NCBI GenBank assembly: GCA_036874045.1
Contig: CM072337.1
Coordinates: forward strand, 5,828,001-5,892,000
Reading direction: 5' to 3'
DNA: 64,000 nt
Source: Cymodocea nodosa
Lineage: Eukaryota > Streptophyta > Magnoliopsida > Alismatales > Cymodoceaceae
The notes under the pieces are model-generated. The model was given only the letters and a program-made list of their open reading frames with translations, was not told the DNA's origin and searched no databases. A program made the position numbers and the translations under genes. This document shows positions 1-64,000 of the stretch, one piece after another (position 1 is the stretch's first letter; every line of letters starts with the position of its first letter).

Positions 1-1006
1 AGAGGAAGAAAAATGCAATGCGAGAGTGAGAGCTAGAGGAATATGAAGTAGATCTAGTAGAATGCATACGTGTGAGCAAACTTGCACACATAAAGGTACC
101 AAATCTATGAAACAAAAAATCATTGCATGTATTCTTAATGAAGTGGAAAAAGAAAAAACTCTACATCCCAAGAATGAGTTAGCTCATGCAGTGTTTTTTA
201 AGAGGTGCCAGTTTTGGTTTCAATGAGAAATATATTGTTTAGCTATTGGAATTCCCTTCCATTTAAGGGGAAGTGCTTATAAGGCTAGTGCCACCGATTT
301 TCAAATTATTACTAGGCCTCCACTCTCACTTACTAAATGGATACCATAGTTAGATGTCTAGAAATTTTGACTTACTATTGTCGATTGGCACATAACTAGT
401 AGAATAAGAGATTCTACTAGAAAGAAGGAATTAAAATATCTGAAATACTAGCTTGGCCTATTCACTCAAAAGGATCAAGATGAAGGGGTGCACATACCTC
501 TAAATATCAAATAGTTAATAGATGAAGTCAATAAAATAGTATTGGATGAACAACAACTAAGACCTTAGAACTTGCTAGCTCAAGAAGTAATTCGTGTAAA
601 GTCTAAGCTATGGTTTTAGAAACAATTATATTATGCTATTTATTACTCATGTTATGAATAAATCAACAAGGGTTCAGAGCACTCCCCTCTCTAGCATGCT
701 AGAAACTACTAATGAACAAAGCCAATTTGACTTTATTATTCACAATTATATAGCACTAGGAGAGAGACTGGAAGTTGTTGCCCCAGCTACCTAAGTAGAT
801 TTTCATGAATGGAGAGAAAATAGGGCATCTACAGGCCCATCATAGTCAATCCTCTTAGCTGGTGAAGATGATATAGAAATAAAATTTGAAGCTAAAGATG
901 ATGATGAGACTCTTTAGAATTTTTTAGATAGACAAAAACAACCCATTGTAGAATATAGTTTTTCCTTTAGCCTACCCTCCAATGATGAATAGAGATTGGT
1001 ATATCA
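1..1006 (+). pseudogene. PTTP-like transposon ORF, N-terminal half (E0)
   Basis: Broken reading frame that I recognise by comparison with the copies at 50390-52561 and 33453-34430. Bases about 20-225, allowing for stops, encode a helical stretch (K-Q-K-I-I-A-C-I ... ELAHAVFF-KRCQFWF) that aligns with METRIRVAIET ... ALELIKRKSRLWF in those copies. An acidic stretch follows near 840-930, as in the 51.1-51.5 kb part of the other copy. The role of this ORF in plant retrotransposons is not established; it occupies the 'env position' after integrase. The piece is cut at 1007 by an LTR and resumes at 2428. Many stops are TAG or TAA where the other copies have Gln or Trp. No start is visible because the window begins inside the ORF. 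Confidence 0.55.
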
Positions 1007-2427
1007 TGATATTATTAGGACCAGATAGCTTACTAGAAGGGGGTGAATGGTAATTTTAAAAATTTTAGACTATATTATTGCTAAATGATTTTTAACTATT
1101 TGAAGCTTAACTGAATAAATAATAAACCAATGAGTTAAACTATGATAATATAGAGAAACTTCACAATTAGTAATTTAAAGAATTTTAGACTATATTATTG
1201 CTAAATGATTTTTAACTATTTGAAGCTTAATTGAATAAACTAATGAGTTAAACTACGATAATGTAGAGAAACTTCACAATTAAAGTACACAAAGAATTTT
1301 AGGTGGTTCACTCCTAACGGCTAGTCCACCCCTAAGGTACACATTGGGCTTTACTATCAACTTTCACTTACACGCTTGCTTTTAGGTTGAAGCATGAACC
1401 AACCACAATTTTGAACTTTTTGGTCATAGCTCTAACTAACCTTTCAAAGAAGCTTTCTAGTCAAAACTTTAGTAAACCAACAATCTTTTCTTCTATAAGA
1501 GATTTAGGCATAGAGAGCTTTTTCACATGTATCAGCTTGAGAGATTCTTGCACTTTGATTGGATGTGTTTGTATGAATTCTGGTTTTCTCTCACTATATG
1601 TATATTTATCTCTATCCATTTATAGAATGATCTAGTTATATTTATATCTGTGATTCCAACAATCATATTATTTGTCAACAGTATTATTCTACCAGTCCTA
1701 TAAATGGAAAGTTACCATTTGATATATTGTCAAATGCTTTTCTCTCGATCTTCTTCTAGGTCCTTAAGTTATTTTTAACTTAATGAGTTGTTCTTTCTTA
1801 TCTTCTACAAATACATGTTGAGTTATGCTAACTCTATGAGTTCTATCATGTGAATTTTCTTGCTGTGCACATGATGCCAATCCTTTGTTATTTTCTCCCA
1901 ATTCATTAAGTTGTTGCTAACTTAATGAGTTGCTTTTCTCTTTTACTCATTAACTTAATGAGTTGTTCTTTCTTGTCTTTTACAAATACATGTTGAGTTA
2001 GCATAACTCAACAAGTTTTATCATGTGAATTTCCTTGCTATGCATGTGATGCCAATCTTTCATTATTTTCTCCTAGGTTGTTAAGTTGTTGCTAACTTAA
2101 CGAGTTGCTTTTCTCTTTTACTCATTAATGTAACAAGTTTTGCACATGAGTTTTTGTTGACTTAGCAAGTTCTGTTCGGCTTCTTAAGAATACATTGAGT
2201 TGTGCCTTCTGTATTTACACGTTGAGTTAGCATAACTCAATGAGTTCTTTAGTTTTTAAGCCTGTAACTTGAGTTGTTCCTTCTGTATTTACATGTTGAG
2301 TTATGCTAACTCAATGAGTTCTTCAGCCTTTAAGCCTGTAACTACCTTTATTGTCTTTTTGAAATATAATTTAAGTCATTACATGGATTTTTACATTATT
2401 AAAATCTAGAGGTCCTTTTAGATATCA
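1007..2427 (-). mobile_element. Copia-like solo LTR inserted in E0
   Basis: The block starts TGATATTATTAGGACC and ends with the near-inverse AGGTCCTTTTAGATATCA, so it has TG...CA ends with imperfect terminal symmetry. Just inside the left end is AGAAGGGGGTGAATGG, like the sense-strand 3' end of the copia LTRs at 19057 and 61654, which suggests minus orientation. It splits the PTTP-like ORF. Inside are three tandem duplications: about 120 bp at 1061-1292, about 175 bp at roughly 1780-2130, and about 80 bp at roughly 2190-2340. The last two carry TTGAGTTA-N3-TAACTCAA palindromes. I find no convincing target-site duplication, so it could also be an unusual DNA element. Confidence 0.5.
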
Positions 2428-3265
2428 CATAGATGCATGCATAGGAGGCTAGAGAAATAGAATTTACATAAGAGTAGTTGGAGATTCCTTTTCCACAGCA
2501 ACCATAGGCATATTTTTTAGAGATGGTCGAAATTCCTCTTGTTAGAGAGGAAAGTTTTGCTTAGGAACTTGCTTTAATGTATGAAATTACTCCTCTAAAA
2601 CATCTACCAAATTTGCTGATCCAAATAATATGGAGGGAATTAATTGGTTTATTTCAAGAATCAAGAAGCCTACTCTATATTTAATATAATTAAGGGGTAT
2701 GATGTTCTATATAGTAGGCTAGTGGATTTTAATTTTATGGAAGATATCAAAGAACTATTTGACTTCCAAGGTCTACTATGGGTAATTCTTAATTCTAGTC
2801 AAAATTTAAGAATTGATGGTTTCTATTTGAATTTGCATAACCAAGAAGGTGTTTTGATTAGCAATGTCACTAAAGAGGATATTTTTCTAACAACCTAAGT
2901 TTATGCTTATTGTTCTAGGACTAAAGAATGAAGAATGGCATAGCTATTGATCCTTACATTGCTCTCTCAATAGATTGAAACAACTAAATGGTAGAGCACA
3001 TCTGGTTGCTCTCATTTAGATCAAAACTATTTATTAGGCCATGATTTGGAATTGTCAACTTTTGTTAAGATTGCTACCTATTTAGTGCTCCATCGAATTC
3101 AAGTCAATTGGTTCAGGGTCTTCGTTTCTAAAATTTTGAATTTGAAAAAGTTGTTCTATGGGGATCTTATTTATAAGTTAGTGACTGCTAGGGTCGACTT
3201 ATCAAACTAGCAGTCGAAAAGATTGAAATCCATAATTATCACTACCAAAAAACCTTAGATAGTTT
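2428..3265 (+). pseudogene. PTTP-like transposon ORF, C-terminal half (E0)
   Basis: Continuation of the ORF at 1-1006 beyond the LTR insertion. The open stretch 2644-2898 reads YFKNQEAYSIFN ... FMEDIKELFDFQGLL, matching the 51.7-51.9 kb copy (SHEAYNKYQEIKGY ... MEDIRELFEFQGLL). Near 3085-3130 the reading H-R-I-Q-V-N-W matches the conserved VNRIQVNW, and near 3195 the DLSN-QSKRLKS stretch matches DFTKWTSKWMRS. The order EAYxxY, FQGLL, xxFYxNLxxxEG, RIQVNW fits the plant 'putative plant transposon protein' family found in Athila-type elements; the family name is from memory of the motif pattern, not from a search. The ORF is cut at about 3265 by the next element and lacks its coiled-coil end. 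Confidence 0.6.
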
Positions 3266-4373
3266 GTGAATTTTGAGTTTTAAGTTTATAAGACCACAAG
3301 TGTACAATGTCAAGATAGATATCGACAAGTACAGGTCATCCTCGGGGACTTGTGGTTAACTTTAGATTCAAGAAATTATCTCAATTACTAGCACATATTT
3401 GGTTTTATACACAACTTTGGTATTAATAGAATTTTAACTCAATATACATATGTCAAATATTCACAAGAAATTAATCATAAGCTTGTAGGCAAGTGTAGAT
3501 AAGAAGGTAAAATTTGTAGATCTTCAAACAAAATAGAACATTGGCAGGAAATTTGGATGCGAAAATAGCTTAAAAAATTAGAAAGTCTTATCTACTAGCA
3601 CCCTTGTCTTAAAAACCTTATATCTCAATGAATACTTATCCAAATTGGATGAAATCAGGTGCGTTGGAAGCTTTTTAGAATAAAGATAAAAATAAAGTTA
3701 TTAAATTAAAATTTTTGCACTCTAGATAATAGCAGATTCATAAAAAATAGAGGAAACTGAAATTTTGCACCTTAATTGATTCAACTTTGAAAACCCTTAT
3801 CAAATCAACTCTAAATATTACAAAATTTTATAGAATAAAAGTACAAATAGCCATACATATTAGAGGAGTTTTAGATTTTTCCTCAAATATTTTAGTGCTC
3901 AAATCAACCTCCAAACCTCTAAAAATGTGAGCAGAAAATAGAGTTACAAATTTGCAACCATACACTTGCATACCCACTTCAACCTTTTATTTCCTTCAAA
4001 TGGAAATCACTAAAATTCTCTTAACTACCATTCAGACAGTGACATAGAACAAGATTGAACAATGATAAAATGGAATCATTCACAAACAAGACAGAAATCA
4101 TGCAACACATTCAACAAGTATTAAGAAAAACCTAGAATATGTAAGGATACAAAGTATTTTTGATATCTTTGATGTAATGCACCCTAGAAAACGAAAATGA
4201 TACAAAAACCAAATAAAAATCTACTGTCCTAAGGTAAACCACAAGATTAAGAGAGAATATGAAGGAAGAAATGAGTAGGAAGAATGCTCACACAACAAGA
4301 TTGTAGCCCTCAAGATCTCGGTGACTTCTTGTTGGAATGAAGGTTTGGCAATGGTGCAACTTCTATGGAGTTG
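3266..4373. repeat. LTR fragment related to the L1 non-autonomous element
   Basis: No coding potential. The left end (TTTGTGAATTTTGAG, then a TTATAA-ACC run, a CACAAGTGTAC motif and a ..GGTCATCCTCGGGGAC motif) follows the same order as the left end of L1 at 39529-39660 (TTTGTAAGG, TTATAAACCGCAAGCGCAC, GAGTCGATCCACAAGGAG). It abuts the E0 ORF on the left and the E1 LTR on the right, so I read it as a diverged, truncated LTR of the same class. The relation is by motif order only. Confidence 0.35.
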
Positions 4374-5052
4374 TGTTTAGAATGAAAAAGTGCATAATGT
4401 TAATAGTTAAATAATGGTTAATTGCATAATATTTAGCTTATCATATGAGAATTAAGCCATTATGTTATAATTGCACTATTATATGCCTTAATGAAAGGAT
4501 CTGCATAATTTTAGGGAATTAGTGTTAATTAAGTATATTTTTGAATTGTCGATGAGTTATAGGCTTTGTAATTCCAAACTATCCAAAATGTCTATTATTT
4601 TAGAGAGTTACATTTTATGTACCAGATAATTATGTTTTGAATGCTTAAAGAATACTTTATTATTTCCTGAAGGACACATGTTGTAACCTTAATAGATGAC
4701 TATTTAGAATGAAAAGTGCATAATATTAAGAGTTAAATGATGGTTAATTGCATAATATATAGTTTATCATATGAGAATTAAGCCATTATGTTATAATTGC
4801 ACTATTATATGATTTAATAAAAGAATTGCATAATTTTAAGGAATTAGTGTTAATTAAGTACATTTCTGAACTATCAGTAAGTTATAGGCTTTTTAATTCT
4901 TAAGTATCAAAATTGTCTGTTATTTTGGACAATTACATTTCATGTACCAAACAGTTGTGTTTTAAATGCTTAAAGAATATTTTATTATTTCCTAGAGTAC
5001 ATGTGTTGTAACCTTAATACTTTTTTTTTATCCTCTTTAGACACTCAAACAA

Positions 5053-5817
5053 GAGTATCCTTGGAGGTGATAGAAGGTGAGTCTTCATGGGCACTCAAAT
5101 AGCATGATATACACCAAGAGTATCTATGGAGCTGATAACATATGAGTCTCAATGGACACTCCAACAACCTAGTATACACCAAGAGTATCCAAGGAGGCAA
5201 AAGCTTGCAGGAGTCCTTGTTAGGCCTCAATATGGTAGACTACTCAAAGTACCGTGTACTTTGTCTCGTAGAGATTCTTAACTAGTCGGGGGTACCCTAA
5301 GTAGCCCCATCCACCAACTCGATTAAGAGTACTAACTGAGGCAAGGCTCACAACGATGGCATGTGGGTTGAGTAGGTGGTGTACACACCTACGACTTGCC
5401 AATGCTTGAGTAGAGCCAACATTATTACCCATAGGAGTATCCTTGGAGGTGATAGAAGGTGAGCTTTCATGGACACTCAAATAGCATGGTATACACCAAG
5501 AGTATCCATGGAGGTGATAACATGTGAGCCTCAATGGACACTCAAACAACTTGGTATATACTAAGAGTATCTAAGGAGGTAAAAGCTTGTAGGAGTCCTT
5601 ATTAGACCCCAATATGGTAGACTACTCCAAGTATCGTGTACTTTGTCTCATAGAGATTCTCAACTAGTTGGGGGTACCCTAAGTGGCCCCATCCACCAAC
5701 TTGATTGAGAGTATTAACTGAGGCAAGGCCTGCAATGATGGCACGTGGGCTGGGTAGGTGGTGCAAACACTTACGACTTGCCAATGCTTGAGCAGAGCCA
5801 ACACTATTGCCCATAAG
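5053..5817 (-). repeat. 382-bp tandem repeat, body of the 5S SINE
   Basis: GAGTATCCTTGGAGGTGATAG occurs, allowing for its final base, at 5053 and again at 5435, and the following ~380 bp match with scattered differences (for example CCCATCCACCAACT and GCCAATGCTTGAG in both). The second unit runs directly into the 5S head. Each unit contains smaller internal repeats of an ACACTCAAA-CAAGAGTATC type. A partial duplication during reverse transcription, or a later unequal exchange, would explain it. Confidence 0.75.
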
Positions 5818-5935
5818 CACTGCACAAGAACTTCCTAGGTGGTCACCCACCCATCTTGGTTCTACTCTCGCCCAAACACAATTAACTCCAAAGTTCTTAT
5901 AGGAGTAGGTGTTTGGTAGTAGGTGTAAATGTACC
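5818..5935 (-). ncRNA. 5S rRNA-derived head of the SINE
   Basis: On the minus strand from 5935 downward the sequence aligns by eye along the whole plant 5S rRNA: it starts GGTACATTTACACC, continues AGAACTTTGGAGTTAA (5S: AGAACTCCGAAGTTAA), then GTTTGGGCGAGAGTAG (5S: CTTGGGCGAGAGTAG) and GATGGGTGGGTGACCACCT (5S: GATGGGTGACCTCCT, with a 4-bp duplication here), then GGAAGTTCTTGTGC. The A-box, intermediate and C-box regions of the internal Pol III promoter can be placed, with substitutions. It is a derivative, not a functional 5S gene. Confidence 0.85.
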
Positions 5936-6439
5936 TAACCTTAATACATGACTTAAGTGGATTTTCGGTAAGTTATTTGCTAACTATCCAAAATGTGTCT
6001 GAGCATCGGATAGTTAAGTTTGCAAGTATTTGAAATATCTTTTTATCATAAAACTTATTGAGGAAACATGTCGCAATTTGAAAACTTCACTTAAGTTATC
6101 TTGCGGAAGGTCAGGTGTTAACTATCCGAAATGCATATAAGTTTCAGGTACTTATAGTTGTAACTATCTAAAACATCTAAACTCATTAAATTAGAATTAT
6201 GCACGAGTTTTATAGTTAAATCAACAAAGTAAATCCATTGAGTTACATTAACTCCATAGACTATTTATTTTCAACATGCCATTGTAGCAGTTGTAGAAAT
6301 AGGAAATTCGAAGGAAAACTACGATTGCATGTATCACACAGGAATTAACTTATGGAATGAAGAAGAAATCACCATCGTTAATACAGATGAAGTAAATCCA
6401 ACTCATCATTTAAGCAGAAACAATTATTACTAAAAGAAA

Positions 6440-6447
6440 TATAAAAG
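6440..6447 (+). promoter_or_regulatory. LTR TATA box (E1, first LTR)
   Basis: TATAAAAG followed by a purine-rich run (AAGAGGAGAAAGACG). The same box in the same context occurs at 8228-8235 (TATAAAAG), 13065-13072 (TATAAAAA) and, on the minus strand, 47742-47749. Conservation among the LTR copies supports this as the core promoter, with transcription starting about 30 bp downstream. Confidence 0.65.
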
Positions 6448-9398
6448 AAGAGGAGAAAGACGAAGAGAGGGGGTGGAGGACCGTGCTAACTGCAGGAAGC
6501 ATCAAAAGTTCCTTGAAATTCCACAACACCACCAAAATCACCAACCATCAGAGGTCTGTGAAGATACTTTTTGGATGTCGGGTCGATTCTAAGTCAAACA
6601 CGGTGATTGACAACCATTGTGAGGAGTGGTTGCGTCGCAGGAAGGGAAGTCATTTTCACAAAGCATTGACTCATATCTTAGGAAATTGTAAAACTTCTAA
6701 CCTTGGTTTTGGGTTGATGCCAATATACTAAAGAGGAGATCAACTTACAAGTTTTGGTTCACGATTCTATAGGGAGAGGAGGCAAGACTGTAAGTGATTC
6801 AGTTTTCAGTAGTATAATCGCGTCACATGCAGTGATGAAAGTTCTTACTATCGATAAAGATTTTTACATTTCACCTTTTGCTCATCCTCAAGAATATATC
6901 GAAACAAAAATACCAAAAATAATTAATTATTTGTGTTTACATTTAGTATTAGAGTGTTGTATTGTTTGTTTTGTATCATGATTAATGTTATCATTGTTAG
7001 TAATATGAATGTTTTATGTTTGTTTGATTTAGAAAAGAAAAAATAGTTTTATTGTTTACTGAACTTGATTCGTACAGAATACTAAAAATCTTAATGGTTA
7101 CTATTTGAAATATTTGAATGCTAGTATTGCTTAATGACAAATATTAGATTAACTAACATTAAAGAGCTTAATTGATGTTATTTATATTCTATGGAACTGC
7201 CCAATGGTTGGCTGAATTCCTTTGTGAATAATAGTACTTAATTGGAAAGGTAGGCTTGTGGAGTTAACCTAAGTCCACGAGGTTAGTCCATTGAGTTAAC
7301 CATAACTACACGAACTAGGTCTATTGAGTTAACTACAACTCAATGAAGTACTTAACTAAACATATATAAACTTCAATATAAAAATCAAAATAGTGCACAA
7401 TTCTTACTCAATCTTTGTGGGATCGACCTATACTTGCACACAAATACAATATACACTGTGTACTTGCAATTAAAAATACAAATTAGACTTAATATCTAAT
7501 TTGTGTGAAAAGTTGTTTGGTTACTTCTAAAAGAATTTATTAAGATAAACAAATCAAACAAAATTTTCACACCGAACAATGACTTAAGTGAATTTTCAGT
7601 AAGTTAGAAGATAACTATCCGAAATGTGTTTGAGCATCGAATAGTTAGGTTTACAAGTATCTGAAATACCTTTTTTATCATAAGAATTACTGAGGACATG
7701 TGTCATGATCTGGAAACTTAACTTAAGTTATCTTTCGAAAGGTTAGGTGTTAACTATTTGAATTGCATATAAGTTTTGAATACTTATAGTTTGTAACTAC
7801 CTGAAATATCTTTTTATTTGTAAGTTAGAATTACGCATGTGTTGAATTTAAATGCTTTATTATGTCACGTGAGCTACACATGTTTAACTCGTTAAGTTAG
7901 TATAATTATATACATTGAGTTACTTGAATATACACTAAGATAACGCATTGTGTTAGTGTTATAAGCTTATAAGTTATCCCTTTATTGCACATGTTTTATA
8001 GTTAAGTTAGCATAACTATATGTGTTGAGTTACACTAACTCCACGGAGCAATTATTTTCTAACATGCCACTGTAGTAGTTGTAGAAACAGGAAATTTGAA
8101 GGAAAATCATGATTACACATATCACACAGGAATTAACTCATAGAATGAAGAAGAAATTACTATCGTTGATACGAATGAAGAAAATCTAACCGATCATTTA
8201 GGTAGAAGCAGATACTATTGAAAGAAATATAAAAGAATATGAGAAAAATGAAGAAAAGTGTGTGAAGGTGGAGGACCGCACTAACTGAAGGAAGTGTTAG
8301 AAGTTCCCTGAAACTCCACAACACCACCAAAATCACCAACCATTAGAGGTCTGTGAGGATACTTTCCAAATGTCAGGTTGATTCCGAGCCAAACACGGTG
8401 ATTGACAACCACTGTGAGGAGTGATCGCGTCGTAGGAAGGGAAGCCATTTTCACCAAATACCGACTCATATCTCAGGAGATCGTAAAGCTTTTAGCCTTG
8501 GTTTCAGGTTGATGCCAATATACTAAAGAGGAGATCAACTTACAAGTCTTGGTTCGCGATTCTATAAGGAGAGGAGGTAAGATTGTAAGTGGTTAAGTTT
8601 TTAGTGGTGTAATCACGTCACATGTAGTGACAGAAGTTTTTACTATCGATAGAGAATTTTTACATTTCACCTTTCATTCAACTTCAGGAACATATCAAAA
8701 CAAAAATACCAAAAAACTAATTATCTATGTTTACATTCAGTATTTATGTGTTGTATTATTTGTTTTGTATCATAATTAATGTTATCATTGTTAGTATTGT
8801 GAGTGTTTTATGTTTAGTTGATTCAAAAAATATAAAATAGTTTTATAGATTACTGAAATTGATTCATATAGAATACTAAAAAAATCTTAATAATTACTAT
8901 TAAAAATATCTAAATGTTAGTGTTGATTAATGATAAATCTTAGATTAACTAACATTAAAAAGCTTAATTGATGTTATTTATATTCTATGGAACCGCCAAA
9001 TGGATGGCCAAATTCCTTTGTGAATAGTAGTATTTAATTGGAAGTTACTAGGTAGGCTCGTAGAGTTAACTTAAGTCTACGAAGATAGTCCATTGAGTTA
9101 ACTATAAATCAATGGAGAGCTTAATTGAACACATATAAACTCTAGTATAAAAATCAAAATACTGCATAATTCTTACTTAATCTCTATGGGATTGACCTAT
9201 ACTTGTACACAAATACAATATACGGTGCACTTGCAGTTAAAAATACAAATTGGACTTAATATCTAATTTGTGTGAAAAGTTGTTTGTTTACCCTAAAAGA
9301 ATTTATTAATATATACATAAAAACAAATGAAATAAGTTTTCTAAATAGACATGTTCTGATTTAACTTCACAAACAACGTTCAACAAGTTTTTTTAGCA

Positions 9399-9419
9399 CT
9401 GTTGTTAGGGATTGAGAAG
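9399..9419 (+). other. Primer-binding-site-like sequence of E1
   Basis: Directly after the LTR end, CTGTTGTTAGGGATTGAGAA resembles the CCGTTGCCGGGGATTG core of the primer-binding sites of Athila/Tat elements. The equivalent site of E5 (46575-46590, minus strand, TCGTTGCTAGAGATT) is at the same place. The expected TGG start of the site is not preserved in either copy, so the exact LTR/PBS border is uncertain by a few bases. Confidence 0.6.
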
Positions 9420-9492
9420 CCAAGCAACTGTGAGTGTTGTTTTGTTTTAATTTCAGAGGGAGCGTTGTGTTTCCTTTTATATAATTGAGAAT

Positions 9493-9888
9493 ATGACATA
9501 TACTTATACCCAAAGATTGCTAAAACTTGTAGTTAGCATATGTGAATTCTACAACAGGGAAGGGCATGACATTGCTAATTGTTTGAAATTGAGACATTTG
9601 CAAATGGTTAGATCACATGAATAACAAATGAAAATCTTATAGTTTACCCAACTAATGGTCAGTTTAGAACAAGTAATATGTTGAGAGACAAGGAAGTTTA
9701 GGATAGGTATGATAGACTTGAGCATAGTTTAGAGCAAAACTTAGACAAGCTAGAATGATACAAATATTAGTAACAAGAAGTCAACTAACTAAATTATAGG
9801 GAAGATTATACAAAACCTAAACTCGATATCATCTATGAAACTGAGAAAACCAAAATCAAAATTAATCCTCTCTAAGGAAGAGAGCGAA
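9493..9888 (+). pseudogene. 5' gag ORF of E1, zinc knuckle without capsid
   Basis: The ATG at 9493 lies about 75 bp after the PBS. About 17 residues later comes CEFYNREGHDIANC (9541-9582), a CCHC zinc knuckle with its second Cys changed to Tyr. A following stretch (VRSHE-stop-QMKI) matches E5. There is no capsid domain between PBS and knuckle. E5 has the same arrangement with ATG at 46503, so this is shared rather than a one-off deletion. Zinc knuckles bind the genomic RNA in gag particles. The frame is broken by TAA and TAG codons and shifts, and the region down to 9888 corresponds to the compressed coiled-coil part of E5. The capsid domain of this element family is found instead near the 3' end (see 53407 and 61064). 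Confidence 0.65.
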
Positions 9889-10382
9889 AAGTTTTAAGGA
9901 GAGTATTTTTAGCTAAGCAAAGTAGTTCTCTATTTTTGCCATAAATTCCTAAAAAGTTATTTGATCTAGGAATTCTTGTTATATCATGCACCATAGTAAA
10001 TACCATTCTGGAAAGACCCTTAATAGATCTAAGTATAGGTATAAATGTTATGCCTAGTGATCTATTTGCATCCTTAGGATTAGAAGGTTTAATCCCTACT
10101 AGGATTGTCATTCAATTAGTAGATAGAAGTATAAAATACCCTAGAAGAAAAATAGAATATGTCTTAATTAAAATCAAGAACTTCATATATCCTATTGATA
10201 TTGTGATTTTGGATCCCCAACAAATTAAGCATCAAAATCATGATACATCTTTAATTTTGGAAAGGCCATTTTTAGCAACATCAGGGGTCGTTATAAATTG
10301 TAAAAATGGAGTAATGAAATTAGCACATGGTAATGAGGATACTCAATTAAATATTTTCAAATCAAAAAGGTTGAGGAGTTAG
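9889..10382 (+). pseudogene. Aspartic protease domain of Athila-like E1
   Basis: Reads LRRVFLAKQSSSLF, then the active-site region LIDLSIGINVMPSDLF, then SLGLEGLIPTR, a long ..KIKNFIYPIDIVILD stretch and LILERPFLATSGVVI. This is the Athila/Tat retropepsin pattern (family: DLGAS-x-N-x-MP and LILGRPFLAT). The catalytic D is present, but the usual G-A-S after it reads S-I-G, so activity is unlikely. The second half (10050-10382) is open for 110 codons; the first half has TAA stops. The enzyme would cut the gag-pol polyprotein. E5 holds the better-preserved homologue at 45087-45431. Confidence 0.75.
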
Positions 10383-11170
10383 AAATGCCCTTAAATACTA
10401 TAAACTTTCTAGAAGATGGAGGAGATATACTAGAAGATGTGATTAAGAAGAACTAAATAGGTAATTAGATTCTAGAACTTTAGAAGTAAGTGAAAGCATA
10501 GATGTAGAAGAAGATCAAGAAGAGTTTAATATTGAAGATGAAAATGTTAAATTAGGAGCTCTAGCTTTTGATGGTCAACATTTAGATTTAAAACCCTTAC
10601 CTCTTGAATTAACCTATATATTTCTGGAAGAAAAGCGAACATGTCCAATCATTATTACATCAGATTTAAAAGAGGATCAAATATCTAAATTAAAAGATGT
10701 AGTAAAAACTTATAAAAAAGCAATAGGATGGACTATGGGTGATATAAAAGGGTTAAGTACAACTTTATGCTGTCACTATATATATTTAGAAGAGAATGCT
10801 AAAGCAGTTAGAATTCTTGAGAGGAGATTAAATTCAAACCTTAAAGAAGTAGTCAAGAAGGAAATAGTGAAATGGTTAGATAATGATATAATTTATCTGA
10901 TTTTTGATAGCTCATGGGTTAGTCCAATCTATGTAGTTCCCAAGAAATCAGGATTAAAAGTTATTAGGAATGAAAGTCAGGACTTGATACCTACAAGAAT
11001 TCAATCAGGTTGGAGAGTGTGTTTAGACTATAGAAAGTTGAATGCTGTGACTAGGAAATATCATTTACCCTTACCTTTTATAGATCAAATGTTAGAGAAA
11101 TTAGCAAGGCAAGAATATTTTTGTTTCCTAGACAAATATTCAGAATATAACCAAGTTCCAATAGTATTCC
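10383..11170 (+). pseudogene. Reverse transcriptase, N-terminal half (E1)
   Basis: After an acidic linker the frame reads LDLKPLPLELTYIFLEE, KAIGWTMGDIKGLS, ERRLNSNLKEVVKKEIVKWLD, SSWVSPIYVVPKKSG, GWRVCLDYRKLNAVTRK, HLPLPFIDQMLEKLA and YFCFLDKYSEYNQV. These are the opening motifs of Ty3/gypsy RT of the Athila/Tat clade, including the first-strand 'LDYRKLN' and 'FLD-YSGYNQ' blocks. The FLDKYSEYNQ block keeps the first catalytic Asp. The YVDD-type block is gone because an internal deletion at about 11170 joins RT to the element's 3' UTR. The open stretch is 10735-11190; its last codons are already UTR sequence. Confidence 0.85.
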
Positions 11171-12182
11171 TGAAAGAGCTGAAATGTTGATTTTTGGATT
11201 AAATGAAATACATATGATCAATGATACATTTAATTTGATGGATTACACTTGTAGAATGATTTATGTGTAAATCTTATTAAACTACAGAAAAAGTATGAGC
11301 TTATTTATATGGATTCATATTTTTCAGTAGATTGTAGAAATAGGATTATATGAAATTTGTGTTTTATTGTATCTATATTAATGAAATATATATATATACA
11401 CTATGTTGAAAATAAAAACAAAGGAGAAAAGAGAAAAACTTTGAGAGTTTATTGATTTGTTTGATCATGAGCCATTTGTACTTGAGCAGATAAGTATGTA
11501 AGGATTGTTAACCTGAGAAAGGACTTTTAAAATCTGGCAACCTAAGATTTTGATCAAATCTAGGATTGTTGATTGAAAGCTCGATACATAGGTACACTAG
11601 AAAGCTCTTGTATGATTCAAGCTTTTCAAATTAACTTTTAAAGTAAAAATATGCATATACTATTTTGAAAAGATGAAAGTATTTTATTAAAATATTGATA
11701 TCTTTTGAATCGAGTATATTCTTTGTTATTTATGATTACTGAAGTATGAATCTAGAATTAGACTTTTGAAGTTGTTTATTTGAGATACAATTCATTATCT
11801 TTCTTGTTTTAATCATATTGAGTTGAATTGTGTTTTGATTCATATGCAGTTGAAATTTATTCTGGGAATCATATTGGAAAATTCAAGATAATAGATGTTT
11901 GAAAAAAATTGATAGTGTAACTACCACCTATTTGATGCTAGTATATTTTATATGTAATTTACATATTTTTGAAATATATTTGCAGGGGAGGAAAAACAAT
12001 GTTAAATTAGATTACAAAATTATATAGAATATCTTTATATTAATCTAATCTTAGTATATTGAGATACAAAATGAAGAAATATTTTTCATTAGGAATACTG
12101 ATTTCTAAAGAAAAGAAATAGTTCTAGCACTTTAGAAAGACCTGTTAACTAGATCATATTAGTTTACTAAGAAACTAACAAA
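11171..12182 (+). other. 3' UTR of E1 after internal deletion
   Basis: Non-coding. From TCCTGAAAGAGCTGAAATG onward it matches the reverse complement of about 57410 down to 56446, the 3' UTR of E7, by eye for about 1 kb. The deletion has removed the rest of RT, RNase H, IN, PTTP and the 3' ORFs. I see no genes in it. Confidence 0.7.
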
Positions 12183-12200
12183 AGTTAAGTATGGGGAAAG
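12183..12200 (+). other. Polypurine tract of E1
   Basis: AGTTAAGTATGGGGAAAG directly before the 3' LTR. The E7 equivalent (56428-56445, minus) reads AGTTAAGTATGGGGGAAG. It is preceded by a decayed TTTGCTA..TAGCAAA stem-loop. It would prime plus-strand DNA synthesis. Confidence 0.75.
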
Positions 12201-14213
12201 TCTTTAAAATGAAAAAGTACATAATATTAATAGTTAAATAATGGTTAATTGCATTATATTTAGCTTATTATTTTAGAATTAAGCCATTATGTTATAATTG
12301 CATGATTATATGCCTTAATTAAAGAATGTGCATAATTCCAGTAAATTAGCATTAATGAAGTATATTTTTGAACTATCGATGAGTTATAGGTTTCTTAATT
12401 CCTAAGTATTTGAAATGTCTATTATTTCAGAGATTTTTATTTTAGATACTAGATAGTTGTGTTTTAAATGCTTAAAGAGTATTTTGTTATTGTTTTAAGG
12501 ACACATGTCATGACCTGGAAACTTAACTTAAGTTGTCTTTCGAAAGGTTAGAGGTTAACTATCTGAAATGTGTTTAAGCATTGGATAGTTATGTTTTCAA
12601 AGTATCCAAAATACCCTTTTACAGGTTTAAAAGTGAAAATTTATTACTTGCAAATTCGTAAAGTTACTAAGGATATGAAACCTCATAAAGTTTTAGTTAA
12701 CTTTACGGATCCTTGTGAACTTACAGCACTAAAGTTATGAATCCTCGTAAAGTTAGAATTATGTATGTACGAATTTAAATGTTTTATTATATCATGTGAG
12801 TTGCACATGTTTTATATTAAGTCTATTGAGTTAACCCTTAAGTCAATGAAGTTAGTCTGTTGAGTTACACTAACTCCACGGACCAGTTATTTTCTAACAT
12901 GCCACTATTAGCAGTTGTAGAAAATAGAAAATTTGAAGGAAAACCATGATTGCACGTATCACATAGGAATTAACTCATGGAATGAAGAAGAAATTATCAT
13001 CGTAGATATGAATGAAGGAAATCCAACCGATCATTTAAGTAGAAGCAGTTACTAATGAAAGAAATATAAAAAAAGAGGAGAAAAATGAAGAAGGGTGTGA
13101 AGGTGGAGAATTGTGTTAATTGTTGGAAGCATCGGAAGTTCCTTGAAACTCCACAACACCATCACAATCACTAAGCATCGGAGGTCTATGAGGATACTTT
13201 TCAAATGTTAGGTCGATTCCGAGCCAAATACGATGACTGACAATCACTATGAGGAGTGATCACATCATAAAAAGGAAAATCATTTTCACTAAGCATTGAC
13301 TCATATCTCAAGAGATCGTAATGCTTCTAACCTTGGTTTCAAGTTGATACCAATATACTGAAGAGGAGATCAACTTACAAGTCTCGATTCGTAATTCTAT
13401 AGGGAGAGGAGGCATGACTATAAGTGATTAGGTTTTCAATGGTGTAATCTCATCGCATGTAGTGATAGAAGTTCTTATTGTCGATAGAGAATTTTTACAT
13501 TTCACCTTTCGTTCATCTTCAAGAATATATCAAAACAAAAATACCAAAAACTAATTATCTGCGTTTATAGTTATCTGTGTTGTATTGTTTATTTTGTATC
13601 ATGATTAATTTTATCATTGTCAATATTGTGAATGTTTCATATTTACTTGATTTAGAAAATAGAAAGTAGTTTTATTAATTACTAAAATTGATTCATACAG
13701 AATACTCAAAAATCTTAATGGTTACTATTCAAAATATCTAAATGTTAGTATTGATTAATGATAAATCTCAGATTAACTAATATTAAAAAGTTTAATTAAT
13801 GTTATTTACATTCTGTAAAACCACCTAATAGATGGCTGAATTCTTTTGTGAATAGCAACAACTTAATTGAAAATTACTAAGTAGGCTCGTGGAGTTAACT
13901 TAAGTCCACAAGGATAGTCCATTGAGTTAATTGTAACTCTACGAACTAAATTCGTTGAGTTAACTATAAATCAATAGAGAGCTTAATTGAACATATATAA
14001 AACTTTAGTCATAAAAATCAAAATAGTTCATTATTCTTACTCATTCTTTGTGAGATTGACCTGTAGTTGCACACAAATACAATAGACACTATGCACTTGT
14101 AGTTAAAATATAAATTGGACTTAATAGCTAATTTGTGTGAAAAGTTGTTTGTTTACTTCTAAAAGAATTTATTAATATAAGCATAAAAATGAATCAAACA
14201 AGTTTTCTCAATA
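12201..14213 (+). mobile_element. 3' LTR of Athila-like E1
   Basis: 2.0-kb LTR starting TCTTTAAAATGAAAAAGTAC right after the PPT and ending near CAAGTTTTCTCAATA. It is collinear with the E1 5' LTR copies, with the TATA box at 13065-13072. I find no matching target-site duplication with the bases before 4374. ORF-free apart from chance short frames. Confidence 0.8.
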
Positions 14214-14813
14214 AATAGAAGACATTATGAAAAATTTTATCTATACATTTTATGCTAAATTCAAGATGTCAGAGCTAATTTCAAGAATGTTTTAAAAGTT
14301 TAAAATTATGTTTTGTCATCATTAAAAAGGGGAAGATTATTATAGATTTTATGTTTTGATGATGATGATTATTTTATTTACATGTGTTTTGAAACTACAA
14401 TTAAAGAAGCTTTAATTATAACTATGTGATCAATTTTCACAAGTGCAAACCCAATGGAATCAATTTGTAATATTTAGGTAAACTCCACATGGACTCATAA
14501 TGTTTACGTAAACTTAATAGTGTTAGAACGTTGCATCTAAGTAGTGTTACATGAACTTCATAGTGGTTTGTGAGGTTTATAATATACCCAATAGAATTAG
14601 TTCATTATATTTAGACATATAATCTTCATGAGGAGTCTATGGTGTCCACATAAACCCAATGAGATTAGTTTGTTGTGTTTAGACTTGTAAATTCCATGAG
14701 GTGCTTATGATGTATATATAAACTCAACAAAGTTAGTTTATTATGCTTATCCTTGAGCACTTATGTGTGCTCGTGGTGTTCATGTAAATCCAATGAAGTT
14801 AATTCATTGTATT
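14214..14813 (+). mobile_element. Copia 3' end remnant with ~80-bp repeats
   Basis: A short copia-like tail ends in a PPT-like AAAAAGGGGAAG at about 14325-14336. An LTR-like start follows (TTTTATGTTTTGATGATGATG), comparable to TTTTGTTTTGATGATG at 14825. From about 14560 to 14813 there are three to four diverged units of about 75-85 bp, each with a 'CAATGA-GTTAGTT-ATT-TGTTTA' core. It is cut by the E2 LTR. No genes. Confidence 0.5.
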
Positions 14814-15898
14814 TGTTAGAAATTTTGTTTTGATGATGCATATTTTACTTAGTCTAAAAGTAGGTCTAAACAAGTCTAAGTCTTTTCTTTAGTCGTATAG
14901 TTAGACGTTAACAAGTTTTTGAAAAATCATATAGTTATAGTTAACATTTCGAGTTAGTCGAAGAGTTATATTAAAAACTCATATAGTTATAGTTATTTGC
15001 AAATGTGTTTTTAAATGTCTTAAATTTTCACATATTTTCCATGTGCATTCTTTAAAGAAATTGAAGAGTGAGATAATTGTTCGAGTTTCTACATATGGAT
15101 TAAATATTGTTTGAGTTTTATAAGTGACTAACATAATGTTAAGTTTTCCATTTTAGTCACGTGTTTTGTAGGCGAAAAACTTAAAGAGTAATTAGATAAG
15201 TGTTTGAGTTTTTACAAGTATTACTGGATAAGTGTTCAACTAAAGCGGTGACTTAGGAGAAAAACTCTATGGTTCTCTAAAAAGAGTATTCTCAATGGAT
15301 CTATGATAGAAGAATGTAGACATCATGTAAGAACATAACAAACATGGGTATTTTGAAATTCAATAGAACATGGGATCATGGAATTATGGAAAAAGTAGAT
15401 GAATGTGTTGAATGCAAAACTCTAGCTCGACTATTATAAATAGGGGATATGAGTTGTACTTCAAGGCATCCCAATCCAATACAATGTCCTTGTTCAAAGT
15501 GAGAGAGAGCTTCCACACATACCAACAACCACTTCACCACATGAGATCAATCTGAAGAGTTGAAAGTTAGAAGGAATTAATGTTGAAGATCAACGAGGAA
15601 TTCAAAAGAGCAATGTTCCAATAGCTATTGAGGAAAAACTTGGAAAAAGAAAGGTGAAAGGTTTCATGTAGTGAATTAGAAGATCAAAAGTCGTAAGTTC
15701 TCTATGTAGTTATTTTTATTACTCAAGGGTAAATTTCAAAAGTGTTATAAATTGTACCTGGTAATAAATTATAAAATTCGTGTGCATAATAGATAAAGAA
15801 TTTAGAAAAGATTTTTACAATGTATTTTGTGGGATTTAGAGTTAAATTTTAAAGTCATAATTCGCTCCCTCCTCTTGTGAAGCTATTTTTGATCTTCA
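14814..15898 (+). mobile_element. 5' LTR of copia element E2
   Basis: Begins TGTTAGAAATTTTGTTTTGA and ends CTCTTGTGAAGC...GATCTTCA. The first 25 bases match the sense-strand start of the LTRs at 61654-62805 and 19057-20303 (TGTTAGGAATTTTGTTTTGA). A primer-binding site and a copia gag follow in the expected order. The interior repeats ATATAGTTATAGTTA and GTCGAAGAGTTA-like segments. Confidence 0.8.
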
Positions 15899-15903
15899 CT
15901 TTC

Positions 15904-15918
15904 AATTGGCATCAAAGC
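15904..15918 (+). other. Primer-binding site of copia E2
   Basis: AATTGGCATCAAAGC, six bases after the LTR, is a two-mismatch version of TTGGTATCAGAGC, the usual copia site complementary to initiator tRNA-Met. Confidence 0.75.
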
Positions 15919-15960
15919 ATTTCATTTATTAAGTAGAGGATCTAAAGATTTTAAATAGAA

Positions 15961-17976
15961 ATGGCTTCAAGTAGCAATTTTCTATCTAAGGGGTAGAATT
16001 TAAATAGGCCATCATAATTTGATGGTTCTAATTATGCTCATTGGAAAAGAAGGATGACTATATTTATAAAATCAATAGATTTTAAATTATAAAGCATAGT
16101 TAGTGAACCATTACTATTTTAAATACCTCTCATACTACTTAGATATTTGATGAAAAAGAAAAACAAAGTGTGAATGCTAAGGGATTGAATATTTTATCAT
16201 TTGATCAATTTAATAAAATATCTTTGTATGATTTTGCTTATGAAGTTTGACATGCATTAGAATTGCAAATGAAGGAACAAATCAAGTTAAAGAATCTAAA
16301 ATTAATTTGTTGATTCATAAATATGAGTTGTTTAAAATGCATGAAGGAGAGTTCCTTTTTGACATATTTTCTAGGTTTCTTAAAATTACAAATGCTTTGA
16401 AAAGTTTAGGGAAATTGTTTGAAGAAAGTGATATTGTTAGAAAAATTTTAAGATCATTAACTAATTCATGGACTCATAAAACTATATCTATAGAAGAATC
16501 TAAAAATTTAAATTTATATTCTTCAGATGAGTTGATTGAGAATCTCTTAGCATATGCAGTATAAATACAAGAAAAGCTAGAGGAATCAAAAGGAAAGCAT
16601 GTAAGGAAGGATTTGGTTTTTGAAGTTTGCTCAAACTCTAAGATATTGTTAGATTTAGATGAGGACTTACTATTGTCGACCAAAAAATTCAAGAAAGCTT
16701 GGAAGAAAAGAAGGGCTAACAAAGCTACAAGAATCAATAGAGAAAAATGGGATCAATTTTCAAAAGTTGAGAAGACAATCTACTACAAATGCAACAAGCA
16801 AGGACAATTTTAGAAAAGCTATCTATTGTTGAAAATGGAGAAAGCTAGAGCAAAGTTCAAAAAGTAGAAAAATAGGAAGATCTTCAAGAAGAAGAGAGCC
16901 TTGATGGCCTCATAGGATAATTCCAATTAGAGTTCAAATACGACTAGTTCTAAAGCAGCCTCATCAACCTTAGAATTTGAGAAAGAAGAAGTGGCCAACC
17001 TATGCTTAATGGAAAAATCAAATAAGGTAACCTCTAATTCTAACATAAATTTTGATGAGTATGATGAATTATAATAAGCTTGCTTAGAAAGTATAAAAGA
17101 GCTAAAACTAAGATTAAAAATCTAAAAAACTTTGCAATATAGAATTTGCATAACCATGATTTTCTAAATACTATACTTAATAAGTTTAAGAATGAGAATG
17201 AAAATCAAGCTATTAAAATTAATGATTTATTATCTGTTGAGAAATGTCTACATCTAGAAATGGAAAATCTACATGGTATTAAATTTTATAATGATGAAAA
17301 ATATGTGCTTTAAATGATCAGATTGTTGAAAATCATGTTGAAATTTGTTCTTTGAAGTTAAAAGTAAGTGAATTAACTTCTATGATTAGTAAATGAAATT
17401 CTAGTCAGTCTATAATTAATGATATTATTGATAATACTAACATATCATTAAATAGAGCTAAATGTGGAATAGGAGTTGATATTTCAGCAATATGCATATT
17501 CTAAAATTTCTGACGTTTTTGAAAACAACAATAAGTTTATTAGTAGTTCTGAAAATATTACCAAAATTGTTATTCCTTTTATTGTTAAAAGAGGAGATAA
17601 GTATGTTAGAATGAATAATGATGACTCATCCTCCAAGAAACAAAGAAAAATCACCAACAACTATAAGAGAAAGTTTTTCAAAGATAAATCTATTTTCAGA
17701 TATGAATTTTATGATGATAGTCCTAATTTCTAATATGCTTATCCATATAGAACTTCAAAGAAATTTACTACTTTTACTCAGTTTAATTACAGGAAGCATA
17801 GTCATTATTCTAAAAGAGTATATAAGACTAATAAAAATAAATCTTTTGTGAATCATGAAAAAAAAGTCATACTAAATGGATTCCAAAAGAAAAATTAAAT
17901 ATTGTTATTAGAACAATTGTTTCTCCCTTTAAGAAACTTGGTCCTAAGTAGGTATGGGTACCAAAGTAACATTTTA
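15961..17976 (+). pseudogene. Copia (SIRE/Tork-type) gag of E2
   Basis: The ATG at 15961 starts MASSSNFLS..., then FDGSNYAHWKRRM, the N-terminal gag motif of Ty1/copia elements. The open stretch 16247-16564 (NEGTNQVKESKINLL ... DIVRKILRSLTNSWTHK) is the UBN2-type gag domain. Near 16780 YYKCNKQGQF-stop-KSYLLLK is a decayed CCHC knuckle. EEVANLCLM follows at about 16990, then a coiled-coil region and the end block around GPK-stop-VWVPK (17940-17970), which normally precedes the protease/integrase part. Everything after 17976 is missing because E4 abuts there. Stops are mostly TAG or TAA in place of Gln. The protein would form the virus-like particle core. Confidence 0.85.
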
Positions 17977-18195
17977 TTTTGATATAGGTGTTGAGAATGG
18001 ATGTGTTAATGGAAATGTCCCTGATCTGTGTGACTTTGGCACTCACAGTACTCAGTCTCATTGTAGAATTGGAAGAAGAAGAAAGAAGAAGAAGATGATG
18101 AAAGAAGAAATAAATCTTTTGTGGTTTGACAACTGCCTACCTCCATAGGTGCTAGTGCCCACACTCTGCAATACACTATTGCAATGGTGTTACAA

Positions 18196-18250
18196 AATAC
18201 ATACATACATACATACATACATACATACATACATACATACATACATACAA
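18196..18250. repeat. (ATAC)n microsatellite
   Basis: About 13 uninterrupted copies of the tetranucleotide ATAC (CATA/TACA in other phases) inside the E4 LTR. Confidence 0.95.
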
Positions 18251-18371
18251 GAGTATACAAGCTCTATATATATGAAGAGTCAACCTCAAACCTAGATGAT
18301 AAGATTACAACTCAATCCCAAGCTTAACTCAACATAGATAGCCCGTTTGCTACCTCTAGCCATCACTAGTT

Positions 18372-18745
18372 ATTGCTGCTAGCTTCCTTTGATCAGACGG
18401 CTCACTAAGCTCGTAAACTTAGCCCCTTAAGTTCACAAGGACTCCATAAACTTAAGCTTTTAATTGTACGAGGGGCTCCATAAACTTAAGCCTTTAACTG
18501 TACGAGAGCTTCGTCAACTTAGCCTTTAACTATACAAGGGGCATCATAAACTAAGCCTTTAACTATACAAGGGCTCCGTCAACTTAGCCTTTAACTATAT
18601 GAGGGCTCCATCAACTTAGCCTTTAACTATAGGAGGGCTTTGTCAACTTAAGCCTTTAACTATACAAGGCTCTGTCAACTTACCCTTTAATAGTACGAGG
18701 GCTCTATCAACTTAAGCCTTTAACTATATGAGGACTATTTCCACA
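18372..18745. repeat. ~31-bp tandem array in the E4 LTR
   Basis: About ten to twelve diverged units of the form CTCCGTCAACTTAGCC + TTTAACTATACAAGGG. Unit length varies between about 28 and 37 bp. LTR-internal minisatellites of this type often vary between copies. Confidence 0.85.
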
Positions 18746-18807
18746 CTTGTGTCCTCTAGATTTCTATCTGACCTTTAATTGTGTAGCAACCTTGCACTAC
18801 ACCAACA

Positions 18808-19056
18808 CCAATCTCCATTTTGTTAAGTACCTTGGAGACCAACTAAGGCCATGCACAACCTTAGTTTCTAAACACTCAACACCTTGGTGAACATATCTAC
18901 TGCATTCTCAACTCCTACCACCTTTTGCAAGTTCAGATTGTTCTGTTCTATCTCCTCTCTCACAAAATGGAATCTCATCCAGATGTACTTTGGGATTTTA
19001 CAAAATCTAGAGTGAAATTTGGGATTTTCTGCTAAGTAGATTGCACTCTGACTATT
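18808..19056 (-). pseudogene. Copia RNase H C-terminal fragment (E4)
   Basis: The minus strand reads SAIYLAENPKFHSR, then YIWMRFHFVREEIEQ, then VENAVDMFTKVLSV and a final CMALVGL. This is the standard end of Ty1/copia pol (family: SAI-LA-NPVFH-RTKHID-RYHF-RE and ADMLTK). It runs straight into the LTR at 18807. On its N-terminal side it is cut inside the 'CDN-SAI' motif by the insertion of the 19057 LTR, and the rest of this pol is not found in the window. Confidence 0.8.
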
Positions 19057-20303
19057 TGTAGGATCGTTGTATCACAAGAGGGGGGTGTGAATTATGTATT
19101 TAGCAATTAAAAATTACTAGTAGATAAAACAAGAGCACAAAACACTCACAAATGAAATTCTAATATTTATTGACTTAAAGAAAGAATTTACAATTATTTT
19201 TCAGCATAATTCCTTACTTGTCAGTTATGATACAATAAAGTCCAAGATACAATTAAAATAGAAAATAAAATCCTTATTCTAAACTAGTTTGAATTGTATA
19301 ATAAAACCTAATGTTTTTGTACGTAACTCCTTTTCCTTCCTTTTGCTCAACTTCTGTATCTCTTTTTCTCTAATTGTCGATTTTCCTAGACTTCTTGTGT
19401 TGTAGCTCCTTTTCTAAAATTGCTTGGAATTTAAACTTCTTTTGATGTTAGAGAATTTTTCTAGATTTGAATATTCTAACTTGGGATTGGAATGAGATTG
19501 AATACTCAGACTTACTATTTGAGATTGGGATGATCGTAATACAACTTGTACCCTCTATTTATAGTAGTTGAACTATGACTTCACGTTCAGCATGTTCATC
19601 CACTTAATCTATAGTCCATAATCCCACATACTAATTTCAAATTCAAATTATCCACGATCTCTACTGTCTTTTTGAATTTTCACTATGTCCATTTCTTATT
19701 TTGAATTTCCACTATCTCCACTATCATTTTGAATATCCACAATTTCATATCGTAGATCTATCGAAACTTTATCTTCTCGGAAATTTATGGAATATCTTCT
19801 AAGTTATTGCTTTAGTTGAACACTTATCCTTTAAGTCCTATAAAAACTCGAACACTTATTTGTAACTTTTTGAGTTTTTACACCTGCAAAACATGTGACT
19901 GAAACAAGAAAACTTATCTATTTGTTATTCATTTTATAAAACTTGAATAGTTATCCATCCATGCATATAAAAAACTCAAACAGTTATCTAACTCTTCAAT
20001 TTTCATTATCGAATGCACATGAAAAATACGTGAAAACTTAAAACATTAAAAATACATGTGTAGATAACTTAACTATACAAATTTTTTAACATAACTCTTT
20101 GACTAAATCAAAAGGTTAACAATCTGAAAATTTAACTATCCAAAAACTTTAACTATCTGAAAACCTTAACTATCCAAAATTTAAATGAAACTTTTCGATA
20201 ACTTATCAACATTTAATTACGTGACTATTATACTTAGAAAAGATTATTTAGACTTATTTATAAACTTTAATAAAATATTTATCATCAAAACAAAATTCCT
20301 AAC
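19057..20303 (-). mobile_element. 3' LTR of copia element E3
   Basis: The minus strand starts GTTAGGAATTTTG (first T lost) after a PPT and ends ..TGATACAACGATCCTACA. It is collinear with the solo LTR 61654-62805 over its whole length. E3 is inserted inside the RNase H of E4. The interior contains several AACTATCC-AAAA and AACTCTTTGA motifs shared with the Athila-like LTRs. No genes. Confidence 0.85.
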
Positions 20304-20316
20304 TCCCCCTTTTTGA
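20304..20316 (-). other. Polypurine tract of E3
   Basis: The plus strand TCCCCCTTTTTGA is AAAAAGGGGGA on the minus strand, immediately before the LTR start. A second A4G5A-like run lies about 40 bp upstream (plus TCCCCCTTTTTGG at about 20351), a duplicated PPT as in some SIRE-like elements. Confidence 0.75.
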
Positions 20317-20599
20317 TGATAATAAAACTTAATAAGTCAAATAATCATTCTCCCCCTTTTTGGCATTATAAAAAGTAAATTTCATATATATATAAGGAAG
20401 AAAAAAATATGCTAAGTATATATTTTTCAAAAAGAACTTTTAAACATGTATAACTCAAAAACGTGGATAACAAAAACTATTTAGATAATAACTATTTTGA
20501 ACAATAGTTGTTGAAAAAAGTATAGAACATAAATTTTGTAAATAGTTTATACAATTTTTGGTAACAAATTAATGAAATCATGTGATACATAATTTGTTT

Positions 20600-22390
20600 A
20601 TTTACAAGCCTCTTTGTCTTCAAAAACTATCCAATAGAGTATCTGAAATTTTCTGTGCAATTTCTGTACTTACTCTATTTATTTGATCAATTACTGCTTG
20701 ATCTAAATTTGAATGTTGAGCTTGTGTTTGTTGCTATAATAAATCTATATATTGTTCGTATGTTGTATGTTCTTCTATCAACTACTCTAACTACTGCTAT
20801 TGTTCTTGCTGATTTTGTTGATCTTGTTGTTGTTACTGTCGAATCATAAGTGGATTTGTTTCCTAGTATTTATAATGTTCTTTTGTAGAGAAAGATCATG
20901 AGTTTAACTTTTTTTGTGACCAGAGTGTAATATCTATTTGACTTGCCACAAGTCTTAAAATAGCATCACTATAAAATAATTTACTCTACAAATTTAGAAT
21001 ATGATAAACAAAAATATCATAGCAATTCTCCTATATATGGTTAATTAATGCATAAGTTGCATAAAGATAGCATTTACCAACTTTTGCTCCATGACTTAAC
21101 CTTTAAAAAATTAAAGCATGCAACATCTTTGCTAATAAACCTATTTTCTTTCTAATAATTTAACTCTTTCATTTTTCAATCCAAGTATTTCTGGAGTTAA
21201 ATATATATTTGAATCTTGTATATTTGAAACAAGAATATCATGTTCTATTGTTAAGTTTGAATAAAAGCAATTTACAATGTCGAATATAACAAGATGGCCT
21301 AGTTGTTTGGAAGCAGAGTCAACAAGCCTTGAAATTCAAATATTTCTTTGATGTTCGTCATCCCTTCAAACTTAACTGGTCTTGAATATAAAACTGTAAA
21401 AGTTTTATACCTTTGAAATTTTTCATAACAGGATCTATTTCTAAACCATAAAAGTGTACTATCTTCTAAATTCTATTTAGGATTAGGGATTTTCCTGTCA
21501 TGAGCTTCTAATCTAGGACTTGTTTCAATATTGTCATTAGCATCTAAGTGTTTAGATCTTTCAGAACTAATGGAATTTCTATCAAAACTAATATAAATGT
21601 CTGAAATATCTGTTATTGTTTTATGAATAATATTCTGAGCTTTCTCTGTTTGATCTTTATCAAACATATCAGCAACTGACATTTGTATATCAATATCAAT
21701 AGTCTCTAATTGGATATTTGTATCAGCAACATTAATTTCAATAAATTAACTATAAAACAACTATCTCCTAATTGAAAAATATTCTATATTTGTTTGTTGT
21801 ATAGAAATATTTTGTATTTCTGTATTTTCTATATATGACACTTCAGCAAAGTTATATTCTATCTATAACTATCTATTTTGTTGACTATATGTAGTTATGA
21901 ATAAATAACATGTATATTGTAAAAGACATAACCAGATATATACAATCCAATATAAGCAACTATACCAAAAATTAATGTTTTCAATCTGAGATGTAGTAAG
22001 AGGAAGAATATCTGTACATCCTCTTTAGATAAAATATTTTCAAAATTCATAGACTCAATATCTATAACATCAAAATTGATATCATCTATTTATGTATGAT
22101 CAAAATTTCCTATATTTTCTGTTTCTGTAGGAAAAGAATGATGTATTGTAGTATAATGTTGAAAATTGTCCATTGTTTTGAAGAAATATTGTGGATTAAT
22201 GTGACAATACCTTAATGTATATGCTTGTAATCCGATATTTGTCACATCTACTAGAATTCTTGAAATAAAATCTTATCCAGCTTGTGCAATAGAATAGAGT
22301 TTTCCATTCTTTAAAGATTCTTTTCTTTGCTATAATATACCTTGTACACCTGTAGTTAGTCCATGTATTGTTATGAAAAGTTAAATCAGA
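20600..22390 (-). pseudogene. PTTP-like 3' ORF in copia element E3
   Basis: Decayed frame between the pol and PPT of a copia element. In minus-strand order: an acidic N part (about 22190-22030: TETENIGNF, IDDINFDVIDIESMNFE), the open stretch 21473-21682, then VLYSRPVKFEGMTNIKEIFEFQGLL (about 21385-21310; quoted in part), then a FYSNL ... DILVSN ... LTPEILGLKNE block (about 21265-21165), and a Gln-rich C-terminus with TTYEQYIDLL and QINRVSTEIAQKISD (down to about 20610). The FEFQGLL and FY-NL/LT-E/GL-NE blocks align with the PTTP-like ORF of the Athila-like copies (MEDIRELFEFQGLL; FYANL ... ITHELLHNLFGLINE). In SIRE-type copia elements this position is called env-like. Function unknown. It is separated from pol by a chimeric LTR and a non-coding stretch. 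Confidence 0.6.
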
Positions 22391-23415
22391 AAACTTGTCT
22401 ATTTATTTGTTTTTATGCTTATATTAATAAATTCTTTTAGAAGTAAACAAACAACTTTTCACACAAATTAGATAATAAGTCCAATTTGTATTTTTACTGC
22501 AAGTGCATAGTGTATATTGTATTTGTGTGTAAGTACAAGTCGATCCCATAGAGATTGAGTAAGAATTCCAATAATAACTACTTCTGCTTAAATGATCGGT
22601 TGGATTTCCTTCATTTATATCAACGATGGTGATTTCTTCTTCATTCCATGAGTGAATTCCTACGTGATATGTGCAATTGTGGTTTTCCTTCATTTTGTTT
22701 CTTCTCATAACTCTTCTATTCTTGCACTTGCAAAACACATGACTAAATAAGAAAATTTATCTGTTCATTAGTCATTTTATAAAACTTGAATAGTTATCCA
22801 TTCATGCGTATAAAAACTCGAACAATTATCTAACTCTTCGATTTTTCATTACCGAATGCACATGGAAAACACATAAAAACTTAAAACATTAAAACACATG
22901 TGCAGATAACTTAACTATATGAGTTTTTAACATTACTCTTCGACTAAAACGAAATGTTAACTATCTGAAAGTTTACATTACCTATTTCTACATAATACTA
23001 ACATGTGTTACCTTAGTGTACTTTCAAGTAACTCAATGCATATAGTTATGCTAACTTAACGAGTTAAACATGTGTAGCTCACGTGACATAATAAAACATT
23101 TAAATTCAACACGTGTACTCTAAGAAATAATAAAATACTTTTTAAGCATTTAAAACATAACTGTTCGGTACATGAAATGTAACTCTTCGAAATAACAGAA
23201 AATTTGGATACTTAAGAATTTCAAAACCTATAACTCACCGACAATTCAAAACTGTACTTAATTAACATTAATTTCCTAAAATTATGTAGATTCTTTCATT
23301 AAGGCATATATAATGCAATTATAACATAATGATTTAATTCTCATATGATAAGCTAAATATTATGCAATTAATCATCATTTAATCGTTAATATTATACACT
23401 TTTTCATTCTAAATA
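22391..23415 (-). mobile_element. Mosaic LTR: Athila-like with a copia-LTR segment
   Basis: 22391-22706 and about 22975-23415 match the Athila-like LTR family (compare 54325-54490, 55490-55600 and 55740-56427). The middle part, about 22707-22972 (TAACTCTTC...TTGCACTTGC...ATGTTAACTATCTGAAAG), matches the copia LTR at about 62375-62640. Athila-like sequence corresponding to about 55600-55736 is replaced, and roughly 1 kb between 54490 and 55484 is missing. The outer end (CATTCTAAATAG) is the family's LTR terminus. It lies within E3 between pol and the PTTP-like ORF. Confidence 0.7.
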
Positions 23416-24110
23416 GTCCAAAATATTCTATTATCCTTTCTTTATTTCTCCCGTTAAAGGCACTTGTGGTTCTAATGGTCCTTTACCAAGTTGCCTAGGT
23501 TGTAATAATGGTATATAAAGTTTTAAATTCTCAAACTCAGCCATTTTAAATTGGTAAACTCTCTGTCCTTCACTTCGAATGCCTATTTTTCAGATTGTAG
23601 TTTATGTTCATTAATAAATTTTTTTATATCATCTAAAACAACTGAGGAAAATAATGTTAAGAATATAAAGTCTCTAATACCCTATTGGCATTTTCTATCA
23701 TAGGTCCCCACTTCTTTCCATAATAAGTGATGGACTGTACCAATTTTTCAAGTTCTTGTCCAAAACTTGTAACAACCTCAAGATTAAGTTGTAAAGTTCT
23801 TTTCCATGTTTGCAAGGTGGAAAGTCTGATCTATTTTAGTAACTAGGTTTTAGTATAATTTCTAATAAACTTCTAACAAAAATTTTTCTCCTCTTGAACA
23901 GATTTGCAAATTTTATGTAGAATTTCATTCAAGAATGTATACCTGGAGTAAATGTCACTAATCTCACTTTCTATTTTCTAAAGTTTAATCTCTCTTTTCT
24001 GAACTTTTGTCAGTCTACCATGACATCTTCTACATCTTGACATTGTCAATTAATCTCTACTTTTCACTATAGAACTTAGAGGAAAGTAAAGATTTTCAAT
24101 CTAGGGTTAT
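23416..24110 (-). pseudogene. Unrecognised decayed ORF in E3
   Basis: I do not recognise this protein. The minus strand from about 24040 reads MSRCRRCHGRLTKVQKREIK, then a helical stretch (KIESEISDIYSRYTFLNE ... ICKSVQEEKN), and in shifted frames TSFGQELEKLVQSITYYGKK and FTNLKMAEFENLKLYIPLL. It lies upstream of the PTTP-like ORF in the sense of E3, and its charged, helical make-up is like the N-terminal part of that ORF elsewhere. It may be its N-terminal half, split by the mosaic LTR, but direct similarity is not convincing by eye. Confidence 0.35.
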
Positions 24111-26034
24111 GATGGTAGAAATACGAAAGGTTGTTAATAAAACATTTATAACTCTTTAAGTTTATAAACGGATAAATAGATTCAATCATAAATATAAGAT
24201 CTGTTTTTCATAAATAACTTGAAAACTTACAATAACTGTATGAGTTTTACAACTTGACAAAGCAGAAGACTTAGTGTAAATGTTCATGTAACAAAAATAA
24301 ATATAGGCTAAGTAAAAAAGAGACAATGAGAAACTCAAAGACTTATGATAACTATTCGAGTTTTATGAGTTATGAAGCACATAACTATACGACAAACTAG
24401 AATAGTTACTGTTATATTTTAAGTCTACCGTAAAAATATAACAATACTATGTCAACTGTTCAAGTTTCTCAGATAGATATGCTGAAAAATCGAACACTTA
24501 AGCATAACTGTTTGAGTTTCTTAAAGAGATAAAATATAAGAATTTAAAATAGAAACTTAGATAAAAACCTAACTATTCGAGTTTATAGGATAATAAAACG
24601 TAACTATTATAAAAACTTGGATAGTTATTTATCTATATGTGAGATAAAATGGCAAATATTAGATGAAATGCAAAACTATATGTTAAACTAACTAAATGAG
24701 TCTAACTTTTTATCGATATAAGTTCCAAAATACTTTCACTTGAGTAAATTTACTATTGTTTTGCTCCCCCTACATAAATGTAGTAAAGATAAACCATGGT
24801 GTACTTAAAATTAGGTTGTCAAGCCCTAATAGTTTTTTCATTAATTTCAAATAGTTGACTTAAGTGGGTTGCTAAGCCCTAAGATATATAGATTTTGCAG
24901 TAAAGGCATACGATGTACTTTAAACTAGGTTGCCAAACCCAAAGATATAGATTTTTCATAAAATTCAAATGGCTAACTTAAGTGGGTTGCCAAGCCCCAA
25001 GATATAGATTTTTTCATTAAATTCAAATGGCTAACTTAAGTGGGTTGCCAAGCCCCAAGATATAAAATCTCTCTCTTTTCTTAAAAATTAAAAGAAAAAT
25101 AAGCAATAAGTTAATAATTGAGACTTTCTGACTTTTATTTTATTCAGTTTACAAAAGAAAATTCATAGAGATATATACCTTTAAGTTAATTAAAAGAATT
25201 CAACAATGAGTACTCAAACTTAAGAAAATAAATGTATTAAATTATGTGTAAAGAATAGATAGTAACAAAGAAAAAAAAAGATTATATATACAATTTATGG
25301 TAGACTTGTTATAACATTTGTAAAATAAACTAAGCTTGAGTATATTGCCCTCTCTTTTTTTATTTGTTACCTCCCACAATATCATCTTTTTATATGATCA
25401 CAATCCCTTACTTAAGGGAAAGATAACCAGTTACACAATGATAAGTGAGAATAGATAAATTTTTTTTTTAAAGGTATAATTTGAATTACTTGTATAATGA
25501 GTTTTCAATCAACACATCCCAAACCAGTTGGTTCAAGTGACTAAGGTTTAAGATCTCCTAATAGACTTATTTACTCAAGTAATTTCAAACCAAAAAAAAA
25601 CCAGTTGGTTCAAGTGACTAGGGTTTAAGATCTCCTAATAGACTTAATTACTCAAGTAATTTCAAACCAAAAATAAAATAAGATAGTAAATAAAATAAGA
25701 GGTAACTACAAGACTTAATTTTTCTAATAGAATGTTAATAACTTTCCTTTAATAAACTGTACATACTTTCTATGTATTTTCTAGTTAAAATCTTTATAAA
25801 GGTGTATACATAAAAAATATAGTTGTTACTCATATTGAATTAAATTAACTTTTCTTAAGTAACATTTTCTAAATATTTCTTAAATAAATTGACTTCAATA
25901 AAAGAATTTCATAAATTCTTAACTACTAGAAACATTGATTCTAGAGTAGATATTTTGAGTTTTTCTAATATAAAGAAATTAAATTCTAAACTCTTTTTTA
26001 ACAAACCAAAATATTATGTAATGAATAGGATAAT
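24111..26034 (-). other. Long non-coding 3' region of E3 with tandem repeats
   Basis: No coding potential on either strand. Two arrays stand out. At about 24812-25066 there are four units of about 65-90 bp with the core GGTTGCCAAGCCCCAAGATA and AACTTAAGTGG. At about 25512-25680 an ~85-bp unit is present twice almost unchanged (AACCAGTTGGTTCAAGTGAC ... TAATTTCAAACC). A GTAGGGGGAGC purine run on the minus strand at about 24765-24775 could be another PPT. Such long spacers after pol occur in SIRE-like elements. Confidence 0.55.
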
Positions 26035-27560
26035 TTAAATATCAAATAACCTACAGATACCAAGTTCTAATCATAATTTTGAAAAAGTATTTTCATCTAA
26101 GGGTTTAGTGAATATATCAGCTAATTGTTTTGTAGTTGGAACAAAATTTAATGTTATTTTCCTTTTATCACATTATCCCTTAGAAAATGATGTCTAACTT
26201 CTATATGTTTAGCTTGTGAGTATAAAACAGGATTTTTAGATAAACTTATTGCAGAACAACTATCACAAAAAATCTTAATTGGTTCATAGGTTAAGTTAAA
26301 ATCTTTTAAAGTCTATTTGATCCCTAGGATTTAAGCACAACAAAGTACAACAACTATATATTTAACTTTTGTTGTGGATAATGCTACACAATTTTGCTTT
26401 TTACTAAACCATGATACTAAAGAATTTTCTAATAGTTGACAAGTGTCACTAGTACTTTTTCTTTCAAACTTATATCTTACAAAATCAGCATCACTATAAC
26501 CTATTAAATTTAAAGAACTATGTTTAAAGTAAAACAATCTGAAATTGACAGTTCCTAATAGATATTTAAAAATTCTCTTAACAACAAGTAGGTGTGACTC
26601 TTTAGGATTAGATTGATATCTAATACAAGTACACACACTAAATATAATATCTAGATAGCTAGCTATTAAATAAAGTAATGAATCAATCATACTTCTATAT
26701 TATTTTATATCTACAAATTTTTTAGAGTCATCTTTATCCAACTTAGTGATAGTACTCATTGGTGTATTTTTCATTTTAGTGTTGTTTAGTCCAAACCTCT
26801 TTAATAAATCTCAAGTATATTTTTCTTGTGAAATAAAAGTACCCTTTTCTAATTGCTTAATTTGTAAACCTAGAAAAAATGATAGTTCACCGATTATACT
26901 CATTTGAAATTGATTAGTCATGTCAATTGAAAAAGACTTATTAATTTTTCATTTGTTGCTCCAAATATAATGTCATCTACATAAATTTGAACTATCAATA
27001 TATCATTTTCAACTTTCTTGATAAAGAGGGTATGATCTGCCTTTCTTATAGAATACATTTTTTCTACAAGAAATTTAGATAACCTCTCATACCAAGACCT
27101 AGGGGCTTGTTTAAGGCCATATATTGCCTTTTTAAGCTTGTAAACATATTCAAGATGTTTTGAATCTTCAAAACCTAGAGATTGTTTTACGTAAACTTCT
27201 TCTTTTATATATCCATTTAAAAAAGTAGACTTAACATCCATTTGGTATAATTTGAAATCCATGTAACAAGCATATGCTAACAAAATTCATATTGATTCTA
27301 GTCTAGCAATAGAAGCAAATATTTCATCATAGTCAATTCCTTCCTCTTGCTTATAGTCTTGAGCAACTAACCTAGCTTTATTTTTAACTATATGTCCATC
27401 TTGATCTACTTTGTTTCTAAATACCCACATTGTTCCTATTACAGATTGATTTTCAAGGGGTGGAACTAGATCCCATACCTCATTTCTTATAAATTAATTT
27501 TGCTCATCTTGCATAGCTAAATACCAAAATTCATCTTCTAAGGTATTTTCAGTTTTCTTA
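26035..27560 (-). pseudogene. Copia reverse transcriptase and RNase H (E3)
   Basis: In minus order: [20 protein letters not shown] and [18 protein letters not shown] (27.5-27.3 kb), then the open frame 27283-26918 with [35 protein letters not shown] and the catalytic [10 protein letters not shown]. After frameshifts comes the open RNase H stretch 26690-26331 (DFVRYKFERKSTSD; YSDAD; SWFSKKQNCVALSTTKVKY) and its end, ITLNFVPTTKQLADIFTKPL (to 26035). The motif order RT then RNase H after integrase defines Ty1/copia. The YVDD aspartates are intact, but the ORF has several stops and shifts, so no polyprotein can be made. Confidence 0.9.
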
Positions 27561-28990
27561 GGTTCTAGTAAAGAAACAAAAGAATAAGCACAACAAATGT
27601 TGACTACTGATGACCTAGTCCTAACTTCTTGATTAGGATTACCTATTATCTGATCAATAGGATGAGATGAAGCATAACACTAATTTCTACAATGATCCAC
27701 ATTTTCTAGGCATGATATTATTTTCTTCTAAATCTTCATCATTCAAGTTTATATTTCTTAGTCTGTCAAATAATCTCTCAGTTTCTTTATCAACATCATT
27801 TGATTCTACTAGGAGAATTTTTGAATCAATATTTTCAACATGTCTAAAATCCAAATGAGAATTTTCATGAAATTTCATATGTAGGGTTTCCTCAATGATT
27901 TTTGTTAATTTATTATATACTCTATATACTTTACTTCTAACAAAATAACCAACAAAAATACCTTCATCTAATTTGGCTCTAAATTTATCTCTACGTTCTT
28001 TAGTGTTTAATATAAAACACTTGTGGCCAAAGGGTTTTAAATAACTAATTTTGGAAAGCTTGTTATATCATATCTCATAAAGAGTTTTATCCATAATGAG
28101 TCTTAAATATACCCTATTTATAACTAACATGCTATATGAACTGCTTTTACCCAAAGAAATAAGAGTGACTTATTTTCATTTAGCATGGTTCTGAAGATTT
28201 CATGAAGTGATCTGTTTTGACATTCTACTATCCCATTTTGTGAAGGAGCTCTTGGAAATGAATGCCTATGATCTTTGCCTAATTTTTCACAAAAGGTGTC
28301 CATTTGATCATTATCAAATTTTATACCATGATCACTCCTAAGTTTTTGAACTTTAACATTTTGCTCATTGTAAACTTTATTACAAAATACTTTAAATATG
28401 TCAAAAACTTCAGTTTTATTAGCTAGAAAATAAACCCAAGTAAACCTAGAATAATCATCAACTAGTACAAAAGCATAATGTTTACCTCCTAGACTTGTTG
28501 TCCTAGTAGGTCCAAATAAATCCATATGCACTAGTTCTAATACTCTCTTGCTTGTTATTCCATTTAAAGTTCTAAAGGATGTTTTATGTAGCTTACCTAA
28601 TTGACTGCATCATACATAAACTTTTTCAAGTAATTAATACTAAGTAAACCTCTAACTAAATTCTTTTTAGATAACTTTTATAATAACTTTAGGTTTGGGT
28701 GACCTAGTCTTCTATGCTATAAAATGACTCCATTCGATTTTGTAATTAAGCAAGCATTGTCTTTAATAATATCAAAAGTCAAATTCAGAATACAAACAGA
28801 TCCTTTCTTGCATATAGTAAATAAAATTTTGTTTGTATGCATGTCTATAATTTTATAGTAATCTTTTTCAGAAATCACTCTATAAAATTTCATTAAGATA
28901 GGAACACCTAGTAAATTAAAATATAAGTTTTTTACTAATAAGACATCATTAATAAAATATTTTTCAATTACTTGAACCTTGCCAGACCCA
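27561..28990 (-). pseudogene. Copia integrase with pre-integrase region (E3)
   Basis: The open frame 28531-28124 is the integrase core. It keeps Asp4 (MDLFGP), Asp67 (LRSDHG) and Glu103 (NGIVECQNR), a DD35E triad, with DDYSRFTWVYFL between them. Upstream (28990-28532) is the pre-integrase part ending LHKTSFRTLNGITSKRVLEL. Downstream (28123-27561) is the C-terminal region with KCFILNTKERRDKFRAKL, an IFVGYFVRSK motif and an acidic stretch open at 27878-27687. Integrase inserts element cDNA into host DNA. The zinc-binding HHCC region is too decayed to place. Confidence 0.88.
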
Positions 28991-29944
28991 AGGATTTTTG
29001 TTTTACTTTAATTTCCAAAGGTAACTTATCCCTTCTTAGTTTTTGTTACTTCTATAAGTAATCATATATATTTAGTCATGTGGCTAGATACTTCACTATT
29101 CGTTATCCATTTTGATATGTGTACTTACAAAATAGTTAAGAAGAGATTTTATTTCTTGGCACCCATTTCTAAGTGGGTCTAAGAATTTTAGGAGTTATAT
29201 CAATATCTTTAAATTTTAACTTATTTATTTTTTGATAACTATTCCTACATTTATCACTCTTAGTGTTATAATTAGAACATTTATTTCTATGTACAACAAA
29301 GTTGAAATTTTCATTTCTGACATTATTGAATTCTGATTCCAATATCCAATTTTTCTTAAATATGAAGAAAACTAATCAAATATATTAAAATCCCTATTTT
29401 CAAATGACTTAGCATGATTTTTCTAAAAATTTCTTTTGGGGCTCTTGCATCATGTATTATTATCTATGTGCTGTATTTTATCTATTTGCACATATTTATC
29501 TCTTTTTTTAATTACACACAGAATAATTTTTCTTCTACTATTCTTAGTACTAGAAATAAAAGTATTATTTTTAGCAATATTATCATGCAATATATAATTT
29601 TAAAAAGATGCATCGTGTAAACTAATACCATGTTTTTCTACATTTGATATTTTACTACTAAGTTTATTTGTTATTATCTGACTATTATTCTATTTACTTA
29701 ATGTAGCTTTTTGATCGCAAACCTTAATTTTTAACATATCAATTTGTGAATTTAAATCAATAATAGTCAGATTTAGTTTTTCTACTTCACAAATCATTTT
29801 CTTCTTATCAGCAATTAAATTTTCACGATCAGCATGCAAGTCCTTTTCTATTACAGTAAGCTTTAAAATTTCCTATGCATGCTTCTAATTTTCTTCTTTA
29901 ATTTTATTCAACATAGAATTTAGAAAATCAATTTTATTTTAGGA
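28991..29944 (-). pseudogene. Copia gag C-terminal part (E3)
   Basis: Minus-strand reading in frame pieces: a coiled-coil stretch LTVIEKDLHADRENLIADKK ... VEKLNLTIIDLNSQIDMLK (29.9-29.7 kb), then low-complexity Asn/Lys/Ser-rich sequence and a block near 29.15 kb (FLDPLRNGCQEIKS). It is collinear with the C-terminal half of the E2 gag at 17100-17976, including the coiled coil. The N-terminal gag, PBS and 5' LTR of E3 are absent because the Harbinger element H1 begins at about 29965. Heavily interrupted by stops. Confidence 0.65.
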
Positions 29945-29964
29945 AAAATAAACAAATCTCATTT

Positions 29965-30671
29965 AGATGTGGTAGACATGGCAAGCAGACAACTCAAAAT
30001 GTATTGGGCGTATGTGACTTCAACATGCGATTCATTTTTGCATCAGCTGGGTGGGAGGGCATTGCACATGATTGTCGAGTACTTAAGCATGCAATGTCTG
30101 ATCCACGTCATAAATTTCCTAATCCACCTACAGGTACTATATTTTCAAATTATTAAGAACATTGTAAGTCTACCTTGAACATATTTTTGAACTAATATTG
30201 TTGTCAAATTTATAGGTAAGTACTACTTGGTTGACTCTGGCTATCCAAATGCAGTTGGTTTTCTTGCACCATACAGGACCACTAGATATCACTTACCAGA
30301 ATTCCAATCCTCAACCACACGGTGGAAAGGAGCATTTCAATTATTTACATTCTTCTTTGAGGAATGTTGTTAAGTGTGCATTTGGAGTATTGAAGAGGAG
30401 GTGGCACATTTTGAATCATATGCTGCCATTTCCATACACTACTCAAGTAAAGTTAGTGGTCACTTGCATGGTCTTACACAACTTCATAATTGATCAGAAG
30501 TCTATAATGGATCAAGAAGCATTATCGATCAATCAAGATGAAGAACATGTTGAAGTTCATGATCAAGAAATGTTAACAAGTACCAACTATGAAGTTCCTG
30601 TTATGTTAGACAAGTTGGACATGGGTACTATGCATGACAACATTAGAGATCTAATAATGCAAAATGAATGA
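29965..30671 (+). pseudogene. PIF/Harbinger DDE transposase, 5'-truncated (H1)
   Basis: The first exon reads TTQNVLGVCDFNMRFIFASA and GWEGIAHDCRVLKHAMSD. An 82-bp intron (30134-30215, GT...TATAG) joins PPTG to [20 protein letters not shown] one-base frameshift near 30300 shifts to the open frame 30231-30671 ([33 protein letters not shown]). This is the DDE_Tnp_4 family of PIF/Harbinger elements. The two Asp motifs (CDF and VDSGYP) are present. The family's third acid in RN-x-x-E-R-x-FGVLK reads K, so the enzyme is dead at that residue too. The N-terminal helix-turn-helix part is missing: the copia E3 remnant abuts at about 29944. The C-terminal tail after VLHNFI is acidic. Confidence 0.88.
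30134..30215 (+). other. Intron in the Harbinger transposase
   Basis: CTACAG before GTACTATATTT and TTTATAG before GTAAGTACTAC. Removal restores PPT-G-KYYLVD, the family's conserved stretch. 82 bp, AT-rich, typical of plant introns. Confidence 0.8.
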
Positions 30672-30899
30672 TTTATTTGATAACTCAAATTTCAAACATT
30701 TTATTCCATTGTTTTGTTATTTCTATTGTTTAAATGTTATCTTTATTGTTCAAATATGATTTGTAGTATAAATTGGTTTGTATTGTTATTATTCCATTAT
30801 TGAATGTCATTTCTATTGCTTAAATATTTTCAGTGTTTGAATGTTATTTGTTATTGTTGGACTTCTCTAATGTTTGCTAACAGAATGTACATGAATCTC

Positions 30900-31858
30900 T
30901 TAAGGGGAGAGTAAGCATCAAAATGTGTCCCAAAGACAAGCGCTCCTAGAGTAGCATGGGAAGATGATCTAGTTTCTACATTGCTAGATATTTGCATAGA
31001 GCTTACTAACTTGGGACACAAACCTAGCACACACTTGGATGCAAAAGGATATGACTTATGCAAACAAAAATTATTGGAGAGGACAAGAATGAGGCGAACA
31101 AGATCACACTTAAAGAATAAATTGGAAAAATTGAGGAAGGATTGGCAATTGTGGAAAACAATTGACTCTCAAACAGGTATCAGATGGAATCCTACAACCA
31201 TGACTTGGGAAGGTGCAGATGACACATGGTGGGAAAATTTTCAAAAGGTATGTAATTGTTTTGTAATAATTTTGTTTGATATTTTTATTTTATTTCATTA
31301 TTCACCAACTTATTTGATAATTTTGTTTGATACATGTAGGTCGAACCAAATTGTGAGAAATTTCGCTATCGAGGCATAAAATTTGTTGGCAAGTTGGAGA
31401 GACTTTTTAATGGCACTATTGCAGTAGGTGAGTCTGTTTATATCCCAAGCTCTGAAGTAAATCCATCCCAAAGTAGTGAGTAGATGTATGTAGAGGATTT
31501 GAATGTGGCAGCGGACATCAACACACTCATTGTTGGAAGTACACCAACGTCAACATCCACTACATCTTCTACAGGTAGAAGACGTCAACATGTTGCAAGC
31601 CTAAATGATCGGATTGATTTATTAGAGTCAATCATTTTGAAATTTGAAGAACGTAAACAGATGTATGATTATCCTCAATGCATCAAGAAGCTTAAAGAGA
31701 TTGGATTTATGGAAGGCACAGAAATATGGGTGTATGCCATGTTGAAGTTTGAGAAACAAGTCACTCAAGAAAGCTTTCTAAAGGTAGAACCAAATTCAGT
31801 GAAGGTCCAATGGCTAGAAATGGCCTTCATGAATTGGAAGAGAATGGGGACGATATGA
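30900..31858 (+). pseudogene. Harbinger Myb/SANT-like partner ORF (H1)
   Basis: Frame from about 30915: APRVAWEDDLVSTLLDICIE, then HLDAKGYDLCKQKLLER, a basic TRSHLKNKLEKLRKDWQLWK and TWEGADDTWWENFQK. A 92-bp intron (31248-31339, GTATGT...ATGTAG) joins to VEPNCEKFRYRGIKFVGKL. One in-frame TAG at 31482-31484 follows, then 31484-31858 is open to a TGA and ends in a helical segment (RIDLLESIILKFEERKQM). This is the trihelix/Myb-SANT DNA-binding domain of the second PIF/Harbinger protein, which recruits the transposase to DNA and the nucleus. It is the best-preserved gene in the window: one stop and no shift seen. The start codon is not certain. Confidence 0.8.
31248..31339 (+). other. Intron in the Harbinger Myb/SANT ORF
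   Basis: CAAAAG before GTATGTAATTG and GATACATGTAG before GTCGAACC. It is frame-preserving: NFQK joins VEPNCEKF, a continuous domain. Without splicing the frame would run into unrelated hydrophobic sequence. Confidence 0.8.
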
Positions 31859-32139
31859 AGACTTTTAGTTACATGCATGAACATCTAAAAATTAGAAAAC
31901 TTTAATATTTTCAAGACATTTCTACTATTAGAAGACTTTAATGTTTTAACTTTAATTATTTCAACTTTATTACTTGTGTTTGAATGATTCATGAATGAAG
32001 ACTTATGTTTGATGTTCATATATTTATAAATTTATTAATGTATTTGAATGATGAATTGATTATTGAATAACATTGTAATTTTTTATTTTAATTTAAAATA
32101 GAAAATGTAAAAAATAAAAAATGTCAATCCAACTGAATT
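31859..32139. other. AT-rich non-coding stretch of H1
   Basis: Downstream of the Myb/SANT stop. It holds AT-rich sequence with repeated GAAGACTT-like and ATTTGAATGA segments, likely the 3' UTR. I see no gene. Confidence 0.5.
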
Positions 32140-32625
32140 TAAGCTTCGATCAAACCAAAGGAAAAATAATAATAAAATGTTTAAAAAAATCAAAAACTTC
32201 TATCAAATCGAAGTTAGGTTAGATCGAAGAAAAATAATAATAATATATTTAAAAAAATCAAAAACTTCGGTCTGACCAAAATTGAGCTTTGGTTAGACCG
32301 AAGCCAGGTTAGATTGAAGAAAAATAATAATAGAAAATTTAAAAAAATCAAAAACTTCGGTCGAACCGAAGTTGGGCTTCGGTCAGACCGAAGAAAAATA
32401 ATAATAAAATCTTTAAAAAATCAAAAACTTCAGTCTGACCGAAGCCCAACTTTGGTTTGACTGAAGTTTTTGATTTTTTTAAATATTCTATTATTATTTT
32501 TCTTCGATCTAACCCAACTTCGGTCAGACCGAAGTTTTTGATTTTTTTAAATATATTATTATTATTTTTCTTCGATCTTTAGAAGTTGGGCTTCGGTTAG
32601 ACCGAAGTTGGGTTAGTGTCTATTG
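32140..32625. repeat. Inverted array of CTTCGGTCAGACCGAAG palindromes
   Basis: Units of about 75-80 bp made of AGAAAAATAATAATA, a TTTAAAAAAATC run, AAAAACTTC and a palindromic GGTC-GACC core. The left arm (32155-32450) carries them in one orientation. The right arm (32455-32625) carries the reverse complement (TTTTTGATTTTTTTAAAT, TTATTATTTTTCTTC). The whole block could fold into a long hairpin with its centre near 32450. The best core, CTTCGGTCAGACCGAAG, is a 17-base near-perfect palindrome. A GACCGAAGTT copy continues beyond the LTR insertion at about 33162. Confidence 0.85.
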
Positions 32626-32631
32626 TATTAG

Positions 32632-33146
32632 TGTGCAAATACAGGTCGAACCCATAGGGAATTGCTTAAGAATTGAGAACTGTTCCGCATTTAACAATCA
32701 AATATATATATTCAATAAACTCTCCGTTGAATTACAGTTAACTCAATGGACTAAGTTCGTTGAGTTATTGCTAACTCAACGAACTAACCTCATGGACTTA
32801 AGTTAACTCCACGAGCCTGATTTTCAATTTAATACTGCTATTTACGAGCCTGATTTTTCAATTATTTTTTTTCTTCCAACTATTTGTTCCTGCAACCGCT
32901 ACAATGGCATATTAGAAAATATATGGTCCGTGGAGTTACAAATAACTCAACGGACTTGCTTCGTTGATTTAACTATAAAACACGTGTATAAATTTAACTA
33001 TCTGATGCTCAGGTGCATTTCAGATACTTACAAACTTAACTATCCGATGCTTAGGTGCATTTCGGATAGTTACAGATAACTCACTGATATTATGCAATTA
33101 ACCATCATTTAACCGTTAATATTATGCACTTTTTCATTCTAAACAC
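32632..33146 (-). mobile_element. Athila-like LTR fragment inside H1
   Basis: Contains GTGTCTATTGTATTAGTGTG, a CGAACCCATAGGGAATTG motif, Ser-type TCGTTGAGTTA/TAACTCAACG palindromes, ATTTCGGATAGTTAC and the outer terminus TATTATGCACTTTTTCATTC-TAAACA. It is collinear with 54400-56427 with large internal gaps. Flanks are GTGTC and GACAC, and it interrupts the palindrome array, so it entered H1 later. No PPT follows. Confidence 0.75.
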
Positions 33147-33449
33147 CAATTGACACTTTTTGACCGAAGTTAAATTTCAAGCTGGGCTGGGCTACCTCAA
33201 AAAAGTTATTTACACAATATTTTGATGTTTTGATACATCATATTTATTTAAGTACAAATAGTAAGGGTATAATCATCAAAAGATATAACATTAGTTAAAA
33301 AAAAATAAAAATAAGAGCTGTGACATTAGTAGTCCCAACCAAACGACTATTGGGAGCTCTTCAAGAGCTGGAGTTAGAGCCAACATGTCTTCCAAAGTTA
33401 AGCAGCTCTAGCTCCTTAGGAGCTGAAATTGGTGCTACCAAACGCAGCC
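33147..33449 (+). mobile_element. 3' subterminal region and TIR of Harbinger H1
   Basis: Includes repeated AGAGCTGGAGTTAGAGCC and AGCTCTAGCTCCTTAGGAGC segments typical of PIF/Harbinger ends. It finishes ACCAAACGCAGCC (inverse GGCTGCGTTTGGT) at 33449, followed by TTA at 33450-33452, the preferred 3-bp target. The matching left TIR is not in the window because the 5' end of H1 is lost. The 33320-33562 frame here is not a gene. Confidence 0.7.
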
Positions 33450-33452
33450 TTA

Positions 33453-34430
33453 GGCATAGTAACTTTTGCCCTATTTTCTTCTTCTTCTTCTTCAAATTGC
33501 TACTCTATTTCAATTTGTTTTTCTTCTCTTTACTATTGCACTTGATCTTCTTTTTCTTCTAATAATAAATCTATATAAATGGGCTTCTTTTGTCCTCTTG
33601 TAAAAATTATTGGCTCTTGTTTAACTTCTTGAGCCTTAGGCATGACTTCTTTTCCTTTTCTTCTTCTCATCCATTGTGTTTGTTCTTCTTCTTCTTCAAA
33701 CAAAAAATCTTCAAAAATGGGCTTTTTCTATCCTCGAGCCATAAGTTCTGACTCTTCTTGCCTAACATCTACTAGCCTCGAAGGACCAACTTCAAATTGA
33801 CTTTGCACATTAGCTAGTATTACTCCAATTGCTTCCTGGTGTTGCTCCACCTTAACTTTATACTAGGCTTTTAATCTTTCTTCAACTTATTTCCTTTGTA
33901 TGGCATCAAACAAAATATGTGCTTTGGCTAAAGCCATTGCTTCATCTACCCCTTGTTCTTTCTACATTTTAACCAAATCATCAAATTCTTTTATTTCTTC
34001 CTTAGATCTCGACCTAAAAACACAACTTTTCTATTGGTCTTATTGACTGATCTAAGGGTCTTGGTTGTTCTAGTTGCTAATCTTGCTATTGTTCTCTAGT
34101 TCTATATTTTTCTGCATAGTAAGCTATTTTCTTCAAGAACCATAGCTTGGATTTACATCTAATCAGTTCTAGGGCAAATTCGTTATTAGGTTTTATCCTT
34201 TTTTCCCTATTAATGATAGTTTCAATTGCTACTCTAATTCTAGTTTCTAAAATACTAGGCATTTTTATAATCAAATCTACTATCCTTTGAGTAAAATAGA
34301 AAATTTCTTCTTCTACCTCTTGGAGCTCTTTTTTTATAATAGTATTTTGGATATTTTTCAATGAATGCCAATCTTCAGATCTCCTGATGAACTCTATAGT
34401 GTCAATCTCATACCACCAATTTGTTGCCAT
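33453..34430 (-). pseudogene. PTTP-like ORF, N-terminal half (E5)
   Basis: ATG at 34430: MATNWWYEIDTIEFIRRSED, then WHSLKNIQNTIIKKELQEVE and the conserved ETRIRVAIETIINREKRI ... FALELIRCKSKLWF. The open frame ends at 34086. Further pieces run to 33453: KQEPIIFTRGQKKPIYIDLL and an E/Q-rich segment, matching 51.2-51.3 kb (VEPVVFTVGHKEPIFVDLLS). This is the best-preserved N-terminus of the ORF. The rest is lost where H1 inserted. It follows the integrase by about 860 bp and has a TATA box 97 bp upstream. The function is unknown. I choose this start because the homology to E6 begins near it and the open frame starts there. Confidence 0.7.
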
Positions 34431-34526
34431 CTTCCTTCGTTGCTTTATGGAATGGAACGAAACAAAAGTAGATTTCTCGATGCTAAGTGCTAAATAATTT
34501 TTGCTGATAATGCCCCCAATCCTAGA

Positions 34527-34534
34527 TTTATAAA
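34527..34534 (-). promoter_or_regulatory. TATA box upstream of PTTP-like ORF (E5)
   Basis: The minus strand reads CTTATTTAACCTTTATAAAT about 100 bp before the ATG, preceded by ACCCACCAAAACTTAGGG. E6 keeps the same context (ACCCGCCAAAAACTTAGAG, then TTTATTTAAAC at about 50276-50286), with a weaker box. The conserved spacing suggests a separate promoter for this ORF. Confidence 0.5.
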
Positions 34535-35289
34535 GGTTAAATAAGCCCTAAGTTTTGGTGGGTTATCGGGTTATTTCCCATGCAAATGCATAGCTTAACC
34601 TTACTACTATGTTAAGTTACAAGTTAACTCAACGAGCTAAGTTTGTAGACTTATCCTAATACTCCATTGAGATACTGGTTTACTCAATGAAATAAGTTCA
34701 TGGACTTATAACTAAACTCAATGAAGTAAGTTTGTTGAGTTAAGTGTAACTCCACGTACTTCAAAAAAAACTTATATAATATAAATATACTCTCTACTTT
34801 GATCAAAACTGAAGAATCTCTAGTCTAACCGACACTTTTCTAATTTCTTAAATTTAGTAGAACCAATTCTTTTTGTTTCAGTCAAACTGATAGTTTTCTA
34901 GTTAAACCATAAATTCATATATAAAAAAATTTTAATATTTTGGTTAAACTAATGTATTGTTCTGGTTGAACTGGTGATTAATATGTTTTTTTTTTCTTGT
35001 TTCAATCAAATCAATAGATTTTCTAGTTAGACCAGTGTTTCAAGCCGATACTTTGTTTCGGTCAAATCAACATTACATAATTATATATAAACATTAAAAT
35101 TTTAAATTCTAGTTGAACTAAGACTAACTTTTGGTTAAACCGAAATTACTTTAATATTATAGTTGATATATATTTTCTATTTCTTTTCTTTTCGATCAAA
35201 CCTATATCACACATCAATTGAATCGATAATTAATATATAAAGTTATTATTTATATATATATTTATGATGTATTTTCATAAGTAATAGGA
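34535..35289 (-). other. IN-PTTP spacer of E5 with paired motifs
   Basis: Non-coding. 34600-34760 holds GTTGAGTTA/TAACTCAA-type palindromes. 34800-35210 holds many decayed TCGGTC-AACCGA motifs, the same core as the 32.1-32.6 kb array. E6 has the same content at 49600-50230. Confidence 0.6.
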
Positions 35290-36400
35290 CTTGGGTAATC
35301 TTCCATTCTTACTTCTTCTATAGTTCCAAATGCACTTTTTAGAAATTTAAGAATGGGTTGGAGTCTTTGTCCATTTACTTTAAATAAATTCTGATTTTTA
35401 GGATTTTCAATTTCAATTGCTCCATGGGATTAAATATTTCGAACTATGTATGATCCTACCCATTTAGATCTTAATTTCCCTTGGTGATTATGAAGTCTAG
35501 ACATATAAAGATACACCTCTTGTCCTATTTCAAAGGTTTTTAGGATAATATTTCTATTATGCCATAATTTCATTTTTTCTCTTTCCAATAATGTTCTTGA
35601 ATAAGCTTCATTTCTAAATTCTTCTAATTCGATTAATTGTATCTTTCTATGTGTAGCAGCTTGATTTAAGTCAATATTTAGAGTTTTTAATGCCTAATAA
35701 GCTTTATGTTCTAATTCCACAAGTAAATGATAACTCTTTTCGTATACTATCCTGAAATATGACATTCCTAGATTGGTTTTATAAGTAGTCCTATAAGCCC
35801 AAAGTGCATCTATTATCCTAGTTGCCCAATCTTTTCTAGTAGGATTAACTACTTTTTTCAAAATCAATTTAATTTGTTTTTTTGCACTTTTAACTTGGCC
35901 ACTAGTTTGAGGGTGATATGAAGTTGCAATCTTATGATTTACTCCATATTTCTTCATTAAAGCTTCAAAACTTCTATTACAAAAATAAGTTCCTCTATCA
36001 CTAATAATAGTTTTAGGCACTCCAAATCTAGTAATTATATTGGTTTTTATAAAATGTATTACCATTCTATTGTTATTGATTTTTGTAGGAATTACTTCTA
36101 TCCATTTAGACACATAATTCACTCCCAATAATATATATTTATATTGATTGAACATAGGAAATAGACTTATAAAATCAATTCCCTATGCATCAAAAATTTC
36201 AATTTTAACAATAAGATTTAAAGTCATCATGTTTCTCCTTGAAATTCTTCCTATTTATTGACATCTTACACAACTCACAATATTTGTGAGTATCTTTAAA
36301 TAATGTTAGCCAATAAAATCTACATTGTAAGACTTTGACAGCATTTTTTCCTAAACGAAAATGTTCTCCATATGCTTGGTCATGACAGAAAGATAATATG
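35290..36400 (-). pseudogene. Ty3 integrase of Athila-like E5
   Basis: Minus order: a zinc-binding remnant (VLQCRFYWLTLFKDTHKYCE, CKMSINRKN), then the open frame 36155-35694 with GVNYVSKWIEVIPTK, IISDRGTYFCNRSFEALMKK, YGVNHKIATSYHPQTSGQV and RKDWATRIIDALWAYRT, then a C-terminal part with KLRSKWVGSYIVRNI and GAIEIENPKNQNLFKVNG. This is the Athila/Tat integrase. Of the DD35E triad the first Asp reads Asn (GVNYVSKW), the second is kept (ISDRG) and the Glu reads Lys (SGQVKSAKK), so the catalytic site is lost. It is followed by the spacer and the PTTP-like ORF. Confidence 0.88.
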
Positions 36401-37940
36401 CTTTCATATTCAGTTTTAGGAACACACCTTCTTATGACTAAGTCAAGACATTTCTTAAATAAGTAAGAATCTTCCTAATAGTAATATTTTACTCTAGAAA
36501 AAAATAATTTTCTATCATGTCTATTCCAATCCTTATGTGTTAATCCTATAACTAGATAATTAACTATGTCAACATACGAATACATTGTTTCTATTGTCAT
36601 TAATTGTTCATCAAGAAAGTGATCTTTAATCTCAATTTTTGATTTTTCTATTTATATCTTTGATAAATGATCAACTACTACATTCTCACATCTTTTTTTT
36701 ATCTTTAATGTCTAAGTCAAATTCTTGCAATAAAATATCCACTGGATTAACCAAGGCTTAGTTTCTTCTTTTACTATTAGATGTTTTAAAGCTGAATGAT
36801 CTGTGTATACTATTACTTTAGCTCTAATTAAATATGATCTAAATTTTTCTAAGGCAAACACAATCACTAATAACTCTTTTTCAATAGTTGTGTAATTTAC
36901 TTAAGTTTCATTTAATGTTTTACTTGCATAATAAATTACTCTAGGGGATTTTTCTATTACGTGTCATATAGGTGATCCAATTAGGTACTTATATTATAGG
37001 AGTTATAATTAAGCTAGTTTTAAGCTTAAAGAAAGCTTCTTTACATTTTCTATCAAAGTTATGTGAGACATCCTTTAACAAATTAGTCAACAGTCTAGTT
37101 ATTTTGCTAAAATCTTTGGTAAATCTCCTGTAAAATCTTACATGTCCTAAAATTAATCTAATGTCTTTTACTATTTTAGGCTCTGGTAAATTTGAAATAA
37201 CTTCCATCTTGGCTTTATCTACTTTAAGTCTTCTCATTGAAATGATATGCCGTAAGACTATTCTTTGTTTCACTATAAAGTGACATTTTTCCTAATTCAA
37301 AACCAAATTTTTCTCTAGTCAATGGCTTAACACTAGTTCTAAGTTCTTTAAACATACTTCAAATGAAGTACCATATACTGTAAAGTCATCTATGAATATT
37401 TCCAGAAAATCTTTAGTCATTTCGATAAAAATACCCTATATACACCTTTGGAAAGTAGTTAGTGCATTACATAATCCAAATGACATTTTTTTAAAAGTAT
37501 AAGTTCCATTAAGACACATGAAAGTTGTTTTCTCTTAATCCTCTAATGTTACTGAAACTTAGTTATATCTTGAATATCCATCTAGGAAACAAAAATATTC
37601 CTAACCTACTAACTTTTCTAACATTTGATCTAAAAATGATAAAGAAAAATGATCTTTCTTAGTCACAGCATTCAACTTCCTATAATCAATACATACTCTT
37701 TAGCTTAATAAGATTCTTGCTGGGATCAATTCTTTACTTTCATTTCTAATAACAGTTAACTTGAATTTCATAGGAACTACATGGATTAGACTAACCTATG
37801 AGTTGTTAGAAATTGGATATATGATGTCATTATCTAACCATTTCACAATTTCTTTCTTGATTACTTCTTTAAAGTTTGGATATAATCTACATTCAGGAAT
37901 TCTTACTGGTTTAACATTTTCTTCTAGATATATATAAAGT
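36401..37940 (-). pseudogene. Second RT-RNase H copy (E5)
   Basis: Starts at a junction near 37940. RT pieces: LYIYLEENVKPVRIPECRLY, PNFKEVIKKEIVKWLDNDII (open 37990-37796), then decayed LDYRKLN, FLD-Y and FVDDF-type regions down to 37.3 kb. RNase H then follows from the open frame 37273-36989 (RLKVDKAKMEVISNLPEPK, FYRRFTKDFSKITRLLTNLL) to SALKHLIV and [12 protein letters not shown] sequence. It repeats the domains at 37941-39528, so pol contains RT-RNase H twice. This copy leads into integrase and is the one in canonical position. Confidence 0.8.
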
Positions 37941-39528
37941 GGTCTCCATAGTTTTTCTTGAACCAAAATATCCTCCACATGTTTGGTCATGGCAGAAAAA
38001 TAATATACTCTGATATTTAGTTTCTAGAATACACCTCCTTATGACTAAATTAAGACATTTCTTAAATAAGTATGGGTCTTTCCAATAGTAATATTTTACT
38101 CTTAAAAAGAATAATTTCTTATCCTATCTATTCCAATCCTTAGGTGTTGAACCTATAACTAAGTAGTTAACTATGTTTGCATACCAAGGCATTGTGTTTA
38201 TAGACATTAATTGTTCATAGGAAAATGATCCTTAATTTCAATGTTTGATTTTTCTATTTGCAACCTTGATAAATAGTCTACTACTACATTTTCACATCCT
38301 TTTTTATCTTTAATTTCTAGATCAAATTCTTGCAATAATAATATCCACCAGATTAGTCTAGGTTTAGTTTCTTTCTTTACTATTAAGTATTTTAGAGTTG
38401 AATGATCCGTGTATACTATTACTTTAACTCATATTAAGTATAATCTAAATTTTTCTAAAGCAAACACAACTGCTAATAATTCTTTTTTAGTAGTTGTATA
38501 ATTAACTTAAGCATCATTTAACATTTTTCTTGCATAATGAATCACTCTAGGAGATTTTTCTATCTTTTGTCCCAACACTACTCCTATAGTAAAATTAGAT
38601 GTATCACATATTAACTCTAATGGATGGCTCCAATTAAGTGCTTGTATTATAGGAGTTGAAATTAAGCTAGTTTTAAACTTGAAGAAGGCTACCTTGCAAT
38701 TCTTATCAAAGTTAAATGGAATATCTTTTAATAGATTAGTTAAAGGTCTAACTATTTTGCTAAAGACTTTAATAAATCTCTTATAAAATCCTACATGTCC
38801 TAGAAATGATCTTGTATCTTTTATTGATTTAGGTTCTGGTAGATTAGAAATTACTTCTATCTTAGTTTTGTCTACCTTTAGCCCTTTCATTGAAACATAT
38901 TGCAAAACTATTCTCTGTTTTACCATGAAGTGACATTTTTCTCAATTTAAAATCAGATTCTTTTCTACATAGTATTTTAATACTTGATCTAAATTATTTA
39001 AACATACTTTATATGAAGTTCCATATACAGTAAAATCATCCATAAATATTTTTTAAATTTTTTCAATCATTTCATTGCATATACCTTTGAAAGGTGGCTA
39101 GTGCATTGCATAATTCGAATGACATTCTTTTAAAAGCATAAGTTTCATTAGGATATGTGAAAGTTGCTTTCTTTTGATTCTCTAATGCTACAGGGACTTG
39201 GTTATATCCAAATACCTATCTAGGAAACAAAAATATTCTTGCCCTACTAATTTCTCTAGCATTTGATCTACAAAAGGTAAAGAAAAATGATCTTTCCTAG
39301 TTACAACATTCAACTTTCTATAGTCTATACATACTCTCTAGCCTAATTGAATTCTAGTAGGTATCAAGTTTTGACTTTCATTCTTAATAATAGTTAATCC
39401 TGATTTCTTAGGAACTACATGGATTGAACTAACCCATGAGCTATCAAAAATCAAATATATTATATCATTATCTAACCATTTCACAATTTCCTTCATCACT
39501 ACTTCTTTAAAGTTTGGATTTAATCTCT
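37941..39528 (-). pseudogene. First RT-RNase H copy (E5)
   Basis: RT (39528-38930): SSWVSSIHVVPKKSG-like, SQNLIPTRIQLG, LDYRKLNVVTRKDHFSL and LGIFLD-type motifs with stops, then the open frame 38926-38507: LKVDKTKIEVISNLPEPKSI, DTRSFLGHVGFYKRFIKVFS, RPLTNLLKDIPFNF, and an RNase H start ALNWSHPLELICDTSNFTIG ... VVLGQK. It continues as [40 protein letters not shown] and ARLQIEKS. It ends at about 37950 in YFSAMTKHVEDI (the start of the post-RNase H linker), where the second RT copy begins. The upstream part of this RT is split by L1 (39529-44494). Confidence 0.8.
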
Positions 39529-42118
39529 TTGTAAGGTATTTTGTTGTTATTCAATTAAATACATGAAAAATATAAATTTTACATTTATAAACCGCAAGCG
39601 CACGGTACCTATTGCATTAAGCATATGTAAGAGCGAGTCGATCCACAAGGAGTTTGTCCTAAATGAATTAATAGAAATAATTGTTTAGCAAAATAATCAC
39701 TTCATTAAAGTCATAATAAAAACTCTAATTATAGATTAATAGGTATAAATACAATGAAGGATTCAATTATTGCCCAAAATCCAATAAGCTTCTAAGGTTA
39801 AACCCTAGGAAACTCAAGAAAATCAATGAGTTTCATCCTTGAAATTACAGAGATAAAGTCCAATTTCTAACTCTACTTCCATCCAACCTGGACATTCAAA
39901 ATTCCAAATAAAATATTGGTTGGAAAGATCCTTGAGTTACCTTTGAAATGGAAGTAATTTCATTATAGAACTTTGATAGTGTCGGATTTACTAAAAGGGC
40001 AAAAACCATTCTGGAAACTTTCCAAAATCGCACCTTTGGTGCAAAAATCGTAATTTAGTCAAAACTCCAAGAAATCTTATGAAATTAGAGGGTTTTGAAC
40101 GAAGACTCATATTACTACTAAGGAAAATTGATAGAATGGCTTTCCATAAAGTTTAAAGTGTGGCAACACTCAGGCGTCAAGCACCCAATCTAAGACTTAA
40201 ATAGAAATTCAAAACTACTGCAACCTTTGGAAGAAAAAATCAAAAACCAATGAAATACATTTCTAAAAATTACAAAAGGTACATAACTATAATCTACACA
40301 AAATTTCCTACAAAATCATATCAAGAAACACTAAAAAACTCTATGAAAAACCTACTTTTTGAAAGGAGAAATGGAAGGTAAGGATTCTATTTGCACAGAA
40401 TTCGAAACTACAAAAATCCATTCCTTCCTAACTTGTTCTTCGAAATCACAAAAAAATAACTCTACTTGTAACAATGATTTCTCCCAAACTAAGTACTAAA
40501 AATCATACAAAAATATGTTCTGGAAATGGTTTTAATTATCTAAAAATACACAATGATTTTACACTCTAAATCATTCTCAGTTGAAAATGACATCAAAACC
40601 TAGTGAGGTGCATAAAATAGTCTTGAAATATTTTAGAACACACACTTCCAGTAAAAACTCGACAACTTTATCAATTCTTCATGAAATCACCATTGAATGA
40701 AAATAGACTCATTAATCTAGCAAATCCAATTTACAGATCTTAAAAATATAATGTATAGAGGGAGAAATCATATTAGACATTTCTGTAAATCTACTGATCG
40801 AAAATACGATTTTGAATCGAGAATGTACAATGTACTCTCTATATAAAATAGAAAAATCAAATCAAACATGCTCGAAAAGTTAAACAAAATATACAAAAAG
40901 AATTGTCTTTTATTTCTCTACAAAAATAGCTTAAGAATTGATGAAAAACAATGAGAAAAGCTCAAGATATAAACAAAGTACATAAGCCCTAATTTTGAAA
41001 ATAGAGGAGACAAAAATCTATACAAACTTTTCACAACTATTTGCACCCATTTACAATATAAACATAAAACTAAAGCATTTCCATCATAAAAATGAGATCT
41101 TGATAACAAAAACCAAAGATTACCTATTGTTAGAAGAGTTTTTTACAAACATTCAATCAAAACACAACATAAGAACACAAACAAAACAAAACACTTAAAT
41201 ACAATTGATCTCCTCACCCATATACCTCTTTAAGTGCTACCCAAGACTTGGAACAAGCTTTCCAATGATGAATATTGCTGCACATCCCTTGAAAGCTTGG
41301 ATTTAGGTTGTCACCCCTCCCCCAAGACCTCCAAAGAAGTGGAATCCTTCACCAATTGTTTCAATACAAAAGGTTACCTTGCCCTAATTCGTCTCCACCT
41401 CCAACTACATGGATTTCAAGCTCCCCAAGATGTTGTTGTCACCAACACTCAAGGGAAGGAGTCACATGTCCAAGATGAAGATCTGAACCTCTTCCACATT
41501 CTCATGTTGTAGCTCCAAGAGAAGAGATGGTCAACGATCCAAGCTCTGCACACCAAGATGGGGAAGGGAAAGAGGGAGCCTTGTGGTCTAAGCCTCCTTT
41601 CAGACCCTAACCTTAGCTTGAAGATGGAAAGGAGCCGTCCTCCTTTATGGAAGCTTCATACAAGGGAGATGGGGGCATTGGTTGATGGCTAGAAAATGAG
41701 GGATACCTCTTGGATGAGACCTCCATCTCCTTAAATAGAAAAGAAGGGGCTTTTGCACAAAAGCCCTCAAGTTTCTTCAATCCTTTCATCTCTTGATAGC
41801 AAATTACCAAAAGACTCTCTAACTTTATTTATACCACTTATAAAACTTAACAAGCATATTAAAACATAACAAGACATGAAATAACATAACATAAAGCATC
41901 TAAGTATTAATCAACATTCATTTCCATTATCATTTAAGTTATAATCAAATAAAAGGTTAAATTGTGCAATTTTAAGTCATTTACTTCAATATTCATACAT
42001 AATCATATAAATGCCAAAGTGATGGTATTTCAATTATAAATATGTATTATGTATCATTTAAGTACTAATAAGCATGAATAATCTTATATAAATTAGCACA
42101 ATTTTACTCCTTACAAAT
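39529..42118 (-). repeat. Left (3') LTR of L1
   Basis: 2.59 kb. The minus strand starts about TATTTGTAAGGAGTAAAATTG after the PPT and ends ..CCTTACAAA at 39529. It carries near its 3' end the CGCAAGCGCACGGTACC and GAGTCGATCCACAAGGAG motifs that recur, in variant form, in the Athila-like LTRs. A TATTTAAG box on the minus strand at about 41730 may be its promoter. Confidence 0.7.
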
Positions 42119-42568
42119 ACCCCCACACTTAAACCTTGCTAGTCTCTAGCAAGTATTCAAGTCTAGAAAAATAGGAAATGACTAAAATGACAATTACTAG
42201 AAGCTTTTATTGAAATACAAAACAACACAAAAGGAAACAGAAATCCTAACTCACTTTCGTAGGAATCATAGTTATATTTAGCATATGCAACAAGTCGTTA
42301 AACCCTTAGGTCACCCCTAATAGCAGAGTTTTGTCTTCGGAGGGTTTTCAATGGACATACCCACAAAGTCCAAATCAACACAAAAATAAAACAACCACAA
42401 ATAAGAAAAAGAACATTATAACTACAAAACATAAACAAATAACAAAAAAAAAAATAGAAATAGAGATTCGACATAAGTGAGAAATGATTAGGCTCAATGA
42501 GGCTAATAAGGTTAATAAGCACCATGGTGGCTCTCTAGAAAAGAAAACTCACTAGTTCTTTAGAGTCC
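42119..42568 (-). other. Internal region of L1 with PPT and stem-loop
   Basis: The minus strand reads CTTGCTAGAGACTAGCAAGG, then TTTAAGTGTGGGGG just before the 3' LTR. The first is a 7-bp-stem hairpin. E7 has the same layout (TTTGCTAATGGACTAGCAAA then AAGTATGGGGGAAG). No PBS is visible because the right LTR is truncated on this side. No ORF of note. Confidence 0.65.
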
Positions 42569-44494
42569 AATAGAAATTCAAAACTACTATAACCTCTAGA
42601 AGAAAGAATCAAAAACCGAAGAAATACATTTCTAAAAATTTAAAAATTTACATAACTATAATCTACACAAAATTTCCTACAAAATCATATCAAGAAACAC
42701 TAAAAAACTTATGGAAAACCTACTTTTTGAAAGGAAAAATGGAAGGCAAAGATTCTATTTACACAGAATCCAGAAATACAAAAATCCATTCCTTCTTAAC
42801 TTGTTCTTCAAAATCATAGAAAAATAACTCTACTTGTAACAATGATTTCTCCCAAACTAAAACTAAAAAATCATATAAAAATATGTTCTAGAAATGGTTT
42901 TAAGTTATCTAAAACTACATGGTGATTTTACACCCTAAATCATTCTTAGTTGAAAATAACATTAAAACCTAGTGAGTTGCACAAAATAGTCTTGAAATAT
43001 TTCAGAACGTGCACTTCTAGTAAAAACTCGATAACTTTATCAATTCTTCATGAAATCACCATTGAATGAAAATACACTCATCAATCTAACAAACCCAATT
43101 TACAGATCTTAAAAATACAATGTATAGAGGGAGAAATCGTATTAGACATTTTCGCAAATCTATTGATCGAAAATGTGATTTCGAATCGAGAATATATAAT
43201 GTACTCTTTGTATAAAATAGAAAAATCAAATCAAACATGCTTAAAAATTAAACAAAATATACGAAAAGAATCATCTTTTATTTCTCTACAAAAATGGCTT
43301 AAGAATTGATGAAAAACAATGAGAAAAGCTTGAAATATGAACAAAGCACATAAGCCCTAATTTTGAAAATAGAGGAGACAAAAATCTGTACAAACTATTC
43401 ACAACTATTTGCACCCATTCACAATATAAACATAAAACTAAAGTATTTCCATCATAAAAATAAGATCTTGATAACAAAAACCAAAGATTACCTACTGTTA
43501 GAAGAGTTTTTTACAAATATTCAATTAAGAACAACATAGAAACACAACATAAGAATACAAACAAAACAAAACACTTAAATATAATTGATCTCCTCACCCA
43601 TATACCTCTTTAAGTGCTACCCAAGACTTGGAACAAGCTTTCCAATGATGAATATTGCTGCACGTCCCCTAAAAGCTTGTATTTAGGCTGTCACCCCTCT
43701 TCTAAAACCTCCAAAGAAGTGGAATCCTTCACTGGTTGTTTCAAGACAAAAGGTTACCTTGCCCTAATTCGTCTCCACCTCCAACTACATGGATTTCAAG
43801 CTCCCCAAGATGTTTCTATCACCAACACTCAAGGGAAGGAGCCACACATCCAAGATGAAGATCTGAACCTCCTCCACATTCCCATGTTGTAGCTCCAAGA
43901 GAAGAGATGGTCGACGATCTAAGCTCGCCACACCAAGATGGGGAAGGGAAAGAGGGAGTCTTGCGATCTAAGCCTCCTTTTGGACCCTAACCTTAGCTTG
44001 AAGATGGAAAGGAGCTGTCCTCCTCTATGGAAACTTCACACAAGGGAGATGGGGGTGTTGGTTGATGGCTAGAAAATGAGGGATACCTCTTTGGCGAGAC
44101 CTCCATCTCCTTAAATAAAAAAGAAGGGGCTTTTGCATAAAAGCCCTCAAGTTTCTTCAATCTTTTCATCTCTTGATAGCAAATTGCCAAAAGACTCTCT
44201 AACTTATTTGTACTACTTATAAAACTTAATAAGCATATTAAAACATAACAAGACATGAAATAACATAACATAAAGCATCTAAGTATTAATCAACATTCAT
44301 TTCTATTATCATTTAAGTCATAATCAAATAAAGGGTTAAATTGTGCAATTTTAAGTCATTTACTTCAATATTCATACATAACCATATAAATGCCAAAGTG
44401 ATGGTATTTGAATTATAAATATGCATTATGTATCATTTAAGCTCTAATAAGCATGAATAATCTTATATAAATTAGCACAATTTTACTCCTTATA
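42569..44494 (-). repeat. Right (5') LTR of L1, truncated
   Basis: Matches 40202-42114 with small differences and ends TTACTCCTTATA at the E5 RT border. It lacks the counterpart of 39529-40201, and with it the PBS side. Confidence 0.7.
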
Positions 44495-45086
44495 GAATTC
44501 TAATTGATTTAGCATTCTCTTCTAAATATATATAATGATGGCATAAAGTAAAACTTAACCCTTTTATGTTAGTCATAGTTCATCCTATTGCTTCTTTATA
44601 TGTCTTTACTATATCTTTTAATTTAGATATTTGATCTTCTTTTAAATCTGATGCAATAATGATTGGATAAGTTTATTCTTCTTCCAGAAATATATATGTT
44701 AATTTAAGAGGTAAAGGTTTTAAATCTAAGTGTTGACCATCAGAAGCTAAAGCTCCTAATTTAACATTTTTGTCTTCAATATTAAACTCTTATTAGTCTC
44801 CTTCTATGCCTATGTTTAAGTCTCCTCAATCACTTCTAAATTTTCAATATTTAATTACCTATTTAATTCTTCTTAAATCACATCTTCTAACATATCTCCT
44901 TCATCCTCTAGAAAGTCTACAATATATAAGGACATTTCTAACTACTCATCCCTTTCTAGTTTAAAAATATTTAATTGAGTAATCCTCATTACCATATGCT
45001 AATTTCATCATTCCATTTTTATGGTTTATAATAGCTCCTAATGTTGCTAGAAATGATCTTCTCAAAATTAAAGATGTATCATGATT
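44495..45086 (-). pseudogene. RT N-terminus and PR-RT linker (E5)
   Basis: Minus strand: a decayed LILRRSFLATLGAI protease end, MMKLAYGNED, an acidic linker with SLYIVDFLEDEGDML, and LGALASDGQHLDLKPLPLKL, then TYIFLEEE and AIGWTMTNIKGL just before L1 interrupts. Collinear with E1 10240-10830. Several stops. Confidence 0.75.
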
Positions 45087-45431
45087 CTAATGCTTAATTT
45101 GTTGGGAATCCAAAACAACAATATCAACTGGATAGATGAAGTTCTTTACTTTAATTAAGACATCTTCTATTTTTTCTCTAGGGTATCTTACACTTCTATC
45201 TGCTAATTGAATGATAGTCCTAGTAGGAATTAAGCATTCTAATCCTAAGGATACAAATATATCATAAGGCATAATATTTGTACCTGTAGTTAGGTCTATT
45301 AAAATTCTTTTTAACGTGGTATTACCTATTGTGCATGATATAACTAGAATTCCTAGATTAGATAACTTTTTAGGAATTTGTGTCAAAAATAGAGAACTAC
45401 TTTGCTTAGCTAAAAAGACTTTTCTTAACAC
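45087..45431 (-). pseudogene. Aspartic protease of Athila-like E5
   Basis: Open for 114 codons: LRKVFLAKQSSSLFLTQIPK, KLSNLGILVISCTIGNT, then the active-site stretch LIDLTTGTNIMPYDIFVSLG, LECLIPTRTIIQLADRS and KVKNFIYPVDIVVLD. Retropepsin pattern of Athila/Tat elements. The catalytic Asp is there, but the family's LGAS after it reads LTTG, so it is probably inactive. It would process gag-pol. It follows the gag ORF by a TAG-containing linker and is better kept than the E1 copy. Confidence 0.85.
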
Positions 45432-46503
45432 TTTTTGTTCCCTTTTCTAGTACATCAATCCTTAAGAAATTTAGCACAAGGTGGCATTTTCTACAATAAA
45501 TCTAACAAAGGAATGTTAACCTGTACTTTTTCAAAAAATTTCTAATTTTTTCTTGTTTTTCAGGAAATATTTGTTTTAATCTTTCAAGATAGGGCGCTAA
45601 TGATTGTGATTTAAAAGATTCTTTTTCTTTCGTTTCATTCTTTTGATCATTTTTAGTTTCATTTTCAAATTTAGATTTTTCTTCATTGATTTCTAAGTTT
45701 TCAGACATTTCATGTTCTTTTTCATTTTGATTTTTGTTCTTACTTATCTCTATTTTGTTTTCTTTTTGAGTTCTTGGTGGCACATAAGTTTTAGATCTTA
45801 ATGTTATACATACATCTTCTAGATTTTCATTACTTTTATGATGTTCTTGTATTACCATTTCATTTTTATGATTTTGATTTTTAATTATTTCCAAATTTTC
45901 TTCTATTAAATTACATTTATCAATTCCTATTTTATTAGTATTTTCTTTTATCTTTATGTTTTACAGATTATGCAAATCTTCAATATTGAAATTTTCATTT
46001 GTGTTCTCAAGTTGCATAACTTGAAATTTCATTGTAAATTCATCTAGTGCTTTTAGCTTTCTTTTCAGATCATCTAATCTCATTGCATTCAATTTTTGAT
46101 CAATTTTCATTATGGTTTTCTTAGTTTCATAGATGATATCAATTTTAGATTCTGAATAATTTTCCTTATAGTTTATTTGGTTGACTTCTTGTTGATAATA
46201 CATGTACTGTTCTAGTTTGTCTAAGTTTTATTCTAAACTGTGCTCAAGTCTATCATACCCATCACAAACTTCCTTATCACTTGACATATTACTTGTTCTA
46301 AATTGACTATTAGTTGAGTAAACTATAGGATTCTCATACTCAGTTCTATTATATTGGATATAATTCATTTGTTGTTCATGTGATCTAACCATTTGCAATC
46401 ATCTCAATTTCAAATAATCAATAATGTCATGATCTTCTAAATTACAAAATTCACATATGCTAACTACAGGTTTCAGCAATCTTTAAGCATAAGCATATGC
46501 CAT
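45432..46503 (-). pseudogene. 5' gag ORF of E5, zinc knuckle without capsid
   Basis: ATG at 46503 about 75 bp after the PBS: MAYAYA-stop-RLLKPVVS, then ICEFCNLEDHDIIDYLKLR, a CCHC knuckle whose last Cys reads Tyr (about 46413-46454). Then come coiled-coil stretches open at 46203-45961 (KIDIIYETKKTIMKIDQKLN; LKRKLKALDEFTMKFQVMQ) and 45894-45502 (ENLEDVCITLRSKTYVPPRT; SLAPYLERLKQIFPEKQEKI). CITLRS and PYLERL match the Athila gag C-terminus (ITLRSGK; P-PERL). There is no FELKS/LPxFHGLxxED capsid region before the knuckle, although that region opens canonical Athila gag. E1 shares this absence. Confidence 0.75.
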
Positions 46504-46574
46504 ATTCTCAATTATAAAAAAAACACACAATACTCCTATTAAAACAAAACAACACTACACTTGCTTAACTTTTC

Positions 46575-46590
46575 CAATCTCTAGCAACGA
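46575..46590 (-). other. Primer-binding-site-like sequence of E5
   Basis: Minus strand TCGTTGCTAGAGATTGG directly after the LTR end CTAACA. It resembles the Athila/Tat PBS core (GCCGTTGCCGGGGATT) with substitutions. Confidence 0.6.
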
Positions 46591-48606
46591 TGTTAGAAAA
46601 ACTTGTTTGGTTTATTTTGTTTACTTATATATTAATAATTTCTTTTAGAAGTAAACAAATAATTTTCACAAATTAGATATTAAATCTAATTTATTTTTAA
46701 CTACAAGTGCATAGTGTCTATTATATTTGTCTGTAAGTACAAGTCAATCCAACTGAGATTGAGTAAAAATTACATACTATTTTGATTTTTGTAACCAGAG
46801 TTTCATGTGTGTTAAATTATGCATTCCATTGACTTACTACTAACTCAACGGACTTAGTTTGTGGAGTTATAGTTAACTCAACAGACTATCCCCATAGACT
46901 TAAGTTAACTCCACGAGCCTAACTAGTAATTTCCAATTAAGTTTTTGCTATTCATAGAGGAATTCGACCATCCATTGGGTGATTCCACAGAATGTAAATA
47001 ACATCAATTAAGCTTTTAATGTTAGTTAATCTGATATTTATCATTAATCAACACTAACATTCAGATATTTCAAACAATAACCATAAGGTTTTGGGTATTT
47101 TGCACAAATCAATTTCAATAATCACTAAAACTATTTCCTATGTTTTGAATCAAATAAATACAATACATTCACAATAATGACAATAATAACATTAATCACA
47201 ATACAAAACAAATAATACAACACATAAATGCTAACTATAAACAAGATAATTAGTTTTGTTTTTAGGATTTTTGTTTTGATATGTTCCTAAAGATAAAGGA
47301 AAGGTGAAATGTAGAAATTCTCTATTAATAGTAAAAACTTCTATCACTACATGCGACGCGATTACACCACTGAAAACTTAATCACTTACAATCATGCCTC
47401 CTCTCCCTATAGAATCGTAAATTGAGACTTGTAAGTTGATCACCTCTTCAGTATATTGGCATCAACCCGAAACCAAAGGTAGAAACTTTACGATCTCTTA
47501 AGAGATGAGTTAGCGCTTGGTGAAAATTGCTTCCCTTCCTATGACATGATCACTCCTCATAGTGGTTGTCAGTCACCGTGTTTTGCTCAAAATCAACTTG
47601 ACATCCAAAAAGAATCCTCACAGACCTTCGATGGTTGGTGATTGGTGGTGGTGTTGTGGAGCTTCAGGGAATTTTAGATACTTCCTGTAGTTAGCGTGGT
47701 TCTCCACACTCTCTACACCTTTCTTTATTCTTCTCCTCTTCTTTTTATATTTCTTTTAGTAGTAACTACTTTTACCTAAATGATTGATTGGATTTTCTTC
47801 ATTTGTATCAACGACGATGATTTCTTCTTCATTCTACGATTTAAATCCTGCGTAATACATGCAATCATGGTTTTACTTCAAATTTCCTATTTCTGCAACT
47901 GCTTCACATTAAATATTAGAAAATAATTAGTCTATCAAGTTAGTGTAACTCAATGGACTTACTCCATTGACTTAACTATTAACTCAGCGAACTTCCTTTG
48001 TTGGGTAAAGCTTGACTCAATGAACTTGATATAAAATAATAATATAAAACATGTGCAACTCACATGACATAAAGAAATGCTTATAATTTAAAACAAGTTT
48101 CCAATGAAAAAATGATTTTTTAGATACTTACAACTGTAAGTATCTGAAACTTATATACATTTCGGATAGTTAGCATCCAACCTTCTAAAGGATAACTTAA
48201 GTCATGTTTTAAGGTCACGAGAAGTGTCCTACTGGAAACAAATATCACAGTTAAATTCAACATGTGCATATTCCTAACTTAACGAGTTTTTACAACTTTA
48301 AACTTGTAACTCAATAAACTTACCTTGTTGAGTTAACTGTAACTCAATGAGTTGTTACTATGCATTTGTACATGATAAATATATGCAAATAAAACATATC
48401 ATGCTTAACACTATAAAACCACACTTAAATCAGGTTTTCAATCTTCCATAAATGATATTTAATTAACGTTAATTCCTTGAAATTATGTACATTCTGTAAT
48501 TAAGGCATACAATCGTACAATTGTAACATAATAGCTTAATTCTCATATGATAAGTTAAATATTATGCAATTAACCATTACTTAACTATTAATATTATGTA
48601 CTTTTT
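46591..48606 (-). mobile_element. 5' LTR of Athila-like E5
   Basis: Runs from 48606 (missing about 12 terminal bases) down to TGTTAGAAAAACTTG at 46591, read on plus. TATA box at 47742-47749 (minus). Collinear with 54319-56427 and 12201-14213. Contains several GTTGAGTTA/TAACTCAA palindromes and the AATTTGTATT-GCAAGTGCATAGTGT block. It abuts the integrase of E6 at 48607, so E5 entered E6 there. Confidence 0.82.
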
Positions 48607-49596
48607 GAGATATCAACAAATAGGAAGTAAATCAAAGAGGAATATGATGCCTTTGAATCCTATTGTTGAGGTTGAAATCTTTGATGCGTGGGGAATAGAT
48701 TTTATGGGTCAATTTCCTACATCTAATCGGTTTAATTATATATTGTTGGGGGTGAATTATGTATCTAAGTAGATAGAAGCTATTCTTACAAAAATTAATG
48801 ACAATAAAGTGGTAATACATTTTATAAGAACTCATATAATTGCTAGATTTGGAATACCTAAAGCTATTATTAGTGATAGAGGAACTCATTTCTGTAATAA
48901 AAGTTTGAAGCCTTAATGAATAAATATTGAGTAAATTACAAAATTGCAATATCATATCATCTGCAAATAAGTAGACAAGTAGAAAGTACAAACAAACAAA
49001 TTAAGTTAATCTTAGAAAAAGTAGTAAACCCTACTAGAAAAGATTGGGTTAATAAACTAATAGATGCACTGTTGGCTTATAGAATAGCTTATAAAACAAG
49101 CCTAGGTATGCCACCTTTTAGAATAGTATATGGAAAAAGTTGTCACTTATTAGTTGAAATTAAACATAAAGCTTATTTGGCACTGAAAACTCTAAACATT
49201 AATTTAAATTAAGTTGTTAAAAATAGAAAGATACAATTAATTGAGTTAGAAGAATTTAGGAATGAAACTTATTCAAAAACTATAACAGAAAAAGAGAAGA
49301 TGAAGTTGTGGCAAGACAAGAAAATTATTCCAAAAACTTTTGAAATAAGACAAGAAGTATATTTTTACATGACTAGACTTCATAACCATTTAGAGAAATT
49401 AAGATCTAGATGAATTGGACCTTAGATAATTCGAAACATTTATTCCTATGGAGCTATTAAAATAGAAAATCCTAAAAATCAGAATATATTTAAAGTGAAT
49501 GGACAAAGACTTAGACCTATTTTGAAATTTTCAAAAAGTTCCTTTGGAATGATAGAAGAAATAAGAATAGAGGACTACTTAAGTCCTATTAAGTAA
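48607..49596 (+). pseudogene. Ty3 integrase of Athila-like E6
   Basis: Reads SKRNMMPLNPIVEVEIFDAW, GIDFMGQFPTSNRFNYILLG, VNYVSK-stop-IEAI, IIARFGIPKAIISDRGTHFC, then frameshifted YHPQTS/GQVEST-type sequence, NPTRKDWVNKLIDALLAYRI, AYKTSLGMPPFRIVYGKSCH and a C-terminal part GAIKIENPKNQNIFKVNGQR. Athila/Tat integrase. The first Asp (MDFMG-type GIDFMG) and the second (ISDRG) are kept; the third-acid region is frameshifted. The zinc-binding N-terminus is cut off by E5. Stops include TAG for Trp/Gln. The PTTP-like ORF follows in the same orientation, as in E5. Confidence 0.85.
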
Positions 49597-50389
49597 ATAT
49601 AAATATCTATAAGTCACAAAAAGAAATTTATATATTATTATTATTTTAATGGTTTAATCGAGAAAAGTCTTTGGTTTAACTAAAATAGATAATCTAAACT
49701 TGTAATTTGTTTGGTAAAACTGAGAGAAACCAAGAGTTTTACCAAAGTAGAGAAAAAGAGAAAAAAACTTATTATAAAAAGAAAAAAATTTCGGTAGCAC
49801 CAAAAGGATCCATTGGTCTGACCGAAGCTAAAAGAGAATTTTTATATATTAAGTAAAAGTGTCAATTTAATCGAAACATAGTAGCAGTTTAACGGAGTGT
49901 TTAAGAAAATTTTTTCAGTTCTACCGAGGAAGAACATGGTCTGACCGAAATTAAGAAAAGAGAAAAATCAAGAGTCGATCTGACCAGAGATTTTTCAATT
50001 TTGACTGAATAAAAATTATTATATTAGCATTATTTTATTAGTTATAACTTTATAGAAAGTCCATTGAGTTAAGCTTAACTCAATGAACTTACTCTATTGA
50101 GTCTAGGATAAGTCCATGAACTTACTCTATTGAGTTAACTATAACTTTACGAAGTACTAGAGGTTAATCCACAAACTAAGTCCATAGAGTTAACTATAAC
50201 TCCACGGACAGGTAAGTGAGAGTAGTGAAAGATTGCGTGGAAATAACCTGATTACCCGCCAAAAACTTAGAGTTTATTTAAACAAAAATTTAGGATTTGG
50301 GGCATTATCCATAGAAATCATTTAGTACTTAGAGTAGAAAAGATCAAGCCTATTCTGTTCCGTTCCATTTCATAACACCACGAAGAAGA
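49597..50389 (+). other. IN-PTTP spacer of E6
   Basis: Non-coding. 49650-49990 has paired GGTCTGACCGAA and TCAGTTCTACCGA-type motifs. 50055-50210 has TTGAGTTAAGCTTAACTCAA (a 20-base perfect palindrome) and similar. A weak TATA-like TTTATTTAAAC lies at 50276-50286. The same order of features is seen in E5. Confidence 0.6.
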
Positions 50390-52561
50390 AGGTGGTACAA
50401 AACTTGTGGGATTCAATTGACATGACAAGGTTCCTTAGAGAATCAGAAGAGTGGCATTCAAGGTAGAAAATCTGGAATACCACTAGAGAGAAGGAGCTAG
50501 AACAGGTAGAAGCGAACATTTTTCATTTTACAAAGAGACTTGTAGATTTGAATGTTAGAATACTTGCGATAATGGAAACAAGAATACGAGTGGCAATAGA
50601 GACAACTGTTAATAGGGAGAAAAGAATTAGACTTGATAATGAAGTTGCCTTAGAGCTCATCAAACGAAAGTCAAGACTATGGTTTGTAAGAATTATAGCT
50701 ATTCATGTGATGATTCAACAAAGGAAAGAATAAGAGAGAGAATAGATAGAAGCATCTGCAGCAGTCGGGACCTTCATATCAACCACAACAAGGAGATAAA
50801 GTTTTAATGGTAGGTCCAAGATCTAAAGAAGAGGAAAAAGAATTAGAAGAGTTAGTGAAACTCTAGAAAGATCAAGATGTTAATGAAGCCCTAGCATGAG
50901 TTAAAGCACTCATTCTATTTGACAGAATCTAGAAGAGAAAGATCCAAGAAAGAGTAAGAGTAAAATATAAAATCAAATTAGAACAACATCAAGCAACAAC
51001 TAGAGTACTAGTTGCTAAAGAATCTGAGTTTGGTCCTTCGAGACTAGTGAATATCAAAGAAGAGGAGCTAGTACCTATGGCTTGAGGGCCTAAAGAGCCC
51101 AGTTTTGTTGATTTAATATCAGATGAGGAGGAAGAAGAATAGGTACAATTAATTAGAAGAAGAAAAGGAAAAGAAATAGTGTTTGAGGCTTAAGAAGAAA
51201 TAAAAGTTGAGCCTGTAGTATTTACAGTAGGGCATAAAGAGCCCATTTTTGTAGATTTATTATCAGAAGAAGAAGAGCTAGTGTAGCAGTAGAGAGGAGA
51301 AGAAAAACAAGCTGAAAAGGAGCTACAGCCTGAAAAATTTAAAATAGAAAATATGGTAGAACTTGCTGTGCTCGAAACTCCATCCCAATTTGCAAGTGAT
51401 TCAGAAAAGATAGTAATAATGTAGATTGGTTGAGAGTAGGAAGAAGAAAGAGAAGAAGTTGAACAAAAAAACATAGAAATAGAAGAAAAGAATTCAACAG
51501 ATTCCACTAAAGAGGGAGAAACTCTTCAGCAATTTATGAAAAATTTAAAGGATAAGAGTGTGGAAAGTTCTACTAGCTCTCCACCATAATTAGGAATTGA
51601 AGGGCAGGAGTCTCCAAATGGATTTTCTTCTTAACAACAAGTTCAGCAATTCGAAGAAGAGAATAAAGAATAAACCCCATAGGAGAAACAAATTCAAATT
51701 CCTGACCCAACTAAAGCAACAATTCTGAATGTAATTTATTTCTAGAGTCATGAAGCATACAACAAATATCAAGAAATAAAGGGATATAATATTATTTATA
51801 GTAAGCCAGTAAATTAGACTAGAATGGAAGACATTAGAGAGTTATTTGAATTCCAAGGCCTACTAAATATATTTCCAATGACAAAAGGGCATGCAATTTA
51901 TGAAAACCTAGTGCCCTATTTTTATGCAAATCTAAGGGAAGTAGAAGGAACATTAACTTCAAATGTGGAGCAAGCTGATATTTAGATAACACATGAGCTT
52001 CTCCACAACTTATTTGGATTAATAAATGAAGGAATTGAAATTCTTAAAGAAACAACTGCAGTAGAGTGGACTGAACAAGAAATAAAATAGTGCATAGCCA
52101 GTGACTATTGTGTGTCATTACTTAATAGAATGAAGTACTTAAATGGAATGGCATACATGGTGGCAACTATACTAGTGAAGACTATTTATCAAAGACAATG
52201 TCACAATATAGAACTGAGTCAATTTGTAAAATGGGCCACATATATAGTTGTCAACAGAATTCAGGTGAATTGGTCAAAAGTAATAATCTCCAACCTCAAA
52301 GTAGTAAAGAAGAAATTATTTTATGGAGATTTGATTCCACTACTGATGGTGGAAGCTATTGATTTCACAAAATGGACATCAAAATGGATGAGATCTATGG
52401 CTATTTCAGTGAAAGAATACATAAATTATGTTTCTGCTACTACTACTAAGATTGTAGGACCTTCTAGAGAATCTGTATTAGCTATGGAACATATTAATCA
52501 ACTAGAACAACAATTAGAAAAACTCTAGAAAGAAGTAGATGAATTAAGAAATAGGGATTAA
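50390..52561 (+). pseudogene. PTTP-like ORF, full-length copy (E6)
   Basis: Longest copy, about 720 codons allowing for stops and shifts. N part: WDSIDMTRFLRESEEWHS, ETRIRVAIETTVNREKRI, LIKRKSRLWFV. Middle: acidic, Glu-rich repeats (51.0-51.6 kb), with VEPVVFTVGHKEPIFVDLLS. C part: SHEAYNKYQEIKGYNIIYS, MEDIRELFEFQGLL, ENLVPYFYANLREVEGTL, LLHNLFGLINEGIEIL, LNRMKYLNGMAYMVATIL, FVKWATYIVVNRIQVNW and a coiled-coil end INQLEQQLEKL (open 52112-52528). The motif order of the C part fits the 'putative plant transposon protein' family of Athila-type elements (recognised from memory). Role unknown. No signal peptide or membrane segment is evident, so 'env' would be a positional name only. Most stops are TAG where E5, E7 or context have Gln. 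Confidence 0.72.
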
Positions 52562-53123
52562 ATCTATTATTCATCTACCTATAATGTAAAATGCCAAATT
52601 GTATGTAATTTAGACAATTTATATATATGCTCTATGAGAATCAATATGTTTCTGAAATGTTATGATTGTGAATGACCAATTTAATTCAAAGTTCTATTGT
52701 AATTTGTTAAGTGTTAACTCAACGAAGTTAGTTTGTGGAGTTAACCTTAACTCCATGAAGTTAGTAATAGAATATATAGTCGCTCCGTTGAGTTAACTGT
52801 AACTCAACAAAGTTAGTCCATGAAGTTAGCAAATAGAAGCTTGAAGCTAGTCCATTGAGTTAGTTGTAACTCAACGAGGTTAGTTCATTAAGTAAAGAAC
52901 AGTAACCGAGGTCACTTCGCTGAGTTAACTGTAACTCAACGAAGTTAGTTCGTGGAGTTAGTTGAACAGTTATTCTTTTTTCCACGAACGAAACTTTGTA
53001 GGTTTAGCGGTTACTAAAATTTGAAAATTAGAAGTAGAACACATATCCATAAAAATAGGAACCATACTGCACATTACAAGACACATTCTTGCAATGAGAT
53101 TCATCTACATTATGGACATGTAT
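52562..53123 (+). other. PTTP-capsid spacer of E6 with palindromes
   Basis: No gene. 52705-52960 contains at least six GTTAACTCAACGAAGTTAG/ CGTTGAGTTA-type units; CTGAGTTAACTGTAACTCAA at 52919 onward is a hairpin. The rest, TAGAACACATATCCATAAAA through GACACATTCTTGCAATGAGA, is conserved in E7 at 61350-61440 and leads to the TATA box. No LTR ends or PBS are visible, so the capsid ORF does not simply start a new element here. Confidence 0.6.
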
Positions 53124-53131
53124 TATAAATA
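53124..53131 (+). promoter_or_regulatory. TATA box of the capsid unit (E6)
   Basis: TATAAATA in GGACATGTATTATAAATACA. E7 has the same box at 61336-61343 (minus) in GGACGTGCATTATAAATATA. It lies about 135 bp before the conserved splice donor in both copies. Confidence 0.65.
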
Positions 53132-53267
53132 CAAGAATAGAATGTTATTTACTGGTTACCAGCAATTGTGGAAAGATGAAAGAACTCATTGGGGGAATTG
53201 GAAGGAGAAGCAGTTACTTTAACTTTATACATTAACAATTATTTATTTAGAGTAAAGCTTCAAACTG

Positions 53268-53382
53268 GTATGTAATTAATTTTCTGCAATTTACTATATG
53301 TTAAGAGTTTATGAGAAAATTGACTCATTCTCCTAACACTAAATGATTAGTAAGAATACCTACACAAGATTATTCAACATAG
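53268..53382 (+). other. Candidate 5'-leader intron of the capsid unit (E6)
   Basis: Donor CAAACTG before GTATGTAATTAATTTTCTGC and acceptor TTATTCAACATAG before AAATG. E7 keeps both sites exactly (61204 to 61089, minus, 116 bp). The intron separates the TATA box from the capsid ATG, so it would lie in the 5' leader. Both ends match plant consensus; splicing is inferred. Confidence 0.5.
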
Positions 53383-53406
53383 AAATGTACTGAAATATTT
53401 TCTGAA

Positions 53407-54318
53407 ATGGACTTAAACAAAATCCTTAGGGGTGTGGCTAACCTTTCTTTAAAAGAAAATAAAGACATGGCTGCTCCAATAGAAAAACCATTAGGGGAAA
53501 TTCTATATCCTGAACTAGTTGATGAACCTTCATGTATTCGATTGCCAAACTTTGAGGGAGATAGGTTTGAATTGAAATCTAATTATATTAGTCAATTACC
53601 ACACTTTCATGGATTAGAAAGAGAATTTGCCTATTATTTCCTCAGAGAATTAATGAAGTTTGTCAAATGATGAAAATGTCAAACATGAGTATTGACACTA
53701 TCAAACATAGATATATCTCTTTTGCTTTAAAAGACAGCTAAGAGATAGTTATATACTCTATCGCTTGATTCAATTTCTGTATGGATTGAATTTTACTCTA
53801 TTTTTCTAGAAAAATATTATCTAACATATCAAACAATTAAAAGGAAAAAAAATATATTAATGTGTAGCCAAAAATAGAGAGAATCATTTTGGAAATATTT
53901 TGAACGATTTAAAGATTTACTAACTCAATGTTCACATCATGCAATGAGTAAAGCACAATTAGTAAGTATAATTTATGAAGGTATAGATACTTTAACTAAA
54001 TATTTATTAGAATCTACCTGTTAGAAAGGATTTTTGAAATTGTGTAGTAAAGAAGCTTGGGCTTACTTAGAAAATTTTACAAAAATAACTACTCAATGGG
54101 AAAATTTGGCTGAAGCTATTACAGATAAGAAAATATTACCTAAGGGAATGTATGAAATAAATTCGAATACAATGCTTAAAGTTAAATTAACTAAGTTAAC
54201 AAAGAAAATAGAAGAGTTATCATTAAATCAAAAACTAGCAGAAAAGAATGCAAATATTAATGACTTAGATGTTATTTATGCTAGAAACTAGAAAGATAAC
54301 TGTTAATTCTTACAACCC
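53407..54318 (+). pseudogene. Athila-type capsid gag, displaced downstream of PTTP (E6)
   Basis: ATG at 53407: MDLNKILRGVANLSLKENKD, then VDEPSCIRLPNFEGDRFELK, SNYISQLPHFHGLERE. A frameshift near 53650 gives EFNEVCQMMKMSNMS; then FALKD, ISVWIEFYSIFLEKYYL, and the open part 54034-54291 (LKLCSKEAWAYLENFTKITT, KVKLTKLTKKIEELSLNQKL). FELKS-x-LPxFHGLxxE and FALKDxAxxWLY are the capsid (Retrotrans_gag) signatures of Athila elements, which normally follow the 5' LTR. Here the ORF sits after IN and PTTP with its own TATA box and leader intron. It is cut at 54318 by the LTR of E7, inside the segment that in E7 reads NSYNPN-stop-RN. Confidence 0.82.
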
Positions 54319-56427
54319 TGTTTGAAGAAATTTGTTTATATATATTAATAAATTCTTTTAGGGTAAACAAACAACTTTTCACATAAATTAGATATTAAGT
54401 CTAATTTGTACTTTTAATTGCAAGTGCACAGTGTATATTGTATTTGTGTACAAGTACAAGTCGATCTCACAAAGATTGAGTAAGAATTAAGTATCATTTT
54501 GATTTTTATATTAGAGTTTATATGTGTTTAATTAAGCTCCTCTACTTTGATTTACAGTTAACTCAATGGATTTAGTTTGTGGAGTTATAGTTAACTTAAC
54601 GAACTATCCTCATGGACTTAAGTTAACTCTATGAACCTACCTAGTAACTTCCAGTTAAATGCTACTATTTATAGAGGAATTTGGCCATCCATTGGGCGAT
54701 TTTACAGAATGTAAATAACATTAATTAAGTTTTTTAATGTTAGTTAATCTGAGATTTATCATTAATCAACCCTAACATTCAGATATTTTGAATAGTAACC
54801 ATTAAGATTTTTTAGTATTCTATACGAATCAATTTCAATAATCTATAAAACTATTTTCTATTTTTTGAATCAACTAAACATAAAACATTTAGAATACTAA
54901 CAATGATAACATTAATCATGATACAAAACAAACAATACAACACATAAATACTAAATGTAGACACTAATAATTAGTTTTTTGGTATTTTTGTTTTGATACG
55001 TTCCTAAAGTTGAACGAAAGATGAAATGTAAAAATTCTCTATTGACACTAAAAACTTTCGTCATTACATGCGATGTGATTACAACATTGAAAACTTAATC
55101 ACTTACAATCTTGCCTCCTCTTCCTATAAAATCGTAAACCAAGACTTGTAAGTTGATCTCCTCTTTAGTATATTGACATCAACCTGAAATCAAGGCTAGA
55201 AGCTTTATGATCTCCTAAGATATGAGTTAGCGCTTAATGAAAATGACTTCCCTTCCTACGATGTGATCACTCCTCATAATGGTTGTCAGTCACCGTGTTT
55301 GGCTTAGAATCGACCCGACATCCAAAAAGTATCCTTGCAGACCTTTGATGGTTGGTGATTTTGGTGGTGTTGTGGAGCTTCAGGGAACTTCTAATGCTTC
55401 CTGCAGTTAGCGCAGTCCTCCACCTTCACACACACACTCTTCGTCTTTCTCCTCTTCTTTCATATTTCTTTCAGTAGTAATTGCTTCTGCCTAAATGATC
55501 GATTGGATTTCCTTCATTCATGTCAACGATGGTAATTTCTTCTTCATTCCATGAGTTAATTCCTACATGATACGTGCAATTGTGGTTTTCCTTCGAATTT
55601 CTTATTTCTGCAACTACTACAGTGGCATTTTAGAAAATAACTAGTCCATAGAGTTAGTGTAACTCAACGGACTTACTTTGTTGACTTAACTATAAAGCAC
55701 ATGCAATAAAGAAATAATTTATAAGCTTATAACACTAACATAATGTGTTACCTTAGTGTATATTTAAGTAACTCAACACATATAGTTATGCTAATTTAAC
55801 AAGTTAAATATGTGCAGCTCACATGACATAATAAAACATTTAATTTTACCACATGCATAATTCTAACTTAACGAGTTCAAACATTTTAAATAGTTACAAA
55901 CTATAAGTATCTAAAACTTATATGTAGTTCGGATAGTTATCACTTAACCTTTTGAAAGATAACTGAAGTTTCTAGATCACGACACGTGTCTTCAATAAGT
56001 TTTATGATAAAAAGGTATTTTGGATACTTGCAAACCTAACTATCCGATGCTTAGACACATTTTGAATAGTTAACATTTAACTTACCGAAAATCCACTTAA
56101 GTCATGTATTAAGGTTTCAACACGTGTACTTCAAGAAATAATAAAATATTCTTTAAGCGTTTAAAACATAACTGTTTGATACATAAAATGTAACTCTTCG
56201 AAGTAATAGATATTTCAGATACTTAGGAATTACAATGCCTATAACCCACCAACATTTCAAAAATGTACTTAATTAACACTAATTCCCTGAAATTATGTAG
56301 ATTCTTTCATTAAGGCATATAATCGTGCAATTATAACATAATGACTTAATTCTCAAATGATAAGCTAAATATTATGCAATTAAACATTATTTAACCGTTA
56401 ATATTATGCACTTTTTCATTCTAAATA
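54319..56427 (-). mobile_element. 3' LTR of Athila-like E7
   Basis: 2.1 kb. Read on plus it starts TGTTTGAAGAAATTTG at 54319 and ends CATTCTAAATA at 56427, next to the PPT. It lies in the E6 gag right after AACCC (54314-54318). In the uninterrupted E7 gag the same AACCC is followed by TAATTAG, so AACCC is the candidate 5-bp target duplication; the partner lies beyond 64000. The internal region lies to the right, so on the minus strand this is the 3' LTR. Confidence 0.85.
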
Positions 56428-56445
56428 CTTCCCCCATACTTAACT
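56428..56445 (-). other. Polypurine tract of E7 with upstream stem-loop
   Basis: Minus strand AGTTAAGTATGGGGGAAG directly before the LTR, preceded by the hairpin TTTGCTAATGGACTAGCAAA. L1 has the same pair (hairpin plus AAGTGTGGGGG). Confidence 0.8.
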
Positions 56446-58500
56446 TTTGCTAGTCCATTAGCAAACTCATTAATCTAATTAACAAGTCTTTCTAAAGTGC
56501 TAAAACTATTTCTTCATTTTGTATATTCAAAATACTAAAATTAGATTAATATAAATATATTCTATATAATCGAGTAATCTAATTTAACTTTATTTTTCTT
56601 CTCCAACCTACAAATATATTTCAAACATATGTAAATTACGTACAAAATATACTAGCATCACATAGGTGGCAGTTATATTATCAAATTTTTCTTTCAAACA
56701 TTTGTTATCCTAAATTTTCCAATATAATTTCTAGAATAAATTTCAACTACATATGAATCAAAACACAATTCAACTCAATATGATTAAAATAAGAAGAATA
56801 ATGAATTGTATCTTAAATAAACAACTTCAAAAGTTTAATTCTAGATTCATACTTTAGTAATCATAAATAATAGAGAATATACTCAATTCAAAAGATATCT
56901 ATATCTTCACAAAACACTTTTATCTTTTTAGAATATTATATGCATATTTTTACTTTAAAAGTTAACTTGAAAAGTTTGAATCATACAAGAGCTTTCTAGT
57001 GTACCCATGTATTGAGCTTTCAATCAACAATCCTAGATCTGATCAAGATCTTAGGTTGCCAGATTTAAAGAGTCCTTTTTCAGGTCAACAATCCTTGCAT
57101 ACCTATCTACTCTAGTACAAAAGGCTCATGATCAAATAAATCAATAAACTCTCAAAGTTTTTCTCTTTTTTTCTTTTCTTTATAGTATATATATATATTT
57201 CATTAATACAAATGCAATAAAACACAAATCTCATATAATCCTACTTCTACAATCTACTGAAAATTTGAATCCATATCAATAAGCTTATACTTTTTCTGTA
57301 GTTTAATAAGATTTACACATAAATCATTCTACAAGTTTAATCAATCAAATTAAATGTATCATTGATCATATGTATTTCATTTCATCCAAAAATTAACATT
57401 TTAGCTCTTTTAGGATTCAGATAATTTCCTGAGTTTCAGTTAAGCATTCTGATTTCTTTTTAAAATTGTAAAACTGTTAAACTTATAAAATTCTGTAATA
57501 AGATTTACACATAAATCATTCTACAAGTTTAATCAATCAAATTAAATGTATCATTGATCATATGTATTTCATTTCATCCAAAAATTAACATTTTAGCTCT
57601 TTTAGGATTCAGATAATTTCCTGAGTTTCAGTTAAGCATTCTGATTTCTTTTTAAAATTGTAAAACTGTTAAACTTATAAAATTCTGTAAAAACATAAGA
57701 TACTATATCCAGATTTGTATTAATAGTAAAATTTTGTAGCATCTTATATAAAATTCTAAATATAACATTTAGGTAGTTACAATTCTCAAAAAATTTTCAT
57801 TTTCAGCTATCAAAAGATTTCAGATAATTTTTAGTAGGTTATAGGAAATTTTGAAAAGTTACAGCAAAATTCATAAAAATTTTTCAGTTTCCATAGAAAT
57901 TTACAACACAATTCTAATTCCTCTATTTAACAAGATTACTTGGATTTTAATCTAATTACCTCCCCTCATACCTACATTTTGCATTGTCCTCAATGTAAAA
58001 GATTTATAGTAAATACAATAAATGTTAGTAGGTATGAATAATGTTTCGTTGACTTAGCACCTAACTCAATAAATTAAATTCATTGAGTTAATGAATAACT
58101 CCACGAACTATATTGAAATGTAAATTTAGGATAAGTAATCAATTACATACCTTATTCTTTTATATCTCCTTTAATATCTTCCAACTTTTGATTCTGAAAA
58201 ACTTTTCATTCACAAATAAAAGTAAAATATATAACAAAATAACAACTAATAACAAAACATAAATTGTTAAATTAGTACCTTATGTGGAACCCAAACTCCT
58301 ATGTCTTTAGTGGCTCACAAGTAAGCCAGTTGGTTTGGTAGAACATATACAAACAAACTGGTTTGATATTTTGTTTTTTCCTTTTTTTTCTTTTTCTTGT
58401 AAGATAAATAAAATAGAAACTTAAAAGTTCTTTTTTCTAAAAATAAATGTAGAATATGCACAACATTAAAAATACAAAATCACAATTTAAGAACATGATT
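56446..58500 (-). other. 3' UTR of E7 with a perfect 192-bp duplication
   Basis: Non-coding. 56446-57410 is collinear with E1 11171-12182. 57308-57499 and 57500-57691 are an essentially identical 192-bp direct duplication. At about 57960-58005 the minus strand reads ACATTGAGGACAATGCAAAA, then GTAGGTATGAGGGGAGG, the GAGGACAATG-N-GGGGGAGG signature that in Athila/Tat elements lies before the 3' LTR, so a second PPT-like site sits 1.5 kb upstream of the used one. 58050-58110 has a palindromic GTTGAGTTA-type pair. I see no gene. Confidence 0.65.
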
Positions 58501-58534
58501 GAAAAGTAGTGACAAATGAAATAAACGTGTCAGT

Positions 58535-59522
58535 CTAAGCAAAACCTTTAGGCATAATTCTTCTTGCTATTAATTCTATTTTAATGTAGAATTGAAATAC
58601 AAAAAGGGATCCTCTTCTATTCCAAGATAATGTAGTTGTTCCTATTTCTACATATATTTCAATATATTCCTCTTCCCACTTCCATTCATTTAGATCTTTC
58701 ATAATCCATATTTGAAATTTCATTAATTCATCCCACCATCTTACTAGTCATAAAGTAGAAACATCATATTCATTATACCACTATCCTAATTGAATTTTAT
58801 CATGTTCTATAGAGGGTCGTTCAGCTATATCATTAGGTATAGGTAATATTTCTATAAAGTTACCATCATAACTGTCTATGCTCACTATGTATAAATCAGA
58901 TCTAAATGCAATTGATATATCCATAACTAGATATATATATCCATCAAGTGTGACATGCATATTGTTAACTAATGCTTTCTCTCCTAGATATATCATAATA
59001 GTTTTATCCCAAGATTTATTTAGAAAATTATACACAGTTAAACATAGATCATCATCCCAATTTCCAATTGGTCTTCAATAATATAATTTTTCAGAAATGG
59101 TCGAATTTTTATTAGAAAATGTTAAAGCTGGCTCACAATTTTTAGTTGGTACTTCAAATCTATTAGGCCTTCCTATATTCCATTCTTCTCTAGCAATAGG
59201 ATTTCTAATCAAAATATTGGGTAATAGAATAGCATACCTTGGTTTGGTTCTGTAAATAATCAATCCTTCATCTATCCCCATAATATGATCTATTCCTTCT
59301 AATGTAATGGGTGAAATTTTAGTAGTTTCTTCTATGTTCAGATATTCATAACTAATTAAACTACAATTAAATGGCTTCCATAAAAATCCATCTCGAATAT
59401 TAGTCATCTTTGTAACTTGTAGTCTATGAAAATATTTTTCTCTAACACATTCTTTAATTTGTCTTAACACAATATAATTTGCATAGATCTTTAGTTGATA
59501 AGTTATTCAATACTTCCCTTAG
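58535..59522 (-). pseudogene. F-box/F-box-associated-domain-like ORF in E7
   Basis: About 320 codons with two or three stops. Minus order: LREVLNNLSTKDLCKLYCV (F-box-like, about 59520-59465), CVREKYFHRLQVTK, then the open frame to 59075 with GIDEGLIIYRTKPRY and ILIRNPIAREEWNIGRP; open 59035-58781 with NNMHVTLDGYIYLVMDISI, IVSIDSYDGNFIEILPIP; open 58723-58535 with FQIWIMKDLNEWKWEEEY. The order GL-x-x-NPxTxxW, VxxxGxxYWL, FDxxxExFxxIxxP, xIWxMKDxxEW is that of plant F-box-associated (FBA) domains, the substrate-recognition part of SCF ubiquitin ligases. It lies between the capsid gag and the PPT, same strand. A 63-bp candidate intron precedes it. It could be a captured host gene or a host pseudogene hit by E7. 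Assignment is by pattern only. Confidence 0.55.
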
Positions 59523-59585
59523 CTGTATTTCAACAACATAAACAAAATTTAAAGAGAGATAAAACTAACATAGCTACTTACATAC
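59523..59585 (-). other. Candidate intron upstream of the F-box-like ORF
   Basis: Minus strand: CTACGAAG before GTATGTAAGTAGC, and GTTGTTGAAATACAG before CTAAGGGAAGT. It is 63 bp with good plant donor and acceptor sequences, joining a leader to the F-box-like start. Short for a plant intron, so tentative. Confidence 0.35.
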
Positions 59586-59817
59586 CTTCGTAGAGTTAGG
59601 TCATTACTTAACGGACTAAGTTCGTTGAGTTAAGTAATAACTCTATGGTAGTACTAACTACAATTAAACTTTCATTTTTTTCTTTTTATAATTTCTACTT
59701 ACTATATTATACATAGTAACAATTGTGCTACTTCAATTATAATTAAACTTACACTTTTTTTTTCTTTTCTAATTTTTTACTTACTATATTATACATAATT
59801 ACTTCAGTTATACTACT
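59586..59817 (-). other. Gag to F-box spacer (E7)
   Basis: Short non-coding gap. It holds ACTTAACGGACTAAGTTCGT next to TTGAGTTAAGTAATAACTC, another copy of the recurring palindromic motif, and a tract with two ATTATACATA repeats. Confidence 0.5.
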
Positions 59818-61064
59818 TCATTCAGTTTCCCTCCCAAAGGAGATGTCAATTTCATTAATAGTTTTGTTCACAAGGTTAGGTACTACTTGAATTAGCAATC
59901 CTCCAGTAGGTCTAACTTCTATTGATTCCTTCTATCTAGGGGGTATATTTCTATTCATATTTTGATTGGCAATACTTCCAAATACATGATCTAGATGATT
60001 GTTTAATTATTTAATTATCTTTTCTAATTTCTCTATTCTAGATTCTTGTTCAATTAATGCTTCATAACTTATATTTTATCATTTATATTTTCTCCTCCCT
60101 AGAAATTGTTTTTTCTCCAAGATAAATTTAGGTGATTTCTCTAATTAGGGTTATAAGAATTTCCAAAGTTATCTTTTTGGTTTCTAGCATAAATAATATC
60201 GAAATCATTAATATTTGTATTCTTTTCTGCTAGTTTTTGATTTAATGATAACTCCTCTATTTTCTTTGTTAGCTTAGTTAATTTAACTTCAAGCATAGTA
60301 CTTGAATCTATTTCATGCATTCCCCTTGGTAATATTCTTTTATTTGTAATAGCTTCAATCGAGTTTTTCCACTAAGTAGTTCTTTTTGCAAAGTTTTCTA
60401 AGTATACCCATGCTTCTTCACTACATAGTTTTAAAAATTCATTCTGATAAGTAGATTCTAATAACGATTTAGTTGAAACAACTATGCTTTCATAAATTAT
60501 ACCGATTAATTTTTCTTTACTCATTGCATGATATGGATATTAAGTCAATAAATCTTTAAATCATTCAAAATATTTCCAGAATGATTCTCCCTATTTTTAG
60601 CTACAAATTAATATTTTCTTTTTCTTTTTAATCGTTTGATGTATTAGATAATATTTTTCTAGAAAAATAGAGTAAAATTCAATCCAAGCAGAAATTGAAT
60701 CAAGCGACAAAGTATATAACCATCTCTTAGCTATGTCTTTTAAAGCAAAAGGAATATATCTAAGTTTAATAGCATCAATACTCATGTTCGACATTTTCAT
60801 CATTTAACAAACTTCATTAAATTCTTTAAGGAAATAATAAACATCTTCTCTTTCTAATCCATGAAAGTGTGGCAATTGACTAATATAATTAGATTTTAGT
60901 TCAAAGCTATCACCCTCAAAGTTTGGCAATTTAATACATGAAGGTTCATCAACTAATTCAGGATACAAAATTTCCTCTAATGGTTTTTCTACTAGTGCAG
61001 GCATATCTTTGTTCTCCTTTAAAGAAAGGTTAGCTACACCCCTAAGGATTTCGTTAAAGTCCAA
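59818..61064 (-). pseudogene. Athila-type capsid gag, displaced downstream of PTTP (E7)
   Basis: ATG at 61064: MDFNEILRGVANLSLKENKD, VDEPSCIKLPNFEGDSFELK, SNYISQLPHFHGLEREDVYY; frameshift near 60800; then open 60803-60597 (MMKMSNMSIDAIKLRYIPFA, LKDIAKRWLYTLSLDSISAW). Further: MSKEKLIGIIYESI, LKLCSEEAWVYLENF, MLEVKLTKLTKKIEELSLNQ, NFGNSYNPN and a coiled-coil ESRIEKLEKIIK ending FGRETE before TGA at 59818-59820. About 415 codons, shorter than a canonical Athila gag, and with no zinc knuckle between the capsid and the SYNPN block. This is the more complete capsid copy and shows that the capsid ORF here ends without running into protease. It has the same order and leader as E6, with roughly 85% protein identity by eye, so the two are independent old copies. 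Confidence 0.85.
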
Positions 61065-61088
61065 TTCAGAAAATATTTCAATATACTT

Positions 61089-61204
61089 CTATGTTGAATA
61101 ATCCTATGTAGGTATTCTTACTAATTGTTTAGTGCTAGGAGAATGAGTCCATGTGCTCATAAACTCTTAACATAAAATAAGATAGTAGAATATTAATTAC
61201 ATAC
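61089..61204 (-). other. Candidate 5'-leader intron of the capsid unit (E7)
   Basis: Same donor (CAAACTG before GTATGTAATTAATATTC) and acceptor (TTATTCAACATAG) as E6 53268-53382, 116 bp, 25 bp before the ATG. Confidence 0.5.
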
Positions 61205-61335
61205 CAGTTTGAAGCTTTATATTCAATAAATAGTTATTGACGGATGAAGTTGAATCAATTGCTTCTTCCAGTTCCTCAACAAATTCTCTTTCCTCTTTTT
61301 AATTGCTAGTAACCAATAAACAACATTCTGTTCTA

Positions 61336-61343
61336 TATTTATA
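61336..61343 (-). promoter_or_regulatory. TATA box of the capsid unit (E7)
   Basis: TATAAATA on the minus strand in GCATTATAAATATAG, 132 bp before the conserved splice donor. Counterpart of 53124-53131. Confidence 0.65.
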
Positions 61344-61349
61344 ATGCAC

Positions 61350-61653
61350 GTCCATAAGGCAAATGAATTTCATTGCAAGAATGTGTCTTGTAACATGCGA
61401 TATGGTTCCTATTTTTATGGATATGTGTTCCACTTCTCCTTTTAAATTTCAATAACCGCTAAACCCATGAAGTCTTTTTCGTGGAGAAAGGAATAACCGT
61501 TAAGCTAACTCCATTGACTAACTTCGTTGAGTTATAGATAACTCAACGGAGTGACCTCAATTACTGTTCCTAAGTTAACGAACTAACCTCGTTGAGTTAC
61601 AGCTAACTGAATGGACTAGCTTCGTCTTCTATTTGCTAACTCAAAGAACTAAC
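61350..61653 (-). other. PTTP-capsid spacer of E7, proximal part
   Basis: Non-coding, collinear with 52720-53110 of E6: conserved CATTCTTGCAATGAAATTC region, ATCCATAAAAATAGGAACCA, then several palindromic GTTGAGTTA units (61500-61640). Its sequence is interrupted at 61654 by a solo LTR and resumes at 62811. Confidence 0.6.
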
Positions 61654-62805
61654 TGTAGGATCATTGTATCACAAGAGGGGGGTGAATTGTGTCTTTAGTA
61701 ATTAAAAATTACCAACAAAAAAATAAGATCACAAAACACTCGTAAATAAAATTCTATTCTTTATAAACTTTAAAGAAAGAATTTATAATTTCTTTTCAGC
61801 TCAATTCCCTTGTCAGTTTTGATACAGTAAAGTTTGATATACAATTCAAATAGAAAATGAAGTCCTTATTCTAAGCTAATTTCGAATTGTATAAAACTTG
61901 ATCTTTATGCACGTAGCTCCTTTTCTTTCTTTTTTTCTCAACTTCTGTATCTCTTCTTCTCCAATTGTCGAATTTCCAGATTTCTTGTGTTTGCAGCTCC
62001 TTTTCTGAAATTGCTTGGAATTCCGAACTTCTTCTGATGTTGGAGAATTTTTTTGGATTTGAAATTGGGATTGGATATGCAATTGAATATTCAGACTTGA
62101 TTTTTCAAATTGAGATTGGGGATTGGGATGATTGTAATGCAACTTGTACTCTCTATTTATAGTAGTTGAACTATGACTTCACGTTCAACATGTTCATCCA
62201 CCTAATCCATAATCCATGTACTAATTTCAAATTCAAATTTTTCCACGATTTCCACTCATAGATCCACCAAAACTTTATCATCCTAGAGATTTGTAGAATA
62301 TCTTCTAAGTCTCTGCTTTAGTTGAATACTTATCCCTTAAGACCTATAAGAACTTGAACACTTATTTGTAACTCTTCGAGTTCTTGCACTTGCAAAACAC
62401 ATGACTGAACAAAGAAATCTTATCTGTTCATTAGTCATTTTATAAAACTTGAACAATTATCCATCCATACGTATAAAAACTCGAATAGTTATCTAACTCT
62501 TCGATTTTTCATTTCCAAATACACATAGAAAACATGTGAAAACTTAAAACATTAAAAACACACGAGTGGATAACTTTTATATGAGTTTTTAACATAACTC
62601 TTCAACTAAATCAAAATGTTAACTATCCGAAAGCTTAACTATCCAAAAATCTAACTATTTGAAAGTTAACTATCCGAAATTTTAAATGAAACTTTTCGAT
62701 AACTTGTCAACATTTAATTACGTGACTATTATACTTAGAAAATATTATTTAAATTTATTTATAAGCTTTAATAAATCATTCATCATCAAAACAAAATTCC
62801 TAACA
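61654..62805 (-). mobile_element. Copia solo LTR with intact 5-bp TSD
   Basis: 1152 bp. Starts TGTAGGATCATTGTATCACA and ends AATTCCTAACA, flanked by CTAAC at 61649-61653 and 62806-62810. The best-delimited LTR in the window. Collinear with the 3' LTR of E3 at 19057-20303. A solo LTR arises by recombination between the two LTRs of one copy. Contains repeats of AACTATCCGAAA and a TAACTCTTCGA motif. The short frames at 61876-62162 are not genes. Confidence 0.93.
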
Positions 62806-62810
62806 CTAAC

Positions 62811-63274
62811 TTCATTAAGTTAACACTTAGCAAATTTTCCTAAGAAATTTACTTCTCATCTTAACTTCTATATTTTTTTTCCTACATACTATCAACTTAA
62901 ATAAAGTTAAATACACTACATTAATGCAGTGTTCCAATTTAAAATTATTTAAATTTGAACATTATATGCATATTTAACTTACAATTCATTTGCTATTATG
63001 TAGAATTTAGAGTTTCTGCAATTTGTAAACATATTCAGGTGTTTCTTAAATAATCATGCCTTTAAGCACATCTTCCATAAAATTTTAATTTCTTTTAAAA
63101 CAATCTTGTAATGCTTCAAACATATATATAGATTAGAATTCCAATACAGCTTTAAATCATTCACTCACAAACATTAATTCAGAAGCATCTTGTTTTTCAA
63201 ACATTCATATATATAAATAATTTACAATTACATACAATCAGATATTTTTTAATACAAGTAGATAAATAATACAT
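62811..63274 (-). other. PTTP-capsid spacer of E7, distal part
   Basis: Non-coding, AT-rich. Collinear with 52562-52720 of E6 but longer. No gene and no LTR ends seen. Confidence 0.5.
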
Positions 63275-64000
63275 TTAATATCTATTCCTTAATTCATCTA
63301 CTTCCTTCTAAAGCTTTTCTAATTGTTGCTCTAATTGATTTATCCATTCTACAGCTCCTATAATTTTTCTAGAAGGTCCAACAATCCTAGTAGCAGTAGT
63401 AGTAGCATAAGTTCTGTATTCCCTCATTGAAATGACTCTAAATCTCATCCTTTTAGATGTCCATTTCGTAAAGTCTAATCCTTCCACCATCAGTAGTGGA
63501 ATCAGATCTTCATAAAATAATTTTTTCTTTATAGATTTGAGCTTGGCGATAAATACTTTGCACCAATTAACTTGAATTCTGTTCATAACTGCATATGTGG
63601 CCCATTTCACAAATTGACTAACTTCAATGTTGTGGCATTGTCTTTGATAAACAATCTTTACCAGTATAGTTTATATCATGTGTACCTTTCCATTTAAGTA
63701 CTTCATTTTGTTAAGTATTGACACACGAGGGTCATTGACTATGCACTGTTTAATTTCCTACTCAGCTCATTCTACTACAATTGTTTCTTCTAGAATTTCT
63801 ACTCCTTCATTTCTCAATCCAAATATGTTGTAGAGAAGCTCAGGTGTTATCTGAATATTAACTTCTTCCACGTTTACAATTAAATTTCCTTCTCCCTCTC
63901 TCAAATTTGCATAAAAATAGGGCACTAAATTTTCATAAACTACATGCCCTTTTTGCTTTGGAATAATTTCCGATAAGCCTTGGAATTCAAAGAATTTTCT
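63275..64000 (-). pseudogene. PTTP-like ORF, C-terminal part (E7)
   Basis: Runs off the window. Minus order: FFEFQGLSEIIPKQKGHVVY, ENLVPYFYANLREGEGNLIV, ITPELLYNIFGLRNEGVEIL, LNKMKYLNGKVHMI, then the open frame 63610-63308: KWATYAVMNRIQVNWCKVFI, KKKLFYEDLIPLLMVEGLDF, TKWTSKRMRFRVISMREY and INQLEQQLEKL, ending VDELRNRY before TAA at 63275-63277. Clearly the same protein as E6 50390-52561. It lies upstream of the capsid gag on the same strand, repeating the E6 order. Fewer stops than the other copies. Function unknown. Confidence 0.75.

Follow-up and report, generated by a model that had tools for sequence, protein, structure and literature searches.

In the 64,000-nucleotide stretch of Cymodocea nodosa DNA analysed here (the window), capsid genes lie behind an ORF termed PTTP, and zinc-knuckle ORFs without capsid follow the PBS (Table 1), which raises the question of whether both belong to one retroelement. 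A sequence-only reading had proposed an Athila-kind element with its capsid gene at the far end as a separate gene and only a zinc knuckle at the usual 5' place, an architecture that is partly confirmed here. The elements very probably represent a high-copy Athila-like Ty3/gypsy family with gag divided between two genes.

Table 1. Parts of elements E1, E5, E6 and E7, with positions in the window.
Feature	Positions	Strand	Remark
E5 PBS-like site after 5' LTR	9394..9411	+	by eye
E5 zinc-knuckle ORF, decayed	9422..9867	+	
E5 post-F-box region and 3' LTR, as in E7	11168..14167	+	joined to E5 RT by internal deletion
E1 protease region and RT start	44500..45447	-	
E1 capsid-less 5' gag (zinc-knuckle ORF)	45450..46503	-	begins 74 bp downstream of the PBS
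E1 PBS-like site, decayed tRNA-Asp type	46578..46595	-	read by eye; missed by 3-mismatch scan
E1 5' LTR	46598..48606	-	partial matches 46639-47982 and 48447-48606
E6 integrase	48605..49599	+	
E6 PTTP, Transposase_32-like 3' ORF	50873..52592	+	Pfam matches on sister copies
E6 TATA-like box	53125..53131	+	30/32 copies
E6 proposed intron	53268..53382	+	second half, from 53311, in frame with capsid
E6 3' gag (capsid)	53311..54331	+	ATG 53311; cut at 54331 by E7
E7 3' LTR, purine tract before it	54332..56428	-	inserted into E6
E7 F-box-type gene, start of F-box missing	58593..59494	-	PF00646 in sister copies
E7 3' gag: N-terminus, capsid, tail, no knuckle	59818..61160	-	ends TGA
Unrelated repeat separating PTTP of E7 from its capsid leader	61648..62804		matches 19051-20303
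E7 PTTP	63248..63994	-	runs past window end

One transposition unit with both parts of gag

The knuckle-Pol 5' part and the PTTP-capsid-F-box 3' part are held by one transposition unit. All parts are carried by a single LTR- and TSD-bounded element of the same genome (C6:8636979-8654320), in the order LTR, tRNA-Asp-type PBS, zinc-knuckle ORF, PR, RT/RH, IN, PTTP, capsid, F-box, LTR. The earlier reading had predicted LTR-PBS-ZnF-PR-RT-RH-IN-PTTP-capsid-F-box-PPT-LTR and proposed a search for one element with matching LTRs and TSD holding both parts, and C6 bears it out on both counts. Its LTRs are 93.2% identical over 2149 columns, its 5-bp target duplication (TGCAC/TGTAC) differs by one transition, and foreign insertion between the LTRs was not detected. 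C6 is the one copy in which both LTRs and the TSD were found; the run from LTR through knuckle ORF to capsid recurs in three more copies (the + copy of C12, C19 and C3). In C19, 289 bp of the LTRs can be aligned at 89% identity, the end of the 3' LTR was not found and the target duplication was not established. Neither capsid directly after the PBS nor a separate PTTP-capsid element with its own LTRs, the two outcomes that would have spoken against the proposal, occurs in any copy that was scored or read. The family has the PR-RT-RH-INT order of Ty3/gypsy elements; the single gag-pol ORF opening with capsid, by which Athila is recognized, is absent, capsid lying behind PTTP.

In all 40 scored 5' ends (the query and 39 others at 94-95% identity) the LTR end is followed by the knuckle ORF, and capsid is absent. 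The capsid-less gag described just after the PBS in E1 and E5 is indeed present: in E1 the ATG lies at 46503 and the knuckle (CEFC) runs from codon 17, read by eye, in an ORF interrupted by a stop at codon 7; the corresponding positions in E5, likewise by eye, are about 9394-9411 for the PBS-like site and about 9493 for the ATG. No capsid match was obtained in the 5' gag region of either element, and a search for relatives of the knuckle ORF elsewhere gave none among 20 candidates. Eleven sources were scanned for the PBS with a motif that we take to be of the tRNA-Asp type. The best site, with 1 mismatch in 14, is at position 2334 of L029 and lies 7 bases past the end of the LTR; 3-mismatch sites occur in L012, L020 (two) and L032, and at up to 3 mismatches none in the other seven sources, including the window and L017. 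The PBS class of the E1 site corresponds to that given in the available part of PMC1142308.

Nested copies crowd the window, and both E6 and E7 are without a visible 5' end; that of E7 could not be closed, the stretch upstream (L009) showing another element with a deletion. The placement of capsid downstream of PTTP in E6 (+) and E7 (-) stands, and so does the claim that no LTR precedes it in E6, where no LTR match lies between; in E7 the unrelated repeat occupies this interval. The capsid limits needed revision. In E6 they had been set at 53407-54318, and in fact the ATG is 53311 and the ORF breaks off at 54331, where the 3' LTR of the inserted E7 adjoins; in E7 (61064-59818) the 3' end was right and the gag starts at 61160. 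By its internal deletion, E5 links a knuckle-type 5' end with a capsid-type 3' end within the window.

The capsid leader and the source of the capsid message

A non-LTR leader accompanies the capsid gene: 39 of 41 capsid rows start within its first 23 bases and continue to the end of the query capsid. A TATA box had been claimed there, and a TATA[AT]A[AT] motif is present in 30/32 copies; its conservation is ordinary, the alignment window ranking 33rd of 140 for A/T columns, and a specially conserved box was ruled out on this comparison. We infer from the TATA-like box that the capsid gene may have a promoter of its own. As predicted from the gene layout, a separate capsid gene would make capsid dosage independent of gag-pol.

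Instead of an internal promoter, a spliced subgenomic LTR transcript, like that of barley Bagy-2 env, is a serious if tentative candidate for the capsid message. The 3' ORF messages of Bagy-2 are reported to be spliced (PMC7264820), the donor-like GTATGT of the leader is conserved in 29/32 copies, and in 5/9 copies the F-box ATG is immediately preceded by a T-rich tract with ACAG at its end. However, a fixed acceptor is missing just upstream of the capsid ATG, where the young pair differs by 15 bp and is without the stretch, and the frequency of the TATA-like box also argues against this origin.

Removal of a 115-bp leader intron, as first proposed with an ATG 25 bp after it, is an unlikely source. 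Its edges are kept, GTATGT falling within a leader stretch that is among the best conserved and AG occurring at 53381-53382 in 29/32 copies, but this AG also ends an in-frame CAG/TAG codon. The proposed ATG at 53407 is found only in E6 (1/32, with TTG in 19), whereas ATG 53311 is present in 31/32; the frame from 53311 to 53466 is open and measures exactly 156 nt in 30/32 copies, and in 7/32 the intron itself can be read through. Splicing here would require a later start such as 53467, an ATG in 29/32.

The 3' gag protein, its copies and their history

The 3' protein derives from gag and has lost the knuckle. A sister copy matches the PF03732 capsid domain (E 1.5e-18, 67 bits, cut-off 24), and N-terminus, capsid and C-terminal tail are kept around an alignment gap over the CCHC knuckle, so that knuckle and capsid do not occur together in one protein as in a complete Gag. 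A search for capsid relatives elsewhere returned four proteins among 626 candidates, three of which (P0001-P0003) keep a knuckle or its remnant behind the capsid. The predicted structure is poor (mean pLDDT 59), and comparison of the capsid sequence with solved structures gave a single match, to a zinc-finger protein (E 0.087). Among its neighbours, PTTP resembles PF20167 (Transposase_32) in two copies (E 6.2e-6 and 1.1e-5, 25.9-26.7 bits, below the curated cut-off of 45), and sister copies of the F-box-type gene match PF00646.

Judged from its sequence, the 3' gag is widespread and was formerly under purifying selection. Genome-wide, 2,960 instances of its marker site were counted (2647 intact, 313 frameshifted), against 0 in the controls. 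Against an opportunity N/S of 4.2, fixed differences number S14:N3 between the E6 group and the bulk and S14:N20 between the young lineage and the bulk, compared with S61:N185 for decay within copies; third-position bias was absent in the first 33 codons of the young 3' gag. A dead relic, with capsid provided in trans by another Athila family to a non-autonomous element, is quite improbable: a stop or frameshift interrupts 32/32 aligned 3' gags, and most Arabidopsis Athila elements are described, in the accessible part of PMC2410132, as lacking pol and non-autonomous, but intact marker sites outnumber frameshifted ones eightfold and fixed differences show a synonymous excess. Programmed frameshifting in the capsid was suspected from a -2 change shared by 28/32 aligned copies and was rejected, since the genome-wide counts make it a minority allele, over-represented in an alignment anchored on E6; C6 itself carries it. 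That separate knuckle and PTTP-capsid elements were joined by nested insertion, for which the nested copies and the missing 5' ends of E6 and E7 might speak, is highly improbable and was rejected on C6, with its one LTR pair and TSD, the knuckle 5' end and E7-type 3' end of E5 and the runs in C12, C19 and C3 also standing against it.

For an element with a divided gag, it can be proposed that recombination placed a gag copy 3' of pol and that the two copies then lost complementary parts, the 5' one keeping the knuckle and the 3' one the capsid. Capsid would be made from its own mRNA, arising either at a TATA promoter inside the element or by splicing of an LTR transcript, its amount would be set separately from Pol, and particles would assemble in trans from the capsid protein and a knuckle-Pol protein.

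A surprise was that in a second family, too, gag follows integrase, at a distance of about 0.3 kb. The integrase-gag spacing is 485-492 bp in 15/40 integrase copies and 719 bp in 1/40, no gag is listed for 24/40, and integrase precedes gag in 4/4 copies read. There is close to an even chance that the Athila-like group here, comprising at least two families, gave up the gag-pol order for an independently expressed gag behind integrase, and that one family split gag into a capsid-only and a knuckle-Pol protein, so that separate messages, and neither frameshifting nor stop read-through, would determine the Gag:Pol ratio.

Comparison with known systems

Retroelements are generally held to need gag ahead of pol for Gag excess, and capsid behind pol and PTTP breaks the standard gene order of such elements. 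A successful family with capsid in this position, cut from its RNA-binding finger, makes the need for Gag excess and for Gag-NC linkage testable. In the available text of PMC6317226, the GAG-PROT-RT-RH-INT order serves plant Ty3/gypsy classification, the Athila lineage is defined on RT/RH/INT phylogeny, and 159 of 8453 Ty3/gypsy elements are scored without GAG; a relocated 3' capsid might account for some of these. Among the matches listed, in open-access titles and abstract beginnings, no description of capsid behind pol in plant elements was found.

The family shares the PR-RT-RH-IN order with Athila4/Calypso/Diaspora, a lineage of plant endogenous retroviruses. PTTP would correspond to the sense ORF that Athila and Calypso have downstream of pol and ahead of the 3' LTR, which in the Athila lineage is of the PF20167 or PF03078 type. 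In Diaspora and Calypso the tRNA-Asp PBS is 5 bp behind the LTR according to the part of PMC1142308 available, compared with 7 bp here. In contrast, the lineage is reported to have one gag-PR-RT-IN ORF with gag first, whereas capsid here follows pol and PTTP, and the Diaspora gag has a CX2CX4HX4C finger that the present capsid protein is without. The aORF of sunflower Athila 14 is a PF20167-type 3' sense ORF, a type that PTTP resembles below the cut-off; a capsid or F-box gene behind it, both present here, is not described in the accessible portion of that source (PMC11728184). Capsid is also absent from its usual 5' place in Retand clusters without GAG (PMC11963269, as far as available) and in BARE-2, of the gag-less or non-autonomous class according to a reference title in the same source.

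Unlike in BARE-2 and the Retand clusters, the present family retains capsid in the same element, at its 3' end. Foamy viruses make Gag and Pol from different messages, their ratio being set by RNA. There it is Pol that has moved to a spliced message with the gag-pol-env order unchanged, whereas in the present family it is Gag that is displaced.

Position of the capsid gene in the C6 element and in other copies

The sequence-only reading had proposed that E1, E5, E6 and E7 belong to one family with a capsid gene behind pol, and this arrangement is borne out by an element on contig C6 that carries both parts in one unit. In L029 and L030, stretches of C6 located through LTR matches 13 kb apart, separate piece references (which do not cover L029 at ~5.8-6.1 and 7.1-8.2 kb) matched in a single direction as LTR, ZnF (the knuckle ORF, a 5' gag starting with a zinc knuckle), PR, RT, IN, prePTTP, PTTP, leader, CAP (the capsid-bearing 3' gag), postcap, F-box, postFbox and LTR. 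The distance from IN to PTTP is 1.9 kb in L029, in agreement with 2.1 kb in E6 (the plus-strand window copy). The LTR pair is 93.2% identical over 2149 columns, the PBS is TGGCGCCGTTGC, and the 3' LTR terminates in AAACA followed by TGTAC, with TGCAC directly before the 5' LTR. The 3' flank (L031) matches the protease gene of the capsid-behind-pol family at 87% and the 5' flank, judged by eye, looks like the continuation of that gene. A single element with matching LTRs and a TSD containing both parts, as sought by the sequence-only reading, was thus found once.

Besides C6, LTR, knuckle ORF and capsid occur in order in three more runs: a plus-strand copy on C12, interrupted at its 3' end; a C19 copy with LTRs aligning over 289 bp at 89% and a long unmatched stretch within; and a C3 copy with most of the knuckle ORF deleted. 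The 5' end of the same element was not reached in copies E7, C13, C12 (minus strand), C1 and C5b, and the C14 copy is interrupted inside the integrase.

The proposed 5' end lacking a capsid was confirmed in a genome search running from the LTR end through the knuckle ORF, in which all 40 scored copies, the best of 5397 first-look candidates and hence those likest to the query, start no later than base 11 and run to 1250 or 1251; one of them is the query, and the other 39 have 94-95% identity. With the leader-through-capsid query, 39 of 41 rows (the best of 5966 candidates, again the likest copies) start in the first 23 bases and stop at 1232 or later, one starts at 135 and one spans 1-578. Of the 40 young 5' ends scored, six cluster on C2, possibly through segmental duplication or an insertion hot spot.

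By window self-comparison, the E6 capsid stops at 54331 because the 3' LTR of E7 begins there; in the genome search with E6, 39 of 40 other capsid rows extend along the query to that base or one further. In E5 an internal deletion has fused a knuckle-type 5' end with the 3' end of E7. The RT pieces of E1 are separated by a tandem duplication of 2.37 kb with 92% identity.

Coordinates of features (window: G000:C5:5828001-5892000, genome of 374.6 Mb)
Feature	Stretch	Position	Strand
PBS of the C6 element	L029	2334	
Six young 5' ends within 0.84 Mb	C2	11814342, 12029687, 12227277, 12318578, 12440254, 12649474	+
3' LTR of E7	window	54332-56428	-
Tandem duplication in E1	window	40200-44492	
-2 allele in E6	window	53736	
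F-box gene	window	58593-59494	
F-box gene	L022	1763-2275	
F-box gene	L025	1754-2230	
Copia element with PTTP-like 3' ORF	L014	1695-6897	
Copia element with PTTP-like 3' ORF	L015	7224-8099	
Integrase with complete Gag (capsid and knuckle) ~0.3 kb downstream	L054 with L024	1-1265 with 303-1664	
Same arrangement	L055, L056, L057		

Leader of the capsid gene

The leader was read in an alignment of 32 copies (E6, E7, L010, L018, L030, L002-L008 and L034-L053; 13 of the 41 leader-capsid rows were left out). The sequence-only reading had proposed an internal promoter and a leader intron (53268-53382) before a start at ATG 53407; this codon is ATG in 1/32 copies. ATG 53311 is present in 31/32 and ATG 53467 in 29/32. 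The distance from ATG 53311 to 53466 is 156 nt in 30/32 copies, and the interval is free of stops in seven, two of them (L038 and L045) nearly identical. Recurrent stops in the remaining copies fall at two CAG codons and one CGA codon, as would be expected of C-to-T decay, although at two of the three sites TAG is itself the most frequent codon (14/32 and 18/32). GTATGT and the AG at 53381-53382 are each retained in 29/32. The 301 columns before ATG 53311 contain 44 indel events, the 101 columns after it one and the 885 capsid columns ten; many of these events are shared by descent. TATA[AT]A[AT] occurs in 30/32 copies, but other windows, including those at the donor-like site, are better conserved than its own. 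Altogether, these counts make the internal promoter plausible and the intron unlikely, short of proof in either case.

Divided gag and variation in the capsid

The 3' gag matches PF03732 (E 1.5e-18) and is 41% identical over 244 aa to a 454-aa Athila-type Gag of the same genome. In the multiple alignment it has the capsid and an NSYNPxWRNHxNLSWRNNNFQ tail with a gap across the knuckle; pairwise alignment places a 17-residue gap a few residues away. The knuckle lies in the 5' ORF, as CEFCNSEGHDISDY in the C12 copy and YEFCNSKGHGISNC in C6, each with one of four metal positions altered. A simple cut of one gag is ruled out as origin, since the segment behind the knuckle sits in the 3' gene. A better fit would be a duplicated gag whose two copies then lost complementary parts.

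With subfamily groups assigned by eye, fixed differences between E6, L010 and L002 and the 27 bulk copies are S14:N3, and those between two young copies and the bulk S14:N20 (S8:N0 and S6:N6 at a stricter threshold), at an N/S opportunity of 4.2 to 4.7 in the 3' gag alignment. Rare variants inside the bulk are S61:N185 and flat across codon positions (86/80/80). In codons 1-33, differences of the young pair number 5/5/3 at positions 1/2/3, giving no support for selection in that stretch.

A -2 change in the capsid is present in 28/32 aligned copies because the sample was chosen by likeness to E6, which itself carries it. Genome-wide, the marker site (at most one mismatch) is intact at 2647 places vs 313 with the -2 form, and reversed controls gave 0. 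The C6 element has the -2 form. This minority allele is present in all three aligned subfamilies, which suggests exchange between copies or trans-complementation.

An F-box gene (PF00646, E 6e-10 and 2e-9) lies between capsid and 3' LTR and was matched behind nine capsid copies; L010 ends before it. In 5/9 copies a T-rich tract with terminal ACAG directly precedes its ATG.

A second family and comparison with known elements

The 454-aa Gag used as control is itself not behind an LTR: on C1 an integrase (L054) ends ~0.3 kb upstream, a gap too short to hold an LTR as long as those found here. Scans for a PBS-like site gave none in L054 (four mismatches allowed) or L024 (three allowed). Integrase ends with 97-98% identity also occupy three further stretches, 0.5-0.8 kb before gag matches of this kind. 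At least 16 of 40 scored integrase copies have a gag downstream, at 485-492 bp in 15 and 719 bp in one (gag hit cut), and 24 have none among the matches listed; the pairing used 63 of 134 gag rows, and neither list is complete. Further gags at ~42% identity were listed in the genome search. Among the gags whose order was read, none could serve as a conventional gag-first control. This second family is Athila-like and appears younger.

In Copia elements of the same genome, a 3' ORF resembles the Athila PTTP (in L015, 122 aa align at 30% identity), and this resemblance suggests that a PTTP-type gene is common to Copia and Gypsy elements.

Among the titles and abstract starts listed from the open-access literature, no report of a capsid behind pol in plant elements was found. 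The order GAG-PROT-RT-RH-INT serves in the classification of plant Ty3/gypsy elements (PMC6317226). Athila families of Arabidopsis are documented to recombine and to mix their gag, pol and env genes (PMC2410132), offering a route for the gag move, and published descriptions of Athila, Calypso and Diaspora give gag-pol as one ORF (PMC1142308), whereas the C. nodosa family has its capsid behind pol.
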